Source: Gamarada debralockiae (taxonomy: Eukaryota > Ascomycota > Leotiomycetes > Helotiales > Hyphodiscaceae). Taken from it: 64,000 nucleotides of DNA. The notes beneath the pieces were generated by a model. It did not search any database, was not told where the DNA came from, and was given only the letters and a program-made list of their open reading frames with translations. The translations under genes were made by a program, and so were the position numbers. This document shows, in pieces, positions 1 to 64,000 of this stretch. The stretch lies in the NCBI GenBank assembly GCA_002803225.1, contig NXFV01000405.1, forward strand, positions 1-64,000, written 5' to 3'. Numbering within the stretch: position 1 is the stretch's first letter; the number at the start of each line of letters is the position of its first letter.

Positions 1-259
1 TTGAAACATTGTACTAAAGTGAATAAGCGATCCGATCTGAATATTCAATTCACTTCCGATTGGAGTCCCTCTCTTATTTTTAGACTGCTAGCATTTACTC
101 TTACTTATGCGGTGTCTCTTCAGCTCCTCATCTCTCTCCACACATCGATTCGAGACTTGCCTCTTGCAGGGAGCAACTTCATCAACATATGTTCTTTGAG
201 AGGAGCTTTTCTCTGTACATCGTACCGCTGCAATATGTCTTGTTTGCGCGAAATTTCAC

Positions 260-1110
260 TCAGACAGATCCACAGAGAGTAAAGCCTAGGACGAAGCGGC
301 GAGTGTCTTGAGTGGCTAGCACCTCGCTCGCGTACCTCCCAAGATCAAGCCACGCCTTCGAAGCTGTATCGGCAGATGGGTTGCTCTTCAGCTCTCCCGG
401 TACGAGAATCTGCGACCAATGGCATTTAGTGTCTTTCCCAGCGCTGGAATCGCTCATGAAACCGATGTCAAGCTTGCGCTCTGCCGTGGAACCCTGCAAG
501 GGCTTGTTGGGCTGAGCCAACGGCCTTCGTCGATCTGTCTGGCTCGATTTGTGATCCTCCGCGAACTTCGCGAACTGCTCGCTCATCTGTGCAATCGAGC
601 TCAAGACGTCTTCCTGCTTTGCGTCTTTGGGCCATCCGTCCCAAGTCACAAAAGTGTGGATTACTGCCTTCTCTGCATTTCTTGAAAACAACCTTGGACG
701 CAGTCTCGAGATCTGCCACACCCCCAAAGAATGCCGCGTAGAAACCGGGGATATCAATATACATAGTCCCCAGCTCCTCCTTAAGTACATCATCCACGTA
801 TCCTCTCTTGAGCGCCGTTCTCAACAACGAATCCGATGAGCTTATCTGGGACAAGGTTTACACCGCAGTCACCGAGTCCACGCTACCTCCCCGCCCTCTG
901 TCGTCCTTCCCAAAAACACCCTGGCTGCGCAACACGAGCAGCTTTGCGAACTCTTCCGAACACCGCAAGTTGACGCGGTCGAAGTCGAAGTCATCGGAGA
1001 TGACAGCAGAGCTGAGCCTCGATAAATCGGTCAAGAGGATTTTGCCACTACTGTTAGAACGGAGCAGAGGAGCAGCGGGACAAGTTTGCAGCGCTAGCAG
1101 AAGGCCAAAC
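260..1110 (-). pseudogene. FunK1-type fungal protein kinase pseudogene, N-terminal and early kinase part
   Basis: Remnant of the fungal-specific FunK1 kinase family. Reading the minus strand, a stretch from about 1105 to 970 carries the acidic DDFDFDRV-type motif. The next piece lies on the opposite strand (801-969). The minus strand resumes at 800 with YVDDVLKEEL, then the PGFYAAFFGG-type and WPKDAKQEDVL segments, RRRPLAQPNKP, ERKLDIGF, HWSQILVPGELKSNPSAD and RRFVLGFTLCGS. A frameshift near 640-650 breaks the frame before WPKDAKQ. The frame ends in TGA at 260-262, where the family normally continues with MRLWEFDRLG, so both catalytic kinase lobes are missing. Function cannot be retained. Family assignment is by recognition of its conserved motifs and is confident; the exact 5' limit is not. 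Confidence 0.85.
801..969 (+). other. Inverted 169-bp internal segment of the FunK1 pseudogene
   Basis: This segment reads on the plus strand as PLLSAVLNNESDELIWDKVY, through TPWLRNTSSFANSSEHRK, which is FunK1 sequence belonging inside the minus-strand gene on both sides. If 801-969 is flipped, both junctions become in-frame. On one side the codons for DFDFDRV (minus, ending at 970) run into N-PLLSAV, with base 801 completing the AAT codon. On the other side EHRK (ending 969) runs into YVDDVL (minus, starting at 800). I see no obvious inverted repeat at the two breakpoints. Confidence 0.8.
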
Positions 1111-1471
1111 GCGAGGTTCGGGAGATCTGTATGCTAGATAGAGGAGCACTTTGGCAAGGTCGGTCTGTATTACCTTCGTCGATCTGATCCAACGCGCCCG
1201 AGGAACACTCGATGCACAGCTTCTCAAAATCGAAGTGAAAGAATCGCGAAATACATCTAGCCTATTGCCAATAATGTTGGCCTTGATGATATCTAATCTG
1301 GATTTATTCGCCATGGTGTCAGGCCATGTTTGCGCAGGTGTGACGTTGGCTTCTCGAGATAGGTGGTGGGAAGTGATGTTGAACTTTAGAAAGGGACGGC
1401 GTTTCGTTGTCGGGATTACTCCGGGTAAATTTGTAAGGCCGAATTACTAGTCACGTGCAATTTAACAGGAG
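1111..1471. other. No clear gene; possible upstream FunK1 sequence
   Basis: The minus strand is open from about 1314 to 1054, but I do not recognise the product. It could be 5' sequence of the FunK1 gene in a shifted frame. A CACGTG E-box-like palindrome sits at about 1453-1458. Nothing else is supportable. Confidence 0.3.
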
Positions 1472-1757
1472 TGATCCGAAGTCAGCTCCGGCAGATACCC
1501 TGCGAGGGAGCAGAAACGGATTCCCGGGCAGAGCTGGGTATAGAAACTGTAGCCGGGGCACACAGAGGCCAAAATGGGTTCCGCATTATGGTGCGCAAGC
1601 TGACTCAGGGCGCTCAGGATGCTCGAGCTCTGCTCAGGCTCTGCTCATGCATGCTCAGGTCCGCTCAGGCTCTGCTCCGGCATGCTCACCCTCGGCTCAG
1701 GTATACTCACCCTCAGCTCAGGTTAAAGCAGCAGTTGCTCACGTCCGGAGACTAAAA
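1472..1757 (+). repeat. Dispersed repeat, copy 1, with expanded CTCAGG-rich minisatellite
   Basis: Aligns by eye with 2934-3118 in the same orientation. Shared blocks include GATCC-AA, GGAGCAGAA-CGGATT, CTGTAGC, AAAATGGG, GCTCAGGATGCTCG, CTCACCCTCGGCTCAGGTTAAAGC and CACGTC-GGAGA. This copy is about 100 bp longer because a CTCAGG/CTCTG motif array (about 1605-1725) is expanded. It cuts into the 3' side of the HET-domain pseudogene. Confidence 0.7.
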
Positions 1758-2801
1758 CGGAACCAGCGAGGATGAGATTAGAGTCTGACTTTGGTGGTAG
1801 ACTTCCGCCATCCGTGCGGACTCTTGTTCCCAGTCTTCCTTTGAATCCTGTACAATGCACAAATAGTCTACCCCATAGGTGTCGGATCCCCAGTTCCCGA
1901 GCAATGGTGACGGCATCCCTAGAGGTCTTAGGCATGGATTCGAGTGGTATGGCTTGGCGGCGAGCCTCCAAGGTCTTCGTCGTGGTCGTTAACGGAGACG
2001 AGCCGCCCCAGCGTTGACTCAAAGTTGCCCAACCATTTTCTAAGTTTTTGATGTTAGGGTCTCTGATCTCGGCGTGGATCTCAAGGAATGGTTCGCGATC
2101 TGCGTGGCCCACGTTGACTGTCCTTGTAGGCATGAATGAGGACGCTGCGTGTTCTCTGCTCCATGCGGGGTAATACATGAAGTTCGTATATATTAGTGCC
2201 TTGTTCAGGAAGTTGCACATCGCATGCCACTCAAAAGGGCCTCCTTCGGACATACATTGGCGTAGCCAGGCACGAGCGATATCAAAGCACTCGGCCGATG
2301 AAGGGTTGTCACAAATGGGTCGCCTACCGATGAGCTTGCCTCCGGGGTTTCTGTAGTCGCTTACATGCGGATTAGTCTCTTAATAAACCCAAGTGTATAG
2401 GATTCCACTTACGGGAACCCTGTACGTATCTCTTCAGCGCTACGAGCCACACACAGAGAGAAGCGAATGCAATTCCTGGTGGACTGGTGCAGAGAAGGCT
2501 CCCTGTCGCCGATCCACACCATTAGTTCTTTGTTTGAGTTGTTTTCAGCCGGTCGTGTGGAGCGCGTGCTAGCCCGCATTCCAAGGAAAACCTCGTCCTC
2601 AGCGAAATCTGCCAATCCCTTTTCGTCGAATTCCGTCGAGAAGGTATTGAAGACAAGTGAGCAGAATGAGCAGCCATCCTGAGCTGAGGCCCCGAGCAAA
2701 CCGACGTTTCTATGGAACCTGATCCGTGTCGTTTTGTATCTAGCGGTAGGGAGAATATTGTCGATGTCAAGGTTCTGACAAACCTGGCATAGATTTGCCA
2801 T
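1758..2801 (-). pseudogene. HET-domain (heterokaryon incompatibility) protein, broken
   Basis: HET-domain proteins are cytosolic triggers of incompatibility cell death. Exon 1 (2801-2413) encodes an N-terminal LCQVCQNLD start and a CSFC motif. A 62-bp GT-AG intron (2351-2412; gtaagt donor) is followed by an exon with the usual AECFDIARAWL segment, then the HET core: WATLSQRWGG, PLTTTTKTLEAR, IPLESMPKT, DAVTIARELGIRHLW. Just after HLW one extra base near 1870-1876 shifts the frame; in the next frame the family's LCIVQDSKEDWEQE block reads on. The coding sequence then runs into the dispersed repeat at 1757, so the rest of the HET domain and all of the C-terminus are gone. Both the insertion and the truncation make this non-functional. 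The family call is confident. Confidence 0.85.
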
Positions 2802-2933
2802 GCAGGCAGACGGGAACTCGACACCAGGTTAAGTTGTGATCTGCAAATAAACTCCTATTGGCATCGACAAACTGGAAGTCGCTTGGATTCGCTACTGACG
2901 TGCTTTTAATTATGTGCGGTAGTCCTATTATTG

Positions 2934-3118
2934 AGGATCCAAAATAGGCTCTCAGAGGAACCCTTGTAAGGAGAGCAGAACGGATTACCCCGCTAGGAAG
3001 CTGTAGCAGGGGGGCACAGGGCGCTAAAATGGGATCCGCACTATGCTCAGGATGCTCGGTTCTGCTCACCTCACCCTCGGCTCAGGTTAAAGCGGCCGCT
3101 GATCACGTCTGGAGAGTA
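2934..3118 (+). repeat. Dispersed repeat, copy 2 (short form)
   Basis: Same repeat as 1472-1757 and in the same orientation, lying just upstream of the HET pseudogene's start. Its CTCAGG minisatellite is reduced to about two units. With copy 1 it brackets the HET remnant. No terminal inverted repeats or coding capacity were recognised. Confidence 0.7.
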
Positions 3119-4000
3119 CCAAAATTTCCTAAATATCTATAAACGCGCGAATTTATAACTACACCAAAACTTATCAAAACGCTCTCAAGTAAAGAACAGT
3201 AAAAGAATAGAAGCATATCTATCTTTTTCCAGATATTTAAGGTTCTGGAATTGTTAGTTGCATTTTAAAATCAATTGTCTTTAAGACCCTTTTTTTCATA
3301 GGGTCTCGCTTAAAATTTGAAACTGGACGATTTTCAATTGCGGCCTTCGTAAAACGAAATCAGCGAAGATGAGCTCACTTTCGTTGTAGTTTTGCTGCGG
3401 CATCTTCGTGGAATTAGATTATTATCATTGAGTGTTATGTTACTGTTGATGGAGAGGTGTTGCAAAGAAGCTTATTTTACGTGTCTTACGTCAATGTTCA
3501 CTCTTTTAGCAAATAAATTCATGGTCGTTTAGCTCTCTCAACTCGTTGAAACTGCTTTGGCTACCTACTCCTTAAAATTCTCCTTCCTACCTCGCTCTCT
3601 TGGTAGGATTATATGAGAATGAGCGCAGGGAAGGCAACAGGAATTTGGGTAATCGCAGCCGAATTGTTCTGGGCACGCATGAGAAGTGGCTCAGATATTC
3701 ACGTTGGGGAGGAAATTTCAGTTGGAGTTCTGTAAGAAAAACGCATAGGTTCTTCATTCCTTATTAGTTGTGATGACGAAGAAAACAGATCAGACAATTA
3801 TCCCTCCACAGAACCCCCCAGCGTACACTTCCACCTTCGAATGAGCTTACACCAAGGACAAAGTTGCAAACACAACTGCTTCTGTGAAAACTTCCCATTT
3901 TTGCCATCCTACCGACGCCCAACCTCGATTCACAATCCCACTTTGCCCTACCACAGAATAATCTTGTCCGGGGCCGTGGTATGGCATCGAGGGAATGGGT
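3119..4000. other. AT-rich intergenic stretch, no gene seen
   Basis: No supportable open frame or RNA gene on either strand. The only structure noticed is a short hairpin at 3284-3306. Confidence 0.5.
3284..3306. repeat. Short hairpin (7-bp perfect stem)
   Basis: AGACCCT at 3284-3290 pairs with AGGGTCT at 3300-3306 around a 9-nt T-rich loop. TTTAA and TTAAA just outside could lengthen the stem with a mismatch. Function unknown; it may be chance in AT-rich DNA. Confidence 0.35.
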
Positions 4001-4449
4001 TTACAAGATGGTGATGGGAATAGTGATGGCAGTTCCATCAGTTTGGCTGCAAGTTTGTTTCTACACATCGTGTCAGCACAAAGGCGTCGAGTCGAGGAGG
4101 AGATGGAGAACTTACGCCGCCGTTGTTGACGCAGCAGATAGTCTGCTGAGAGCAGGTGTTTCCGAGGATGGAGGAAAGGGTGCAAGACAAGTTCAGGATT
4201 CCAAGGAGGGAGTTAGTGTTGCAGCAGTATTGAGTGCTAGTGGACGGGCAAGAGGCCTGAATATTTGGAGCGGGTCAGTGTTTGGTGTGGAGAGTGATGG
4301 GAGTGGATTTGAGAAGATTGGAGGGAGAAAATGAGATCAGAGCTTACAGAGCCACCGGAGCCGGAGCCTGAAGGTGGACCCCATGGAGCAGGAGCAGCTG
4401 AGGTACCGAAGACGGTGATGGCAGCAATGATAGCGGTTGTGAATTGCAT
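4001..4449 (-). CDS. Small secreted hydrophobin (100 aa)
   Basis: Hydrophobins are secreted amphipathic proteins that coat hyphae and spores. Three exons: 4449-4348, 4256-4116, 4060-4001. The 91- and 55-bp introns (4257-4347, 4061-4115) are phase 0, with gtaagc and gtaagt donors. The product has a signal peptide (about residues 1-18, start MQFTTAIIAAITVFG), a Pro/Gly/Ser linker, and exactly eight cysteines in the order C37, C45-C46, C59, C69, C75-C76, C85, giving C-X7-CC-X12-C-X9-C-X5-CC-X8-C. The adjacent C2-C3 and C6-C7 pairs are the family hallmark. The X5 before the second CC fits class I, while the short X12 loop is nearer class II, so the class is left open. A TATAAA lies 124 bp upstream of the ATG. 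Confidence 0.85.
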
Positions 4450-4572
4450 GTTGAAGGTTTAGAAAGTTGGATGAGGAGTTGGAGTTTTGGAAGCTGAAGA
4501 TGGGTCTGTGGTCTGAAGGAGGATGCTGTTGAAGAGGGTGATGCGAGAAAACTGAGTGTGGAAACCACTCTC

Positions 4573-4578
4573 TTTATA
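4573..4578 (-). promoter_or_regulatory. TATA box of the hydrophobin gene
   Basis: TATAAA on the minus strand, 124 bp upstream of the hydrophobin ATG, with no other gene nearby. Strong TATA boxes are common in highly expressed fungal genes. Confidence 0.5.
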
Positions 4579-7500
4579 GGTCTTTGGGCCGGTACGATTC
4601 AGTTTCTTTTACCTCACAACAATATTGCTCTTGTCTCCCTTCCTGACGGGAAGGATCAAAAACAGGCTTGAGAAAAGGTGCTAGAACCACCTGAAGTGCT
4701 GCAGTTACATTTCCACCTGGGAGCATTGAAATTGCAGTAAGGACGTAAGCCTACGTGTCCCGCTCAGATTTTGAGAAAGCCACTTTCGACATCCTGCATT
4801 CTTTGACAGCCATCTCTTTTGAAAATACAGCTCAAAGTAGTCTCAAATCTCTCGCAATCTCGAGTATTTGGATGTTTCTAGACTCTCTGGGTAAATCGGC
4901 AACGCCCGCTCTCCCAATACTTTTCCAAGTTGTTCATATTTCCCTCCCTGCATCAGATAGGGAAGGATGAATTCAACGTGTCGATCAGAACCGAATCGAC
5001 CCTCGGTCCTACTCTGCACTACTTGTAAGAGTACGAAATGTGGTATGAAGAGAGTGGAAACGAAACAAGTAAGGACGAATCCTCCGCTTTCGAAAAAGGT
5101 ACTGATTGACACTGCGTGTTAAATTTTCAATACTAACGTACGACACAATAGGGAAGAGGCTGTAAGTCAAATGACTTGCTAGAGATTACCAGCCGTACAC
5201 TTTCTGACCCACGGTTCACATATGGGGTCGGTATGAACCAAAGCCATCCCTTACGGCACCATTTGCCTGTTTCGCCGAGGCAGTCTCGGCTGTCAAAGTG
5301 CCGCTAGAATAGAAATCGACTTTTTATCGAAGAGGCGTATCTACCTTGAATTTTGCCGATCAATTCTGAAAAGAATGCAAAGTCCAATTATAAGATACTC
5401 GCTTAGTTTATATTCGTTCAAAGCGTGCGATTACCCTGAACTAGTGAGGTAAGGGATAGCCACCACTTTTCTTCCTGTTTGACGTCACCTCACTTGAGTG
5501 TGGTATTGCAAAGTTCAACGAATTGCCACAGGGCTTGGAAACTTAAATTGACAATGGAGCACCTGCACATGCAGCCTGCCGGACGCCATTTCAAGCGACG
5601 AAAACTGGCTCTGGGGAGGCTTAAGGGCAGCAGTCTGACGTCGCTGGCGTTTTCTACATGTCAGCGCATCGTATTAATCTTGACCAAATTAACCTTGAGA
5701 GTTCCTGCATGTCATAATTGGAGCAGCAACTTCCCTGCGTAACTCATATGCTAGGGCGGATCCTGCTGTTGCTCCAATCACGTTCCCTCCTGGTAATTGA
5801 TCATAGAGAGATATTGTGACTGCGTCCTCTTTCGTGCGGTTCAGCCTGGCTTCTAGAAAGAAAGTTCTTATTCGCCGGACCTAAATGATCATACAACGGA
5901 ATAAGACGCTGATCACATAGGGCTTAGTATCATGGCTGAATAGGATTTCCTACATGATTGTTTAGTGCGCCATGTTACAGCGCAGAGTCGCATTCCGCTC
6001 GTTGAAAATCCTTACAGGCGGAAATTTCCGGGAGATCATCATGATCCCGGCTGCCTAGTAATTGATGCGGGACGTATGAATAGATTCTCCCGACCGCACA
6101 TTTTATATAGTTGCTGTTGTACAGCATACATTAAACGTCTCATTTTGGCCTTGAAGGAGGAGAGATCTTTGCCATGGCTAATTCATAGGTGCGCTTAAGA
6201 GGAGGTTGGCCGCATAGCCTGCATTTCAGCTTTGTTTCTGCAAGCCACAGAGCTGGAAAATAAGGAGATACTTGTAAGATGACTACAGAGGCTGAAAGTT
6301 CATCTGGGAGATTTCTTGGCCTTCTGGATTCGAGGTCAAGCAGATTGCTTTGTATCGACTAAGAGATGATCAACATTGATCGGCGACGCAGCTTTCAATG
6401 TGTGCATGGCAATTGAAATCCAAGGGTCTTTTAAACATCAAAGATAGAAGAGTGAGCTGAATGACACAGCAATACTCGCGAAATTATCTGCATAGTCTCT
6501 GTACCGCAGCAAAATGAGATTATTTCTATTGCAATAGGCATAGTCGTGATCGACACATGCACAAGCACTATTGATATTACTGCGGCCAAGTTTCCCCTTA
6601 TTCTCCATTTGCTGAATTCCGCTAGGAAACAGGAGTCCGCTACACCACCATCCCGTCAACGAACTTGCTGACGTCGAGTCTAACAAATTATGTCAAACCA
6701 AAATAGGTATACAACCCCTTGCGCCAAGAGAACAAGAAACGAGGGAACTGTGTCCGGGACGTTCAGTTCTTGCGGGAGAAAAGAAATGTCTGGCTGCAAT
6801 ATGATGCGAAAGACCTAGCCATCCAAGCGTGGCTTGATTTAATTTACCCTCGAAGGAATAGGTACGATCAAATAATCAATCGCGGTCATAACACAGCGTC
6901 TGGAAATCTGTTGAACCGTTCATGCGCAAGAAACGTTCCGGCTAGCTGTACACTGGTAGAGACGTAGACCGAAGATCCACTCAGAAACATATTGCTAAAT
7001 ATAACAGAGGGTCAAATTTTAAAATGAATAGTCTCAGAGCCCTTTGGTGCGCCTACTGAGCTCATGTTTGAGTAGCCTGTGCCGTGCGAAATGCAGAGAA
7101 GGGGTTTGAAAGTTTGAAAAGAGGCACCTGGAGCCAGGAAGAGCCAGGCCGTGCCAGCTTTCCCACTTCTCCCCAAGCAACACTGTAGATAGAAACGGCT
7201 GAGTAAATTATTAAAGATCGACAGAGGGGCAGTGATATAGTGCCGGATAAGGGCGATAAAAAGTGGAGAGAAGGAAAGGAGGGAAGCAAGTTTTGAAGAT
7301 GCGCGGGGATATTAGGATAAGCCTCTTTGGAGCTAATCGCCACCATTTCACCCGATAGCATTCGCTTCGGGTGAGGGTGGTCAATACTCAAATTTTTATT
7401 ATATCTTAATCATAAATCTAAACATAGAATTCTAAAGTAAGGCTAGTGATAGCCTTTGTATGCTGCTATTATGCTTAGCTTAAAATTATTTTAATAAGTT

Positions 7501-8594
7501 AATATTTCGTAGAGTTATAACTGAGTAAAAACAAAAGAAATTGTATGGGTTTGCGCATTGCCCACCCTCGCAATAGGCAACGCCTATTGGGTGAAGCGGT
7601 GGGAGCCGAACGATTAGTGCACTCAGCGCCCTATGAATTGGCAAAAGGACCATAGGGGTTTGATAAGATCCTAGCTGCACAAGATCTTCGGTAAACAACA
7701 ACGTGCTGGCGAGGAACACGGAAACCTCTTTATTGGATGACCACCAACCTCGAAACTCGACCACAATTCCTCCGCATGCGACTTCCTGCCACTGATCTCC
7801 ACGCAGATTGTCTCTATCCTGAGTTGTGGGAACAGAGGGTTGTCCAACAAGCATTATCAACACCTCCAGAACGGCGAATTCGAACCGCTCCAACCATGAC
7901 ACGCCTCCCACCTCAAAGTCTCGAAACGAACTGCTCTGAGCACACCGTACAGACAGCAAATATGTTCTCAATGCATAAATCTAGTATGCGGGGACTTTTC
8001 GCTGCTATGCCTTCTACGAAGTGGTCGCAGCCTTCAACAAGGTCAATATATGAAGACAGTTTCGACGAACCGAATACATGGTTGAGAGACAAGGACGAAG
8101 TAGGGTCATTCTTATCAAGCCGAGGTTGAAGGATTTGCATTTTTGAGAGGGAGCCGGGTGAAGATTATAGAGAAGGCTGCCTCAATTCCGGATGGGAGAG
8201 AACGCACCACTGAGCCTCCTGAGGAAGCCTTGGAAATACAGTCCCATTTTGAGTGTTCTGCCCACGATCAACCTCACGCGTGACGAGCATAATTGGGAGG
8301 AGCCTCCGAATGGCATATTTGACCTCAAGAGAGCCATACCGGTGGAAATGCTAGTGGTAGGAGGAGGTTGAAGAATTGGTTGGAATTGAAGACATGCCAT
8401 AAAAGGGTTGGATACGCCTTGGTTGGGTTGATCGAATTGCTCTGGATTCTGGGTAGTCTTGCACGACGGTGCACGATGGAGAAGAGCGAGGCAAAGACAA
8501 TGTCATTACATTGGACATTGGATACTTGTGTTGAGCCCTCGAATATCACTTTCACATCTCGAAGGAACACAATCCCTTCCACTACGATCAGCTC
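4579..8594. other. 4-kb stretch without a supportable gene
   Basis: Only short, unrecognised open frames occur. The longest are 7737-8129 (+, 130 codons, real ATG) and 7486-7971 (-, 161 codons), which overlap each other and show no family motif. A run encoding LLCTTCKSTKC near 5020-5050 superficially recalls a zinc cluster but lacks the remaining cysteines. Parts near 7400-7500 are AT-rich. This may be gene-free or hold decayed sequence I cannot identify. Confidence 0.4.
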
Positions 8595-10692
8595 TCAACT
8601 TGAGCCTGAGGCGACAATCATTTGTCCCTCCGTCTTCTCCACATGGTCTGTACCATGTTCCACAATCTTCGATTTCGAATCAATACTGCGATTGAGAAAC
8701 GAGGTCAAGCCAACATCAGTCTGCGCATCCGCTAGCATTTGAGCATCTGCCTCACTGCTGTGACTTCCAAACACCTGGTCCATCTCTTCCAAGGTCCTGT
8801 TCTTGGTCTCCGGCAGATATATCCAGACCCATACAAACCCTGCGGCGAGGAATACGGCGAAGAAAATATACGTTCCCCACGCCCATGCCTTGAACATAGG
8901 AGGCACAAAGAAAGCTATTGCAAAATTGTTGATCCAATTGCTCGACGCCCCAATTGATGCACCTTTGGCGCGAATAGATAACGGGAAGATCTCGGAGATC
9001 AGAGTCCAGGAGACAGGACCCCAGGTGGCACCGAAGCCAGCAATATACACCCAGATGAATGCTGTTGGTGATCGACATGAGTCAAATGTTCAATACTTGA
9101 GAGAAGATTACCTACCGACAGCTATCCAGCCCGCGACGGCATGGTCTATCCAGTCATGGCGAAACTTGGCAACAATTATTCCGACTATTACCATAGAGAT
9201 GCCCATTACTGCGGACCCGATCAGCAGCATGGGCTTTCTTCCGACTTTGTCGATAATCATCATCGCAGGCAAAGTGCTGATGAAAAATACAACGCCGGTC
9301 ACTCCCGTTGCGAGCATCGCAACTGTGACTGACGACAGACCCAGACTGACGAAGACATTCGTGGCATAATATATGACTGCAAAACCCCGTCAGCAATGCA
9401 CTTCATCCAAATCGAAGGTGGATCTATCTTACTGGCATCAATTCCACTCCACTGCTGGAAAAACATCACCAACCAGGCCATTGTCACCCTCTTAAAGTTA
9501 TCCTTCGTCCGGAAACAATTGGCATACTGCGCAACTTCTCGAACCCAGACACTGCCCTCCTCCTTAGCAGCCAAGTTCGGAAAAGCCATCATGAAAGCTC
9601 TCTTTTCGAATAATGCCTCAGCCTTGATTTCCAGATACTCGATTTGCACCAGCTCATCATCAACAGGAAGATTTCGCAGGAATGCGAGAGTCTTGATGGC
9701 CTTCTCATCCTTCCCAGCTTTCACGAGCCATCGAGGCGAGTACGGCATGAACCAGATACCGATTGCTAGGCAAATTGCAGGAATACCTTGAATAATTGTC
9801 GGGAGCCGCCAAGCAAGATTCGACTGAGTTGAGCCTGTGCCGCCGATATAATTGCTGCCGTAGCCAATCCAGAATGACGACATGATTCCCAGAATAGTAG
9901 CGAACTGATAGAAAGATACCAGTGTTCCTCGAATTTCTGGTGCAGCAAGTTCTGCATTGTACAGAGGACTGTCTCATAGATTAGAGGGTATAGGCGCCTT
10001 GAGACTGCAGAACATACCCAACCCCACTGAATGTTCCCACACCAAGTCCAGTGAAGAATCTACCAGCGTAGAGCAGCGGCGACTGACCAGCTTTTGCACC
10101 AGTGTACAAGTAGCTACCGAGAATTACCCAGCAACACCCCATAAACATTGTGTGCTTCCGCGAAAAGATTTCTCCGAAAACGCCTGCAGTGAGGGCTCCT
10201 GTCCAGCCTCCAAGTTGAAGAATAGAAGTCAGCCATCCCGTCGCACTGGATGAGTTGATCTGGCCTTGACGTTAGCTTTTCTCTATCCGAAGTAATTGCG
10301 TGTATGTTCCAAGTGCAAAATTGACGAAGTTACCGGACGAGCGTCCCATGTCACGGCCCTCACTCGGTCCTCGTCCGGAAGGGATCATTTGGGAATACAC
10401 GTACGACGTTCGGGAAATTCTCCTTGAATTTATGCATGACCAGCGACTGGCCTAAGACTCCTTGCTGATAGCCATACTCGAAACCACCGAACCTAGGATT
10501 TGTTAGCCATGGACAAGAGTTCCGTGTTGTTGGTCAGCTCGAGAGATCATTGCCCTAAACTCACGATGCAAAGAGTGCAATGAAGACGATTTTCTTGTTT
10601 GACCAAATGAGCTGAAATCTATTCTTGCGCGCCAGTTGGCGGCGCCTGAGGGCGGTTGTCCCCTCGAGGTCGAATGGGGTTTCAGTAACCAT
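8595..10692 (-). CDS. MFS sugar transporter, SP family (573 aa)
   Basis: Plasma-membrane sugar/H+ symporter of the MFS sugar-porter family. Six exons: 10692-10565, 10492-10405, 10259-10018, 9968-9433, 9376-9116, 9061-8595. All junctions are GT-AG and the frame is closed throughout. Signatures in order: GGFEYGYQQGVLG in TM1, GRFFTGLGVGTFSG, PEIRGTL, PYSPRWLVKAGKDEKA (the PESPRWL region), FFQQWSGIDAIIYYAT (the QQ-G-YY sugar-binding helix), KVGRKPMLL, FGATWGPVSW with SEIFPLSIRAKG, and PETKNRTLEEMDQVF at the end of the last helix. Length is normal for the family. The upstream side faces the DUF1593 gene across 940 bp with two CreA-type motifs. Substrate cannot be read from sequence; the neighbours (alditol dehydrogenase, xylose-reductase-type enzyme) suggest a pentose, alditol or related sugar. 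Confidence 0.9.
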
Positions 10693-11632
10693 TGTCGTCT
10701 AGATGCCCACTTTTCGCGCAACGCTGAATTATGGGAAAGATGGGGAAGTTCTGGGAATGGAAGTATTTATGAGGTTCGAAGGCCGACGAGAAAAGACACC
10801 TAGTTAAGTGAATCATCTTTCTGGATTACCGTGTGCATGGGTGTTAGCTGCTGAGTTGAGCTTAATTTTCTACTGATGAAATGAGGTGATATTAACCCAC
10901 TCCTGTACATAAAACGGCATAGGAGGCAACGAGACCTCTTCCATCTCGCGGAATATCTTGCGACGTTCTGGCAAAACCTTTCTAAACTTTCAAGATGCGG
11001 TCATCATTTTTCTCTGGTTTTCCTCTACGCCCCTCAAATCTTCTGTTGGCCAACGAGGTGTGCTTCCCCGCGACCCCACATTTGGAAATTTTATGACTGC
11101 CCCCGTACTCGTGACTAAGAGTATCGGTGGTGCAGCAGCCGTCCCCTGTAACTTTCAGCGGGTCTACCTTATCAAAGTGTTACTGATCTGCAATTTCAAT
11201 CCGTCACAGAACACTCAACAGTTCTTTCTCTGCGTCCTCTTAGCAAATAATTAGGAGAGACCAATGATACTGCGTATGAGCAATACGGAAAGCGCCATTC
11301 TCCGCAGCTTGAATGATGGCGTAGGGATAAACCCAATATCTGTTCACGGGCCTTTTTCGGTGTTACATGCGTTTCAGTGACCGTCAATAGCCATTGTGCC
11401 TACAACTGCCTATCCCCACTCTTGGCAGGAGGGGTTGGAATTGCTCATTTTTTGCAGCGGGCGATCCACGATCCGGCCCCGTCCTGAGCCTCGCGACGCG
11501 ACTGTTCGGGGACTCTTGTAGTCACCAGTCGAAGCTTCAAAAGCCAACGAGTTATGGAAGAGCTGTGACCGAGGATTGTGTAATAGATTTTTATTCCTGA
11601 CCTCAGCTCCGATATCAGCTTTTGCCGATGCC
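10693..11632. promoter_or_regulatory. Divergent promoter between transporter and DUF1593 gene, with paired CreA-type sites
   Basis: 940 bp separate the two ATGs. CCCCGC at 11066-11071 and CCCCAC at 11074-11079 both match the complement of the carbon-catabolite repressor consensus SYGGRG. They are two bases apart, the close-pair arrangement known from CreA-controlled promoters. No gene is seen inside. Confidence 0.45.
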
Positions 11633-13084
11633 ATGGTGTCCAAGGACTTCCAGAATATCCCCGCATTCAAATCCAAACCTCACATCGCTGTCCTCACAGA
11701 CATCTGCAATGAGCCCGACGATGCAGAGTCTATGACGCGATTCTTACTCTACGCCAACGAATTCTCAATTGATGCTCTTGTAGCTACCACATCAACATGG
11801 CAACGAAACTCGACTCACAAGGAGCAAATCCACCAAATCATTGATGCATACGATGGAGTAGTGGGTATTCTGAACGCACACGTTCCTCCCTCACGGCCAT
11901 TCCCCAGGTCAGATTCTCTGCGAGCTGTTGTCCGCTCCGGGTTGAATTCATATGGAATGGAAGCCGCTCGCGGTTCATTGAGCGAAGGGACTGAACTCCT
12001 CATTGAGGCGGTGGATTCTATCACATCAGACAGCTACATTTGGGTTCTAATATGGGGTGGTGCAAATGTCCTTGCACAAGCATTGCTCGAGGTTCAGAGA
12101 ACCAGAAGCGCCGAGGCACTCGCAGAGTTTGCATCGAAGCTTCGAATCTACGCGATATCCGACCAAGATGATGCCGGCCCATGGATTCGATTGAACTTCC
12201 CGAGAATATTTTACATTGCGAGTGTACATGCTTTTAATATGTATGGCTTGGCAGCTTGGTCTGGCATTAGCGGTGAATCATACTATGGATTCAACTTCGG
12301 CGGTCCTGACACAAGTCTTGTGACGAAAGAGTGGTTGAAGAAGAACATCCAAATCGGTCCATACGGGAGTGCTGCATATCCCGACCCAGTCTTCATTCCA
12401 GAAGGTGACACACCGACTTTCCTCTCCATCGTCCAAAATGGGCTTACGGATCCTCTGCATCCGGAGTGGGGAGGCTGGGGAGGTCGCTATTTGCTCACAG
12501 ATCCAACGCGTGCGAGTTTGCATTACAGCGATGCGGCGGATTCGGTGATAGGGAAGGATGGGAAGACACATATTGGTAGCCAAGCGACGATTTGGCGTTG
12601 GCGGGAAGCGTATCAAGGTGATTTCGCTGCGCGCATACAATGGACGATACACTCAGAGTTCTCATCAGCAAATCATGCACCGGTGATAGTTTTGAATGGC
12701 GATACCGAATTGGAACCCTTGCATGTAAAAGCAGGCTTCGGCGAAACTGTTCACCTCGATGCGTCGCAAAGTTGGGATCCGGATTCCGGCGATGAACTGG
12801 AGTTTAAGTGGCTACATTATCGCGAACCAAGTGCGACGCAATGGACAGTTGGATTCGAAGTTCCAGAATTGAACTTTGTGGATGTGTCGCAGGCCAATAG
12901 GAAGATGGAAAAGGTTGAGGTAAATCTTCCCGGGAAGGATGAGGGATGTGTATTTCCTTTGGATGAGACGAAACTCATGAAGTGGGGTCCTAAGACGTAT
13001 CATCTGATCTTGGAAGTTGTAGATAACGGGAAGTTTCCTATGAGAAGCTATCGAAGAGTTTTGGTGGAAGTTGGGAGTGAGTGA
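11633..13084 (+). CDS. DUF1593 / nucleoside-hydrolase-like protein with C-terminal Ig-like domain (483 aa)
   Basis: Single-exon gene. The start is set at the ATG at 11633 (context gccATGg); the frame is open upstream but has no earlier ATG. The N-terminal half begins PHIAVLTDICNEPDDAESMTRFLLYANEF, the acidic cluster typical of nucleoside-hydrolase-like folds, and continues with DALVATTSTWQ, the VWGG-like LIWGGANVLAQAL and a YAISDQDDAGPW loop, all typical of DUF1593 proteins. The last about 120 residues (NHAPVIVLNGD, LDASQSWDPDSGDELEFKW) form an Ig/cadherin-like beta domain usually paired with DUF1593. No signal peptide follows the chosen ATG, so it is probably cytosolic unless an upstream exon exists. 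The exact reaction of the family is poorly known; a glycoside- or nucleoside-type hydrolase is inferred from fold and from its place among sugar genes. Confidence 0.8.
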   Translation: MVSKDFQNIPAFKSKPHIAVLTDICNEPDDAESMTRFLLYANEFSIDALVATTSTWQRNSTHKEQIHQIIDAYDGVVGILNAHVPPSRPFPRSDSLRAVVRSGLNSYGMEAARGSLSEGTELLIEAVDSITSDSYIWVLIWGGANVLAQALLEVQRTRSAEALAEFASKLRIYAISDQDDAGPWIRLNFPRIFYIASVHAFNMYGLAAWSGISGESYYGFNFGGPDTSLVTKEWLKKNIQIGPYGSAAYPDPVFIPEGDTPTFLSIVQNGLTDPLHPEWGGWGGRYLLTDPTRASLHYSDAADSVIGKDGKTHIGSQATIWRWREAYQGDFAARIQWTIHSEFSSANHAPVIVLNGDTELEPLHVKAGFGETVHLDASQSWDPDSGDELEFKWLHYREPSATQWTVGFEVPELNFVDVSQANRKMEKVEVNLPGKDEGCVFPLDETKLMKWGPKTYHLILEVVDNGKFPMRSYRRVLVEVGSE

Positions 13085-13304
13085 AATGGCAGCTGAAGGA
13101 ATGTTTAACTAGCCCAAGACAATTGGCAGCCCAAAACTCTTCGGAAATTATTGGACACAATGGGAGCCTCCGTTCTATCTATCCAAGAGATAATATTTGG
13201 CATTATATGAGTTTAATCAAACGTCTTCGTCGCTCAGTGGTTGATTTGGTTCCGGGGGTTTTTTTTTTCAGCGAACAAAGGCCTGTAAATTTAGCGATCA
13301 ACAG

Positions 13305-13334
13305 CCCGAAGCTCCCCGAAGCTCCCCGAAGCTC
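13305..13334. repeat. Short tandem repeat, 10-bp unit
   Basis: GCTCCCCGAA occurs twice in tandem, flanked by partial units, just beyond the convergent 3' ends of two genes and a T-run. Likely simple-sequence slippage. Confidence 0.6.
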
Positions 13335-13375
13335 GCGAATTTTTGGAATCAGTTAAGTGACACAGGAGAAATCTA

Positions 13376-14770
13376 TTAAGATTTGAAGTCTATATCACTG
13401 TTATCTACCACCTGCACCTTTATGCTTCCTTTGCTCACATCGGAGCATAACTCCATGGCAGAGACCGCTTCCTCGAGCGGGAAAGTATGCGTTACTAACT
13501 TGTCCAGATTGAGAATGCCTCCCGACAAGGCACTGATTCCAGCAGGCCAAGTATCAGCGTATCTGTTAATGAATTTGAGGTTAATCTGAACATTGCAAAT
13601 TAGCATTCATGCACCCATGCTGTAATGCTCACCTCACCTCTGCCAAAGAAATGTGCATGAACGGAAGGTTGTTCATGATGTCCCTCCCCACGCCAATGAC
13701 CATCAAATCCCCTCCCCTCCGTACTGTGTAGGCCGCAGTGATGACACTGCTTTCTACCCCAGTACACTCCAATATTGTCTCCGGAGCCTCGTACTCAACC
13801 CTTCCAAACAAATTTCGAATAGCTTTGGCGTTACCTTTCGCGTCGAGGCTTCGATTGACTTGGTACGTTTGGCAAGATGGTACAAATTCTTTGGCAAAGG
13901 CTAACCGGCCAGGCTCCAAGTCAGTAATCACGATTGGATGTGCACCGGAAGCCCTCGCTGCAGCAAGAGCGATCAATCCGATAGGTCCTGCCCCACAGAT
14001 GAGGACTCCCCGTCCGAGTGCCAACCGCGTGCGTGAGATGCCATGCATCACAACCGAAAGAGGTTCGAGTAGAGCGCCTTGGGCGAAAGTTAGATTGCCT
14101 GGAAGCCTAGTCACGGTAAGCAATCATTCTTGGTCATGAACTATCAAAAGAAAAGCGAGCTGACTTGTGTACCCATCTCGCCGGATGAACCTTATATCGT
14201 TGCAATGAGCCATGATGCGGATAGACCCCAGCAAACTTCACTTCCTCGCAAAGATTGTATCTCCCATTCGTGCAAAGAAAGCAGGTTCCGCAAGGCACGC
14301 CGGGTTCCATGGCAACACGGTCCCCCTTTCGCAACTTTTCCACCCCTTCGCCGACCTCGAGGACGATGCCAGCAGCTTCATGCCCCAGTATGCAATCGCC
14401 TTCCACCGTTAAGCTGCCGATTGCACCTGTCTTCCAGAAGTGTATATCTGAGCTAGGAAACTGTCAGTAAACGTCAGGGCCGTGAGGATAATTGAATGGG
14501 TGAGTAGTCGTACCCACAAATTCCAGTGACTTTTATATGCAAAAGCACTTCTCCCTTTCCTGGCTTGGGGATAGGTGCATCAACTATTTTTATCCTGTGG
14601 TCTTTGGTAACCTGCAGACTTGGATTTTGCCCAAGTTTCATTTCCTCGACAGTTGATGAGGCGACATCGACTTCTGTGGCACAGCATGGCGATACTCTCA
14701 ATTTCGAGCAAGATTTCAGTGATTCTGCGTTGGAAGGCGTTGGAATTGCCTCTACCAGTGATGGTGCCAT
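13376..14770 (-). CDS. Zinc-dependent alditol dehydrogenase, L-arabinitol 4-dehydrogenase/sorbitol dehydrogenase type (407 aa)
   Basis: Medium-chain dehydrogenase that would oxidise an alditol to a ketose with NAD+. Four exons: 14770-14514, 14452-14165, 14106-13638, 13585-13376. The second intron uses a gtcagc donor; the others are gtacga and gtgagg. Catalytic zinc ligands are C85 (GICGSD) and H110-E111 (GHEAAG). The structural-zinc quartet C140/C143/C146/C154 is complete. GAGPIG (220-225) is the nucleotide-binding turn, and D244 at the end of the next strand (VITDLEP) favours NAD+ over NADP+. ALLEPLSV, ECTGVESSV and YADTWP are features shared with fungal L-arabinitol dehydrogenases. A leader of about 45 residues precedes the domain; it may be real or an over-long start. 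It is divergent from the xylose-reductase-type gene 420 bp away, matching consecutive steps of pentose catabolism. The precise substrate is inferred. Confidence 0.88.
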
Positions 14771-15190
14771 CGGGATAAATCAATTTGAACAATCTCAGCT
14801 CGAGAGACTTCTGTGTGTGAGTGTGGCTTACACGCAGAGGTGCGATGCAGCTCCATATGACGAAGGCCAAAAAAATAATTTTGCTTGTGATACCAGACAG
14901 TTTAGCAGTGTTCAAGGTTCGGTGTAGTTGGTGCCATGGCCTGAACTTGGATGGTGGGTAAACTTGGTGTGGCAGGAGCAGCCGCCGAGAAAGGAAAGTC
15001 GAAGCACTCGCGGAATCAAGGCCGATCCTACTGTTGCAGGGGAGGTATAGAATTTGACGAGCTTGAGCTTCAGTGTGATAATAAAATTCAGATTTTCTGT
15101 TAGTTTACTTTGGCACTTTGCAAATCTCTCCAATTTTTCCAAGAACCTTTCATGTTAAGCATTGAAGACCGAAGTTGGTCCCGAGAAGAA
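14771..15190. promoter_or_regulatory. Shared 420-bp promoter of the dehydrogenase and the aldo/keto reductase
   Basis: Short divergent intergenic region between two enzymes of one likely pathway, arranged for co-regulation. I see no clear SYGGRG motif. The reductase frame is open upstream to an in-frame ATG at 15152, but that has a weaker context than 15191. Confidence 0.45.
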
Positions 15191-16288
15191 ATGGCGACTC
15201 AAACAGTCAGGCTTGCATCAGGTTATACCATGCCTCTCGTGGGCTTTGGTCTCTGGAAAGTCGATCAAGCTACAACAGCAGAGACAGTGTACGCGGCGAT
15301 TCAGACGGGATACAGGCTGTTTGATGGTGCTTACGACTATGCCAACGAGAAGGAAGCTGGAGAGGGCATCCAACGAGCCATCAAAAATGGGCTTGTCAAA
15401 CGAGAGGACATTTTCGTGACCACAAAATTGTGGAATAATTATCACAAGAAGTAAGTTACCAAAAGTTGATGAATGTGCAAAGACTGACGAGAACAGAGAG
15501 CATGTAAAGCAGATGGGCCACTTCCAATGCGATACATGGGGGCTGGGCTACATCGATCTTTTCTTGATCCATTTCCCCGTCGCATTGGAATACATCGAAC
15601 CTTCCGAACTTCAATACCCAGCTTGGTGGATGGATGCCTCCCACGAGACTGTCTCGGTCGCTAAAGTCCCAATCATGGAGACTTGGCAAGCCATGGAAGC
15701 TCTTGTTGACGAAGGTGTCTGCCAGTCTATTGGTGTTTCCAACTTCTCAACACAGCTCCTCTACGATGTTATTTCATATGCGCGACATCCCATCTCAAGT
15801 CTTCAAATCGAGCACCATCCATACCTCGTCCAACCCCAGCTTATTCAAATGGCGCAGGAAGAAGGAATTGTTGTCACAGGGTACTCAACATTTGGCCCTC
15901 AGAGCTTCTTGGAGTTGCCACCTGCGTTCAGAAAGAGAGCGATTGGTGTTCCAATGTTGTTTGACAGTCCGGTCATCAAGAAGATTGCAGAGAAGTATGG
16001 GAGGTCTGCTGGTCAAGTTCTTTTGAGATGGGCGACCCAGAGGTAAGTTCTTTTCTTTCCAAATTCTCAATCCTGGTCATTTTGATGGTGCAAAACTGAC
16101 TATGCGGCAGGGGCATCGCGGTGATCCCGAAATCAAACAATAAGGCTCGTCTGCAACAGAACCTTGAAGTTAACGACTTTTCGATGACGAGGGAGGAGTT
16201 GGACGAGATTACTAGCCTCGATCGTGGGTTGCGGTTTAACGATCCTGGGTTTTATCTGCCTGAGCGTCCCATTCGCATTTTTGATTGA
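15191..16288 (+). CDS. Aldo/keto reductase, D-xylose reductase type (327 aa)
   Basis: AKR-family (beta/alpha)8 enzyme expected to reduce an aldose such as xylose or arabinose to its alditol with NAD(P)H. Exons 15191-15450, 15497-16042, 16111-16288; introns of 46 and 68 bp, gtaagt donors. The start at 15191 has the better context (gaaATGg). The catalytic tetrad is complete: D45 and Y50 in the [12 protein letters not shown] segment, K79 (VTTKLW), H112 (LIHFPVA). The [10 protein letters not shown] loop, VGVSNF-like IGVSNFS, and IPKSNN followed by R three residues on are typical of xylose reductases, where the K-S-N-R group binds the cofactor phosphate. The C-terminus [14 protein letters not shown] also fits. 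Next to an alditol dehydrogenase and two sugar transporters, a role in pentose entry is the natural inference. Confidence 0.88.
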
Positions 16289-16479
16289 CAGTGGACGCGG
16301 GATGTCTTGATACCTTTCTGGAGCCTTGGAAATGTAAAAGTTGAAGGAATAAATTGGCCTTTAGGTTGCGAATAATCTCATCGGCGACATCAGGTTGCCC
16401 CTCCACAAAAGGTTTTCGTTATATATCATAATTTGGCATGGAATCCGGCGTTGGAGCGCAGTAGCTCTTGGTATTGTAG

Positions 16480-18150
16480 TCACAACGATGCATTTCGATC
16501 ATAACCCCAAACTTCTTTCAAGTCAGAAATTCTCCATTTACCACCCCACCCAGTTTTCATTTCAATAGAGGCGATCAAATCCGCCACCGCTTTATGTTCT
16601 ACGGGATGGCTCAGGAGCTTCCCGGCAACCCACAGAGGCTGAATGGCATTATTCAAACAACCGTGATGCTCGTTGGTTGCGGAAATCCCACAGATCCGCC
16701 GTGCGTGCCATAATTTTGATCCAAGCTGCCCCAGTTGTTGCAAGGTGATTGAAAGTGGGCGCATGTCGAGCATGAGCAAGCAAGCCGTATGGTAAAGCTG
16801 GTTCGACGAGATGGCGCATGGAGCGGCGTAGAGGATGAACGGGAAGGGGCCGTTGTCTAAATCTTCAGGCGAGTCTGAAAAGTCGAGTGGGAGAAGTTCA
16901 GGAGGTCGATCGCGGCTCCAGTCTTGAAGTTCAAGCCAAAGCTTGTGCCATGAGTGAATGAAAGGTTCATCCCCATGGTTGCTCTCAATGTCTCGAGCTG
17001 CAGTTGTTTGTTGCCACATGAGATGGCATACACACGAAGAAAGATACACGGCGTAGTTTGCCCACATATCCGGTATGCCAGACGAACGAAATAAGTTGGC
17101 CGCAGTTTCATGTCCATGTCCGGGTGGCAGCCAGTTCTGGAGAGGCAAGACCACGCTCTCTTCACCTGCTGATATTATTGCGGCGCAAAGGTCTGAGAAG
17201 CATATCAGTTCATTGTTTCGTGCTTGAAGCAGAGTCAGCCATCTTACCCATTCTTGCATAACACCAGAAGACAGCCTGTAGGAGACCACCACTAAAACCG
17301 TGAATCGAGTGACTGGAGAGAAGCGCTGCGCATCCGTCTAGATGTTTTCTCCAATTCCAAGGTGATGCTGACATCATTTCCAAAACGCAAAGAATAACGC
17401 AAGTCGCCATGATATTTGGATCCCGAGCTAGTAGATTTGGGGTGAGACTTCGGATTGCTTCTTGGTAAAGTTGAAGGCTGTCATGGTAGCCCGACTGCTT
17501 CCTCTGCCTTTCCATCTGTCGAGCTGAAATCGCCAACATAGCGTAGACAAGGGGCACTGATGACTGCGATAATAACGGCACCTTCGTTCCAAAATGTTGT
17601 TTGGCGTCGAACATATCGAGCTGAAGATTTTCAGGACCTGTTTCCCAATTATTGGGTGATTACTGACCCATGGCGCAACCTCATCAAGGTAGTTCTTCAA
17701 CCACACAACTCTCTCTCCAGTCGAAACCACGGTCTCGATTGCCCCTCCATCGGAAATTTCATGTGGGGAACCTGAAAACGTCGGGTCGTGACCTTCAGGA
17801 GTTCCAACCCGTGTGGGAGCTAGTGATTGGGCACTTGTGAAGAGAAGATCACGCAACTCTCGTTGAGATTCTACGAATCTGGGATCGTTGGTATATTCGT
17901 CGAACCAAGATACAGTTGACAGTCCCAGAACACTGGGTGACACTCCTATCAGCGGATCTGGGGCCCCAGGCTGCTGAGAATCATGGCTGAATTGACCATT
18001 CGGACGGAAAGAATGAAATTCGTTAGGGCTCATAGCCACCTTGTCTTGTGCCCGAGCTTGCGGAGTTCTAGCACACGTTGCAGCATGTCGAAGCGCAACA
18101 GAAGCGAACTCGTCCAAATCCAGACTTCGCTGGATATGTGGGGACTGCAT
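16480..18150 (-). CDS. Fungal_trans_2-type regulator lacking a zinc cluster (522 aa)
   Basis: Nuclear regulator-like protein. Exons 18150-17668, 17620-17248, 17192-16480, with introns of 47 and 55 bp at the same two positions (after the VAPW motif, and before the DLCAAI/DLATAI motif) as in the Zn2Cys6 gene at 21266-23461. The region after VAPW (LDMFDAK, LVYAMLAISARQMER, NWRKHLDGCAALLSS, LLQAVFWCYARMDL, GGKWRISDLKEVW) is the acidic-helical middle homology region of ARCA-like proteins. No CX2CX6C motif exists in the gene or in 600 bp upstream: the ATG at 18150 is preceded in frame by TAG. It therefore should not bind DNA by itself. It could be a co-regulator or inhibitor, or have lost its first exon. 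It is divergent from sugar transporter 18739. Confidence 0.75.
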
Positions 18151-18738
18151 CTAGAGGGAAGCTGATCGGGAGCTCGGGGTGTCTGCGAATTCGCTGATGG
18201 ATGTTCGAGTCGTGTGATCCAGGTAGAGGGGGCCGCTCCAATTGTCATCAGACTCGCCATATGCAGAAGAGTAGAAGACCCTAGCTGAGAGTGCAAGATC
18301 TCCAATGCTGGATTAATTGCTGAGACTCGTGGAGAGGCACAGTAGGTCAGGTGTTGTGTGGACAGTTTCATGCTGTCGTGACGTTTTGGCCGCTTAATGG
18401 GGATTCTTCGGCAGTATGCCCATCCCCTGAACGCATCTGAGAGTGGAAGCTGGAGCCACCACTTTCAAAACGCAGATCCTTGAGTTATGCTTCTCCGCCG
18501 CAAAACAGGATTCCCCTCCACCAAGCACCCCGCAACTTCCTCCCCCACGGAACCCCGCCCCACTCTTCAATGACTAAGGTGGAAGCAGTTGTCAAATCCC
18601 CAGAATTACGTCCTAGGATCGTGGGGATTCTTTGCTTCGGGCTATATATGCTAGGAACGGTTCCTCTTTTCGGAAACATACCATTTACTGTCTGCAGCTT
18701 CTCACATACCACCTGTCAAGGCCTACAAATTCGAAATC
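18151..18738. promoter_or_regulatory. Divergent promoter with a cluster of CreA-type motifs
   Basis: Six matches to SYGGRG (either strand) fall within about 134 bp: 18493-18498, 18528-18533, 18543-18548, 18553-18558, 18558-18563 (overlapping the previous by one base) and 18621-18626. At uniform base use one match is expected per about 256 bp. The cluster sits 113-246 bp before the transporter ATG and 340-475 bp before the regulator ATG, so it can serve either or both. Inference: glucose repression of the cluster. Confidence 0.5.
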
Positions 18739-20749
18739 ATGGAAGAAGTCAAGTCCGACAAGATCGATCCCCAATATCTCGAGCACATCGATGAGCAGGC
18801 CGGTCATATTGCCAACCAAGAAGACCACGAGACTACCGCAATTCAGGCTCTGGGGAAGAACCCTAAGACTGTACTTTGGTGCGCCTACGCTATCTGGCTC
18901 TTGGTTCTGAACAGCTTTGAGAATCAAGCGGGTGGAAGCGCACTAGGTATACCTCAATTCAGGTAGGTTCCACGTCCCGTTAAACTCCTTCCCACTGACC
19001 ATTTATCCAGGAAAGATTTCGGTTACAAGTTTGGCGACGAATATGTCTTGCCTGCCGATTGGCAAGGAGCTTTCAGCGGAGGGCCGGTTGCATCGTAAGA
19101 TCATTCCTCTGTTGAGATCATACAGATGTAAATTTCGAGCAGGGCGGTGCTGGGATCCATTGCAGCTGGATGGATTGCCGATAAAATTGGTCGCAAGCTG
19201 TCGTTCGCAGTAGCCTTCATATTCTCTGCTGTCGGAATTACCCTCGAAGTGGTTTCAACGACATCTCCTGTCTTCTTCGCTGGCAAATTTATCAACGGCC
19301 TCGCGATTGGTGTCTTCATTGCAATTTCGTTCACATACGTTGGCGAAGTGTGTATTTCCATCTTGCGTACTATATTAGCGCTAATATCTATGTAGATTGC
19401 TCCAACTGCTCTTCGAGGGGTTCTGAGCAGTGCTGCTGCTATAGCATTTACTTTCGGACCATTTCTTGTCGCGCTCATACAAAAGGGAGAAGGTTCCAAG
19501 ACCACGCGCTGGGCTTACAGATCATTATTCATATCCCAATACGGTGTTTTGGCAGTTGGACTTGCAGGATGGCCTTTCATGCCAGAGTATATTACATCCT
19601 GTTTAAATTTGCCGTGAACATCAAGTATACTAACCTCTTCCAGATCTCCTTGGTGGCTACTCAGCAAAGGCAAAGAAGCTAAAGCAGCAAAAGCTTTGAA
19701 AGCTCTTGGATATTCGACTGTCGATGTTGAAAAACGAATGGCTACAATCACACTGACTCTTGAAGAGGTCCGGCGGGAAACGGAGGGCGCAAGCTTCATG
19801 GAGTGCTTCAGAAAGTCGAATATGCGCCGTACGATGATCTCAATCGCTCCTCTCTGTATACAATCTCTATCCGGGATTTGTCAGTCGCTCTGTTGTTCAG
19901 TATCTAATAGTCTGCTAACATCTGAATAGACTTCATGAGCGCATACTCAACTTACTACTACGAAACAGTTTACTCTGCGGACGAAAGCTTTGTTCTCCAG
20001 ATCATTCAGCAGGTTGTTTCTCTTCTTGGAAACATTTGCTCGTGGTTTATTGTCGACCGCCTGGGAAGACGAAATTCTCAGTTTTATGGTCTCTTGCTCT
20101 TGACTGTCGTTTTATTGATTACGGCAGGCCTCGCAACTAACGGAACTCCCAAGTCACTCAAAGGATCCTGTGCCTTGATCATTTTCTATTGCTTTGCATA
20201 CAAGTATATTCTAAATTTCCCGCAAGGATGGGACAAAATTTCTAGGGACACTCAAAGTTGACTGACGAATGAACAGTGTTACAATTGGAGCAACTGCATT
20301 TACAATCTTGACAGAAACTTCGACTTCTCGTCTACGAGTCAAGACAATCGCAATCGGTAATGCTTTGCAGAACGGACTCAACGTAAGGACTCTTGTTTGC
20401 CATCAACCACCATCAGTTTTGCTAATTGGCCATTCATCTAGACTATGTGGTCTTTCGTCTTTCCATATATCTTTAACGCCGACAGGGCAAACCTGGTAGG
20501 TCTTCCTAACCTTGCTGAAGCTCCAATCTAACTTCTTTGCAGGGTGGCAAGAGCCTGTTCATTTTTGGTGGATTGGCCGTTTTATGCTTGGTTTATCTCT
20601 GGATTTTCCAACCCGAGACCCGTGGACGAACATATGAAGAACTTGACGAGATGTTTATGAAGGGTGTTTCCGCCAGAAAATTCAACACCTACACTACGGA
20701 GGCGGAATTGAAGGGCAGACAGGCGAAAGAGATTCAAGAAGGAAGCTGA
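18739..20749 (+). CDS. MFS sugar transporter, maltose-permease-like SP subfamily (526 aa)
   Basis: Second sugar/H+ symporter of the cluster. Nine exons: 18739-18962, 19011-19094, 19143-19347, 19396-19586, 19644-19879, 19930-20203, 20277-20382, 20442-20495, 20543-20749. All introns are 46-73 bp GT-AG and the frame closes. Signatures: ENQAGGSALGIPQF, DWQGAFSGGP, GWIADKIGRKLSF, INGLAIGVF, ESPWWLLSKGKEAKA, SAYSTYYYETVY, VDRLGRRNSQFYG, TETSTSRLRVKTIAIGNA and the closing FQPETRGRTYEELDEMF. The ESPWWLL version of the PESPRWL motif and the STYYYE helix resemble the alpha-glucoside/maltose permease branch rather than the branch of the 8595-10692 transporter. The two transporters therefore probably handle different sugars or affinities. 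It is flanked by the two regulators. The intergenic region upstream holds the CreA-type cluster. Confidence 0.9.
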
Positions 20750-21265
20750 AGACTGGTAGAATTCAACATAGTCAAACCTGGCTGTATATAACTCCATTAC
20801 ATACAGTATCTTAGATCAGAGCTATGGAAATTCACGTCGGCGACTTTAGGCTAGAACAGCCCGTATCTGAATCTGTTGGACCGTCGTACAGGCTACCAGT
20901 CGCTAAATGCCTCGCTGAAATTTGATGATGTCTTTCGACCGAACCAGGCTTAAAACGAACTGCCACCAATATAACAGTTTCCCTGTCCCTTATAATGGCT
21001 CTCATATGAAGTACATGAGCATTAATAGCCCCATCAAACTCAAGTCAAACAGGATAGTCACGTGGTCGTGATAGTGGCTGAGATTGCCGAGAAAGTGGGG
21101 AAGAGTTGAACATCATTTTACGACTTTCGTGTTTCTCCAAATTTCCACCCAAGTCGCGATGCCAGGCAACAAGTCGATGATATTGCTAAACTGGTTAAAG
21201 CAATTAGCACTGCATATGGTTATCGCATGAACTGATTGTGATTGAGGCCTGCCCGACAATTCCTC
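20750..21265. other. 516-bp intergenic region upstream of the Zn2Cys6 regulator
   Basis: Contains a CACGTG at about 21060-21065, but no gene or other clear motif. It must include the promoter of the regulator downstream. Confidence 0.4.
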
Positions 21266-23461
21266 ATGTCGCCCCACTGCGCAGAAAGATCAGAGAGGAC
21301 GGCAAATACTCCGCACGCGAGAACAAGACATGGGTGTTGGACATGCCGGAAAAGACGACGGAAATGTAAGAATGTCTCCTTACAAAGTCCTATACCGATT
21401 TTCCACGTCGGTTTCTTGCATTGATTTCGATGGCCGATACATTCAATCCATCTGTGAAGTTGCTGGAATTGGAACTGACTGGCTGCAGGTGACGAACAAA
21501 AGCCGCGATGCCAAAACTGCATTGGCAAAGGTCTCAAATGTCAATATGGCTTGCAATTGACATTTAACGAGGCCAACCTCTTCAAGTTGATGCCAAACGA
21601 GGCAAAAGCTCTAAGTGAGCAAGCACCTGATCGTTACCAAACTCTACAGGTGAGGGACCTCCAGATTTCTTGAATACATTGAGTTACTGATGCTGGACAG
21701 TTTGTTGATGGTATGGAGGATGTTCAAGAAGAATCGCGAAATAGCAAGGGAGAGGAGGAGGCCAGAAATGTCGGCGGATTACCGACGTCAAGCTCCGGCG
21801 GAGAGGTACATTACGAGCAAGCTCGCAGTATGCCTCAAGTAATGAACGACGTATCACCAAGTAACGACCATACACATGATTCATACAACCCACTTCAAGA
21901 TGAGGCCCACTACGGGTCTCAAGCTTCGTTTGATCCACAGGGTCTCGAACACGTATTGTGCGAGGGAGCTCACACCTCCAACGCTCGATCTCTTCAATCG
22001 CCGTGCGGGGAGCCCTCAAGAAGATTTGGAGACGGCGACGCAGGGCACACGTATTCTCCTCCACTTGGTTCGACCACAATATGTGATGGAGGACGCCAAC
22101 AATCCTACATTTTCACGCTGCCACCAATCAGCTCGCTACGAAATGACAACGGCCTATCGTCAGCTGCTAGTAGACATTCAAACGTCCAACCAACAGCAGT
22201 GGTCTTAGAACACAATCCGAAGACAGATCGAGAATTAATGAAATACTTCATTGATAAAGTTGCACCCTGGGTATGAGCGAATTCCCTTAGCCTTTGGTCG
22301 AATTTGTGCTTTTGCTAATGCCCCGCAGCTTGATCTATGCGATCCAATCTCATCATATGCAACGCACCTGCCGATAGCATCATCCAGTTTCTCCCCATTA
22401 CGACTTGCAATCCTTTCACTATCGGCAAGTCAAGCGTCCAAGTTCCAAAGCTCGGCATTGGCCGATATCAATGAATCCGTACCCCGAATTCTTGGTTCAG
22501 ACATGTACAGTCTGCGCGAAGAAGCAATTTCAGCTCGGAATCTGCTTCAAATAGCATTCGTATTATCCCATCCACTTCATGGCTGGCGATCGCTGTTGGC
22601 ACCGCACGCATCATATCTCGATGAGATGGGGTTTCATGGGTTTCGAGTTGGTCATCTGCGAGCTGCTGCTTGGGTCACGCTGCGCTTTGGTATGTTAGTC
22701 CTCAATCCACTACGAATCCTCATTTCCTTTGATTTTCTGGCTTCAACTCACACTTCACAGACCTTGCAACAGCGATCAATTCTCATTCGCCCATTCTCAT
22801 GAAGCTCAGCCAATGGCAGTACTCTTCAACTGAGTCTGCACCCTCAACTCAGTCAGCAATACAGACAACCTCCCACCTAGAAGATGCTCTCCTTCTCTGC
22901 GCCGACATCGCAAATCTCGCCTTCTCACAAAGCATCGAATCTCATACGACTTCTGAAATTTGGAGAAGGTTCTACGCTCAGTTCCAGAATATACAAAACT
23001 ACCAACAATCAGAATCCCTCCTTCCCCTTCTGAGTTCTCAAATCGGCTCTCGCGCTTTCTCGAAGCCCGGCCCACAGCCATCAGCCACTTATGTCCCCAG
23101 CGAATTCCCACTGCACGTCCACACCAACCGTGTCTCATTCTACACTGCCTTTCTGGTTCATCTCATCTCAATGCTTCTCTTGATTTCAGGACCTCGAAAC
23201 ATTGAGCGCACAATGTGCAGCAAGCTCAAAACGACGACATGGCACGCTGTACAAATTTGTGGACTATCAATGAGTAATAATATTTTGTGGTCGTGGGACC
23301 CTGTCATCGTAGCTGCACTACTGCATGCTGGGCAGTCTTTGAGCTACGGGGCCCAGCAAATGGAGCTATTGCGGCATTTGAGAAGGCTGGAGAAGACAAC
23401 AGGATGGAAGTTTGGTGGCGAAGTGGGTCAGCTTGAGGAACTTTGGAGAGTCAGCTCATAG
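21266..23461 (+). CDS. Zn2Cys6 transcription factor, ARCA-like (630 aa)
   Basis: DNA-binding activator or repressor, nuclear. Exons 21266-21365, 21489-21649, 21701-22270, 22329-22689, 22761-23461; the first intron (123 bp) splits a zinc-cluster cysteine codon. The cluster is complete: C24-X2-C27-X6-C34-X6-C41-X2-C44-X6-C51, within GCWTCRKRRRKC and DEQKPRCQNC. A low-complexity linker (residues about 90-270) precedes the VAPW-LDLCDP start of the Fungal_trans_2 middle region, ending LEKTTGWKFGGEVGQLEELW, like the C-terminus of its paralogue at 16480. ARCA-type proteins are known as regulators of carbon-source genes. Position at the end of a transporter-enzyme block suggests it is the pathway-specific regulator. 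The start at 21266 is the first ATG of an open frame. Confidence 0.88.
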
Positions 23462-24147
23462 TCTTCCTTCATAAGACATGACCCTCCGGAAATTTCAGCA
23501 AGGGGCTTTGAACCAATCCTTTTCGCGTTCAACATAGCAGGAGTCCAGAGCCATTCACATCTCATCTCTAAGGCCTTAGGAGCGACATATGACCCGTCTC
23601 CGTGTGGGGCTGTTGTGGGTTGATTTGCGCCTTCTCGCACGAAATGTACCGACTTCGTCACCAAAACATCACGACCACAAGGATACACCTCCGAGTTGAT
23701 TCGGCCGCCGGCAACCTCAATGTTCATCCGCCGTGGGGAGGTTGAGGAGACGCGAGAGATACTACGATTTACGTTAGAGAACTGTGGCTTGCCTCGGCGG
23801 CTCTTCGCGGCGAACAGTATGGGCCTGGAACTGGACAATGCGCCTGTCACGTCCACAGACATCTCGGCGCGAAACACCACTTCCCTCCTCCACCTCCACC
23901 ATTACGACTATGAAAGATTTCATGTAAATTCGAATTTTTGCGGACTTCAGCATAGAGTTCAAGCTAAGCTCTAACTGATCGTGCGTGGTTGTCTCGACTA
24001 TAATTGATCTGAGAATCCAGCGACTACACGAGATTCCAAGTCGTTTCTCACATTATCGCGATGCGATGGGCGGATCGGCAAGACAAGTCAGAGATAGGCG
24101 TGTGGGGAGTCTCTGCGGGGAAATGCGCCATCTTCTGCAAAATTTGA
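23462..24147. other. Unassigned stretch between the regulator and a decayed permease
   Basis: A 150-codon open frame on the minus strand (23880-23428) has no recognised motif and overlaps the end of the regulator, so it is not called. Sequence near 24000-24147 may be degraded N-terminal DNA of the permease pseudogene that follows. Confidence 0.35.
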
Positions 24148-25616
24148 GGCGCCGGGAACCATTGCCCATAATTCTAAGAGCATATGCCTACGGTTTTCTC
24201 AACGTCCTTAATGCCAAGTTCCAGACTACGCTCAACATCACAGCAGAGAAAGCGGGCGGTTTGCAAGACACATACTTTAGAGCATACTTCATTAGACCCT
24301 TTACGTAACTCAGGATGGATCGTTCGAAAGTTTGGGTACTACATCTCAACCATCCCTAATCCCCTCTCTTAACCCGAAGCCACATACTGATAATTCCTCT
24401 CAGATACCGCAGGACATTCATAACAAGTTTCTACAACTACGGCGTTGGCGCAGTCATGTTATGGCCATGCGCTGTCTATCGCAGGCTTCTGCGGCTCGCT
24501 TTTCATCGTCAGTTCCGGATTCTCGATTTTCGAAACCTCCGCAGATTCTTTCATCGCTACCTGTTGTACGCCACGACTTTCTGAATTGCGTCTGGAGCTT
24601 TCGCAGTCCTTCCAAGCCGTCGGCTCCGTCATGGCTCCGCTGCTCGCATCCCGTATGTCCTTTAGCCACACTGCTCCCAACGACTTAAATGAAGCCCAAT
24701 GGACATACCTTGGCATAGCAGCGTTCGTCTTCCTTCTTACTGTCGTGTTCTTCTTCGGTCCCCATTCCTGAGGCCACGGATGCAGATATGGCACTGCAGG
24801 CTGAACAATGCTCTGGCTTAACTGGGTATGTGGAGAAGCCAATGAAGAGGCAGTATAAATTGATGTTCGGTGTCGCTGCACAATTCTGCTATGGTTCGTA
24901 CTCCGTCCAGCTCCATTGGCGAAGTGTTGTTGACTCCAATACCCGAAACAGTTAGCGTTCAAGTGGGAGTTGCAGCAAACATCATCAACTACGTCTGCGA
25001 ATCAGCACACGTCTCGGCTGCAGCTAGATCCGACCTATACGCAATCGCGCAAGGTCTCTTTGCCATCGGCCAATTTGCGGCCGCTGGTCTGATGATGTTC
25101 GTCAAGCCTCGCATCGTGCTCATGGCCTTCATGACTGCAATCATGATTTTCATCGACGCAGCAATCGGCGTTCACGGTGAAGGCAGTGTTACCCTCCTCC
25201 CCCTCGTCCTCTTTTTCGAGCGTTGCATCTTCCCCACGATCTTCACGCTCTCCATCCACGGTCTAGGTCGTCACACCAAACGCGGTAGCTCTTGGGTCGT
25301 AGCTTCAGTCGGCGGAGGAGCAATGTCCCCGTTTCTAGCGAGATTATTGGCAGATAGGAAGGGCTATCATGTCTCTATGGCCGTCCCTCTGTATGGGTTC
25401 TTTGTTATCTTTGCGTTTCTAATTTATTTGAATACGTTCTATAGGAGGGAAGTAGATGGATTTAGGGAGACGAAGATTGGATATGTGGATGGTGATGGAT
25501 TTGTAGGTGATCCGGATCGGGAGTTGAGGAGAGCGAGTTTGAGTTTTGAAGAGAAGGGCGTTAAGGCCATGGGGGATCATTTGGAGGGTGGGGAGGTAAG
25601 CTCGACGAAGGAATGA
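24148..25616 (+). pseudogene. FucP-like MFS permease (L-fucose/hexose symporter family), frameshifted
   Basis: Remnant of a proton/sugar symporter of the L-fucose permease branch. Family segments appear in order but in changing frames: AYAYGFLNVLNAKFQTTLN, LQDTYFRAYFIRPFT; one extra base near 24305, then SGWIVRKFGY; a 76-bp GT-AG intron; RRTFITSFYNYGVGAVMLWPCAVY; a second shift near 24480, then AGFCGSLFIVSSGFSIFETSAD and LSQSFQAVGSVMAPLLAS; a third shift (extra C) near 24765, then IPEATDADMALQAE and FCY; a second intron; and an intact C-terminal half (VGVAANIINYVCE to the stop). The missing TM1 Met-rich start and three shifts make it non-functional. Its C-terminal half is well preserved, so loss looks recent. 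It lies beside the intact sugar cluster. Confidence 0.8.
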
Positions 25617-25993
25617 GATTTGAGTGGATACTGAGGGTTGGAGAATGTGGAGTGGCAGAGTTTGAATGCGGAGAAGTGGGGCTCGGAACAGGAAAGTTGC
25701 AGGTCTCCTCTATCTTCTTGTACCAATAGCCACATACCAATTGAGTTACGATAGCAATCTGATATATCACACCCGAGTGCTAGTTCTCTCCTAGCTGCTG
25801 AACCTTTCTGTTTCCCTGTTCAAATTTTGACGCAGTTCTACGGCGTCAACTGGTTACTCCTGCGTTATCTTCAAGATCATCAACGGCTCGATCCCAAACT
25901 TGCCTGAGCTCTCTCATCACCGTACATTTCTCCTCCCGATTTCCGAGTCTATATATAGGAACGGTGATTATCAGATGCCTTGGCATCAAAACC
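25617..25993. other. 377-bp region between convergent 3' ends
   Basis: Separates the permease pseudogene from a minus-strand membrane protein. A TATATATA run at about 25950 lies in this 3' flank and is not in a promoter position. No gene is seen. Confidence 0.45.
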
Positions 25994-26935
25994 CTACTCT
26001 TGTTTATCGTCGGACCCGACAGCACTAACTAGCCTCTTCGCCGCAATTTTCTCCATAGTGATAGCCTCAAACTTTCCAGAAGAAACTCGAAGGGTTCCTC
26101 TTTCAAGCTTCGTGACCGGATCTGTAAAACGTTTCACAATCTTCGCAACAAAGCTCCTCGGTATTTGCATAACCATATCTGATTGAGTAACATCGGTGCC
26201 AGTACCTGCATCCACACTCGCAGGAGAATCTGTCTGCGTAACCCTCGACCTAGTAGGTCTCCTCGCATTAGGCCTCATCGAAGGAATATCCGCTTCGACC
26301 TCGTCGTACGTCAAGAGACGTAGTATCAGAGAGCTGATAAGGACAATCGCCAATTGGACCCACGAAGCCCACTGACCAACGGCCGACGGACTCTCACTCC
26401 TCGGAATGAGTGACAACGTTTTCTCGCAGCAGGCCAGAAAGGCAATGCCACCCATGATTACCAGAGGAAGTTGTGGCGTATCCGCTGGATGATTTCCTTT
26501 TGCTTGACCGGTCGCCCGCTGCTTCCTGATTTGCTCACGGAGCCATTGTTGACGCCTTTGGGTTCCTGCCGGGTAGAGTACTGATACTACGATCACTAGG
26601 ACGGAACAATAGCCTAGCCAGGTCGAGAAATATGCAATGACGTTCGTCCAATGGCCCAAGGCATGATTCTGTTTGATGATCTTGATATCGTCTAGAGACC
26701 GCATCAAGTGAGTTGCGTTAGAGCATGGAATAACGGGGGAAGAGCAATTGCTGCCTGAGGGCCAAGATGACAGATCAAGCATCGTCCAAGTAGTATTGTT
26801 CCAGTCACCGCAAGGATAGCTTGTTGGTATTGTCCGTTTGACGACGTGAGTCATATTCAGAATCGCGAAGATGCCCCCAAGGAACAAGAAGGCGCCCCAT
26901 ATCTGAAGAAGGATGCGTTTGACAAGCTGGTCCAA
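25994..26935 (-). CDS. Four-helix membrane protein of unknown function (313 aa)
   Basis: Single-exon gene, family not recognised. Four hydrophobic helices are visible: residues about 8-28 (LLQIWGAFLFLGGIFAIL), about 98-122 (IAYFSTWLGYCSVLVIVVSV), about 158-178 (LVIMGGIAFLACC) and about 190-210 (WVQLAIVLISSLILRLL). A Cys- and Asn-rich loop between helices 1 and 2 carries several N-X-S/T sites (NNTTW, NCSS, CSNATH), as expected for a loop outside the cell or in the lumen. A basic linker (RRQQWLREQIRKQR) follows helix 2 and a soluble tail of about 100 residues follows helix 4. Clean frame, ATG start and composition support a real gene; the role is unknown. Confidence 0.7.
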   Translation of the reverse strand: MDQLVKRILLQIWGAFLFLGGIFAILNMTHVVKRTIPTSYPCGDWNNTTWTMLDLSSWPSGSNCSSPVIPCSNATHLMRSLDDIKIIKQNHALGHWTNVIAYFSTWLGYCSVLVIVVSVLYPAGTQRRQQWLREQIRKQRATGQAKGNHPADTPQLPLVIMGGIAFLACCEKTLSLIPRSESPSAVGQWASWVQLAIVLISSLILRLLTYDEVEADIPSMRPNARRPTRSRVTQTDSPASVDAGTGTDVTQSDMVMQIPRSFVAKIVKRFTDPVTKLERGTLRVSSGKFEAITMEKIAAKRLVSAVGSDDKQE

Positions 26936-27776
26936 ATTTTTGTAATGCGCTGTAAGAGCTCATATTGGCCGCTGAGCGGATAGAGACAGATTACGCTTGC
27001 TGAGGTGCTGTTTGACAGTGTTTCGTTTAACATGATGAAAGTCGCACAGGTCGAGATAGTTGCACTGAGGAGAGGCTACACTTGCAGTGTCGGTTCCACC
27101 ACCTTTAATAGATGTTGTCGAAGACCAAAAGAAAGTCGTGGCTGAAATTGTGGCCTCCTATTGGTTATGTATTCAGGGGCAACTTCAGCTGTGGTTCCAC
27201 AATAAGCGAGCTCTGAGCCCCTAAAATTCAAGCTCAAGATCTAGACCTTCTCCACACTGCGGCAGGGTGCGTGCACCCTGGGTTTTGTGAGCGTTTGAGG
27301 GGCTTGAATTCATGTTTTCCGTTGGCAAATGTTCGTGGCTAAGGTGCAGCATGGTCTTGGGCTGAAAGCCATGATTGAGATTGCATTTGGTATTTTTGTA
27401 TTGCAATGGAGACACGCAAATGCACACTGGAAAGGTTGGAAGGTGTGATAAAAAAGGTCACCTCGCGAAACTAATCAAAAGATCAAGTGCTCCTTTCAAA
27501 CCTTAACGCGACTTCGTATCCGAGACTTCCTTGAGATTCTTCGCGAGTAGATAGAAGTATGGGCTCAGTGAAAGTTTGTGCCAATCGGACCTGCGTCGAA
27601 CTGGAATTCGAAATACCTCGGCATTCAGCATTGTGGCAGTGTTTCAGGAGACAAGTTCAAGCTTACCTGACACTGTGGTGATGGAGGTTGGAGAGCGCCA
27701 CTCTTCACCTAAGATTCTGGTCTTCGCATCTTGCTGCTCTGGGTTCCTTAAGGAATACCGAACATAGTCCAACCCC
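26936..27776. other. Intergenic region holding one copy of a 54-bp direct repeat
   Basis: No gene is recognised. Besides the repeat at 27517-27570, the minus strand is open at 27427-27221 but shows no family features. Confidence 0.4.
27517..27570 (+). repeat. 54-bp perfect direct repeat, left copy
   Basis: Identical over 54 bases to 37083-37136 in the same orientation; similarity stops sharply on both sides. It reads as IRDFLEILRE-stop-IEVWAQ, so it may be a fragment of an old coding repeat. The copies bracket 9.5 kb with the Clr5 gene, the dynamin gene and a LINE remnant. Confidence 0.85.
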
Positions 27777-30364
27777 TTATGGTGCGTCGTTATTCCCCAG
27801 AAGAGCTCTCGGTGTTTCGAACGTCGCGGTGATCCATCTGTCTTCGCCCTTTTCGGCCGCAGCGTCGCCAGATGATGCTAAGAGCCTCTGATTGTTAATA
27901 TACAAACTATCCCGCAATCTTCTGCGTTTACGGCGTGAACGGTTGTTCGAACTACCACCGCGCTCGGCGCCAACAGAAGTTTGAATTTCAGCCACTGTAA
28001 TCGGGGCTGTGTTGACTGTGGACCGTAGTTCTCTCGTCCTTCTTTTCTCATTGACCTTTTTACCATTCCCAAATGACTTGTACCATAATGAAAGTTTCTT
28101 TGAAAATGACATAGCCTTGACACGGCATAATAGGTCACCATGACGCAGTATCTCAATTGCCTCGTCCATGTATTGAAAACACAAGTTACGATCGTGTTGC
28201 TTCCCACGTCCTTTACCATCCCCACTGGAAGTGTTAAGATAGTGAATCGAGAGCAAATTTGTTGAGAATGCAAAAGCACGAGCGGCTGTGTTGTATTTGA
28301 GGGCTTCCGCTCTCACACGGTCCTGGCAGATCTTTGCCGTCTCACTCCTGAGACTAGCAGCTCGATGCACGACGATTTCGGAGTTAAACTTCTTTTTAGA
28401 CGTTGCGTACGTATAATCGTGCAGAAGGGCAATTCCAGGCTCCGAGTTCGAGTATGTATTGCCTTGGTTCTCGTTGGATTTCAGGAGCAGCTCGTACATT
28501 GACACTAACGAATCCTCGCTCACGTCGAACTTGCTCTTCCACCGTTTGCTGCAATGCGATGCCATGCTAAGTACAATAGCATGATTATGTCCAATCATTT
28601 CTCCCAACTTATGAATAGCCTTCCAGTACCCCAGACATAGTGTTCTTATAAAGTCACGATGCTCAGAGGCCAAGACGTGGCGCAACGATTCCACGAACAC
28701 CACTAAGGGGTGTTGTTTCCCCAGGGAATCCGAAAGTAGATATTTCAAGCGTTGGAGGAAAACTTGTACAAAAATAAATGCAGGAACGTGAACGCTGCTG
28801 CGAAGGCGGATATCTGAGAGAGCAAGACATATTCTCCAGAAGTGAATCAGAATACCGGGATCGCACGATTTCGTAGCAGCTTTCATGGCCTGAGAGACTT
28901 GGCCGAGCAAGAAATTGACATGGCTGTACCATTCTGCCTGGGCCAGATCAGCAATGCTATCACATTGATCTGATAGCAGTTGCCATATCTTTGATTTATC
29001 CAAAGCTCCGTGGGGAGGCTTGAATGCGACGGTGCCAGCAGTCCAACTCTTATTTTTCCCTGCAGCAAAACATTTTTTGATAAATTCATCGATTGCATGC
29101 AACATTTGTTCTTGATAAAGCTGGGTTCTAGATATGAAGCATGCTGGTTCGGGTATGGCGCTTTCTTTGAACCTTCTGAATTCGAAAGCCGAAGCTCTCG
29201 CCAGCCGCATCTCGGCCTTGTTCTTAGGCAATCGTAGCGCTCGGTGGCGCGGTGTCTCCCCTTTATCCTCAATTCTGTTCTTTCGGAATTCTGGCCATTG
29301 ACGAAACTTGCTCTCGTATGTACTCACCCTGTTTCGATCAGTCAACACGAGGCAGAATTACTGAGAGGTCGTTCCCAGACTTACGCAAATGTAAAATTAT
29401 GGATCACAGACATTTCAAATTCCAATTCCTCCATCGTGTGCTTTTGCTCGATGTATAACCGGTATAGGTGCTCCCGCATGGATTCCCATTTCTCCTTCGA
29501 AATTCTGGGTTTCTTGCATTGGCCGCTGGCATTACCCTTTTTCCGAGTTCGGGAAGGAACGGTTACCAGTTCAATTGTAATCCCGGCTGGGTCTGGCTCT
29601 GCATGGCTGAGGATATTCGCATTGATATCATCACCGCTGGGAGCCCAGTTGAAGCTATCTGGTTGAAAACCATTTGCCTGGTCCTGGTAAATGGTGGAAT
29701 AGAATGGATCGTCATCGTTCAGACCTTGCATTTGAGCTTCGGTTTGTAAATCTGTCTGGAAGAAGTTTTGATTGAATAAGGACCTATTGCGGATATCTTC
29801 GAGATTACCTTGATCGGTGATACCGCAGACTCCAGTCTGCGGAAAATTGGCGTTGGATGCTTCTTGGTCCGACACTCCATCGGAACCGGATTGGTTGAAG
29901 GTGTGGTTAACCACGCTAGTCTCGTTCAAGTTATGCCCAAAAGCCTGTATCATGCTGAAATCGGCCATATCATTGAATTCATTCGGATAGGAATTGATAC
30001 CTCTGCCACCCGTATTTAACATCTCGTCGAGGTCATTTGGGTTGATTGCACAATTGATGCTGCCAGGAAGAGCAGCACCAATAGGAGTATTGTAGCCGAA
30101 AATTCGGGGATGAACTTCTAGCACGGAGAGGTTCGCTTGGAGAGCATTGTTGTAAGGACCATGTTGGCCGGGGAATTGAATGCCTTCCTGATTCGACAAT
30201 CCGCTAAAGTCTTCATCAAGAATTCCATGGGCCATATTCTGAAGAGCAATGTCGATAGAGCCGTCATGGCTGAAGTCGAAGTTATCGAACATACCAATTT
30301 GACAGTCTTGACCGACACTTTGGTTAGAAATGGGGGCTACAGCCATTCGCTCGTAGTCGTCCAT
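27777..30364 (-). CDS. Clr5-domain protein with helical C-terminal region (843 aa)
   Basis: Two exons, 30364-29385 and 29328-27777, joined by a 56-bp intron (gtaagt donor) that lies inside the Clr5 domain. The first about 285 residues are acidic and Asn/Gln-rich, probably disordered. The Clr5 domain follows (about 287-340): SKEKWESMREHLYRLYIEQ, HTMEELEFEM, then across the junction FTFAVSTYESKFRQW, the usual W-R-LY-MEEL-F-Y-FRQW pattern. Clr5 domains are known in fungal nuclear and heterochromatin-linked proteins and are common in accessory genes. The remaining 500 residues are alpha-helical with no named domain recognised, ending in a basic RSRRKRRRLRDS stretch that could be a nuclear signal. 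It is divergent from the dynamin gene. Gene reality is firm; its function is not known. Confidence 0.82.
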
Positions 30365-31374
30365 ATTATACTTTAGCAGGGAAGGACAAGCCCAGATTAT
30401 ACTTTGCGCTGAGTATGAGAAATGGTGGACTGGTTAATTTGCAGCTTGTATGTACGCCGAATGCAACGTCAAATTTGTAAGGAAATTGATCCTCTCGGGC
30501 GATAGAATATTGCCGAGCCAAAGAGTGTACACGATAGATGGTACGGCTAAACAGTAGCCTGCGCACCTGGCTTGATTCGAAATCTCTTTAGAGGAATATT
30601 TCGGAGCATGCTTTTCTGTTCGCCACAAGCATGGTGTGATCAACCTCGAGAGGTCGAGTACTTCTGTGACGTGGCATGAGCACATGCACTTCAAGCTCAT
30701 GCTGGTTGGGCGGAAGTGCATGATATTGAGATAGGAGATTGGAAGGAGGAATCAGTCTGGCATGTGCCAGGATAATACTAATCGAGATTGGTTGAGAATG
30801 TTTTTCGGGCTGGGCTGGGAACATCTTTATAACCGAGATGGAAGCCGATGAGCAATGATTGGCCGATCATAAGCCTGGTCTCCAAGGTCGTGCATGAGTC
30901 ATCCTACGGCTGTGCCTCTGGCTGGCCCGATTCTAAACCCTCTTTCCCACTTGTGCATTAGCCACTTCATTTCTGCGCTGAGGCTGAAGTTCCAAAACCG
31001 TGACTGGCCGATTCTAAACCTCACTTTCATCGCGCGTTAGCGCTTTGCCTCCTTTTCATGGACACGCTTTGCCGAACGCCCCGGATGGTAGTTATGGATA
31101 GTTTTCAAGGATTCAGTGCTTCGCAGCATTGGGAGGTCGTCATGATATTGCACACATCCAAGATGCCCGGGAGTCTTCTATCAGCATGTCCACCCTTCGA
31201 GAATGTACTGTACATATATATACTCGATGTCTTCCGAAACATCACCTGGGAAGCGATGAAAAGCTGCTTCTTCTACAGCCCCTACAGCGGTGTTTCCACT
31301 CTCTCGCAGCCTACTTGAGCTTCTTGTCACAAACTGTCTACAAACTATCTTGCTGCGATCGTGAGCAGACTGTC
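30365..31374. promoter_or_regulatory. 1-kb divergent promoter of the Clr5 and dynamin genes
   Basis: Contains a duplicated element (about 30925-30950 and about 31002-31026) sharing GGC-CGATTCTAAACC and a C/T-rich tail, about 77 bp apart, and a TATATATA run near 31213-31222, about 160 bp before the dynamin ATG. The duplication may be a regulatory repeat. No gene is seen inside. Confidence 0.4.
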
Positions 31375-34015
31375 ATGGGTCAAAGCTCCAAGATGCAACC
31401 GTCGGCGAAATCCAATCGAGCAGGACCCAATCGAGCCGAGTCTAATCGGGCAGAGTTGAAAGAAATCTTGGACCTCTTCGACCATGGACAGGTCAGCTTG
31501 TTCAATTCCTTGGAGAAGCTATCGAACCTCCAGATTGTGAACAAGATCCAGCCTCCGCAATTGGTAGTCGTTGGCGACCAGAGCTGCGGCAAGAGTTCCA
31601 TCTTGGAAGCACTTGTTCGTGATTCTTTCCCGATCAAACCAGAGCTATGCACCAGATTCCCAATAAAGCTTATCCTTCGGAGATCGGATGTCGAGCGAAG
31701 CAATGTTTGGATCGACTTCGGAGCTACAACAACAGAAGAAGAGAAGAAGGAGACATTGCGACTATTGAAGAAGTCTATGCCCAAGAAGGAACGACGCCTA
31801 GACTTGTTGGTAGATATGGCGAGTACAGTGTTTGGATTGCAGTTGAAGAAACAGCCCGACGAAGAGCAAAATACCGACTCTCCCAACCAGGAAAATTTCA
31901 GAGACTTCTGTGATGATGTTCTCGTCATCGAGAAAGATGGACCAGACTTGCCCGTTCTAACCTTAGTTGACCTGCCAGGATTGTTCAGCTCGCAAAGCGT
32001 CCAGCAGGTGAGCAACGGGACTGTCACAGACATGGTTGAAAGGTACGTCGCGTCGAGAAGAAGCGTGGTGATGCTTGTCATTAGCGCTCGAAACACATAT
32101 CACAATCATAGTGGGCCTGCAACTGTGCAGAAAATTCTGAAGTATGATTCCGAGTTGGCAGATCGAGTCGTCGGTGTTATTACCAACCCTGACCAAGCGG
32201 CATCTCTTTCAGAGACCCTCAAGCTCCTCAAAGGCCAGCTTGATTCACTAAAGCTGAAATGCGGATGGCACGTGGTTCGAAATCTGGACCAGAAGGAGAG
32301 GAAGTCCAACCCATCTCCTACTGTTAGGGACGATATGGAAGAGAAATTCTTCCACACGGCAGATTGGCATGACGTCCCAGAGAGACAGAAGGGCATTGCG
32401 GCGCTAAGAACCACTCTCAGAGATATGCTTTGGACCCATACAAAAGCCGAGCTTCCAAGCATTATTTCTGAGGTCCAGTGCAAAGTCTCAACAATCCAGT
32501 CCCGTCTCAAAATGAGTAGCAAATCGAGAGCTACAGACTGGGCTCGCCGACAATTTTTAAGCAATATCGCTGAGACGTTCGAAGGTCTGACGAGACAGGC
32601 TGTTCAAGGTACTTACCTGAATGAACCTTGTAAAGCGTTCCACGGAGTTGGTATATCGTGTCCGATTTGTAAAGGCTTCTTCCCTCCTTTTGGCGATAAT
32701 CGCCCAGAGAGCCAGGACACTCGGCTTCGTGCCAATATCCGGTCACTGAGCAAAGCGTTTGCCTCTGCCATCCGTGACTTCGGGAAGACTGAGGTTATAC
32801 AAGATACCAGCGGCGCGACACAGGATGCATCAAATCAAACCTCTGAGGATACCAAACAACGTGACTCGGTAGAGGCTTTTCCATCGCAAGACATCGTAAG
32901 GAAGCACTATACACACCCCAAGCCCAAATGCATCAGCCAAAAAGACTATGAGAAGAAGGTAGCACTGAACATCGAACGCTGGCGAGCACGAGAACCAAAA
33001 GGAGAAGCCAGTGAGGCCACGTATTGGGGCCTGTTCGAATACCAGTCAGAAAGATGGAGGGAAATAGCAACGCAACACCTGCAAGCTGTTTGGGAAGCAA
33101 CAGAAAAATTTGTCGATTTGGCAATGACTACCGCCTGCGGGGGGGATGCAGACGTTCTCAAGGGGCTGCGAGAGCATGTGATTGAGAGACGCCTCGACCA
33201 GCTGCAGACGTCCGCTCATCGCACCTTAAACGACCTTCTCAATTGTCACGGACGAGGAAATACGGGCTTCTACGATGGTTTCGTTGACGTCGTCACTGTA
33301 CAGGAGCAAGCCAAGGACCTCGCCGAACGACTAGTCACTCTGTCACCAGTGAAGATGGACAAGCAGGACAACCATGAGGATTCTAAAAACCCCAAAGATC
33401 CTGTTAACGCCACTCCTCAACAGGTTCTCAAGGCAATCGATAGCGTATTTTCTTCAGCGGCTAGCTCTTTCACAGTTAAAAGTCGTGTTGAGAGTTTGGC
33501 AGTTCGCAAGATTGCAAACTTCCTTACTCAAGCTCTCTGGTCCGAAGGTAAATCCAACTCTCCTGAGGCTATCCGAAAGGCAATTATTGGGCTTTATCCT
33601 ACGGAACTCGAAAACCTCACAGCGGCCCGAGTCATTGAGCAAGTGGAGACGTACTATGAAGTGAGTATCCCCGTTTCCGCCTCTTTTGTTCCCTCGTCCA
33701 GTTCTCATGTGGACGTGGATACTCAAACGCTTAATCGAGAAGATGATTGAAGTGATTTCTGACGGAGTATCAACCTTGTAGATGAGCATGGTGTCGTTTG
33801 TAGGTTATGTCAATGCTCTCGTCGTCGAAAGCAGTATCATGCGCGAGCTCCCACGTGCTATTTTCAGCCACCAAATCATCATGCAAGAAGATGCGAACAC
33901 CATCGATAAAATAGCCGGGGAGAAACCAGCCGATGCCAGAAAGCGCGAACAAGATGAACGGGATTTGCAGACGCTGAATACTGCCTTGAAGACATTGAAA
34001 GAGCATCTGATTTGA
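31375..34015 (+). CDS. Dynamin-family large GTPase, Mx-like (839 aa)
   Basis: Mechanochemical GTPase that assembles on membranes. Exons 31375-33660 and 33782-34015; the 121-bp phase-0 intron precedes the GED. Start chosen at 31375 (gtcATGg) because the frame upstream is 5' untranslated-looking. GTPase motifs: P-loop GDQSCGKSS (67-75), LTLVDLPG (G3, about 198-201), VVGVITNPD (G4, about 267-273; TNPD instead of the usual TKPD). The stalk has an unusual CPICKGFFPPFGD insert. Exon 2 ends in a GTPase-effector domain (FVGYVNALVVESSIMRELPRAIF, then a DERDLQTLNTALKTL helix). No PH or proline-rich domain is present, so it resembles Mx and fungal accessory dynamins rather than classical vesicle-scission dynamin. 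A short SNRAGPNRAESNRAE tandem lies near the N-terminus. Role not known; involvement in organelle fission or defence is speculation. Confidence 0.9.
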
Positions 34016-34479
34016 CATAGATATGGAGATGCAGCGCAAGATGTATCTAATGTCGGAACAACTTAGAGGAAGCAAATATTCACAGGTTGTCTCGGGGAAA
34101 CTGAGTTCAACTTCCTCACTTCCTTTGTTTCTTAAAGTGCAACACTCTTCGGGTTGAGTATGTTAATGTTCCTTTACCCTTTTCTTCCTTTCTTTTCCTA
34201 GTCGCTTTTGAGATTGTTATATTGGGGCCATTGTCAGAGATTGATCAATGATAGTGTGCAGGTATGAAAGGTAGTTATAGGCGCGAAGTCGGATATGACT
34301 AGCGAGTTTGCAGCAGACGTCACGGTCAATGCGAAAGTTGGCACATTCTTTGGGTCGTCCACGCATATGGCTCCGCAATTGCTAATACTCCCAAGTCTCT
34401 CAATCGTTGGTCATTCATTAGACTCTGTTGCACCTCTCGCTGCTTCGAACGTTCAACTGGAGTATCTGAAAGTTCTTAT
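34016..34479. other. 3' flank of the dynamin gene, no gene seen
   Basis: C/T-rich and otherwise featureless. An open frame on the plus strand (34295-34519) overlaps the LINE remnant and has no support. Confidence 0.4.
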
Positions 34480-35866
34480 GCATCTTGGAAGTTGTGAAGC
34501 ACCCTATAGTTCCTGCTAGACGACTCGTGCGGCCCTCCATATAGAATACGCTTAGGTATCACTGCCTGGTACTCACTATGATAGTATTTCACTTGCGGTT
34601 TCGTACACGAGTACGCTTTGTGTCCTAGTTCCTAACATCTGTAGTATAGCTGTGGGCCGTATCGGTGTTCAAAGATCCCGGTGTAGGCTGATTCTCCTGT
34701 AATATAGAAGTATTGATCTTGTAAAAGTCGTGCCGCTTTATTGCCTTTTGTGACATATACTATTATTGAACCGTATGCCTTCCTTGTGTCCTTCTTGCTG
34801 AGCCACTCGAACTTGGCTATGTGGATATCGTTTTCCTTCCTAAGGACATCAGTAGTGCTAGGTAGAACCTTTCGTCTTGACCGAGAACGGCTGTTCGATT
34901 AGTATTATCCACCTTGACTGGGTATAGTTGGTCTCGCAGTACTCGGGCGCCCGCCGCCGCGGCCTTCTAGGCTGCTTCCTCGATCTGTTGGAGTTCAGCT
35001 TTGTCTCTGCATATAATATTAATGCGTCCTGTGTTCCTAGTGTCTCTGATCACCGCAGCGCAGCGCCAATTTGCTTGCCCTTCCATAGTGCGGACCTCTT
35101 CCTCTGTTGTCTTCCGAATCGCCTCAGGTTGTGCCTCGCTCTTCTCTTCCTCTCTAACTCTCGATGTATTAACCGTGCAGTAGAGTGTGTCAGTCATATT
35201 GGATACTGTGGTAGGAGTAGGTTAGCTGGCTGAAGACGATAGATCGACTCATCTTATGAGGACTAAGGCATAGGACTGCTGCGAGGATTGGCCCGTTGAT
35301 GCGTCTGATCTTGGAATATAGTTTGCAGATGATACTATTTCTGCAAGTTGTGCTTTGGTCTCTGTAAATTGGGTCTTGATCTCTGCTGGTTCTGCCTTGA
35401 GTTCACTGTTACTGGCCTTTATTTCCTCGTTGCTGCTCTTTAGCTCCTCAATCACTGAGAGAATAGTAGATAGGCGTCGCCTTTCACCTTTCTCGTCTTT
35501 GTATTACTTCTGGCCGTTGCTCGAGTTGGTGTCCTGAGATCGGCGTCGCGTGTGATCTGGTCGCGGGGCATCTGGCGTCTCTGCCATCACTTTGATCACG
35601 TTGTCTGTATCATATTCGTCGCTTTCCTCCCAGTCTCTTGCTTCACTAGATCTTTGGCTCAGTATTGCGAAACAGTTGCCGTCAGCTGCCTTTCCGTAGT
35701 GCGTCATTTTTTCCTGTTCTAGAGCCTTGATCGTCAATATTCGTTCGCGACGCGACTGATGCGTCGGGCCTGAGTCTTCCACCACCCTCTCCGTCCTCCT
35801 TCTAGACCGTCGAATCAATGAATTAACTGGTGAATTAGCTGTGACTCCTTCGAAATTTGTTGACAT
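34480..35866 (-). mobile_element. LINE ORF1 (gag-like) remnant, Tad1/I-like, RIP-decayed
   Basis: Minus-strand relic of the nucleic-acid-binding ORF1 protein of a fungal non-LTR retrotransposon. Recognised segments in order: an acidic N-terminus, a Glu/Lys coiled-coil (EELKSSNEEIKASNSELKAE), the core ANWRCAAVIRDTRN with INIICRDKAELQQIEEAA, ARVLRDQLYPVKVDNTNRTAVL, DVLRKENDIHIAKFEWLSKKD, KAYGSIIVYVTKGN and a zinc knuckle YYRC-stop-ELGHKAYSC. In-frame stops at 35504-35506 (TAA), 35249-35251 (TGA), 34967-34969 (TAG) and 34632-34634 (TAG) sit where the family has Gln or Arg codons, as C-to-T change would give. There is one frameshift near 34870. No reverse transcriptase (ORF2) is in the flanks, so the downstream half is missing. 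Confidence 0.75.
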
Positions 35867-36160
35867 TTCAAGCTCCGTCTCCTTTTTAGAAGCTGGTTTT
35901 ACTTCTTGCAATGTCGGTGGAAGATATGCCTGTGTGAGGCGTAGGCGTGAGGGGTATGTGATCACGTGGGAACATACCATTAGCAACCAATTTGGACGTC
36001 ACAGCAGCCAATCCGCGAGGGCTCTCACGTCGCCAATCAGTACGAAGCTTGGCAAAGAGATTTTGGTGCAAACTCCTGCATTTTCGGGCCCCTGTCCTCA
36101 CAGGCTAGTTGGTTGTTCTTGCAATACGATCACGTGATGTACGAATAGGGTAAGAGAATG

Positions 36161-36360
36161 TGGTTGGATTATTAAGGCTGTAAAGATATTGGAGATACTG
36201 ACGAACAAACCAAGTACAATAGTCTGTACTTATGGTTAGAAGTCCCTTTATGACTCATAGAACACGTCACACTGCTCAAGTAAGCTGTGAGTCATGTGAT
36301 GACATGTGACACCATGTGACTCAGCAGGCAACACTATCTGCCTGATTACTCATTCCAACA
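36161..36360. repeat. Possible solo LTR (Copia-type), no target duplication seen
   Basis: The segment starts TGGTTGGA and ends TTCCAACA, an imperfect inverted TG...CA terminus like Copia LTRs, with several TGACACATGTGAC-like short palindromes inside. The 5 bp on each side (GAATG and GTTGT) do not match, so integration is not proven. Confidence 0.3.
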
Positions 36361-38900
36361 GTTGTCCCTTTCTCTCGTTCCTCGTTTCAGGCACTTCGTT
36401 TCAGGGCATATAACGGCATCTCTGCCGCATTTGCTCGAAGTATTGCGCGATCAAGCGGTCTAGAGACGTATTACTTATATAAAAGCAGAGGTATAAATGT
36501 GAAATATTTATTAAATTTGAGCAAGTAGGATCTTGTAAATGAATCACTGCAATATTTCGAACTGTCTGAGCGATTAGGATTCAAATATTTGTTGCTCAAT
36601 TGGGCATCCGAAACGTTCAAATTATTAAAACGATTAGTAGGATTCAGCTATTTATTTAGGGATCTGAAGCTTTCGAAGTGTTTAAACTAATATAGTCTCG
36701 GATTTTTACTAGGGCATACTAATTGTTTATTGTGATCAAAATGGGAGATGGGATTTAGTGTTGGGATGGGCTGTTCTTTCAACAGCAAAAAAAAATACCT
36801 TGTTTTTGCCGGCCGACTCTATTCATCTCTTAGCTATCTCTCCTTATTAATCACCCCATTAAAACATATTAATACGTGTCTGCAAACGCGTCTAAACAAT
36901 CTCTTGCACTCGTCTCTATGTTGAAAGCGGACCCACTTGTTTCACATGTCTCCTGCAGATCCCTGTGCATTATCATAAAGCTATATATAGTCCTATCCTT
37001 CCCCTCGAGGAAGGGTATCAAAATCAAAGCCTTTTTTACGTTCCCATACCTCGTTTAATATTCTACACGTGCCAACACCTCCTATCCGAGACTTCCTTGA
37101 GATTCTTCGCGAGTAGATAGAAGTATGGGCTCAGTGGGAGGAACATTCGACATTTTAGTAGACTGCAACCAAATTTAATGGATAACCTTACTCTGATGTC
37201 CCTGTCTTCTGCGAATATTGGAAAGCTAGGTGAGTACTAGGCTCAAGATGCCAGTGATGATGGTGAAGATGCTAATTATGAGGCAAATTTTGGTGCCTGC
37301 CGAAAGGCTTCGAGTGGATAATTATGAGATCAGAGACGTTTGTGAGCTCTAGAGATGATGAATAGTAAGCAAGACTGAATGTTTGATCGACTTGTGATGA
37401 TGTGAGAAGAACTCATTGTGTGCCAACACGAACTCCACAGTGGAAAGTTTGTTTAATTACTTGGATTCTACAGAATCAAATGGCTCATAAATCTAAAGCG
37501 AGTATCTCAGAGTAGTGAAGAAAATATGGGAAGAGGTAATGGATTTTGCCTTTCTCCAGATGAATTTTTGTAATGAGGTGTTGCCCTTCTATGGCATATG
37601 GGGCAAGAATGACGCGGCCGTAACACAACCACTTTACGCCAAAAGTCGCCAAAACAGGTGACTCCTATGTCACGTGCCTTGCTCGGATAGCAACCTTCCG
37701 GGATACTTGCAACGACGAGCACCAAAAGCGGCGCTGGTTGTGGCCAGGGCTGCTGGGTTGGATGGGGATAACATCGAGTCTGGTGATGTTGTTTGCATGG
37801 GTTAGCGCCGCGCTGTCCTTGATCGTTTCGTCCTGTCTGTTGGCCGTCTGCATCGATAGGCTGTATTGCGCTGTTCCAAGCAAGTCGTTGAATTGTAAAA
37901 CATATGTTTTCCATCCTTCCGCCAAAGATGATCATGGTTCTGAAGGTGTGGATCTTGCATCACAACAATTACCAGAATGAACGTTGGGAGTGAGTTTGGA
38001 AAAGGCAAAGGGGTTGGAACCCGAGCAAGCTTTTGGGGGTAAGTTTAGCGAAGCTACTTCCAGGATTTCGGTTGCTTTGGTGTGTCTTTATCCATCACAA
38101 CGAAAGTAAAATGTACTCCCTCGTTTAAACTCTCTTCATAGGAGTGAAGCCGTCCTGTTGAGAATGCCCTGCCACGCAACTCTCAACCTGGAATTTCCGA
38201 CAGAAAGGGCCTGTTCGTATTATTGGAGAGCAGCCGCTGCGAGACATCCAGCCGCGACTATGCATCGATTTACTGTCACCAGACCCCCAGCAGCTGCCCC
38301 CCTCTGCGTTCATGCAACAGTTCACTCATGCAGCGCACTGCACGGAATTTGCTCATACGACCTATGGCTCCTCAATCTGATCTAGAAGTGGATTTCTAAA
38401 ATAGAAGGCCTTCGTTCGATCCTGTCCATCCTATCACAATGGAATACCTTCGGTTGTCGAATCAGGAGTCTGACACGGTCATGCCAGGAACACCGGGTCA
38501 TAGGATTGGGTCTGACAGCCACCCAAAACACACAGCTACAATCCCAACCGTCATTTCGAACTCCGAATAGGAAAGTTGCTCTTCAGATCGAGGCCCGTCA
38601 TTTGTTTCACGGCCGTACTGGATTGAAACACGGCCCCAGAGTTCGCGATGTGTCTTTCACCGCGCGCTTCCTGGGGTTTATCACCGTTGTGGCTGAGATC
38701 CAATGCCTTCTTATCTGGTTTGCGGATTCTTCCTTCTTCAATTCTGTCAGAGATTCTGTTTTCCAATTGATATTTAGCACTGTTCTAGTCCCTCCCTCCC
38801 GTCGATTCCTTCTTTTCCTTTCTTGAAGAACGATATTCGGCGTATCGTCAAACCCGGTTTTCAACAAAGCCCTTCCCCAAGCAACACTCACAGAGTTACC
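36361..38900. other. AT-rich to mixed intergenic region, no gene seen
   Basis: 36400-37080 is strongly AT-rich with short T/A runs. The right copy of the 54-bp repeat lies at 37083-37136, and degraded coding-like sequence continues to about 37220 (PVFCEYWKAR). 37500-38400 has scattered open frames in several phases without motifs. Likely relic repeats plus the promoter of the gene at 38901. Confidence 0.45.
37083..37136 (+). repeat. 54-bp perfect direct repeat, right copy
   Basis: Identical to 27517-27570. Unlike the left copy, the reading frame continues beyond it (WEEHSTF, then stops) for about 100 bp, so this may be the longer source of the fragment. Confidence 0.85.
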
Positions 38901-39800
38901 ATGCCGGCCTCCACGTACACGTACACAAACTACTCCCACCCCACCTCTTTCACCACAATGTCCTCCACCGCATTCCGCCAACAAGTCACTCAACTCCTCT
39001 GCGACTTGACCAGATGCTACGAGCTCTGCGATGCGATCCAGAACAACCGCCGACTGGGCAGCACCCACGAGTCCTTCGATCGTCTCCAAGATGGCCTCAA
39101 ATCCAGCGCCAGCGAGATCCAACTCCAATTCAACCTTCTGCGAAAGGTGATCGGATCGAAGATGGATCAAGGTGACGAGACGGCGCGATCGGCTATGGAG
39201 ATCAGCGTCCGCGATACACAGATGGAGGTCCGCGCCAAGCTGTTCGATATCGCATACAAGAGACGTGATGGGCGGGATTCTCCCGAGTTACCGGGCTTCA
39301 GGGATTTGTTGCGCCGCTGGAGAATGATTGAGAGGGAGGTTACGCATACGCTGCAGAATCTCGGACAACGGTTAGAGGAAAAGAAGACCGACGACAAAAA
39401 GGACAAAAAAGACAAAAAGGACAAAAAGAAGACTACACCGAAAACCTATTCTGTCAAATCTACCACCGACAAACACGAGGAGTATGAGGAGAACGAGGAA
39501 GTTACAATTCGTTTGAAAGATCTGGATACGCTGTTGAACCATATGAAGAATAGCTGGGTCGAGAAATGGGTCGCTGGCGAGATTCTCTATGTCAATAAGT
39601 TCGATGCAGCGAAGACACAGTGGGAGAGGCCGACCGGGTACATCAAGCAGCTTGCTCGATCATCGAGACGATCAAGCACGACATCATCCCGGGACTCCAG
39701 GGAGTCCAGGCGCTCAAGTGTTGGCAGTTGGGATCTGCCGCACAGGAGAAGGACTACGAGGGATAGGGACGATGTTTGGTCTGATCCGAGTGGATGGTGA
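38901..39800 (+). CDS. WW-like-domain protein with Lys/Asp repeat (299 aa)
   Basis: Intronless; start at the ATG at 38901 (gttaccATGcc), the first in an open frame. The N-terminal about 165 residues are predicted helical (FRQQVTQLLCDLTRCYELC, QLQFNLLRKVIGS, FRDLLRRWRMIEREV). A charged low-complexity run follows (KKDKKDKKDKK, from an imperfect GACAAAAAG repeat). Then comes a WW-like segment at about 230-262: EKWVAGEILYVNKFDAAKTQWERP, with the Trp, Tyr, Asn, Trp and Pro of the WW fold in order, so it probably binds a proline-rich partner. The tail is Ser/Arg-rich (SSRRSSTTSSRDSRESRRSS), like phosphorylated RS-type linkers. Family not recognised; protein-interaction adaptor is inference. Confidence 0.7.
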   Translation: MPASTYTYTNYSHPTSFTTMSSTAFRQQVTQLLCDLTRCYELCDAIQNNRRLGSTHESFDRLQDGLKSSASEIQLQFNLLRKVIGSKMDQGDETARSAMEISVRDTQMEVRAKLFDIAYKRRDGRDSPELPGFRDLLRRWRMIEREVTHTLQNLGQRLEEKKTDDKKDKKDKKDKKKTTPKTYSVKSTTDKHEEYEENEEVTIRLKDLDTLLNHMKNSWVEKWVAGEILYVNKFDAAKTQWERPTGYIKQLARSSRRSSTTSSRDSRESRRSSVGSWDLPHRRRTTRDRDDVWSDPSGW

Positions 39801-40630
39801 ATGAGCAGTGCGAAAGGTGGCTTTCTCGCTTTGTTTCTAGCGATCGGTGCAAATGATATCACAGAGCGGAAAGGTGTTTGACGAGGCGTTTGAGGGAGTC
39901 AACGGGCTGGCAAAAGTTTCGCTGTCACACAACCACATTATGAACATTTCATTTCATTATTTATACACGAATAAATTCTCTACGACCGATTTCACCGAGT
40001 TTTGTATATTTGGTTCTTTCTGTCTCCATTTAGTATTGACTTCTATAAAATATTGCGATAATGGGTACAGATCGCTTTCGGAGTCCGAATATTTAACTTT
40101 AGTGTCCGTTTCCTAGATTGTTCCCTACAATTCAAAGTGAATTGCCAAAGTACGTCCTTGCCAAATCACTCAGCAACATTCCTCTACAAGTTTCTATTTC
40201 TGGAATCACTTCGTGGTCAATATGGACAAGCAATGACTCGATGTCATGACATTCCCATCTAAAATGTGTCACGTGCACCTTACACACGTGATAGATTTCG
40301 ACACATCCTGGCCGACTTGGCTGAAGCTACCTGAGCCTCAAAACGTTCCACCTATGGCACCAAGATTATGCCACGCATCTCTGACAGCCTATCATCCGTG
40401 CATTAAACAAACAAGATTTAGAATCTGGAAAACAAGGCTTTGAAGATGTCCGAGGACTGTGGGTATTTTTAGATCATCGAGTTGGCCAAGTACATTATGT
40501 TGCTGCTCAATTAGAGAAATTTTATATAGTAATGCTGGCTCATTGAACCTTTGTCTTCCATACAATCTCTTTCCGTGCTCTGTTTTAAAGTGTCTCTTTC
40601 TTCGCCTCTCTTCTGTTTCTCTATTTCAAG
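39801..40630. promoter_or_regulatory. Intergenic region with promoter elements of the secreted protein
   Basis: TATATA at 40523-40528 lies 103 bp before the next ATG. Two CACGTG palindromes lie close together at about 40269-40288. The first 300 bp are AT-rich 3' flank. Confidence 0.45.
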
Positions 40631-41232
40631 ATGAGGGTCTTTCTCTACCTCGTCGCAGCAGCGACGATCCAAGCCTACGCGCTCCCAAACCCGAAAGTCA
40701 TCCTTGAAGGTGAAAATGGCATCACCGGTACTTCCTCGCCCCTTCCTCGATTTCCTCTCCACCTCACTCCCCCCTTTCATTCTCCACCCATTACTCTCAC
40801 TAACACCCTCGCAGTGAACGACGACGGCTCAACCTCAATTGACGGAGAAACAGGAATAACAATCAATTCCGCAGGCCAGACCACGAACGTAGGCGGCTCG
40901 TCGGGCATCACGATTGGAGAACCTGCGGCGGCGTCGAACTCTACCAAAGGTGAGTGGTCCGGCGCATCCGACGTCCTTGCACCACATTGATGAATGACAA
41001 AGGAACGGGCACGAAAGGGACAGGCACAGGTACAACAGGAGGCAAGAAAGGGAATTCGACCAAGAGCGCGGGGAGTGCGAAGGGTAGCGGGACGAATAGT
41101 GGTGGTGCGGCGGGATTGGCTGCCCTGATTGGTGCCTTGGAAGGCGTGAGCCAGGATGGGGGGGCGAAGGGGAATGGGACGGCTGAGGCTCCTACTGCTC
41201 CGGCCGGCGAGGCTGCACTGGCTGCTGAGTGA
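40631..41232 (+). CDS. Small secreted Gly/Ser/Thr-rich protein (153 aa)
   Basis: Exons 40631-40727, 40815-40949, 41003-41232; introns 87 and 53 bp. Signal peptide MRVFLYLVAAATIQAYALP (cleavage near residue 17-19). The mature part has two related stretches with G(E)NGITG and GETGITI/GSSGITIGE motifs, a low-complexity GTGTKGTGTGTTGGKKGN run, and an Ala-rich end. No cysteine motif or enzyme signature. It looks like a cell-wall-associated or effector-like secreted protein; no family is recognised. The first intron is a multiple of three without stops, so an isoform retaining it would be 29 residues longer. Confidence 0.65.
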
Positions 41233-42747
41233 AGAAAAAAGGGGGGGTCGAGAGGCTGGATCGGATTGAGGACGTGGCAGATGGAGATCGTGGAAGGATT
41301 GGAAAGCAGGTCGCTGGCGGCCGCTGATGTTGTTCGTTGTAAGTTACTGATGGAATATTAAGAATGGAAGATAGTGGCAAAATTAGAGAAGTAGTGGACA
41401 CCAGTCGATGATACTCCTTGAGCGGATTCGAGTGCGGATGTCCCTTGATAATCTGGTGTACGAGATGGCAATTGATCGATGAAGTTTGACTGAAGCCCAT
41501 TCGCTCAATCTCCTCTTTCGCCCACCTAAATATTTCCTATTTGTTCAATTGTTGTACGATTTCAAGTTGAAATTTTGGATGCACGAAAGGTGCTTCTGTT
41601 ACCCGTAGTGATAAAAGACTGGTTGAGGGAGGTGTTAAGGGATGCTGCTCTCCCTTCTCTGGAAGTCACTCTCTAGGGCGACACGAGTACTTCGTACCTG
41701 GACGAGACACGTTCCTTTAACCCGAAGGGTCTAGGACCCAGGCACTAGAGACCTAGACCTCGGAGACCCCAAAGGAACTCGGAAATACTAATACTAGCTT
41801 ATATATAAGCTAATAGCTACTACAGGGAGCTAGTAGCCAGAGATGGAGTATAAGTAAGGGCTGTCGACCCTACTTAGAGGAAAGCAAGCTGGAGATTACC
41901 CTTACAGACAACATTAGTAGCATACAAGTACTTCAGAACCTAAGTCAGAACACTGCCCTACAGCCACAACTCTCCTTATTTTACTGAATTGCTACTTCTC
42001 TGATATACTGTGATCCCGCTTGTTCTCCTCCAGATGCTTCAGCTATTACATTACCTAAGAGCAATAAGCCTGACCTAATTAAGCACTACTAAATATTATT
42101 TTTCTATACCTGTTCTCTGATACCAAGGTACAATTATCTAGCACACAAACATATTTGTAGCTGCTCCTATATATAGTAATATAGGGCCAATAAACCCTTT
42201 ATAATCTCATTACACTCTATTAACAAGACCTAAAGTAACAGTTCGCCCTAGCTTAGAGCCAGAAACATGCTTCTATCCAGTGGCAGAATATAAGCAAAAG
42301 GTAGGTTTGTTACCCACCTCACTGTGCTTCTTGTCCCACTAACATGAGCTATGTTGATGGCAAACCATCTTCGCAAAGATGGCAGCGCATATATAGCTGC
42401 TATAAGAATCGCCTTGTAGCAAGCAGTGATTTTGCAAAGCTATGTTTCTTCTACAGCAAATGGATTGTGGGAAGGAGGCCTGGGAGAACCGGTGCTAAGA
42501 CCACCTACACAACTATATATCTCTTCTAGTGCAGTATTTTCTATCATTTCACATTATCTAGGAGACTCAACTTCGAGAGCTGAGAGATTTTATTGAACCT
42601 ATAGCCTTTAGAAGCCAGTATAAGTGAACAGTATGCTAACAGGAAATTCCAGGTTGACAGGTATCTTATCTGAAAAGAAGGAGTCATTAAATTATATCGT
42701 AACATCGTAGCCAGACAAACCCTATCATACAGAATCACAAGAACAAA
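41233..42747. other. Repeat-like, AT-rich intergenic region
   Basis: From about 41633 a TGTTAAGG start, a dense run of palindromic TACTAGTATTA-like and CTAG words and a TATATATAAGC box at about 41800 recall an LTR. I could not find its other end or a target duplication. 42000-42540 is AT-rich with a 61-codon open frame (42344-42529) of no recognised type. No gene is called. Confidence 0.4.
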
Positions 42748-44836
42748 TCACGAACTCCCACTCCCGTTACCGTGTCCAGGTACCGACTTCCTAGAAATCT
42801 CCTTTCTCTGCACCACTGGTCTGCCCCTACCCTGCAACAGCCCCAGCCCTTCAGCCTGCCCAGCCCTAACCCCCTCATACTTCGCGGGCTGCGACCTAGT
42901 ATCATATCTCATCGTCTCCGTCTCCCTAAGCCCAGGAGTGGGCACGCCATAGTCATCATCAATCGAGACGTATGTGGCAGCCGGCGTCACCGCCTCATTT
43001 ACGGCCATAAACGGCTCCTTCTTTGCCATTTGCCAGCCCTGATGCGCGAACTGCTGCTGCGCTTCCATATTGGGGCTCGGGACGACTCGGCCATTATATG
43101 CGGTAGCCTGCCAAGCAGGCGTGCTCGGAGTGACGGGGGAGAACTCCGTCGTCCCACCGCGGTTGCCGCGGGAGAAGAACTTGCCAGAGCGTGGACGTGG
43201 GATAGTCCATACTGAGCCGGTCCCGCCGTTCTTGATGCTGTGATTCAGACTTGCACGGCCACCGTACCAGGCTAGAGCTGCGATAAGCACGACGCCTGCG
43301 AAGGTCCCTATAACGCAGAAACTCGGAGTCAGTATAACTTGGGAATAACAAGTGATGTCTGTAAGTACATCTACTCGTGAGACAACCCAAAAAAAGGCGA
43401 TTATGTGCCGAGATCTTGGGTACTCACCAATTACAGTTCCGGCTTTGGCACCCGGACTGAGCGATTTTAGAGCAGCGCCGACGGCTGCCGTGCGTGTGGT
43501 AGTGTTTGTGCCAGCTGTCGTGCACGTTATGATCGCCGGTGCAGTCAGAAGTGAGGACTTGGAGGAAGCCGGGACGGCGCCGATATATCCCAAGCCCGGT
43601 AAGAACGCATAGCATTCGTCCAACGCGTCCCAGATTGTCCAGTTCTTGATGACGCTGGGGTTGTCTCCGTCGAGGAGCTTGTAGCTGAGTTCTGCGACCA
43701 AGGCGCCATCTAGGTGGATTAGCTCGGCGTAGATCTCGTCCGAGGGCGTGCCTGCTGGTGGAGTCTTGCAGTTGGACGTCGCGTCGGTTAGGGTGTTGAC
43801 GGTTAGGTTGAAGGCGGGGAGGTCGAGGTAAAGCGCGCCGATATTGATGGCTTCGACGGTCACACTGAATACTGTCCGTAGGGAGAATTGTACGCTGAAG
43901 TCGAGTTGAGGCATTGAGGCGTTGAAGATTGGTGTTAGGATGAAGTTATCTTGAGTACTAGGGGGGTAATCAGAGCCATGACAACGATATACACAAACAC
44001 CTTCCTTAGCACTTACAATCCAATCCCCTGACTTTCGTTGAGCTTCACCACAGGATCTAACGCGGGATTTAACGCGGGCATCATGATAGCTGCAGGCTCT
44101 GTGAGCTGTATCAAGGCGTCAGTGAATCAAGCATATTATTCAAACTGAGAATGGCAACTCACAGTGAGGTTGAGACCGGTGGTAAAGCTCATCGACGCCG
44201 ATGCATCAGCTACAAGATACAGTTGGAACTCCACCTCAACCACGACACCATCAGCCGCAGCGGGGATTGTCAGTAGCGATAGCGTGAGTTCACCGTTGGC
44301 AACGGCGCTCAACTCGACGTCGATCTCGAAAAAAGTTTCAAAACTGTCTAATGCGAAACCCAGCCAGCTGTTGTTCCAGCCACTGTAGTTCTGGCTTGCA
44401 AAGTTAAAAGCTGCAGGCTGCGAGGCGTTCGAACAACTTTCACAGTAGAGTCCGATCGTGACATTACTTTGAACGCCCGAAGTTACCAGTTTAGTGTTGA
44501 TAGGTGGTGTTCTGTATTCACCATCAGCGACGTCTCCATGGCAGGAACTATGGGTCTCGTTGCATACGTCTGGTGTCCCATAGTAAACTGAGCGAGAACT
44601 CCATCGCTGTTGACCAAGGCCTTTGAGAGCTCAGACTCCACGGCTTGTTCGAAATTTTTAAAGTCTTTTCCAAGGTCCCCTACAAGCTGGCTCGCTTTGC
44701 TTTCAATTGATGACGCAGCACTTTTCGTGGCGCTCTCGATATCAGATCCGATGGAATCCCAATTTACGGCTACTATGCGTGTGACATTGAGAGTTAGAAT
44801 AGCAAGGCTCAACGCTTGACCCCAAGATGATAGCAT
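42748..44836 (-). CDS. Single-pass membrane protein with N-glycosylated ectodomain; frame break in first exon
   Basis: Secretory-pathway protein of unknown function. Signal peptide at the ATG 44836 (MLSSWGQALSLAILTLNV), a helical KSAASSIESKASQLVGDLGKDF stretch, then after a frame change near 44590-44600 a Cys-containing segment (PDVCNETHSSC), GLYCESCSNAS, beta-rich sequence with many N-X-S/T sites, one transmembrane helix (GTFAGVVLIAALAWYGG), and a cytosolic Pro/Gly-rich tail. Clear introns: 44106-44162, 43958-44016, 43308-43427 (120 bp, a multiple of three, so it reads through open). The change of frame has no matching GT-AG intron that I can see; it is either an undetected intron or a one-base indel. 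If the indel is real this is a recent pseudogene. Downstream coding quality is high. Confidence 0.6.
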
Positions 44837-46370
44837 CTTAATAATTGGAGGCACGGAATCAGGTGATAAGAGAATGATCAGTCGTTCTGGTAGGAGAATG
44901 ACAATTAGCAATGGGCTACAGGAAAATCAAGACAAACACGAAAGGAGTGCCAGATTGACAGTAACAAAATGGTGGGGCGGGAACTCGATCTTCTGATATA
45001 CCCGAAATCATTCCCCCAAAGGCTGAGAGCCAAGCCCTACCTCGTAAGCTCTTCCTCGCGAATCACACTCATCCGTCAGCGCCACCAACACTCCGCGACA
45101 ACTCTGAGGCCTTGGCACATCGCGTCTCTCACCTCGGGCCCAGAGGTACGCCGAAACGGGCGGGGCTAGGCCGCGTTGGGGGCCGAGAAATTCGGCACTT
45201 GCAGATTCCTTCCGAATGTCGTGTTCCTTCATACAATGGTCAGGCGTAGGGACTGCAGAATTGACCCCGGCAACATAGAAAAGGCGTTGAAATGGGATTC
45301 AAACACGACTCGAGCTTCGTGGCAGAAGGCGGTATTGCAATTGTAACTGCGATGCGGCCCCCTTCGGCACCAACTGCTTCAAGCAATTGGTTAGCAAAGT
45401 TTTCCGTATTGTCAAGACCAAATAAAGCATTAGAAATTAAAATTTCAAAGGTTCAATGGTGACAGTGTGTCCAACTACATCTGGAAAATGTAGAGAGTGA
45501 TAGTGTGAGGGATGAAGGGCGAAGTTCCAAAACTGCTAAGGCTGAGCCGTCCTTGCTTCCCCGGCCGTAAGCGGCATGCGAGCAATTGCTGCCCAAATTC
45601 AGGCGGTAGGTCATACTTAAAAAAAAGGGCAAAAGCTAATCCACAGTATAGAGCTCGCATAGTCATACAATGGATTTATCCCTGTAAATGAAAATATTTA
45701 CTACTTTAAACTACTAGACAGCAAACCCGAGGTTGTTTTCGGCAGGTTTATCTGCTTTCCGTAGCCGACTTGCCAATGGCCTTGATATTGTAATAATACG
45801 GACAACGTAACAGAAATTGGAATGTCATTGCAGGACTAGGCCCTTGACTCTGCAACCCAACCGATGCGCTTTGCCGTAGAGATGAAGCTGTGTCTGGCTG
45901 GACACGGTGGGGATCTCATCACGTGATGCTGAATCTGAGCTTAGCTTCCTGGTATTCAAGACGGTTGAATGGGGCCTAGAACCCATTGATGAATATTAGA
46001 GAGACCCAAACTTTCCTCACTTTCTCAATTTGAAGAGCTAAGATATCCAAGGAATTTTGAGTCTTATCACATGCCGGCAGTTTAGAGCTGTGGCTGTGCT
46101 CACCAAGCCTCTCATAATTCGAATGATCCGGAACTTCACTCAACCTTCACTCACTTTATCAACAAAGCACCAATGGGGCCACAACAAAATTTTCTTAACC
46201 TTTGCTATAAGTTCTGGCAGGATGTTGTGGACGAGGTTATGATCTTGCGGCGCAGTCAGCCAGTGAAGGTGGGTCGGTGAATCAAAGCTCGGACTTCGTG
46301 GTCTTCGTTTGTCATCAACATCTTAATATCCATCGACTCAACCTCCTCGATACGATATCAATTAGACACA
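44837..46370. other. 1.5-kb intergenic region, no gene seen
   Basis: Only short unrelated open frames occur, for example 45008-45232 (-) and 45475-45666 (-). A TCACGTGA palindrome is at about 45919-45926. The region must include promoters of both flanking, divergently transcribed genes. Confidence 0.4.
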
Positions 46371-47432
46371 ATGTCGGACTCAAAATCGGCACCTTTGAAG
46401 GCGGAAGAGGCTACAGAAGCAAGCAGGATCGTAGTCTCGGAAAGTGTTCCTTCGTATGGCGACCACCTAGCAGATGATCTGTACACAGATTTCAACCCCA
46501 GCTATCAGACCGGTCTCCCAACATTTGACGATCCCATCGACGACCCATCTTCGGAATCCATCCCGGTACCAGAGGTTGAGCCACCACCTCCAGCACGGGG
46601 ACCTCTCGTCTCACCGTCTGAGCGCATTCCCTCCCCTCTCCCTCCACCCGCACCATCCGGCCCATTATCTTTGACACTGGACAAGGCGCTCATATTCCCC
46701 AATACAGTGCCCGCAACTGCACTCTACTCACTGAACTACACACTCAACAGTATGGGATCTTCCATCATGCTCCGTCGATCTGTCCCTGGGCCCGTCCGTG
46801 CCAATGGCAAGCAAGGGAAGATCGTCGACAAAGATCTGTACGACATCACTCGGCCACCTCTGAATTTTGTGACGTTTCATATCCATGGGAAGCGAAAGAG
46901 CACGTATCCAGGTGTTGGGCAACTTCAAATGAAGCTGGGTCTGAGAGGGAGGTACTGGGAGTGTAAGTTCAAGGAGAAAGTGATGTTGAAGGGGCGGAAT
47001 GGGTTGTGGACTGATGGTGAGGGAAAAGTTGTGGCCAAGGAGGTGAATGAAGTAGTTGCAAAGAGGGGGAAGGGGAAAGAGAAGCAAGTAGCTGTTGATG
47101 ACGGAGTGAGGGAGAATCCTGGCTTGGTGTTTGAGGAGAAAGGAGAGGGAGAGGCGAATGCTCTACTCACAGACTTGATGGTTGCTGTTTGGTGCGCGAA
47201 GACTTGGTGTGCTGAGACTTGGGAGGCCAAAAGTGCTACGCCGAGTGCTTCGGAAGGTTCGTATTCTTGGGGAACATATCTTAAATGATAGGCTTGATGT
47301 GGAGTTAGTGCTGGGGATAGACCAAAGCTGATCATTTCAACAGTTGCGAGGCATTTGACGACTGGCCAGGCTATGGCGGGGCCATCCCAGATGTGGATCT
47401 CAAATCGATACCAGAGTCGCCACGACATATGA
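46371..47432 (+). CDS. Conserved-looking hypothetical protein (324 aa)
   Basis: Exons 46371-47256 and 47344-47432; an 87-bp gttcgt...cag intron gives a continuous frame. Without splicing the frame would stop at 47288 (305 aa). The first about 105 residues are acidic and Pro-rich (PVPEVEPPPPARGP), probably disordered. Residues 105-235 look folded: ALIFPNTVPATALYSLNYTL, MLRRSVPG, DKDLYDITRPPLNFVTFHI, then a basic VKRGKGKEKQ-like stretch. The end (TDLMVAVWCAKTWCAETWEA) is a Trp/Cys-rich helix. No signal peptide or membrane span. I do not recognise a named domain; the LYDITRP region looks like a fungal-specific domain of unknown function. Confidence 0.65.
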
Positions 47433-48092
47433 GCTTGATTTGCTTTGCGGATACCCGCTGAAGTAGTATGAGTACTCTCATTAATCTGTAAGTTTGTCTT
47501 CTGCTCATATATCTGCGTATTCAACGCAGCCTTACGAATTGTGTGGGGCTAGTAGCACGTGATTCGACCTGCATGAGACATGGGTCTGCGAGCTCCCACC
47601 GCAAGATTCAACTCCAGCCATCCCTTTTTCTTGCCGAACCGTAGCTGTATTCAGCTCGACATCGATATATATATATCATTTCTACTCCTTGATAGAATGT
47701 GAGTCGTGTATATATTCGCCGGATGCAAGCTTACATGGAAAATGCAAACTGATGACGCAAGGCTGAGTGCATGTCTGGGTCCAATACGTTGTTCCTCACT
47801 TTCACAAACTTCTATTCTGTTCCCTCTTCTCAATAACTTAGTCCTGAATCTGCAGGTCATTGACGTATGCTCTGTGGCTCCTCTCGCCAATTTATGCCCG
47901 AAAATGGCTGCCATCGATCTCTCTACTGCAAGATAGCTCACGAGGCTGAGTCCCACCAGTTCTTTTGCCGACAGTCTCACGCTTCCCCCGATTCAATTCG
48001 GTGAGCACAAATATATACAAGCAAATACTTGTCTACGACCACGAGTTTAATAACAAACGAATATCGGGGAATACTGAGAGACTTGCGCAACA
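47433..48092. other. Intergenic region, no gene seen
   Basis: A TATATATATA run lies near 47667-47676. Nothing else is supportable before the start of the STAND-type pseudogene. Confidence 0.4.
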
Positions 48093-50643
48093 ATGGATGG
48101 GGCTGCATCGGCACTTGCAATTGTTGGAGCAGCTGCGGCCGCAGTGAAAGTCATCACACAGCGCAAAGTCTTTGCATCTAATGTGCAAGTGGTCGATGAG
48201 TCCGTGCAGAGTCTCTGTGGCGAGGTTGAATCACTGCAAACCGTTCTGAGTTGATAAGCAACGCTTCCGCTAAGATAGAGCCCATCGTCGAGGAAATGAA
48301 CCTATCAGACGAGTGTGGGAATGTGTTGAACGGATTGGTGATGACTGCCTGCAAGCCGTCGGTCAGCTCAATCAGATCTTTCGACGGCTCGGCAAAAGCA
48401 GCATCAGCAATTATAGTGCTGTCATAAAGCAGTTAAAACCCCAATCGGGGGCAAGTGAAATTGCTGAAATTTGGAGATAACTGGCGTCCCATCAGATGGC
48501 CTTTCAGACCTCGTTGACCAGCATAGTACTGTAACTCCCGCCAGAACTGCATTGTGATAGATTGCTGAAAATCAGAGGCAGCGAACCCGTTGACGACTGC
48601 GCAAAAGGTCTGTGTCTTCGAATGGGCTCAGAAGTCATCGCTTTTGGATCTTGGAACAGCAGAGCCTAGTCTCGATGGTGCGTCGACCGCATACTGTGAA
48701 AGCACACTTGGGTTAGACACAACAAGCCCGACCACAGTTTACGATGCTGATTGAGTTGATACTCAACAAAACGTACCGATCGTCTCTGGTGAAAACTCTT
48801 CGTGAGGTCTGACCTCACGAAGGAGGGGCAGGCGTACTTCTCCAAGGGGTCGTTTTCGGACGCACTCTCCTGTTTTCAATATGCGAAAGCGATGGAGAGT
48901 GTTAGATCCTCAGATATTGATACGCTGAGTGAAGACATGACGGATGAGAGACTCATGTTATGGCTGTCCCTTTCCAAAGTGCGTGCAAGGACAAAGTGAG
49001 CAAGATTAAAGTCCATTAGTATTTCGAAGCTTTATCTTGGCTCAGGGCGGCTCGATACCGTGAGCCTACGCAGCTCTGCAGCTACAGTTCATGATTGTGC
49101 CGACGGTTGCATTCTCGCACAGATATACACTTACCTCGAAGATCTTCCGCAGGCTGAGAAAATTTGCGACGCTGTTCAGGAAAGGCTTGGAAAACTGATA
49201 AAGTCTGTACCTGATTCACAGAGCTTAGAAAGCACTCACTTAGAGTGCCAATACCAACATGCGACCTTAGTTATGATTGAGATCATGAACTCACGATGCT
49301 TCGCCGAGTATACAAAAGCCTGGCGTAGGCGAGTATCAATGGATACGTTGTGCATGGAGACAGCACCACTGCTGTCGCACAGGAAAGAACCGGACAAGTA
49401 CTACGCTACCGCGTCTAGTGCAAACCTCTTCTAAGCCGCCCGGGCCGGTTGTTTTTACAGTGCGCTCTATATCCTGAGCAACTTCAAACCAGGCTCATTA
49501 AAGATGGCGGTATATCCACTTGCAGCCCTATCATCTCTGTGATACGTCCCCAAAAAAGCGAAGCGGGAACCAAGTCATCCACTCGCCATTCCGTACGCAA
49601 TACGGGAGCTACTAGTGCCCGACGTCCTCCAACAGCACCGGGACGAAATTGGACTACTCGAGATAAGCCTCTGGAAGATGGCGACCCGTTACCACTGAGG
49701 CCCACCTGCAGGAGGCGCCAGAAAGGTCGGAAAGAACCAGAATCACCACCCAAGTACGGATTCCGCTGACAGTGACACCGACAATGACGTTGTCGATAAC
49801 ACCATCCTGTTCAACCAAGAAAACGGCTGTATTACATGGTCTACACAATGAAGTCAGACTGCCCTGCTATGGTATTTCTCCCGATACAGCATTGGGACGA
49901 CACAACTAACCGCTCTCCCGTTTCTGGGGAGATCTTTCACGATGTCGCGGGCACAGATGATCGCGCCAAGAGATCGAAGGCGCTATTCCTCGCGATTGAC
50001 TATAACCTTCCGAAAGCTTGGAATATCTCCTTTCAATTGGTGCTGGCAGGGATCTAGCCTGAAAGAAGGCTGCGGAGGGAGAGACACCATGCTACGATTT
50101 ATCCAAGGATTGCTGCTCTTCTCCTCTGGGATATGGCGGTTTCCTTTGGGCGCACAGAGATATGTTGGTTACTTCTCAAATCAGGCGCAGCGGTCAATGG
50201 ACCTGGCGGTAAGATAGAGCCCCCGTTGCATATCGCAATTCAGTACTGGAAAGGACAGCCCCTCGTTCCTCCGCTCATCGAAGCTGGCGCCGACCTTAAT
50301 CTCAAGTTCAAAAATGTTCGGCCGCTCGCCCTGGCCGTCGCCCACACTGAATCGAAAATGAACATAAGCAGCAAGCCGATCTTCAGGGAGAAAGGATTGA
50401 GACGCTACTAGCCAATGGAGCAGATGCGAAAAAGTCGTTATTTATTGGCACTGTTTGGAAGACACTGCTTCAAAAGACTGTAGGGGACGTTTACATGAAG
50501 GACGTCGAGAGGATACGCCAGGAACTAGTCTTCGATCTCCATTATCAAGCCCTCGGGAGCTGCTTGATCGGATTTGGCCGCCAGTGCAACGGCAATCTCT
50601 TACAAGCCCGCTCAAAGTTGTGCACCATATCTTGAACAACTAA
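48093..50643 (+). pseudogene. STAND-type protein with HeLo-like N-terminus, TPR and ankyrin segments, decayed
   Basis: Relic of a fungal NLR-like immune/incompatibility gene. It starts ATG-DGAASALAIVGAAAAAVKV and SVQSLCGEVESLQTVLS, the N-terminal helical domain seen before STAND and ankyrin proteins, then a stop. In a shifted frame GDDCLQAVGQLNQIFRRLG, SEIAEIW-stop and SHQMAFQTSLTSIVL follow. From 48802 a TPR-like part reads QAYFSKGSFSDALSCFQYAKAM and YTYLEDLPQAEKICDAVQERLG, interrupted by breaks. About 50130-50350 carries ankyrin repeats (LLLKSGAAVNGPG, PPLHIAIQYWKG, PPLIEAGADLNLKFKNVRPLALAVAH). There is no NACHT or NB-ARC box in between, so a nucleotide-binding core is either lost or never existed. 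At least six stops or frame changes make it non-functional. Confidence 0.7.
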
Positions 50644-52756
50644 CATCCCGCTACATCATCAAATGTCCAATCTGGTACTCTTTCATCAGCAAAACCAACC
50701 TATCAGCCCATTCTCCAAAACCAAGACCTCGACTTGGGTCACAATAATCTATCTTTCCGCGCCCTTACTAGACGTTCCCTCGACACTTTTCACATCGAAA
50801 CCCCACCCAAACGCCGCGCCTTCAATAAGCCGCACCTTCTTACTCCCCCCCGCCCCCCCGCGGGGGTGTCCTCAAGCATGCACAAAAAGCTCTGCGACTT
50901 CCATACCGGTTCCTCAACCTTCCTGTCATCCTCCACCAATCTTACGGGAGCATCGAACGCCGTAGGATTATACCCCAAGAAGCAAAAATAGGTTCTTCAA
51001 ATCCTTTGGCCAAGCATAGAGATCCATTTCCATTCTCCGGTTTCTTTGCTCGTTCCGTCATCGTGGATTGGAATGGCTTTGACAGATTGGATCAAGCCGA
51101 AGTCCTGTGCATAGGAAGAGAATGGTGATGAGAGGCCGGGATATTCGACGCTGGCTTTCATGACGGGAAGCCGTGGAATTGCGTTGCACATGAGGAGGGA
51201 GGGATGTAGGGAAAGATCAGATCGAATCCGCAGGCGTGCGTGGAGTCTGTGTTAGGGTGGAGGATAATGTTGATTTTCCCTGGGACGGAACGGCTGATGA
51301 AGGGAATGGAGAGTTCCTGATGTTGGAGGACGCACCTTGGAGCTGGAACATCTTGTAAGCATATGAAGGTGTTCAGTGGACTTGATATTTTGATGCGTGA
51401 GTTTGGTCTGGCTTCTTTTCTTTGCGATATCCGGGATCTGAATATTATTTATTCAAAGTCAATGTATCAGGTTACGAAAGAAACTCTTCTTTATTTATGG
51501 GCTCAGACGCGTCAGTCGACCCCGTACTTGATTGCACTATAATGTCGTTATCAGGCTATGTACCCGCCAAAACGAGAACAGTAAGCCGCTTACGGCTTCC
51601 AGGCGATAGTTCGGACCCGCTTCCTCTCCTGATTGGCTCTTTCATGTCGAGCGTGTTCCTTCCCAAGAGCAAAAAAAATATATCTTCATTGCAAAAAGCT
51701 GTAAAAAAGAATCGAAATGATGGACTTGCAGGGAATCGAACCCCAAGGAGGAAGTCAGTATTTGAAGTTCACTGCGAATGAGGATATCTTACTGGACCAC
51801 TGTGCCAAAGTTAGTGAGTGCTTCAAGTGTTGAAGATCAGTGAATCTTACCTCCCAATCAAGCTGAAGCTGACTGCATATGCTAAGGGAGCTTGAAGACA
51901 TTAGAACAAGTACTGAAGATTCTTAGTAGGAAGTCTTACTATTATACTGTGTTCACAGTCAGAAAAGAGGACTTTTGATATATGTTGATGTAACTAACCC
52001 ACTAAACTGTTGAATTGTTAGTTTACGATTCAACAGGGGTGTGTTTGGTTTTACTAACCCACAAGCCCGTACTATTTTTAGATGGAAAAGTTCTTATTTG
52101 AATATATACACACATAAAGAGTTGTGTGCCGAAAGCGAGGAGCCGAGGACCCGCTTTTCAGGGCAAGGAAGAAGCATTTGCCCGATCCAAACCGCTGTCT
52201 GGAAGGGAGGAAAATGCATTAGAAGTGTTAGGTACTCTTAATTAGTGCATATTCATAATTTCAACCTTGTTGGGAATGCACAGGGCTCTTCATTTGTTGA
52301 TCTTCCTCCAGTTCTCCTGAATTGTGGGTCACGTGGAAAGTATCCGAAATCACAAGAGTCTTTGTGCTCCCAGAGTGTATTGGAAGAACGAATTAAGTTT
52401 CTTCTTAATTCTATAATGATCTGCACAACTTGCAAGTGCTTGTGGCCTGCATGAATGCTCTTCTCGAATTTTGTGGGGTCTGCACGATTCATTATGTGAT
52501 TGGCGCCACCCTGATTTGAGCCCAGGTGATATGCGCGTGTGGATCTTAAGTGAGTATATGAGAAAATCCTTTTTTTCCTTGGATGCCAAATTATTATCTC
52601 ACCGCAATGAAATACCGCGTTTTGGATCTGGTGGTACTTTGCCGAGCAAGTGTCGTCAATGCTTTTATAGCTGATCTGTGAAAAAGAATAAGACAGACAG
52701 TTTATCCCTTCCCAGAACAGAAGATTCAGATCGGCGAGTAGTCAAACTTCTCCTTT
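50644..52756. other. 2.1-kb intergenic region with a C/G-run and a tRNA-like element
   Basis: A C-run passing into G (about 50844-50867) is self-complementary. Scattered open frames show no motifs. A tRNA-like element lies at 51721-51813. The rest is AT-rich. Confidence 0.4.
51721..51813 (-). tRNA. tRNA-like sequence, probably a pseudo-tRNA
   Basis: The minus strand has a good B-box/T-arm (GGGGTTCGATTCCC), an A-box-like TGGCACAGTGGTCC, a possible anticodon loop CTTCAAA (anticodon TCA if so) and a T6 run about 15 nt after the 3' end, as for a Pol III terminator. The acceptor and D stems do not pair well, so it is more likely a decayed tRNA or SINE-like element than a working gene. Confidence 0.35.
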
Positions 52757-54488
52757 TTAATACTCCCCATGCGCATCCGCAATGCTATACGAGCCCATCT
52801 TCCTCGGCTTGACCTTATTCTGGAACATATGGTCAATCTCGTCAAAAGTTCTCCCCTTCAGCTCCGGAATGTAGAAAAATGACCAAAGCGTCGCTATCGC
52901 CGACAAGCCTCCGAATATGAATCCAACTTTGCCTTTCAAGTTCGCCTTGTCTGGATTGACAAGGTACGGGACCACGACATTCATCACGGTTCCGAATACC
53001 GACTGAGTCGCTGTTGCGAGACCGATGGTTTTCGCTCTCAGGGAAGGCGATGAAACTTCCCCAAGCAATGCAAACGCAATGGCACCGATGCTCATCTGAT
53101 AAAACAGCGCATATACGACAGTCAAAGATGCCTGCACCCACTTCGCAGCAGAAGTATGGATGAGGTCCATGATGCCGATCAGGAACAAGACAGCCGTGAG
53201 CACCACCATCCCAGAGACAAAACTCTTCCTTCTCCCAAAATTGTTCAACACAGCCCATGAGATCAGATTTCCGACAACACCACAAGATGTCACTCCTACT
53301 CCCAGATCGAAAGCATCACTATCAGATAGTCCAGCAAGTTCAAAAAAGTACGTCGAGAAGCCGAGCACGAATACGATACCGATTAGATGCTGGCAAGCAA
53401 AAACACCCGTGGAGACGAAAGTGCGACCGAGATTCGTGCCTTGAAAACAGTGGATCTATTTTGCTGAGCTTGTGAGTTCCATGTCCTCGTCGACTGTTTT
53501 GATAAGGATGGCAAGCTTTGGGTTGATGTTCACATCTGGGCCGTACAACGATCGCAGGGAATCTTTCGCGTCGTTCAAGCGGCCTTTGCGGGTGTAATAC
53601 CATGGTGATTCAGGTGCGAACGGTAAGCCAATCGCGAGAAACGCTTGTTCTGATTAATAGAGCAAATCTTGGCGGCATTGAGAGACTTACCAACAAAGAG
53701 AAGTTGCATAAAGAAAGGACCACGATACGCCCATGAATCAGTCCTTTCACCGAATGCTTTAATCGCAGCATTTGACAACAGCTGGCCAATGACAATCGCT
53801 AAGTTGATGCCCGCCGTGGTAATACCCCGAAGCACGACTGGAGAGACTTCTGAGCAGTACATTGGTCCGACTGTGAGGTAGAACCCGAGTCCAATGCCGA
53901 GAATCATCTTTCCGATCAAGAATTCGACGTTCTTGTTAGCGAAAACTTCTCCGAAGATGCCTCCTGCTGCGAGAATCGAGCCAGTGAGAAGAGCGAGTTT
54001 TCGACCATAGCGATCAGCTAGGCAGCTGCAGATGAACCCGCCGAAGAATTGCCCAACTGATGAGTAGCTGTTGAATGCTGCTTGCCAGGATGCAGCGAGA
54101 GTGGGCGAGCCGTCATACATGTACCCAAAATTGAGACGGAACGCTGGCACCGATATCATCGCGCTATTGACTTGGGCGTCAAAGCCCCTGTGATACTGCC
54201 TCAATGATCTGATTCTGAGTTTTGGAGTTGGTCACGAAGTGCTTACCAACCAACAGCGCTCATGCTGAAGAAGAGACACCACCCGACGATGCGTTTGTTG
54301 TGCCGGAGGACCTCTAGAATTGATAGACTGTGCTCTTCTGCCACGGCAATGGCAGCCTCATCTCTTTTGGTGAGTCCCTCATCGTGGACTGCCATTCTGT
54401 GCTCCTGTTTGACTTCTTCGTGTCCGGGCATAGTTCCGCTTGTCATGAATGAACTTGTGGGTGATGATTGTTGAGAGAAGTCCTCCAT
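52757..54488 (-). pseudogene. MFS sugar transporter with one in-frame amber stop (541 codons)
   Basis: Sugar-porter family membrane protein, maltose-permease-like branch. Exons 54488-54247, 54187-53691, 53643-52757; introns of 59 and 47 bp. All landmarks are present: RHNKRIVGWCLFFSMSAVGWGFD, SWQAAFNSYSSVGQFFGGF, CLADRYGRKLALLTG, GITTAGINLAIVIGQLL, FAPESPWYYTRKGRLNDA, STGVFACQHLIGIVFV, NNFGRRKSFVSG, EVSSPSLRAKTIGLATA and the end PELKGRTFDEIDHMF. Codon 53456-53458 is TAG (SSAK-stop-IHCF), in the cytosolic loop between helices 6 and 7. Everything after it is intact, and no other break is seen. It is either a very young null allele, a sequencing error, or a readthrough site. It is divergent from the Zn2Cys6 gene 55031. 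Confidence 0.8.
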
Positions 54489-55030
54489 AACAAAAGACTT
54501 GGGCTCGAATTGCGAAGAATCCCACTTGGTTTATGCATTTCCCGTCACCCGCTACAGTTACATCAACCCTTTAATGAAATACCATGCAACAATTTGCGCC
54601 GTTGAAGTACCGCAAAGGTGGCTGGCGACACGGGTAGGACGCCTTTCGAGCTCTATCCCTCGAAAATTCACTTGCTTTCACTTCTTCCCATCCCACCACT
54701 TTTGTGAATCCGGGGCAAGAGCAATTCGGGCAAAAGATATTCCATGGCATGAGAGGGTATTCAGTATGCCAGGATGGTTGCGGGGCTCCGCAAATCTTCT
54801 TTCGCCATTCCCAGACGCCATGCGGATGGGCGATCGGTCCTATTTGTGAAATTCTTGGACCGGATTTTTCGTATACACTGCACACATTAGCGCAGCCATC
54901 GTTTGGCCATTCGGCCCTGTTCCGTGACTAGTCAGCATATTATCCGGCACTCCGCGGGGTATTTTAGTTTGCTTACTCCCCCGCATTTTCTCAACTTTTC
55001 CCGTCATTCAAACGCCCTAATGGATGCCAG
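54489..55030. promoter_or_regulatory. Divergent promoter of transporter and Zn2Cys6 gene with CreA-type motifs
   Basis: Five SYGGRG matches lie at 54780-54785, 54786-54791, 54950-54955, 54954-54959 and 54979-54984; about two are expected by chance in the 542 bp. An upstream ATG at 55020 opens a 9-codon uORF that ends at 55047-55049 and overlaps the start of the regulator in another frame. Confidence 0.45.
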
Positions 55031-57163
55031 ATGCAAACTTCCGACATGATGGATGATCGACCTATCACATCTCCAGATACTGTCAGCGATCAAAACCAAC
55101 CACTTGAGGATAGGAGCGGAAACCCCCCACGAAAACGACCCCGCGCCAAAGTCGCGTATGTGAGTAAAGTTTCGGAGTACTTTGTACCTATCCCTTGGCA
55201 TTTCACGAGTTCTACTCTTAAGTCCTGCTCTAAAAGGGATGTTCTTCGAGTAAAAGTTGTCTCGGAACTCATGAAACTTCTCTCAACTCTGTCTTTCTTA
55301 CTTTTTATGCATAGCTGAGTCCTAGATCTTATAGCCTCGGAAACGCGCTGCTCAAGCATGCCGCACGTGTCGTTTGCGGCGCACAAAATGTGATAACGAG
55401 CAGCCGTCTTGTAGTTCATGTGTGGAGATGGGAATCGAATGTACCTATCAGACTGGTGATCCTTCAACGTAAGTACCACCTTCCTGTCTCCCAGCAGCTG
55501 GGGAACACGCATTTCTAACCGAGTCTGCAGATTTGACCCCGCAAGTCTAGCGATCTTGCAGAGATTGCATACCTTGGAGAAGCTGCTTCTTACCAAGCAC
55601 ACTAACCCATTCCGGACTCCCGAAAATGCCACCCGGCCTTCTTCATCATCCGGCCCGAGAGACCTGGCGTCCCCATCACTGGAAAGAACATCCGATTCAC
55701 TTCCATGTTACATCAATATCGAAGCCGTGCTCTCATGGCCCGTCTTTGAAAAATATAATCTCGACCAAAGACTCGACTTGAAGGCGCTCCTTCAACCCGA
55801 AAATCATGATGCCGAAGCAAGTTCCATGTCAATCGGCCTGGAATTCGAGAGCCGAGAAACTGGTCAGTTGCTTCAGCGTTTCCTCGACAACGTCCACATC
55901 TTCAACCCCATTCTGGAAGAAACCAAGGTCAAAGAGTACATGAGAAACACAAGCTTCAACGGGCTGGGCTGGGATGCACAGTCCTGTTTGCTTCTTCTCA
56001 TCTACGCCATCGGGTCTATCTCGGCCCCGTACGAAAAATCCTCCTCTTCAACAACTTCGAACTTCCGCCAGTCAGCAGGGTTTAGGCAAGCAGACTCATT
56101 TTTCTTCGCAGCACAGAAACGAATGGGAATGCTACTTTGCAGAAGCGGCGTGATTGAAGCTCAATGTTTCTTCCTTGCTGGCGTGTATCTCATGGGTATA
56201 CTACGGCCAATCGAAGCCTGGAAAATGTTTGTCCAAGCACTTGCTTGCTGTCAGGGATTTCATGATCATCGGCGGATGGTTGATCCAAAGTATGAAGAAG
56301 AGCAACAACTAGAGCAGAGCATATACTGGACTTGCTTTAAGTCGGAGTTGTAAGTATGCTTGCGACTTCCAGAGGATTAATCCCAAGGAATATACTGATG
56401 ATTGTCAATTGGTAGGGAACTCCGTCTCGAGCTGAATGTCTCCGATAAAAGTGTTTGGGATCTCACGTATCCCGCATTCTTTCCCTCTCCACCCAAAGGA
56501 CTGAAATCCCAAGGCGAACCTGTATGGTTCTTCTATCTCGCTGAAATCGCATTGCGAAGACTGGGAAATCGAATCTTGAATTACATCTACCGACATAACT
56601 CCACCGGCACTTCAGCAGCAAACATCCACGAAGCAATCGTCAACTTTGAAGACCAAGCGGGGGGATGGCTTAGATCATTACCTCCAGCACTCAAGCTGGA
56701 AGACGAAAGCACAGAGAATGCGGCCTTGAAGTTCATACTCAAGGGCCATCTCCTCGACTGTTACGAGATGATGTACTGGCCCTTCATCGTTGACGCAATT
56801 CATGCCGAGCCCCTGACGACTATTTCTGAGGCATTTGCCCGGAAGGGACTACAGATATGCGTTGAACGAATCAGAAAGAATGAGAGTGGCTTCTATCATC
56901 GCCACCATGGAACGTGGCTCATGCTCCGATCCTGCACGCGCAGTGCATTGGTCCTCATCGCCGCGGCTCGTAGCCCCGCACTTTCCTCTTTGTTGCCAAC
57001 GGCATGGGAACTTGCGGTATATAAAGTGATCGACATGTTATCTCACTGGAAGGATGACTCGAAGGATGTTTCCGATCGGCTGCAGATTATTGAGGTACTC
57101 ATGAGTAGTTCCGCCTTCGGAGCTCCAAGTTCCAAGTACCAGATAAGCAACCTACTTACGTAG
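55031..57163 (+). CDS. Zn2Cys6 transcription factor with Fungal_trans domain (609 aa)
   Basis: Nuclear DNA-binding regulator. Exons 55031-55159, 55335-55468, 55531-56349, 56416-57163. The 175-bp first intron separates a basic leader (PPRKRPRAK) from the cluster. Zinc ligands C52-X2-C55-X6-C62-X6-C69-X2-C72-X6-C79 are complete (QACRTCRLRRTKCDNEQPSCSSC). A leucine-zipper-like LAILQRLHTLEKLL helix follows, then the middle homology region with ETGQLLQRFLDNVHIFNPIL, SCLLLLIYAIGSI, YLMGILRPIEAWKMFVQAL and the diagnostic QSIYWTCFKSELELRLEL. Such factors sit beside the transporters they control. A uORF overlapping the start may damp translation. Confidence 0.9.
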
Positions 57164-58058
57164 CCAAACAAACGCTTATTAAGTGGATTATCCTTAATGC
57201 TTTGTTCTATTGAACGCTCCACAACCAACGATCGCTCATTAATTGATATTGAGTCTATTCAAGTATGCAACTCACTATGATATCGAAATACTATTAACTT
57301 TGGTACCTCTTAATGTAAAAATCGGGCCAATCAAGTAGAGGGAATATGGTCTCTACGCTGTGCAGCATGCCTTGGTGGGGAGCGGGGATCCCGTTTGGCC
57401 CTCAGCCCTGAATACGAATTTTCATCCCCGATAACTGGCATTGGACTCCAGACGAGCAGTTCCTGAGCTTAGAAAATCCCGATAATTTGCATAGAGGTAC
57501 CGCCGTACCTGATTCCCAAGCCGGCAGCTAGCCTAAGTGGGCTTTGTTGGCGACTAATCATTTCACACGATGGACCCCTTTGGCTCCGTTTGATGGGCTC
57601 TCAAGGAGAAGGATTGTTGGGCTGAGTATTGAGAACTGTTAAAGTTACATGATTCTCAGTTACAACAAAGCAGGATCGTAGATGGACTCTGAGAATCAAA
57701 ACTTCGGAGGAGTCTCTTTCCAGCGAGCTACCATTACGAAGGATTACCACGAATCATTAACATGAGATGGTGGGACAAGAAGTGCACCGCAAAACATCAT
57801 TGTACTTAGTTACGGTTAATTCGTCACTAATGCTTCAGAGTCAAATCCTTATGGATTCAGTCAGAGGCTATTGGTGCAGCAGAAGCATTCAACGAGAGCT
57901 GGGAATCCTCCGCCTTCCACTTTTCAGGAAGACAAGAAGTTGATCAAGATTATAAAAAAGAGACCTATTCCATCTCCACCACCATTTCTGGAACTCAATT
58001 CTGGCCAAACGCTTTCTCTATCATTTGAATCCCGCTTCATACGTAACTAACAGCCGTC
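57164..58058. promoter_or_regulatory. Intergenic region with TATA box of the protease gene
   Basis: TATAAAAA at 57951-57958, 101-108 bp before the protease ATG, followed by a C/T-rich leader as in many secreted fungal proteins. No other gene is seen. Confidence 0.5.
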
Positions 58059-59411
58059 ATGCTTTGTTTCATCACAGCCCTCATAGCATTTGCTTCGCTT
58101 GTTGTAGCTTTGCCGTCCAGCCCGACTCCATCTCAGACGGTCGAGCCCACATCAACTGCTACACCTCCTATCAGCTTCGGAGCCGCAAAGCAGATTTTTG
58201 AACATAACAACTTACCCAGCGTACCCCAAGTAGTCCCCTTCCTCGTCGACCCCCACTTCACCCCTCGTCCAACATCCACCGCTGCCCCTCCGAAGCCGAC
58301 GGTTATAGCAGCCAAACCGCCTAGCGGATCCAACATCAAACAAACCTCTCCTCCAGGTATCCCGAAGTTGGGAGCCATCCAGGTCCAACCTTCAGGAAAT
58401 ATCCCGCTTAGTTCTGTACTCAGCCAAAATCAAAGCCACCCGGTTTCTCATGCCCCCCGCGAGCTGAGCCCCCGTCAGGCATGCCAGAATTATCCCTACT
58501 GCTGTCCCGACCCGAGGTATCTCAATGAAAATACGGCTTTTCCCTACAGTGTTATCGGACGGATGTGGAACAACGGTATAGTGTGCACAGGTACGCTCGT
58601 AGGACCAAGACATGTGCTCACGGCAGCCCATTGCATCAGTTGTAAGTTTCCCGTTAATCCTCTAAGCTGTGATCGCTTCAATCGAGCAACTCAAATCCCT
58701 CCCTTACTCATTCCCCGCACCATAGCCTGTCTTTCTTTACGCTAACAGCTCTCACCAAGGGTCAAACTGCTTCAGCTCTGTCAATGGAGCCCCACAGTTT
58801 GCTGTCGACTACTGGCCTGGCTACAAACCAGCCGTCTTCTACGGCGAATATGTATACCACTACGATGCTTCAGCTTGCGGGGACCCGCAGAATCTTGTAC
58901 AACAAGGAATTGACTACGTGGTTGTAGTCCTAAGCGAGGAAACTGGCCTGCCATACATGGGGTTGAAAGCCTACAACACAGCGTGGAACGGCCCAGACTA
59001 CTGGTATGAACAGGGCTATGCAGCAGATGCGGGAGGCACGAATTATCCATACGTCCAAGGACCGTTTGCAATAGTGAATGAGTTTATGGAGGGATTTGGT
59101 GATATACTTGGTAAGTTGCGTCGTTCCTCTCCAGACTAGCCCAAAGAACGAAGCGCCAATTCAACTACTGCTCGTTTATCCTCTTCAGTTTCCTCTCCTT
59201 AGTATTTTGCCGCTAAGTTCCATTAGAATACGCTGTATGTGATACCCCGGGCGACTCCGGCTCTCCGGTCTGGTCATGGTGGGATGATGGTCCTTATATT
59301 GTGGGCTTGATGACATGGGTTGGTTCAGAGCTAGGAGCCAGCGCCGGGTTCGGACCTGGGGGTCAAGCAATGGTGAATTTGGTCGCCCAGGCTATTAGCC
59401 TATACCCTTGA
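58059..59411 (+). CDS. Secreted trypsin/V8-like serine endopeptidase (372 aa)
   Basis: Extracellular protease of the chymotrypsin fold, closest in style to fungal Glu-specific V8-like enzymes. Exons 58059-58641, 58760-59110, 59227-59411 (introns 118 and 116 bp). Signal peptide residues 1-17 (MLCFITALIAFASLVVA), then a long Pro/Thr/Ser-rich propeptide to about residue 140, with a likely processing site at LSPRQ (136-140). The catalytic domain starts around TAFPYSVIGRMWNN. Triad: H191 in TAAHC, D246 in GIDYVVVVL, S322 in GDSGSPVW. The propeptide is unusually long and rich in TPRPTSTAAPPKP-like runs, which may be O-glycosylated. Substrate specificity cannot be told from the sequence. Confidence 0.85.
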
Positions 59412-60873
59412 TATCATTCTCGGGCTAAGAAGAATAGGGAAATAGGAGGATAATTGGTAAGAGAAGGGGGGGGGGGAGTGTAAGGGGCTGCGATACCACA
59501 GACCTGGAAAGCATACGACATTGGAATGGACTATATGCTAGAACAACTTCGAGTATTTTGATTTTGGGCAACATTCCCTTTCCACCTCTTCTAACGGGAT
59601 TCCTGCTCTAGTAACTACATATTATCGCGATTTGTGTGCAGTCCGCCTACCGGGGTCAGCAAATGCCATTAAGAAGTTAATGTTCAAAATTGGAATATTA
59701 CCTGTGACGGGGCTTGGTATGAGCAAACACATTGTCCAAGTGGAACTCTGCTGAAATTTCGGGGCCGGTAAAGAAGATACAGAAAGTGGTCGCTGTTTGC
59801 GAAAGTAATTTGAGCTGGAGAAAGGTTCATCATATTTACATGGGGACCGGTCTTTTTGTGAAGCTTTGCTGTGATTGCTAATTGTATGCAGACAGCTTTC
59901 TGGCCTATAATTGCGTGGATGGTAGTTCTATTCGGGACTATCCGTGCGTCCGAATTTGGCTGATTTCAAAGTTTCGGAACTGACGAAGAGAAATATTCTA
60001 GCACAGTATTCCAACCATAGGGGCATGCTGAAGAGAGAAAGTGGCGTTGGCCAATGCCAAAGAACTTGGATGCAGTCAAAGGCTGAAGCTAAACTGCTTC
60101 CAGCTAATCGTGGTTTGTTTTGCAGAAGCTCGCTAGGTTTTGACCACGTTTGCGTTGGAACATGGTACTGAAGGCGCTTGGGGACATTGTAAAACTGACG
60201 TGATTGTAGACCTTCCAACTCTTTGTGATTTGCTGCAAATTAACTTGAGGGATGCAGAGCCGCCCTCACAGCAGGCATGATGCTGCGATGTCCAGAAATG
60301 ATCATTGTCGCCTTGGCCGAAGGTGTTGAGAGACCGAGTAGGTTCGTCTCACGAGCTCTATTGCACCACAACAAGCGATACTGGAGTTTCGATTGCGATT
60401 TACCCAAGGATGTAATCAATATGGGCCTTAAGACTTTGATTCATTTCGTCTCACAAACCTGGCCCTTTTGCTCCGTCGATGTGTACCTCTCGAGAAATCT
60501 CCCTCTGATTTTCCAAACATGCCACGCCTCTGCTGATTAGGCTCTTTGAAGGGCTTGGTGATGTTGTGGTAGTTGCTTCTTACGAGCAAATGGACGGGGA
60601 CGAGCTTTCCACGAGTACCGGGCTTGTTGAAGATGTGACTGGGTGCTCTCCCACACTTTGCCGAGCCTTTTGTCGAATCTTATCTCGAGCTCTTTTATCC
60701 CTTTGCCCGGGAGTGTCGAAGTGCGAAACTAACTACGCACGGTCTCTTCTTAGGGCCTCACTAAATCTCTAGTTTTTCAGCCATCAGAACGCGCTCACGC
60801 GTCTCCCAGCCTTCAGTGTAATTTAAGTAGTTTTTTAAGGAAGGTAGGAAATCTTCGGTCCCAATTTGTAAAG
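59412..60873. other. 1.5-kb intergenic region, no gene seen
   Basis: A G10-run is at about 59467-59476. Open frames 60277-60540 (+) and 60566-60772 (+) are in clean sequence but have no recognised motif, and are not called. Confidence 0.4.
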
Positions 60874-62290
60874 ATGTTCGTATCTAATCAAAATACTAAA
60901 TTACAATGGTCCTCTGACTACAGCGGCTCCGAGGAGCCCTACTCCACAGAAAACGACTACTCCGACACTAACGACCCCTCTCAAATCCCTGCTTCTTCTC
61001 CCCTATATTCTCTGTCCGCTAGCCACCAAGTTATCTATTGAAACGATATAGATGAAGACTACTAAATCGGCCAAGGATCTGATAAAGTGGTCCCTGACCC
61101 CCAGCGCGATCTTATAACTAAAGCACCAATTAGACTATCTGCGGAAGATATAGCTTATGGCCAAACTATCCGGGCACGAACGCGCGTCGATAAGCTCACT
61201 CAATGTTGCCTTGTTCAGCGATAATGGGATAGTCCAGATAGTCGTGGTATCTAGCTTGAGATTCCTTAGGCTGTCTAAGATAAAGTAACACCTTTAGCAT
61301 TCTTTATGTTATTCTTTAGCACGCAGGTTGTAATTCTTATTCGAGACAATACAAATGCGTATGCCTTGCATAGTGGTGCTAAAGATACCGGCTGTCGCGC
61401 ATAGTACAATATTTCCTTTAAGGAGATTCGAATCTTTTTAGCTATTGGTATCTATATAGGAACCGACTAAAATCAAGAACACTGCGTCTTACTACAAGAA
61501 AGGCTTTCATTCCCTAGTACAATATATGACATACTATTGGTTCAAGCAAATCAGACGCTACTTCTATGTCGCACCACTATTCTCTGTTTCTAAGTGTATG
61601 AAGAGGTTCTGGTTCAAGAAATTGAGCCCTTTTACTAGATATATTAAATAGAGTAATTAAGCTCATAGTTCATGCTTCTCACCTATCTTTCTAAGCCCAT
61701 GTATTAACCTCTATATCGTTATTCCTCCTTTAAAGGTTGTAATCAATGAGATAATTAGTCCATTTGGCAGTCGAAGCTCACACAAGCTTAAGTTTAAGAA
61801 GAAACCGATTAAGGGAAGTTATAAGAAGTAGCGCTTATGCTTTGCGGATTATCTCTACAACTTCGTCCTTAATTCTCGAAAGTACAAGACTACTAAATTC
61901 GATAAACATATAGCAGACGGACTGTATTATTATAAGCTATACTATACTTCACACATGGTTCTTCAACTAGTCTCGAGATTTCCTTAGCACTGCTTTGATT
62001 TTGCAGTTTATTTGGATAACTTCTTTATTAAACCTGGCCTCTTTCACATCCTATGACTCGAGTTCCTAGGACAACGACTCTCGCCCACTTACAGGCTCTT
62101 CAGGGCTCACTCGCTAATTTTACAGCGTCTTATAAGGACTGAAATCCCCTTATTTCCCTACACTTATAACACAACGATGAAAGGTCGGAGAATTTTAAAA
62201 ATTTGCGCAAAGAAGAATAAGCATCTGAAGAACTTAAATATTAAATTTTATATCAAAGCGTCTAATTCTTATGGTCGAAATTTAAGTTTG
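60874..62290 (+). mobile_element. piggyBac-like DDE transposase remnant
   Basis: DNA-transposon relic. An ATG-led acidic N-terminus (WSSDYSGSEEPYSTENDYSD), then TPLAFFMLFFSTQVVILIRDNTNAYA, EIRIFLAIGIYIGT and, in a shifted frame, SLVQYMTYYWFKQIRRYFYVAPLF and MKRFWFKKLSPF. Further on come VINEIISPFGSRS, KFKKKPIKGSYKK, NFVLNSRKYKTTKFDKH and VYLDNFFIKPGLF, the order of the DDE_Tnp_1_7 transposase core. Many TAA/TAG stops and at least two frame changes are present. Terminal inverted repeats or TTAA duplications were not found by eye. It is long dead. Confidence 0.75.
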
Positions 62291-62672
62291 AGTCGTCCAG
62301 GAGGGTGGGCCGTTGTCCCGGGATCTGGAGTAGTCCAAAACCTCGACCGTAGGTAGTCGGAGCGCGAGGTCCTTTCGTTTCAACTAATCGTCTATCGTCA
62401 GTCTCGAGGGTCAGGCTTCTGCCTCCTGCTCAACTACAAAACTTCCCTCACCGTTTTCCTACCTCATCTTATAGTTCTTTCAAATTTCCTATTCCTGCAT
62501 ATCCGCTGAACTACCCAGACCTGGAATTTTCCTCCATTTCCCGCTAAATAGACTTGACTGTACTAAGGCCCAGGGCCCTGCAGAGCTCCCAGTTATGCCA
62601 GCCCTCCAGGCTAGCCAGGACTAGCCTACTCACTTGCCGAGAAAGCTAAAGCACTAAAGGCCCGATTCTACC

Positions 62673-62837
62673 TGTCACGGTTCTACATGACGTGGTTCTG
62701 GCTGGTTGTTTGTTTGATTACATGGTCTGTTGTACACAGACAGCTGTATCTTCTTCTTCTGCTCTCCCTAGTTTAGAATTGTCGTAATTGAACCTTTCCT
62801 ACATTGCCTTCCAGGCCTTGGAATTGGATTCGTGACA
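62673..62837. repeat. Solo LTR (165 bp) with 5-bp target-site duplication
   Basis: Begins TGTCACG and ends CGTGACA (perfect 7-bp inverted termini, TG...CA), and is flanked by CTACC at 62668-62672 and 62838-62842. This is the signature of an LTR retrotransposon (Gypsy-like termini) that recombined out, leaving one LTR. No coding sequence. Confidence 0.8.
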
Positions 62838-64000
62838 CTACCCAGTAATAGAAGCCAACATAAACAACATTAAAGAAGCCTCCTTTAGAGAAAAATCCTT
62901 CTAGGACAGTTTAGAAGTCCTGCAACAAGCTACAGCCGATGAATTCAGCCGTCTTCTAAAAGCCCGGAAGCCATATTGTATAGGAGTACAAGGACTCAGC
63001 ACTACGATCTGTCCCTTTCCGGAGACCTATTGATGGCGCTAAGGTCGAACTTGGAACCACGCTAATGCTGAGCCCTGGCTCAACAAATACGTCTCCTACA
63101 ATGGCCTGGAGGAATCGATGCCTGAGGATATAAGGATTTTCACGAGATCACGTGGTGCTTACAATTGTAAGAACCTCGCTTGGATCACATGAGGGCCAGC
63201 CGTCACATTAAAGTATTAGAAGAGGAGTGGGATTTTAAATATATTTCTTAAAGGTAAGAATAAAAAATCTAAAAGTACTATATAGTAAAAAGAAAGTATT
63301 TTTTACTTGAAAATTCAAAGATACATTATAAATATTAGAGGTAGTTAATCTCTACCGCGAGCTAGCCAATAAGCTAGTCCCAATCGATTCTTCGCAATCA
63401 AATCAAAATCGAGCCTACACCTGGACACAAATCCCCAAGCTCTTTCATTCCATATGCATTTATTCCAGCCTTCATATGTTTTCAGAGAACATCAGTTTCT
63501 TTAGCACCGAGCAACCCTCTTCTACAACCGCCGCCCCCCAAATCTTGAGGATATCGGCTTTGACGGCGTTACCCCCTACATTTCTTTTCCCAATCGCCAC
63601 TCGACTGTATCACAGTGATTGGGCACGACTCAAGTTTCAGCCTCACCATTCTCCAATTTGTCCATGCACCACGTCAAATTTCGGCATATTCCACAGCTGA
63701 ATGATAAATTAACGCCACCTGAAGCTTTATTGAGCCTCGCACAGCGCTTGAACTATGAATAGGAATAAACCGATTAAATTCACGCTAGGAACTCTGCCGC
63801 ACTTGGCGGAAGATAAATTGGCTCAGAGCGCACCTGGGAGCTTTTGCGCTACACAATCTTCTCTGAATCTCGTCGACTGTCTTGATTTACTGTTACATCT
63901 TCTAAGTTCTGGAAATCTATTCTTACTGGAGACCACGCTCTATTCAAAAGACGATAGCAATGAGGTTGTATACCAGGAGTGCTTGTTTGTTTCTCCTCAG
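62838..64000. other. Degraded right-end sequence, no gene seen
   Basis: Before (62291-62672) and after the solo LTR the DNA is AT-rich in patches with short frames only. A 74-codon frame at 63476-63700 has no recognised motif. About 62890-63180 is coding-like (NNIKEASFREKSF, LLKARKPYCIGVQGLS) and may be a repeat fragment. Confidence 0.35.

Follow-up and report, generated by a model that had tools for sequence, protein, structure and literature searches.

What is a compact run of two sugar transporters, two oxidoreductases, a DUF1593 protein and two regulators for in the genome of the ascomycete Gamarada debralockiae? In the window, the 64,000-nucleotide stretch of DNA analysed here (contig NXFV01000405.1), the initial annotation had recognized seven consecutive genes at 8595-23461, had read them as a candidate compact cluster for pentose or alditol use and had assigned them one shared job.

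Organization of the locus

All seven genes were found intact, with Pfam backing for every protein. Each gene model runs from ATG to stop, with GT...AG introns only and no internal stops. For four of the seven genes codon-bias prediction was too weak until their starts, stops and splice sites had been placed manually, and some start codons and splice sites in the models are hand-placed.

The first gene, T1 (10692-8595, minus strand), encodes a 573-aa MFS sugar porter in six exons (Sugar_tr, 375 bits) and is separated by a 940-bp divergent promoter region (10693..11632) from the intronless gene for a 483-aa DUF1593/Sde182 nucleoside-hydrolase-like protein (11633-13084, plus strand; PF07632 and PF21027). 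Convergent with the latter is MDR (14770-13376, minus strand; four exons, 407 aa; ADH_N, 100 bits), a zinc-type polyol dehydrogenase, which shares a 420-bp divergent promoter region (14771..15190) with AKR (15191-16288, plus strand; three exons, 327 aa; Aldo_ket_red, 162 bits), a xylose-reductase-type aldo-keto reductase. AKR converges in turn with the regulator gene REG1 (18150-16480, minus strand; three exons, 522 aa), which is joined through a 588-bp divergent promoter region (18151..18738) to T2, a second MFS sugar porter (18739-20749, plus strand; nine exons, 526 aa; Sugar_tr, 243 bits). REG2 (21266-23461, plus strand; five exons, 630 aa; Zn_clus, 42.7 bits) is a Zn2Cys6 regulator whose zinc cluster is interrupted by intron 1. 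Three divergent promoters is the number that had been proposed.

The description of REG1 as a regulator without a zinc cluster was likewise borne out by Pfam, which assigned it Fungal_trans_2 and no Zn_clus. A 1.25-kb stretch upstream of REG1 contains no CX2CX6C motif, and a zinc motif is visible by eye in the frames of its paralogue (C543). No spaced CGG/CCG pair (gaps 0-14) was present in at least three of the four intergenic regions. The best solved-structure relatives of T1 are STP10 and XylE, and its nearest other match in the same genome (C566) is at 50%. The nearest other match of T2 is at 54%, on contig C820, all remaining matches being at 40% or less; on C820 this T2-type carrier gene is divergent to the genome's closest DUF1593 copy (49%).

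The two oxidoreductases stand apart from the canonical pentose enzymes

MDR had been described as an L-arabinitol/sorbitol-type dehydrogenase; the superfamily assignment held, and at two specificity sites the protein proved to be neither LAD nor SDH. It has the MDR domains, the zinc ligands and the NAD-site Asp in common with N. crassa LAD (3m6i; 52% identity), and the zinc ligands Cys, His and Glu are constant across its best 120 homologues. At the two substrate-pocket sites, however, the window protein and all 120 of these homologues carry Leu and Asn, in place of the Met and Tyr of LAD (LadA M70 and Y318) or the Phe and Phe of SDH. Met and Tyr are found in 3m6i and in the canonical LAD of the same genome, which lies on another contig (C76) and is 80% identical to 3m6i. 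On these residues we reject the identification of MDR as LAD or SDH, and by sequence MDR belongs to a separate subfamily, apart from both.

LadB was also set aside, on a weak hint: the A. nidulans ladB (AN4336) primer in the literature, which we read as ...PMVVTG, would put Met at the first of the two sites. MDR is perhaps LadC, which passages of PMC2731777 present as an uncharacterized LadA homologue of Aspergillus nidulans and as a LAD-like MDR group apart from LadA, found in most of the fungi tested there and missing from N. crassa and T. reesei. The window protein is alike in distribution, with no Neurospora or T. reesei protein named among its 120 best matches; the assignment was judged from distribution and relationship.

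AKR retains D45, Y50, K79 and H112, which we take to be the AKR catalytic tetrad, and the IPKSN motif. It has both in common with Candida tenuis XR (1jez) and with an XR on another contig of its own genome (C80), which was judged canonical by its look. Identity between AKR and XR-like proteins is 52-57%, with C80 at 57%. Residues Y48, T78, W130, Q173, P185 and S187 are constant or nearly so in the AKR subfamily and missing in C80, C319, 1jez and 5zci, and none of the 120 best AKR homologues is nearer to C80 than to the window protein. Judged on its nearest relatives, AKR is not an orthologue of canonical fungal XR, and its residues mark a separate subfamily.

The compact pentose pathway was not upheld. 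Canonical LAD and canonical-looking XR reside on other contigs, and neither an SDR (L-xylulose reductase type) nor an FGGY kinase (xylulokinase) was found among the seven proteins or the ten long flanking open reading frames.

The DUF1593 protein

The DUF1593 protein scores above the curated cut-offs for both PF07632 (331 vs. 26.8 bits) and PF21027 (77.5 vs. 27 bits). Pfam has named both domains after the nucleoside-hydrolase-related protein Sde_0182 of Saccharophagus degradans (2yhg). This entry, whose title records an association with carbohydrate metabolism, is the only PDB sequence match, and by far the closest in a fold search with the DUF1593 model (E = 8.9e-38). The same search lists nucleoside hydrolases as weak matches further down, at ranks 8 and 9 (E = 1.5e-3, TM 0.2-0.3). 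Residues D23, D29, D30, N145 and D259, presumably the nucleoside hydrolase metal ligands, are invariant in all 22 aligned sequences. The fungal protein differs from the bacterial Sde_0182 in that a simple N-terminus check found no signal-peptide-like start, and fungal and bacterial DUF1593 proteins are only 41-47% identical. We know of no activity for any member of PF07632/PF21027.

Linkage of the enzyme genes in other ascomycetes

A conserved neighbourhood in other species, proposed earlier as a check with its absence as a refuting result, was present for MDR and AKR and in part for DUF1593, the three enzyme genes covered by the linkage counts. All 20 genomes that appear by name in both tables have their MDR and AKR homologues on one contig (expected, at a genome size of 30 Mb, 1.1); the same is true of DUF1593 and AKR homologues in 11 of 20 (0.95 expected; on different contigs in nine) and of DUF1593 and MDR homologues in 7 of 17 (0.76 expected; on different contigs in ten), linkage being called from matching contig sizes and locus tags in tables whose clustered rows may mix the names and sizes of their members. 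Under a rough model, the linkage of DUF1593 is far over chance (P = 6e-13 with AKR and 5e-7 with MDR).

Sharing a contig is not the same as adjacency, and both gene numbers are visible for six linked pairs only. Near locus tags include V500_08724/08726, G7046_g5448/g5449, G7Z17_g9048/g9049, BP6252_01911/01912 and PV09_04425/04426. As unclear cases, Hyaloscypha variabilis and Trichoderma asperellum were omitted from the MDR-AKR count and Lipomyces starkeyi from the DUF1593-AKR count; Pseudogymnoascus and Coleophoma, where rows give differing strains or species, were omitted from the DUF1593-MDR count, and two more cases in which DUF1593 and AKR lie on contigs of matching length (5059 and 130173) were kept out of the counts.

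A shared job is thus supported for the three enzymes, the part of the earlier claim that stood, because their genes are linked in distant ascomycetes, and the locus has the appearance of a conserved unit of catabolism. Further copies occur on other contigs in two species: a second MDR in Coniochaeta ligniaria and two additional DUF1593 rows in Penicillium salamii.

Genes beside bacterial DUF1593

The best 80 of at least 555 bacterial DUF1593 loci were examined. The N-part of a transketolase is present at 25 loci, the C-part at 24 and both, forming a split AptA/AptB-type pair, at 22. Other neighbours are Rbs-type transporter parts (25-26 loci), DUF2291 (20), an aceric-acid-hydrolase-type gene (15; the first member of this cluster scores 1183 and the second 919, vs. 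a cut-off of 950), FGGY kinase (12) and a GH140-type gene (5), together with GH88 and alpha-rhamnosidase families. At 51 of the 80 loci the transketolase pair and the aceric-acid-hydrolase and GH140 clusters are all absent; many loci are short, and among the 52 with full flanks the same holds for 28.

The AptA, AptB, kinase and transporter proteins of the E. coli SE15 apiose cluster match clusters beside bacterial DUF1593; of the 80 loci, its DUF2291 protein matches none, its SDR proteins four and its regulator one. Fourteen of the 22 genomes with the pair were tested, and in every one the genome's best AptA match is the linked copy (46-51% vs. at most 42% elsewhere). Two linked kinases share with the E. 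coli kinase a leaning to the same glycerol-kinase-like models; as E. coli AplK scores just under the glycerol-kinase model (490 vs. 498), this leaning is no argument against apiose. In a PDB search with a bacterial sugar-binding protein the top matches were ribose binders and nothing pointed to apiose in particular; a search with a bacterial isomerase gave no match. By analogy, the bacterial neighbours suggest D-apiose as a possible food of the fungal cluster. Apiose is a plant cell wall component, according to part of PMC13001218, and its residues link RG-II dimers via borate, as stated in a passage of PMC4404806.

A candidate apiose pathway and its rivals

We tentatively favour, at somewhat less than even chances, a catabolic unit acting on a plant glycoside, with D-apiose as its most likely sugar. 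T2 (and T1) would import an apioside or free apiose; the cytosolic, nucleoside-hydrolase-like DUF1593 protein would split the apiofuranosyl bond; AKR would reduce D-apiose to D-apiitol; and MDR would oxidize apiitol to D-apulose, which would be passed onward by kinases and transketolases encoded elsewhere. REG2 would activate the cluster genes, and REG1, which lacks a zinc cluster for DNA binding, would work through REG2, either by sensing the inducer or as a co-regulator. What we infer here is the substrate, every reaction step, the onward route and the regulator roles.

The linkage of the enzyme genes, the pairing of DUF1593 with T2 at C820, the association of bacterial DUF1593 with apiose and RG-II genes, the non-LAD/SDH pocket of MDR and a GH140-family gene in the fungal genome suggest apiose. 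Against it stand the 51 bacterial loci without marker genes, the 41-47% DUF1593 identity, at which substrates may differ between bacteria and fungi, the genomes in which DUF1593 is unlinked (9 of 20 for AKR, 10 of 17 for MDR), the lack of a close fungal AptA, the few or no loci matched by the E. coli DUF2291, SDR and regulator proteins, and the fact that the two oxidoreductases of E. coli are SDRs.

The same series of steps, from import and intracellular hydrolysis to reduction and oxidation, could serve another rare pectin or plant-glycoside sugar, for example a galactose furanoside or another RG-II sugar. This is possible but doubtful: the bacterial neighbours extend beyond apiose to aceric-acid-hydrolase-type, GH88 and alpha-rhamnosidase genes, and the MDR pocket residues only say "not LAD, not SDH", yet the AptA/AptB-type pair is among the commonest neighbours and is the best E. 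coli AptA match in 14 of 14 genomes.

It is unlikely that the locus works alongside the scattered canonical genes as a compact accessory cluster for the use of xylose, arabinose or the corresponding alditols. Such a role would fit the identities of AKR to XR-like proteins (52-57%) and of MDR to LAD (52%), the checked catalytic residues kept in both, and the ARA1 arabinose regulator that part of PMC5468973 reports from Sordariomycetes and Leotiomycetes. It would leave the DUF1593 protein unexplained, and it conflicts with the location of canonical LAD and canonical-looking XR elsewhere, the missing LAD and SDH residues at both sites in the 120 best MDR homologues, the failure of any of the 120 best AKR homologues to fall nearer to C80, and a cluster without SDR or kinase.

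Quite improbable is nucleoside or riboside salvage, with DUF1593 a true nucleoside hydrolase, AKR converting ribose to ribitol and MDR ribitol to ribulose; the Pfam domain, the weak fold matches at ranks 8 and 9 and the ribose-type transporter at bacterial loci point that way, but 2yhg, with its carbohydrate-metabolism title, is much the nearest fold, a ribose-type transporter is present in the E. coli apiose cluster too, and RG-II-type enzymes occur at some bacterial loci. That the MDR-AKR pair alone is the unit, with DUF1593, transporters and regulators as looser neighbours, is suggested by the linkage counts (20 of 20 vs. 11 of 20 and 7 of 17) and is the least probable reading, given the far-over-chance linkage of DUF1593 and the second DUF1593 pairing with a T2-type carrier at C820.

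Significance and comparison with known systems

Beyond the apiose reading of this locus, a wider proposal, which we hold with more reserve, is that of a first eukaryotic D-apiose pathway in many ascomycetes, in which DUF1593 would be a new (cytosolic) apiofuranosidase family, LadC-type MDRs D-apiitol dehydrogenases and the linked AKRs D-apiose reductases. If true, three gene groups that co-occur in distant ascomycetes (DUF1593, LadC-like dehydrogenases and an XR-like group), and for which we found no function, would gain one. A brief literature search turned up no account of fungal apiose catabolism that stood out, and the term DUF1593 was not found in the literature searched. Whatever the substrate, the locus advises caution before an XR-like or LAD-like gene is given a pentose label, because several MDR and AKR homologues bear names such as "D-xylose reductase" or "L-arabinitol 4-dehydrogenase".

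The proposed route to apulose by reduction and oxidation would contrast with the isomerase of Pectobacterium, for one. The bacterial AptA/AptB pathway has a split transketolase, and the fungus has no close AptA (30-36%, frames of 574-657 aa). The E. coli SE15 apiose cluster is without DUF1593 and has a ribose-type transporter, whereas the fungal cluster uses MFS carriers; its oxidoreductases are SDRs, in place of which the fungal cluster has AKR and MDR. According to part of PMC13001218, these two E. coli oxidoreductases are thought to stand in for apiose isomerase, the same logic as would apply to AKR and MDR.

Gene content and conservation of the cluster

In the 54.3 Mb genome of Gamarada debralockiae (1112 contigs), positions 8595-23461 of the window are occupied by seven complete gene models, all of whose introns run from GT to AG and none of which has a broken frame; the models bear out the three divergent intergenic regions described in the initial annotation. 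Pfam identifies two sugar MFS carriers (T1 and T2), a Sde182/DUF1593 protein, a zinc alcohol dehydrogenase (MDR), an aldo-keto reductase (AKR) and two regulators, one of the Fungal_trans_2 family (REG1) and one Zn2Cys6 protein (REG2). Among the matches listed, the named closest protein relatives include those of Halenospora, Amylocarpus and Leptodontidium, which are Leotiomycetes.

Linkage was counted in genomes named in two of the homologue tables for DUF1593, MDR and AKR (best 120 rows each). MDR and AKR lie on one contig in 20/20 genomes, DUF1593 and AKR in 11 of 20, and DUF1593 and MDR in 7 of 17, against a chance expectation of about 1 per comparison (0.76 to 1.1) for a second gene placed randomly in a 30-Mb genome. 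In Amylocarpus, a related saprotrophic Leotiomycete, a single contig carries all three of these genes. Of the seven genes for which the initial annotation suggested a synteny check, conserved linkage was recovered for MDR and AKR, and in part for DUF1593. Numbered locus tags, visible for six same-contig pairs, differ by 1 to 4 (V500_08724/08726, G7046_g5448/5449, G7Z17_g9049/9048, BP6252_01912/01911, PV09_04426/04425 and PMIN06_007074/007078), with Coleophoma crateriformis as a counter-example (DUF1593 BP5796_04439, AKR BP5796_11855). The organisms with linkage include Leotiomycetes, Sordariomycetes and Dothideomycetes as well as Lipomyces-type yeasts. This is a genuine cluster with a conserved enzyme core. 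No description of it was found in the literature searched on DUF1593, xylose reductase clusters, fungal apiose and LadC; by its genes it is a fungal sugar-catabolic cluster.

Just past REG2, an apparent sugar-permease gene with frame breaks was seen by eye (24300-25616, + strand); Pfam found no family in its longest ORF (24864-25613), and the gene is perhaps a decayed eighth cluster member. Farther along (52775-54186, - strand, and 55329-56350, + strand), another sugar carrier (31-36% to T2) lies near a Zn-cluster fragment and a Fungal_trans ORF, possibly a further transporter-regulator pair. The window also holds an 882-aa dynamin-like GTPase ORF uninterrupted by stops (31102-33750, + strand), an ORF whose end carries a Clr5 domain (29381-30430, - strand) and a weak HET-domain match under the cut-off (1723-2376, - strand).

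Regulators

REG1 had been described as a regulator lacking a zinc cluster, and none is present in its model or within 1.25 kb upstream. Its paralogue on contig C543 (44-47%) has a zinc cluster by eye, divided between two frames, and the split sits about where REG2 has its first intron. Because REG1 lacks the zinc cluster that the paralogue has, its DNA binding has, judging from sequence, probably been lost; as a guess, REG1 might serve as a co-regulator of REG2. No common CGG-type motif was found in the cluster intergenic regions.

MDR and AKR differ from the canonical pentose enzymes

One rival to a plant-glycoside cluster is the compact pentose/alditol pathway first proposed, for which enzyme roles were read from motifs and the shared pathway from adjacency. 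The MDR zinc ligands and NAD-site Asp, as well as the AKR tetrad, are retained. The pathway identity is not borne out, since canonical L-arabinitol 4-dehydrogenase (LAD) and xylose reductase (XR)-like genes lie on other contigs: the C76 protein has 80% identity to N. crassa LAD (3m6i) vs. 52% for the window MDR, and two XR-like genes are on C80 and C319. According to PMC2731777, modelling and mutants set LAD apart from SDH/XDH by LadA M70 and Y318. In the window MDR these two positions are Leu and Asn, as they are in 120/120 listed homologues, which were chosen by similarity as the best rows (lowest identity 65%). Among the best 120 AKR homologues listed, none is nearer to the C80 protein than to the window AKR, and group markers such as T78, Q173 and P185 occur in 120/120, W130 in 119/120 and Y48 in 118/119. 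We infer that the MDR group corresponds to LadC, a LadA homologue for which that paper gives no reported function, present in most tested fungi and absent from N. crassa and T. reesei (PMC2731777). The contig that carries the window has a further aldo-keto reductase, some 77 kb past the cluster (C160:100425-101428, - strand).

DUF1593 and its carrier

A second DUF1593 gene, on C820 (49% identity), is arranged divergently with the genome's nearest relative of T2, also a carrier (54%; no other match exceeds 40%). As an independent instance, this pair lends support to a functional connection between T2-type carriers and DUF1593. Both genes lie within C820:1-10000 (L036), near the contig end, and an amylase-like gene (by eye) follows. 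In a simple hydrophobicity check, a signal-peptide-like start was seen in the product of a third DUF1593 gene (C464, 43%) and in 5/120 listed homologues; it is absent from both the window protein and the C820 protein, which suggests intracellular hydrolysis after import.

The AlphaFold model of DUF1593 (mean pLDDT 79.7, pTM 0.84) is closest in fold to the Saccharophagus degradans protein 2yhg, a relative of nucleoside hydrolases whose title associates it with carbohydrate metabolism; true nucleoside hydrolases match weakly (E 1.5e-3). All 22 aligned sequences share Asp at 23, 29, 30 and 259 together with Asn 145. One homologue (77%) is recorded under the moss Sphagnum balticum, probably as fungal DNA within the moss assembly.

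Bacterial DUF1593 neighbourhoods and apiose degradation

One scan gave at least 555 prokaryotic DUF1593 relatives, of which the best 80 loci were kept; neighbour gene clusters were counted within 10 kb, with labels taken from one or two members per cluster. Rbs-type ABC transporter genes are frequent (ATPase 26/80 loci, permease 25, binding protein 25), as are transketolase N- and C-parts (25 and 24; both together in 22), L-fucose-isomerase-like (23), DUF2291 (20), DeoR (17) and FGGY kinase (12) genes. Others encode GH127 proteins of the aceric-acid-hydrolase type (15; one representative above the NCBIfam cut-off, another just below), pectate-lyase-like proteins (9; a weak match, far under cut-off) and GH140 apiosidase-family proteins (5). 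The transketolase pair, aceric-acid-hydrolase cluster or GH140 occurs in 29/80 loci and none of these in 51, though some neighbours were perhaps missed, as the ORF caller recovers the DUF1593 gene itself in 72/80. Many loci are short; when the count is restricted to the 52 full-flank loci, the pair occurs in 20 and any of the three in 24. Five DUF1593-type ORFs stand in a row in Gaoshiqia sediminis (L079, 7471-14195), and L069, L083 and L129 each have two adjoining DUF1593 genes.

This neighbour set resembles the gene set for bacterial D-apiose degradation. The E. coli SE15 cluster (PMC13001218) comprises two SDRs, an Rbs-type transporter, DUF2291, an FGGY kinase, a regulator and the AptA and AptB transketolase parts. 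E. coli AptA matches the neighbour cluster in 25 loci (median 48% identity), AptB in 24 (41%), the kinase in 12 (37%), the transporter parts in 25-26, the SDRs in 4 each and the regulator in 1; the DUF2291 protein has no match among the 80 loci. The E. coli kinase and both linked kinases examined favour glycerol-kinase models. In control whole-genome searches with AptA, covering 14 of the 22 genomes with a linked pair, the linked copy, identified by its calculated position, was the best match in 14/14 (46-51% vs. at most 42% for other copies). Of 12 other genomes searched, three have their best match inside the DUF1593 locus (L070, L106, L116) and one probably at its edge (L075), four have an AptA-like gene (44-79%) outside it, and the remaining four show nothing above 40%. 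No close AptA was found in the fungal genome (best matches 30-36%).

D-apiose is the best candidate for the substrate of the fungal cluster. A GH140/Apiosidase-family gene above the Pfam cut-off (C200:132593-133906) could encode an enzyme releasing apiose extracellularly. E. coli is without apiose isomerase, and two oxidoreductases are proposed as its replacement (PMC13001218). The fungal AKR and MDR may be a similar stand-in, with the AKR reducing apiose to apiitol and the MDR oxidizing apiitol to apulose.
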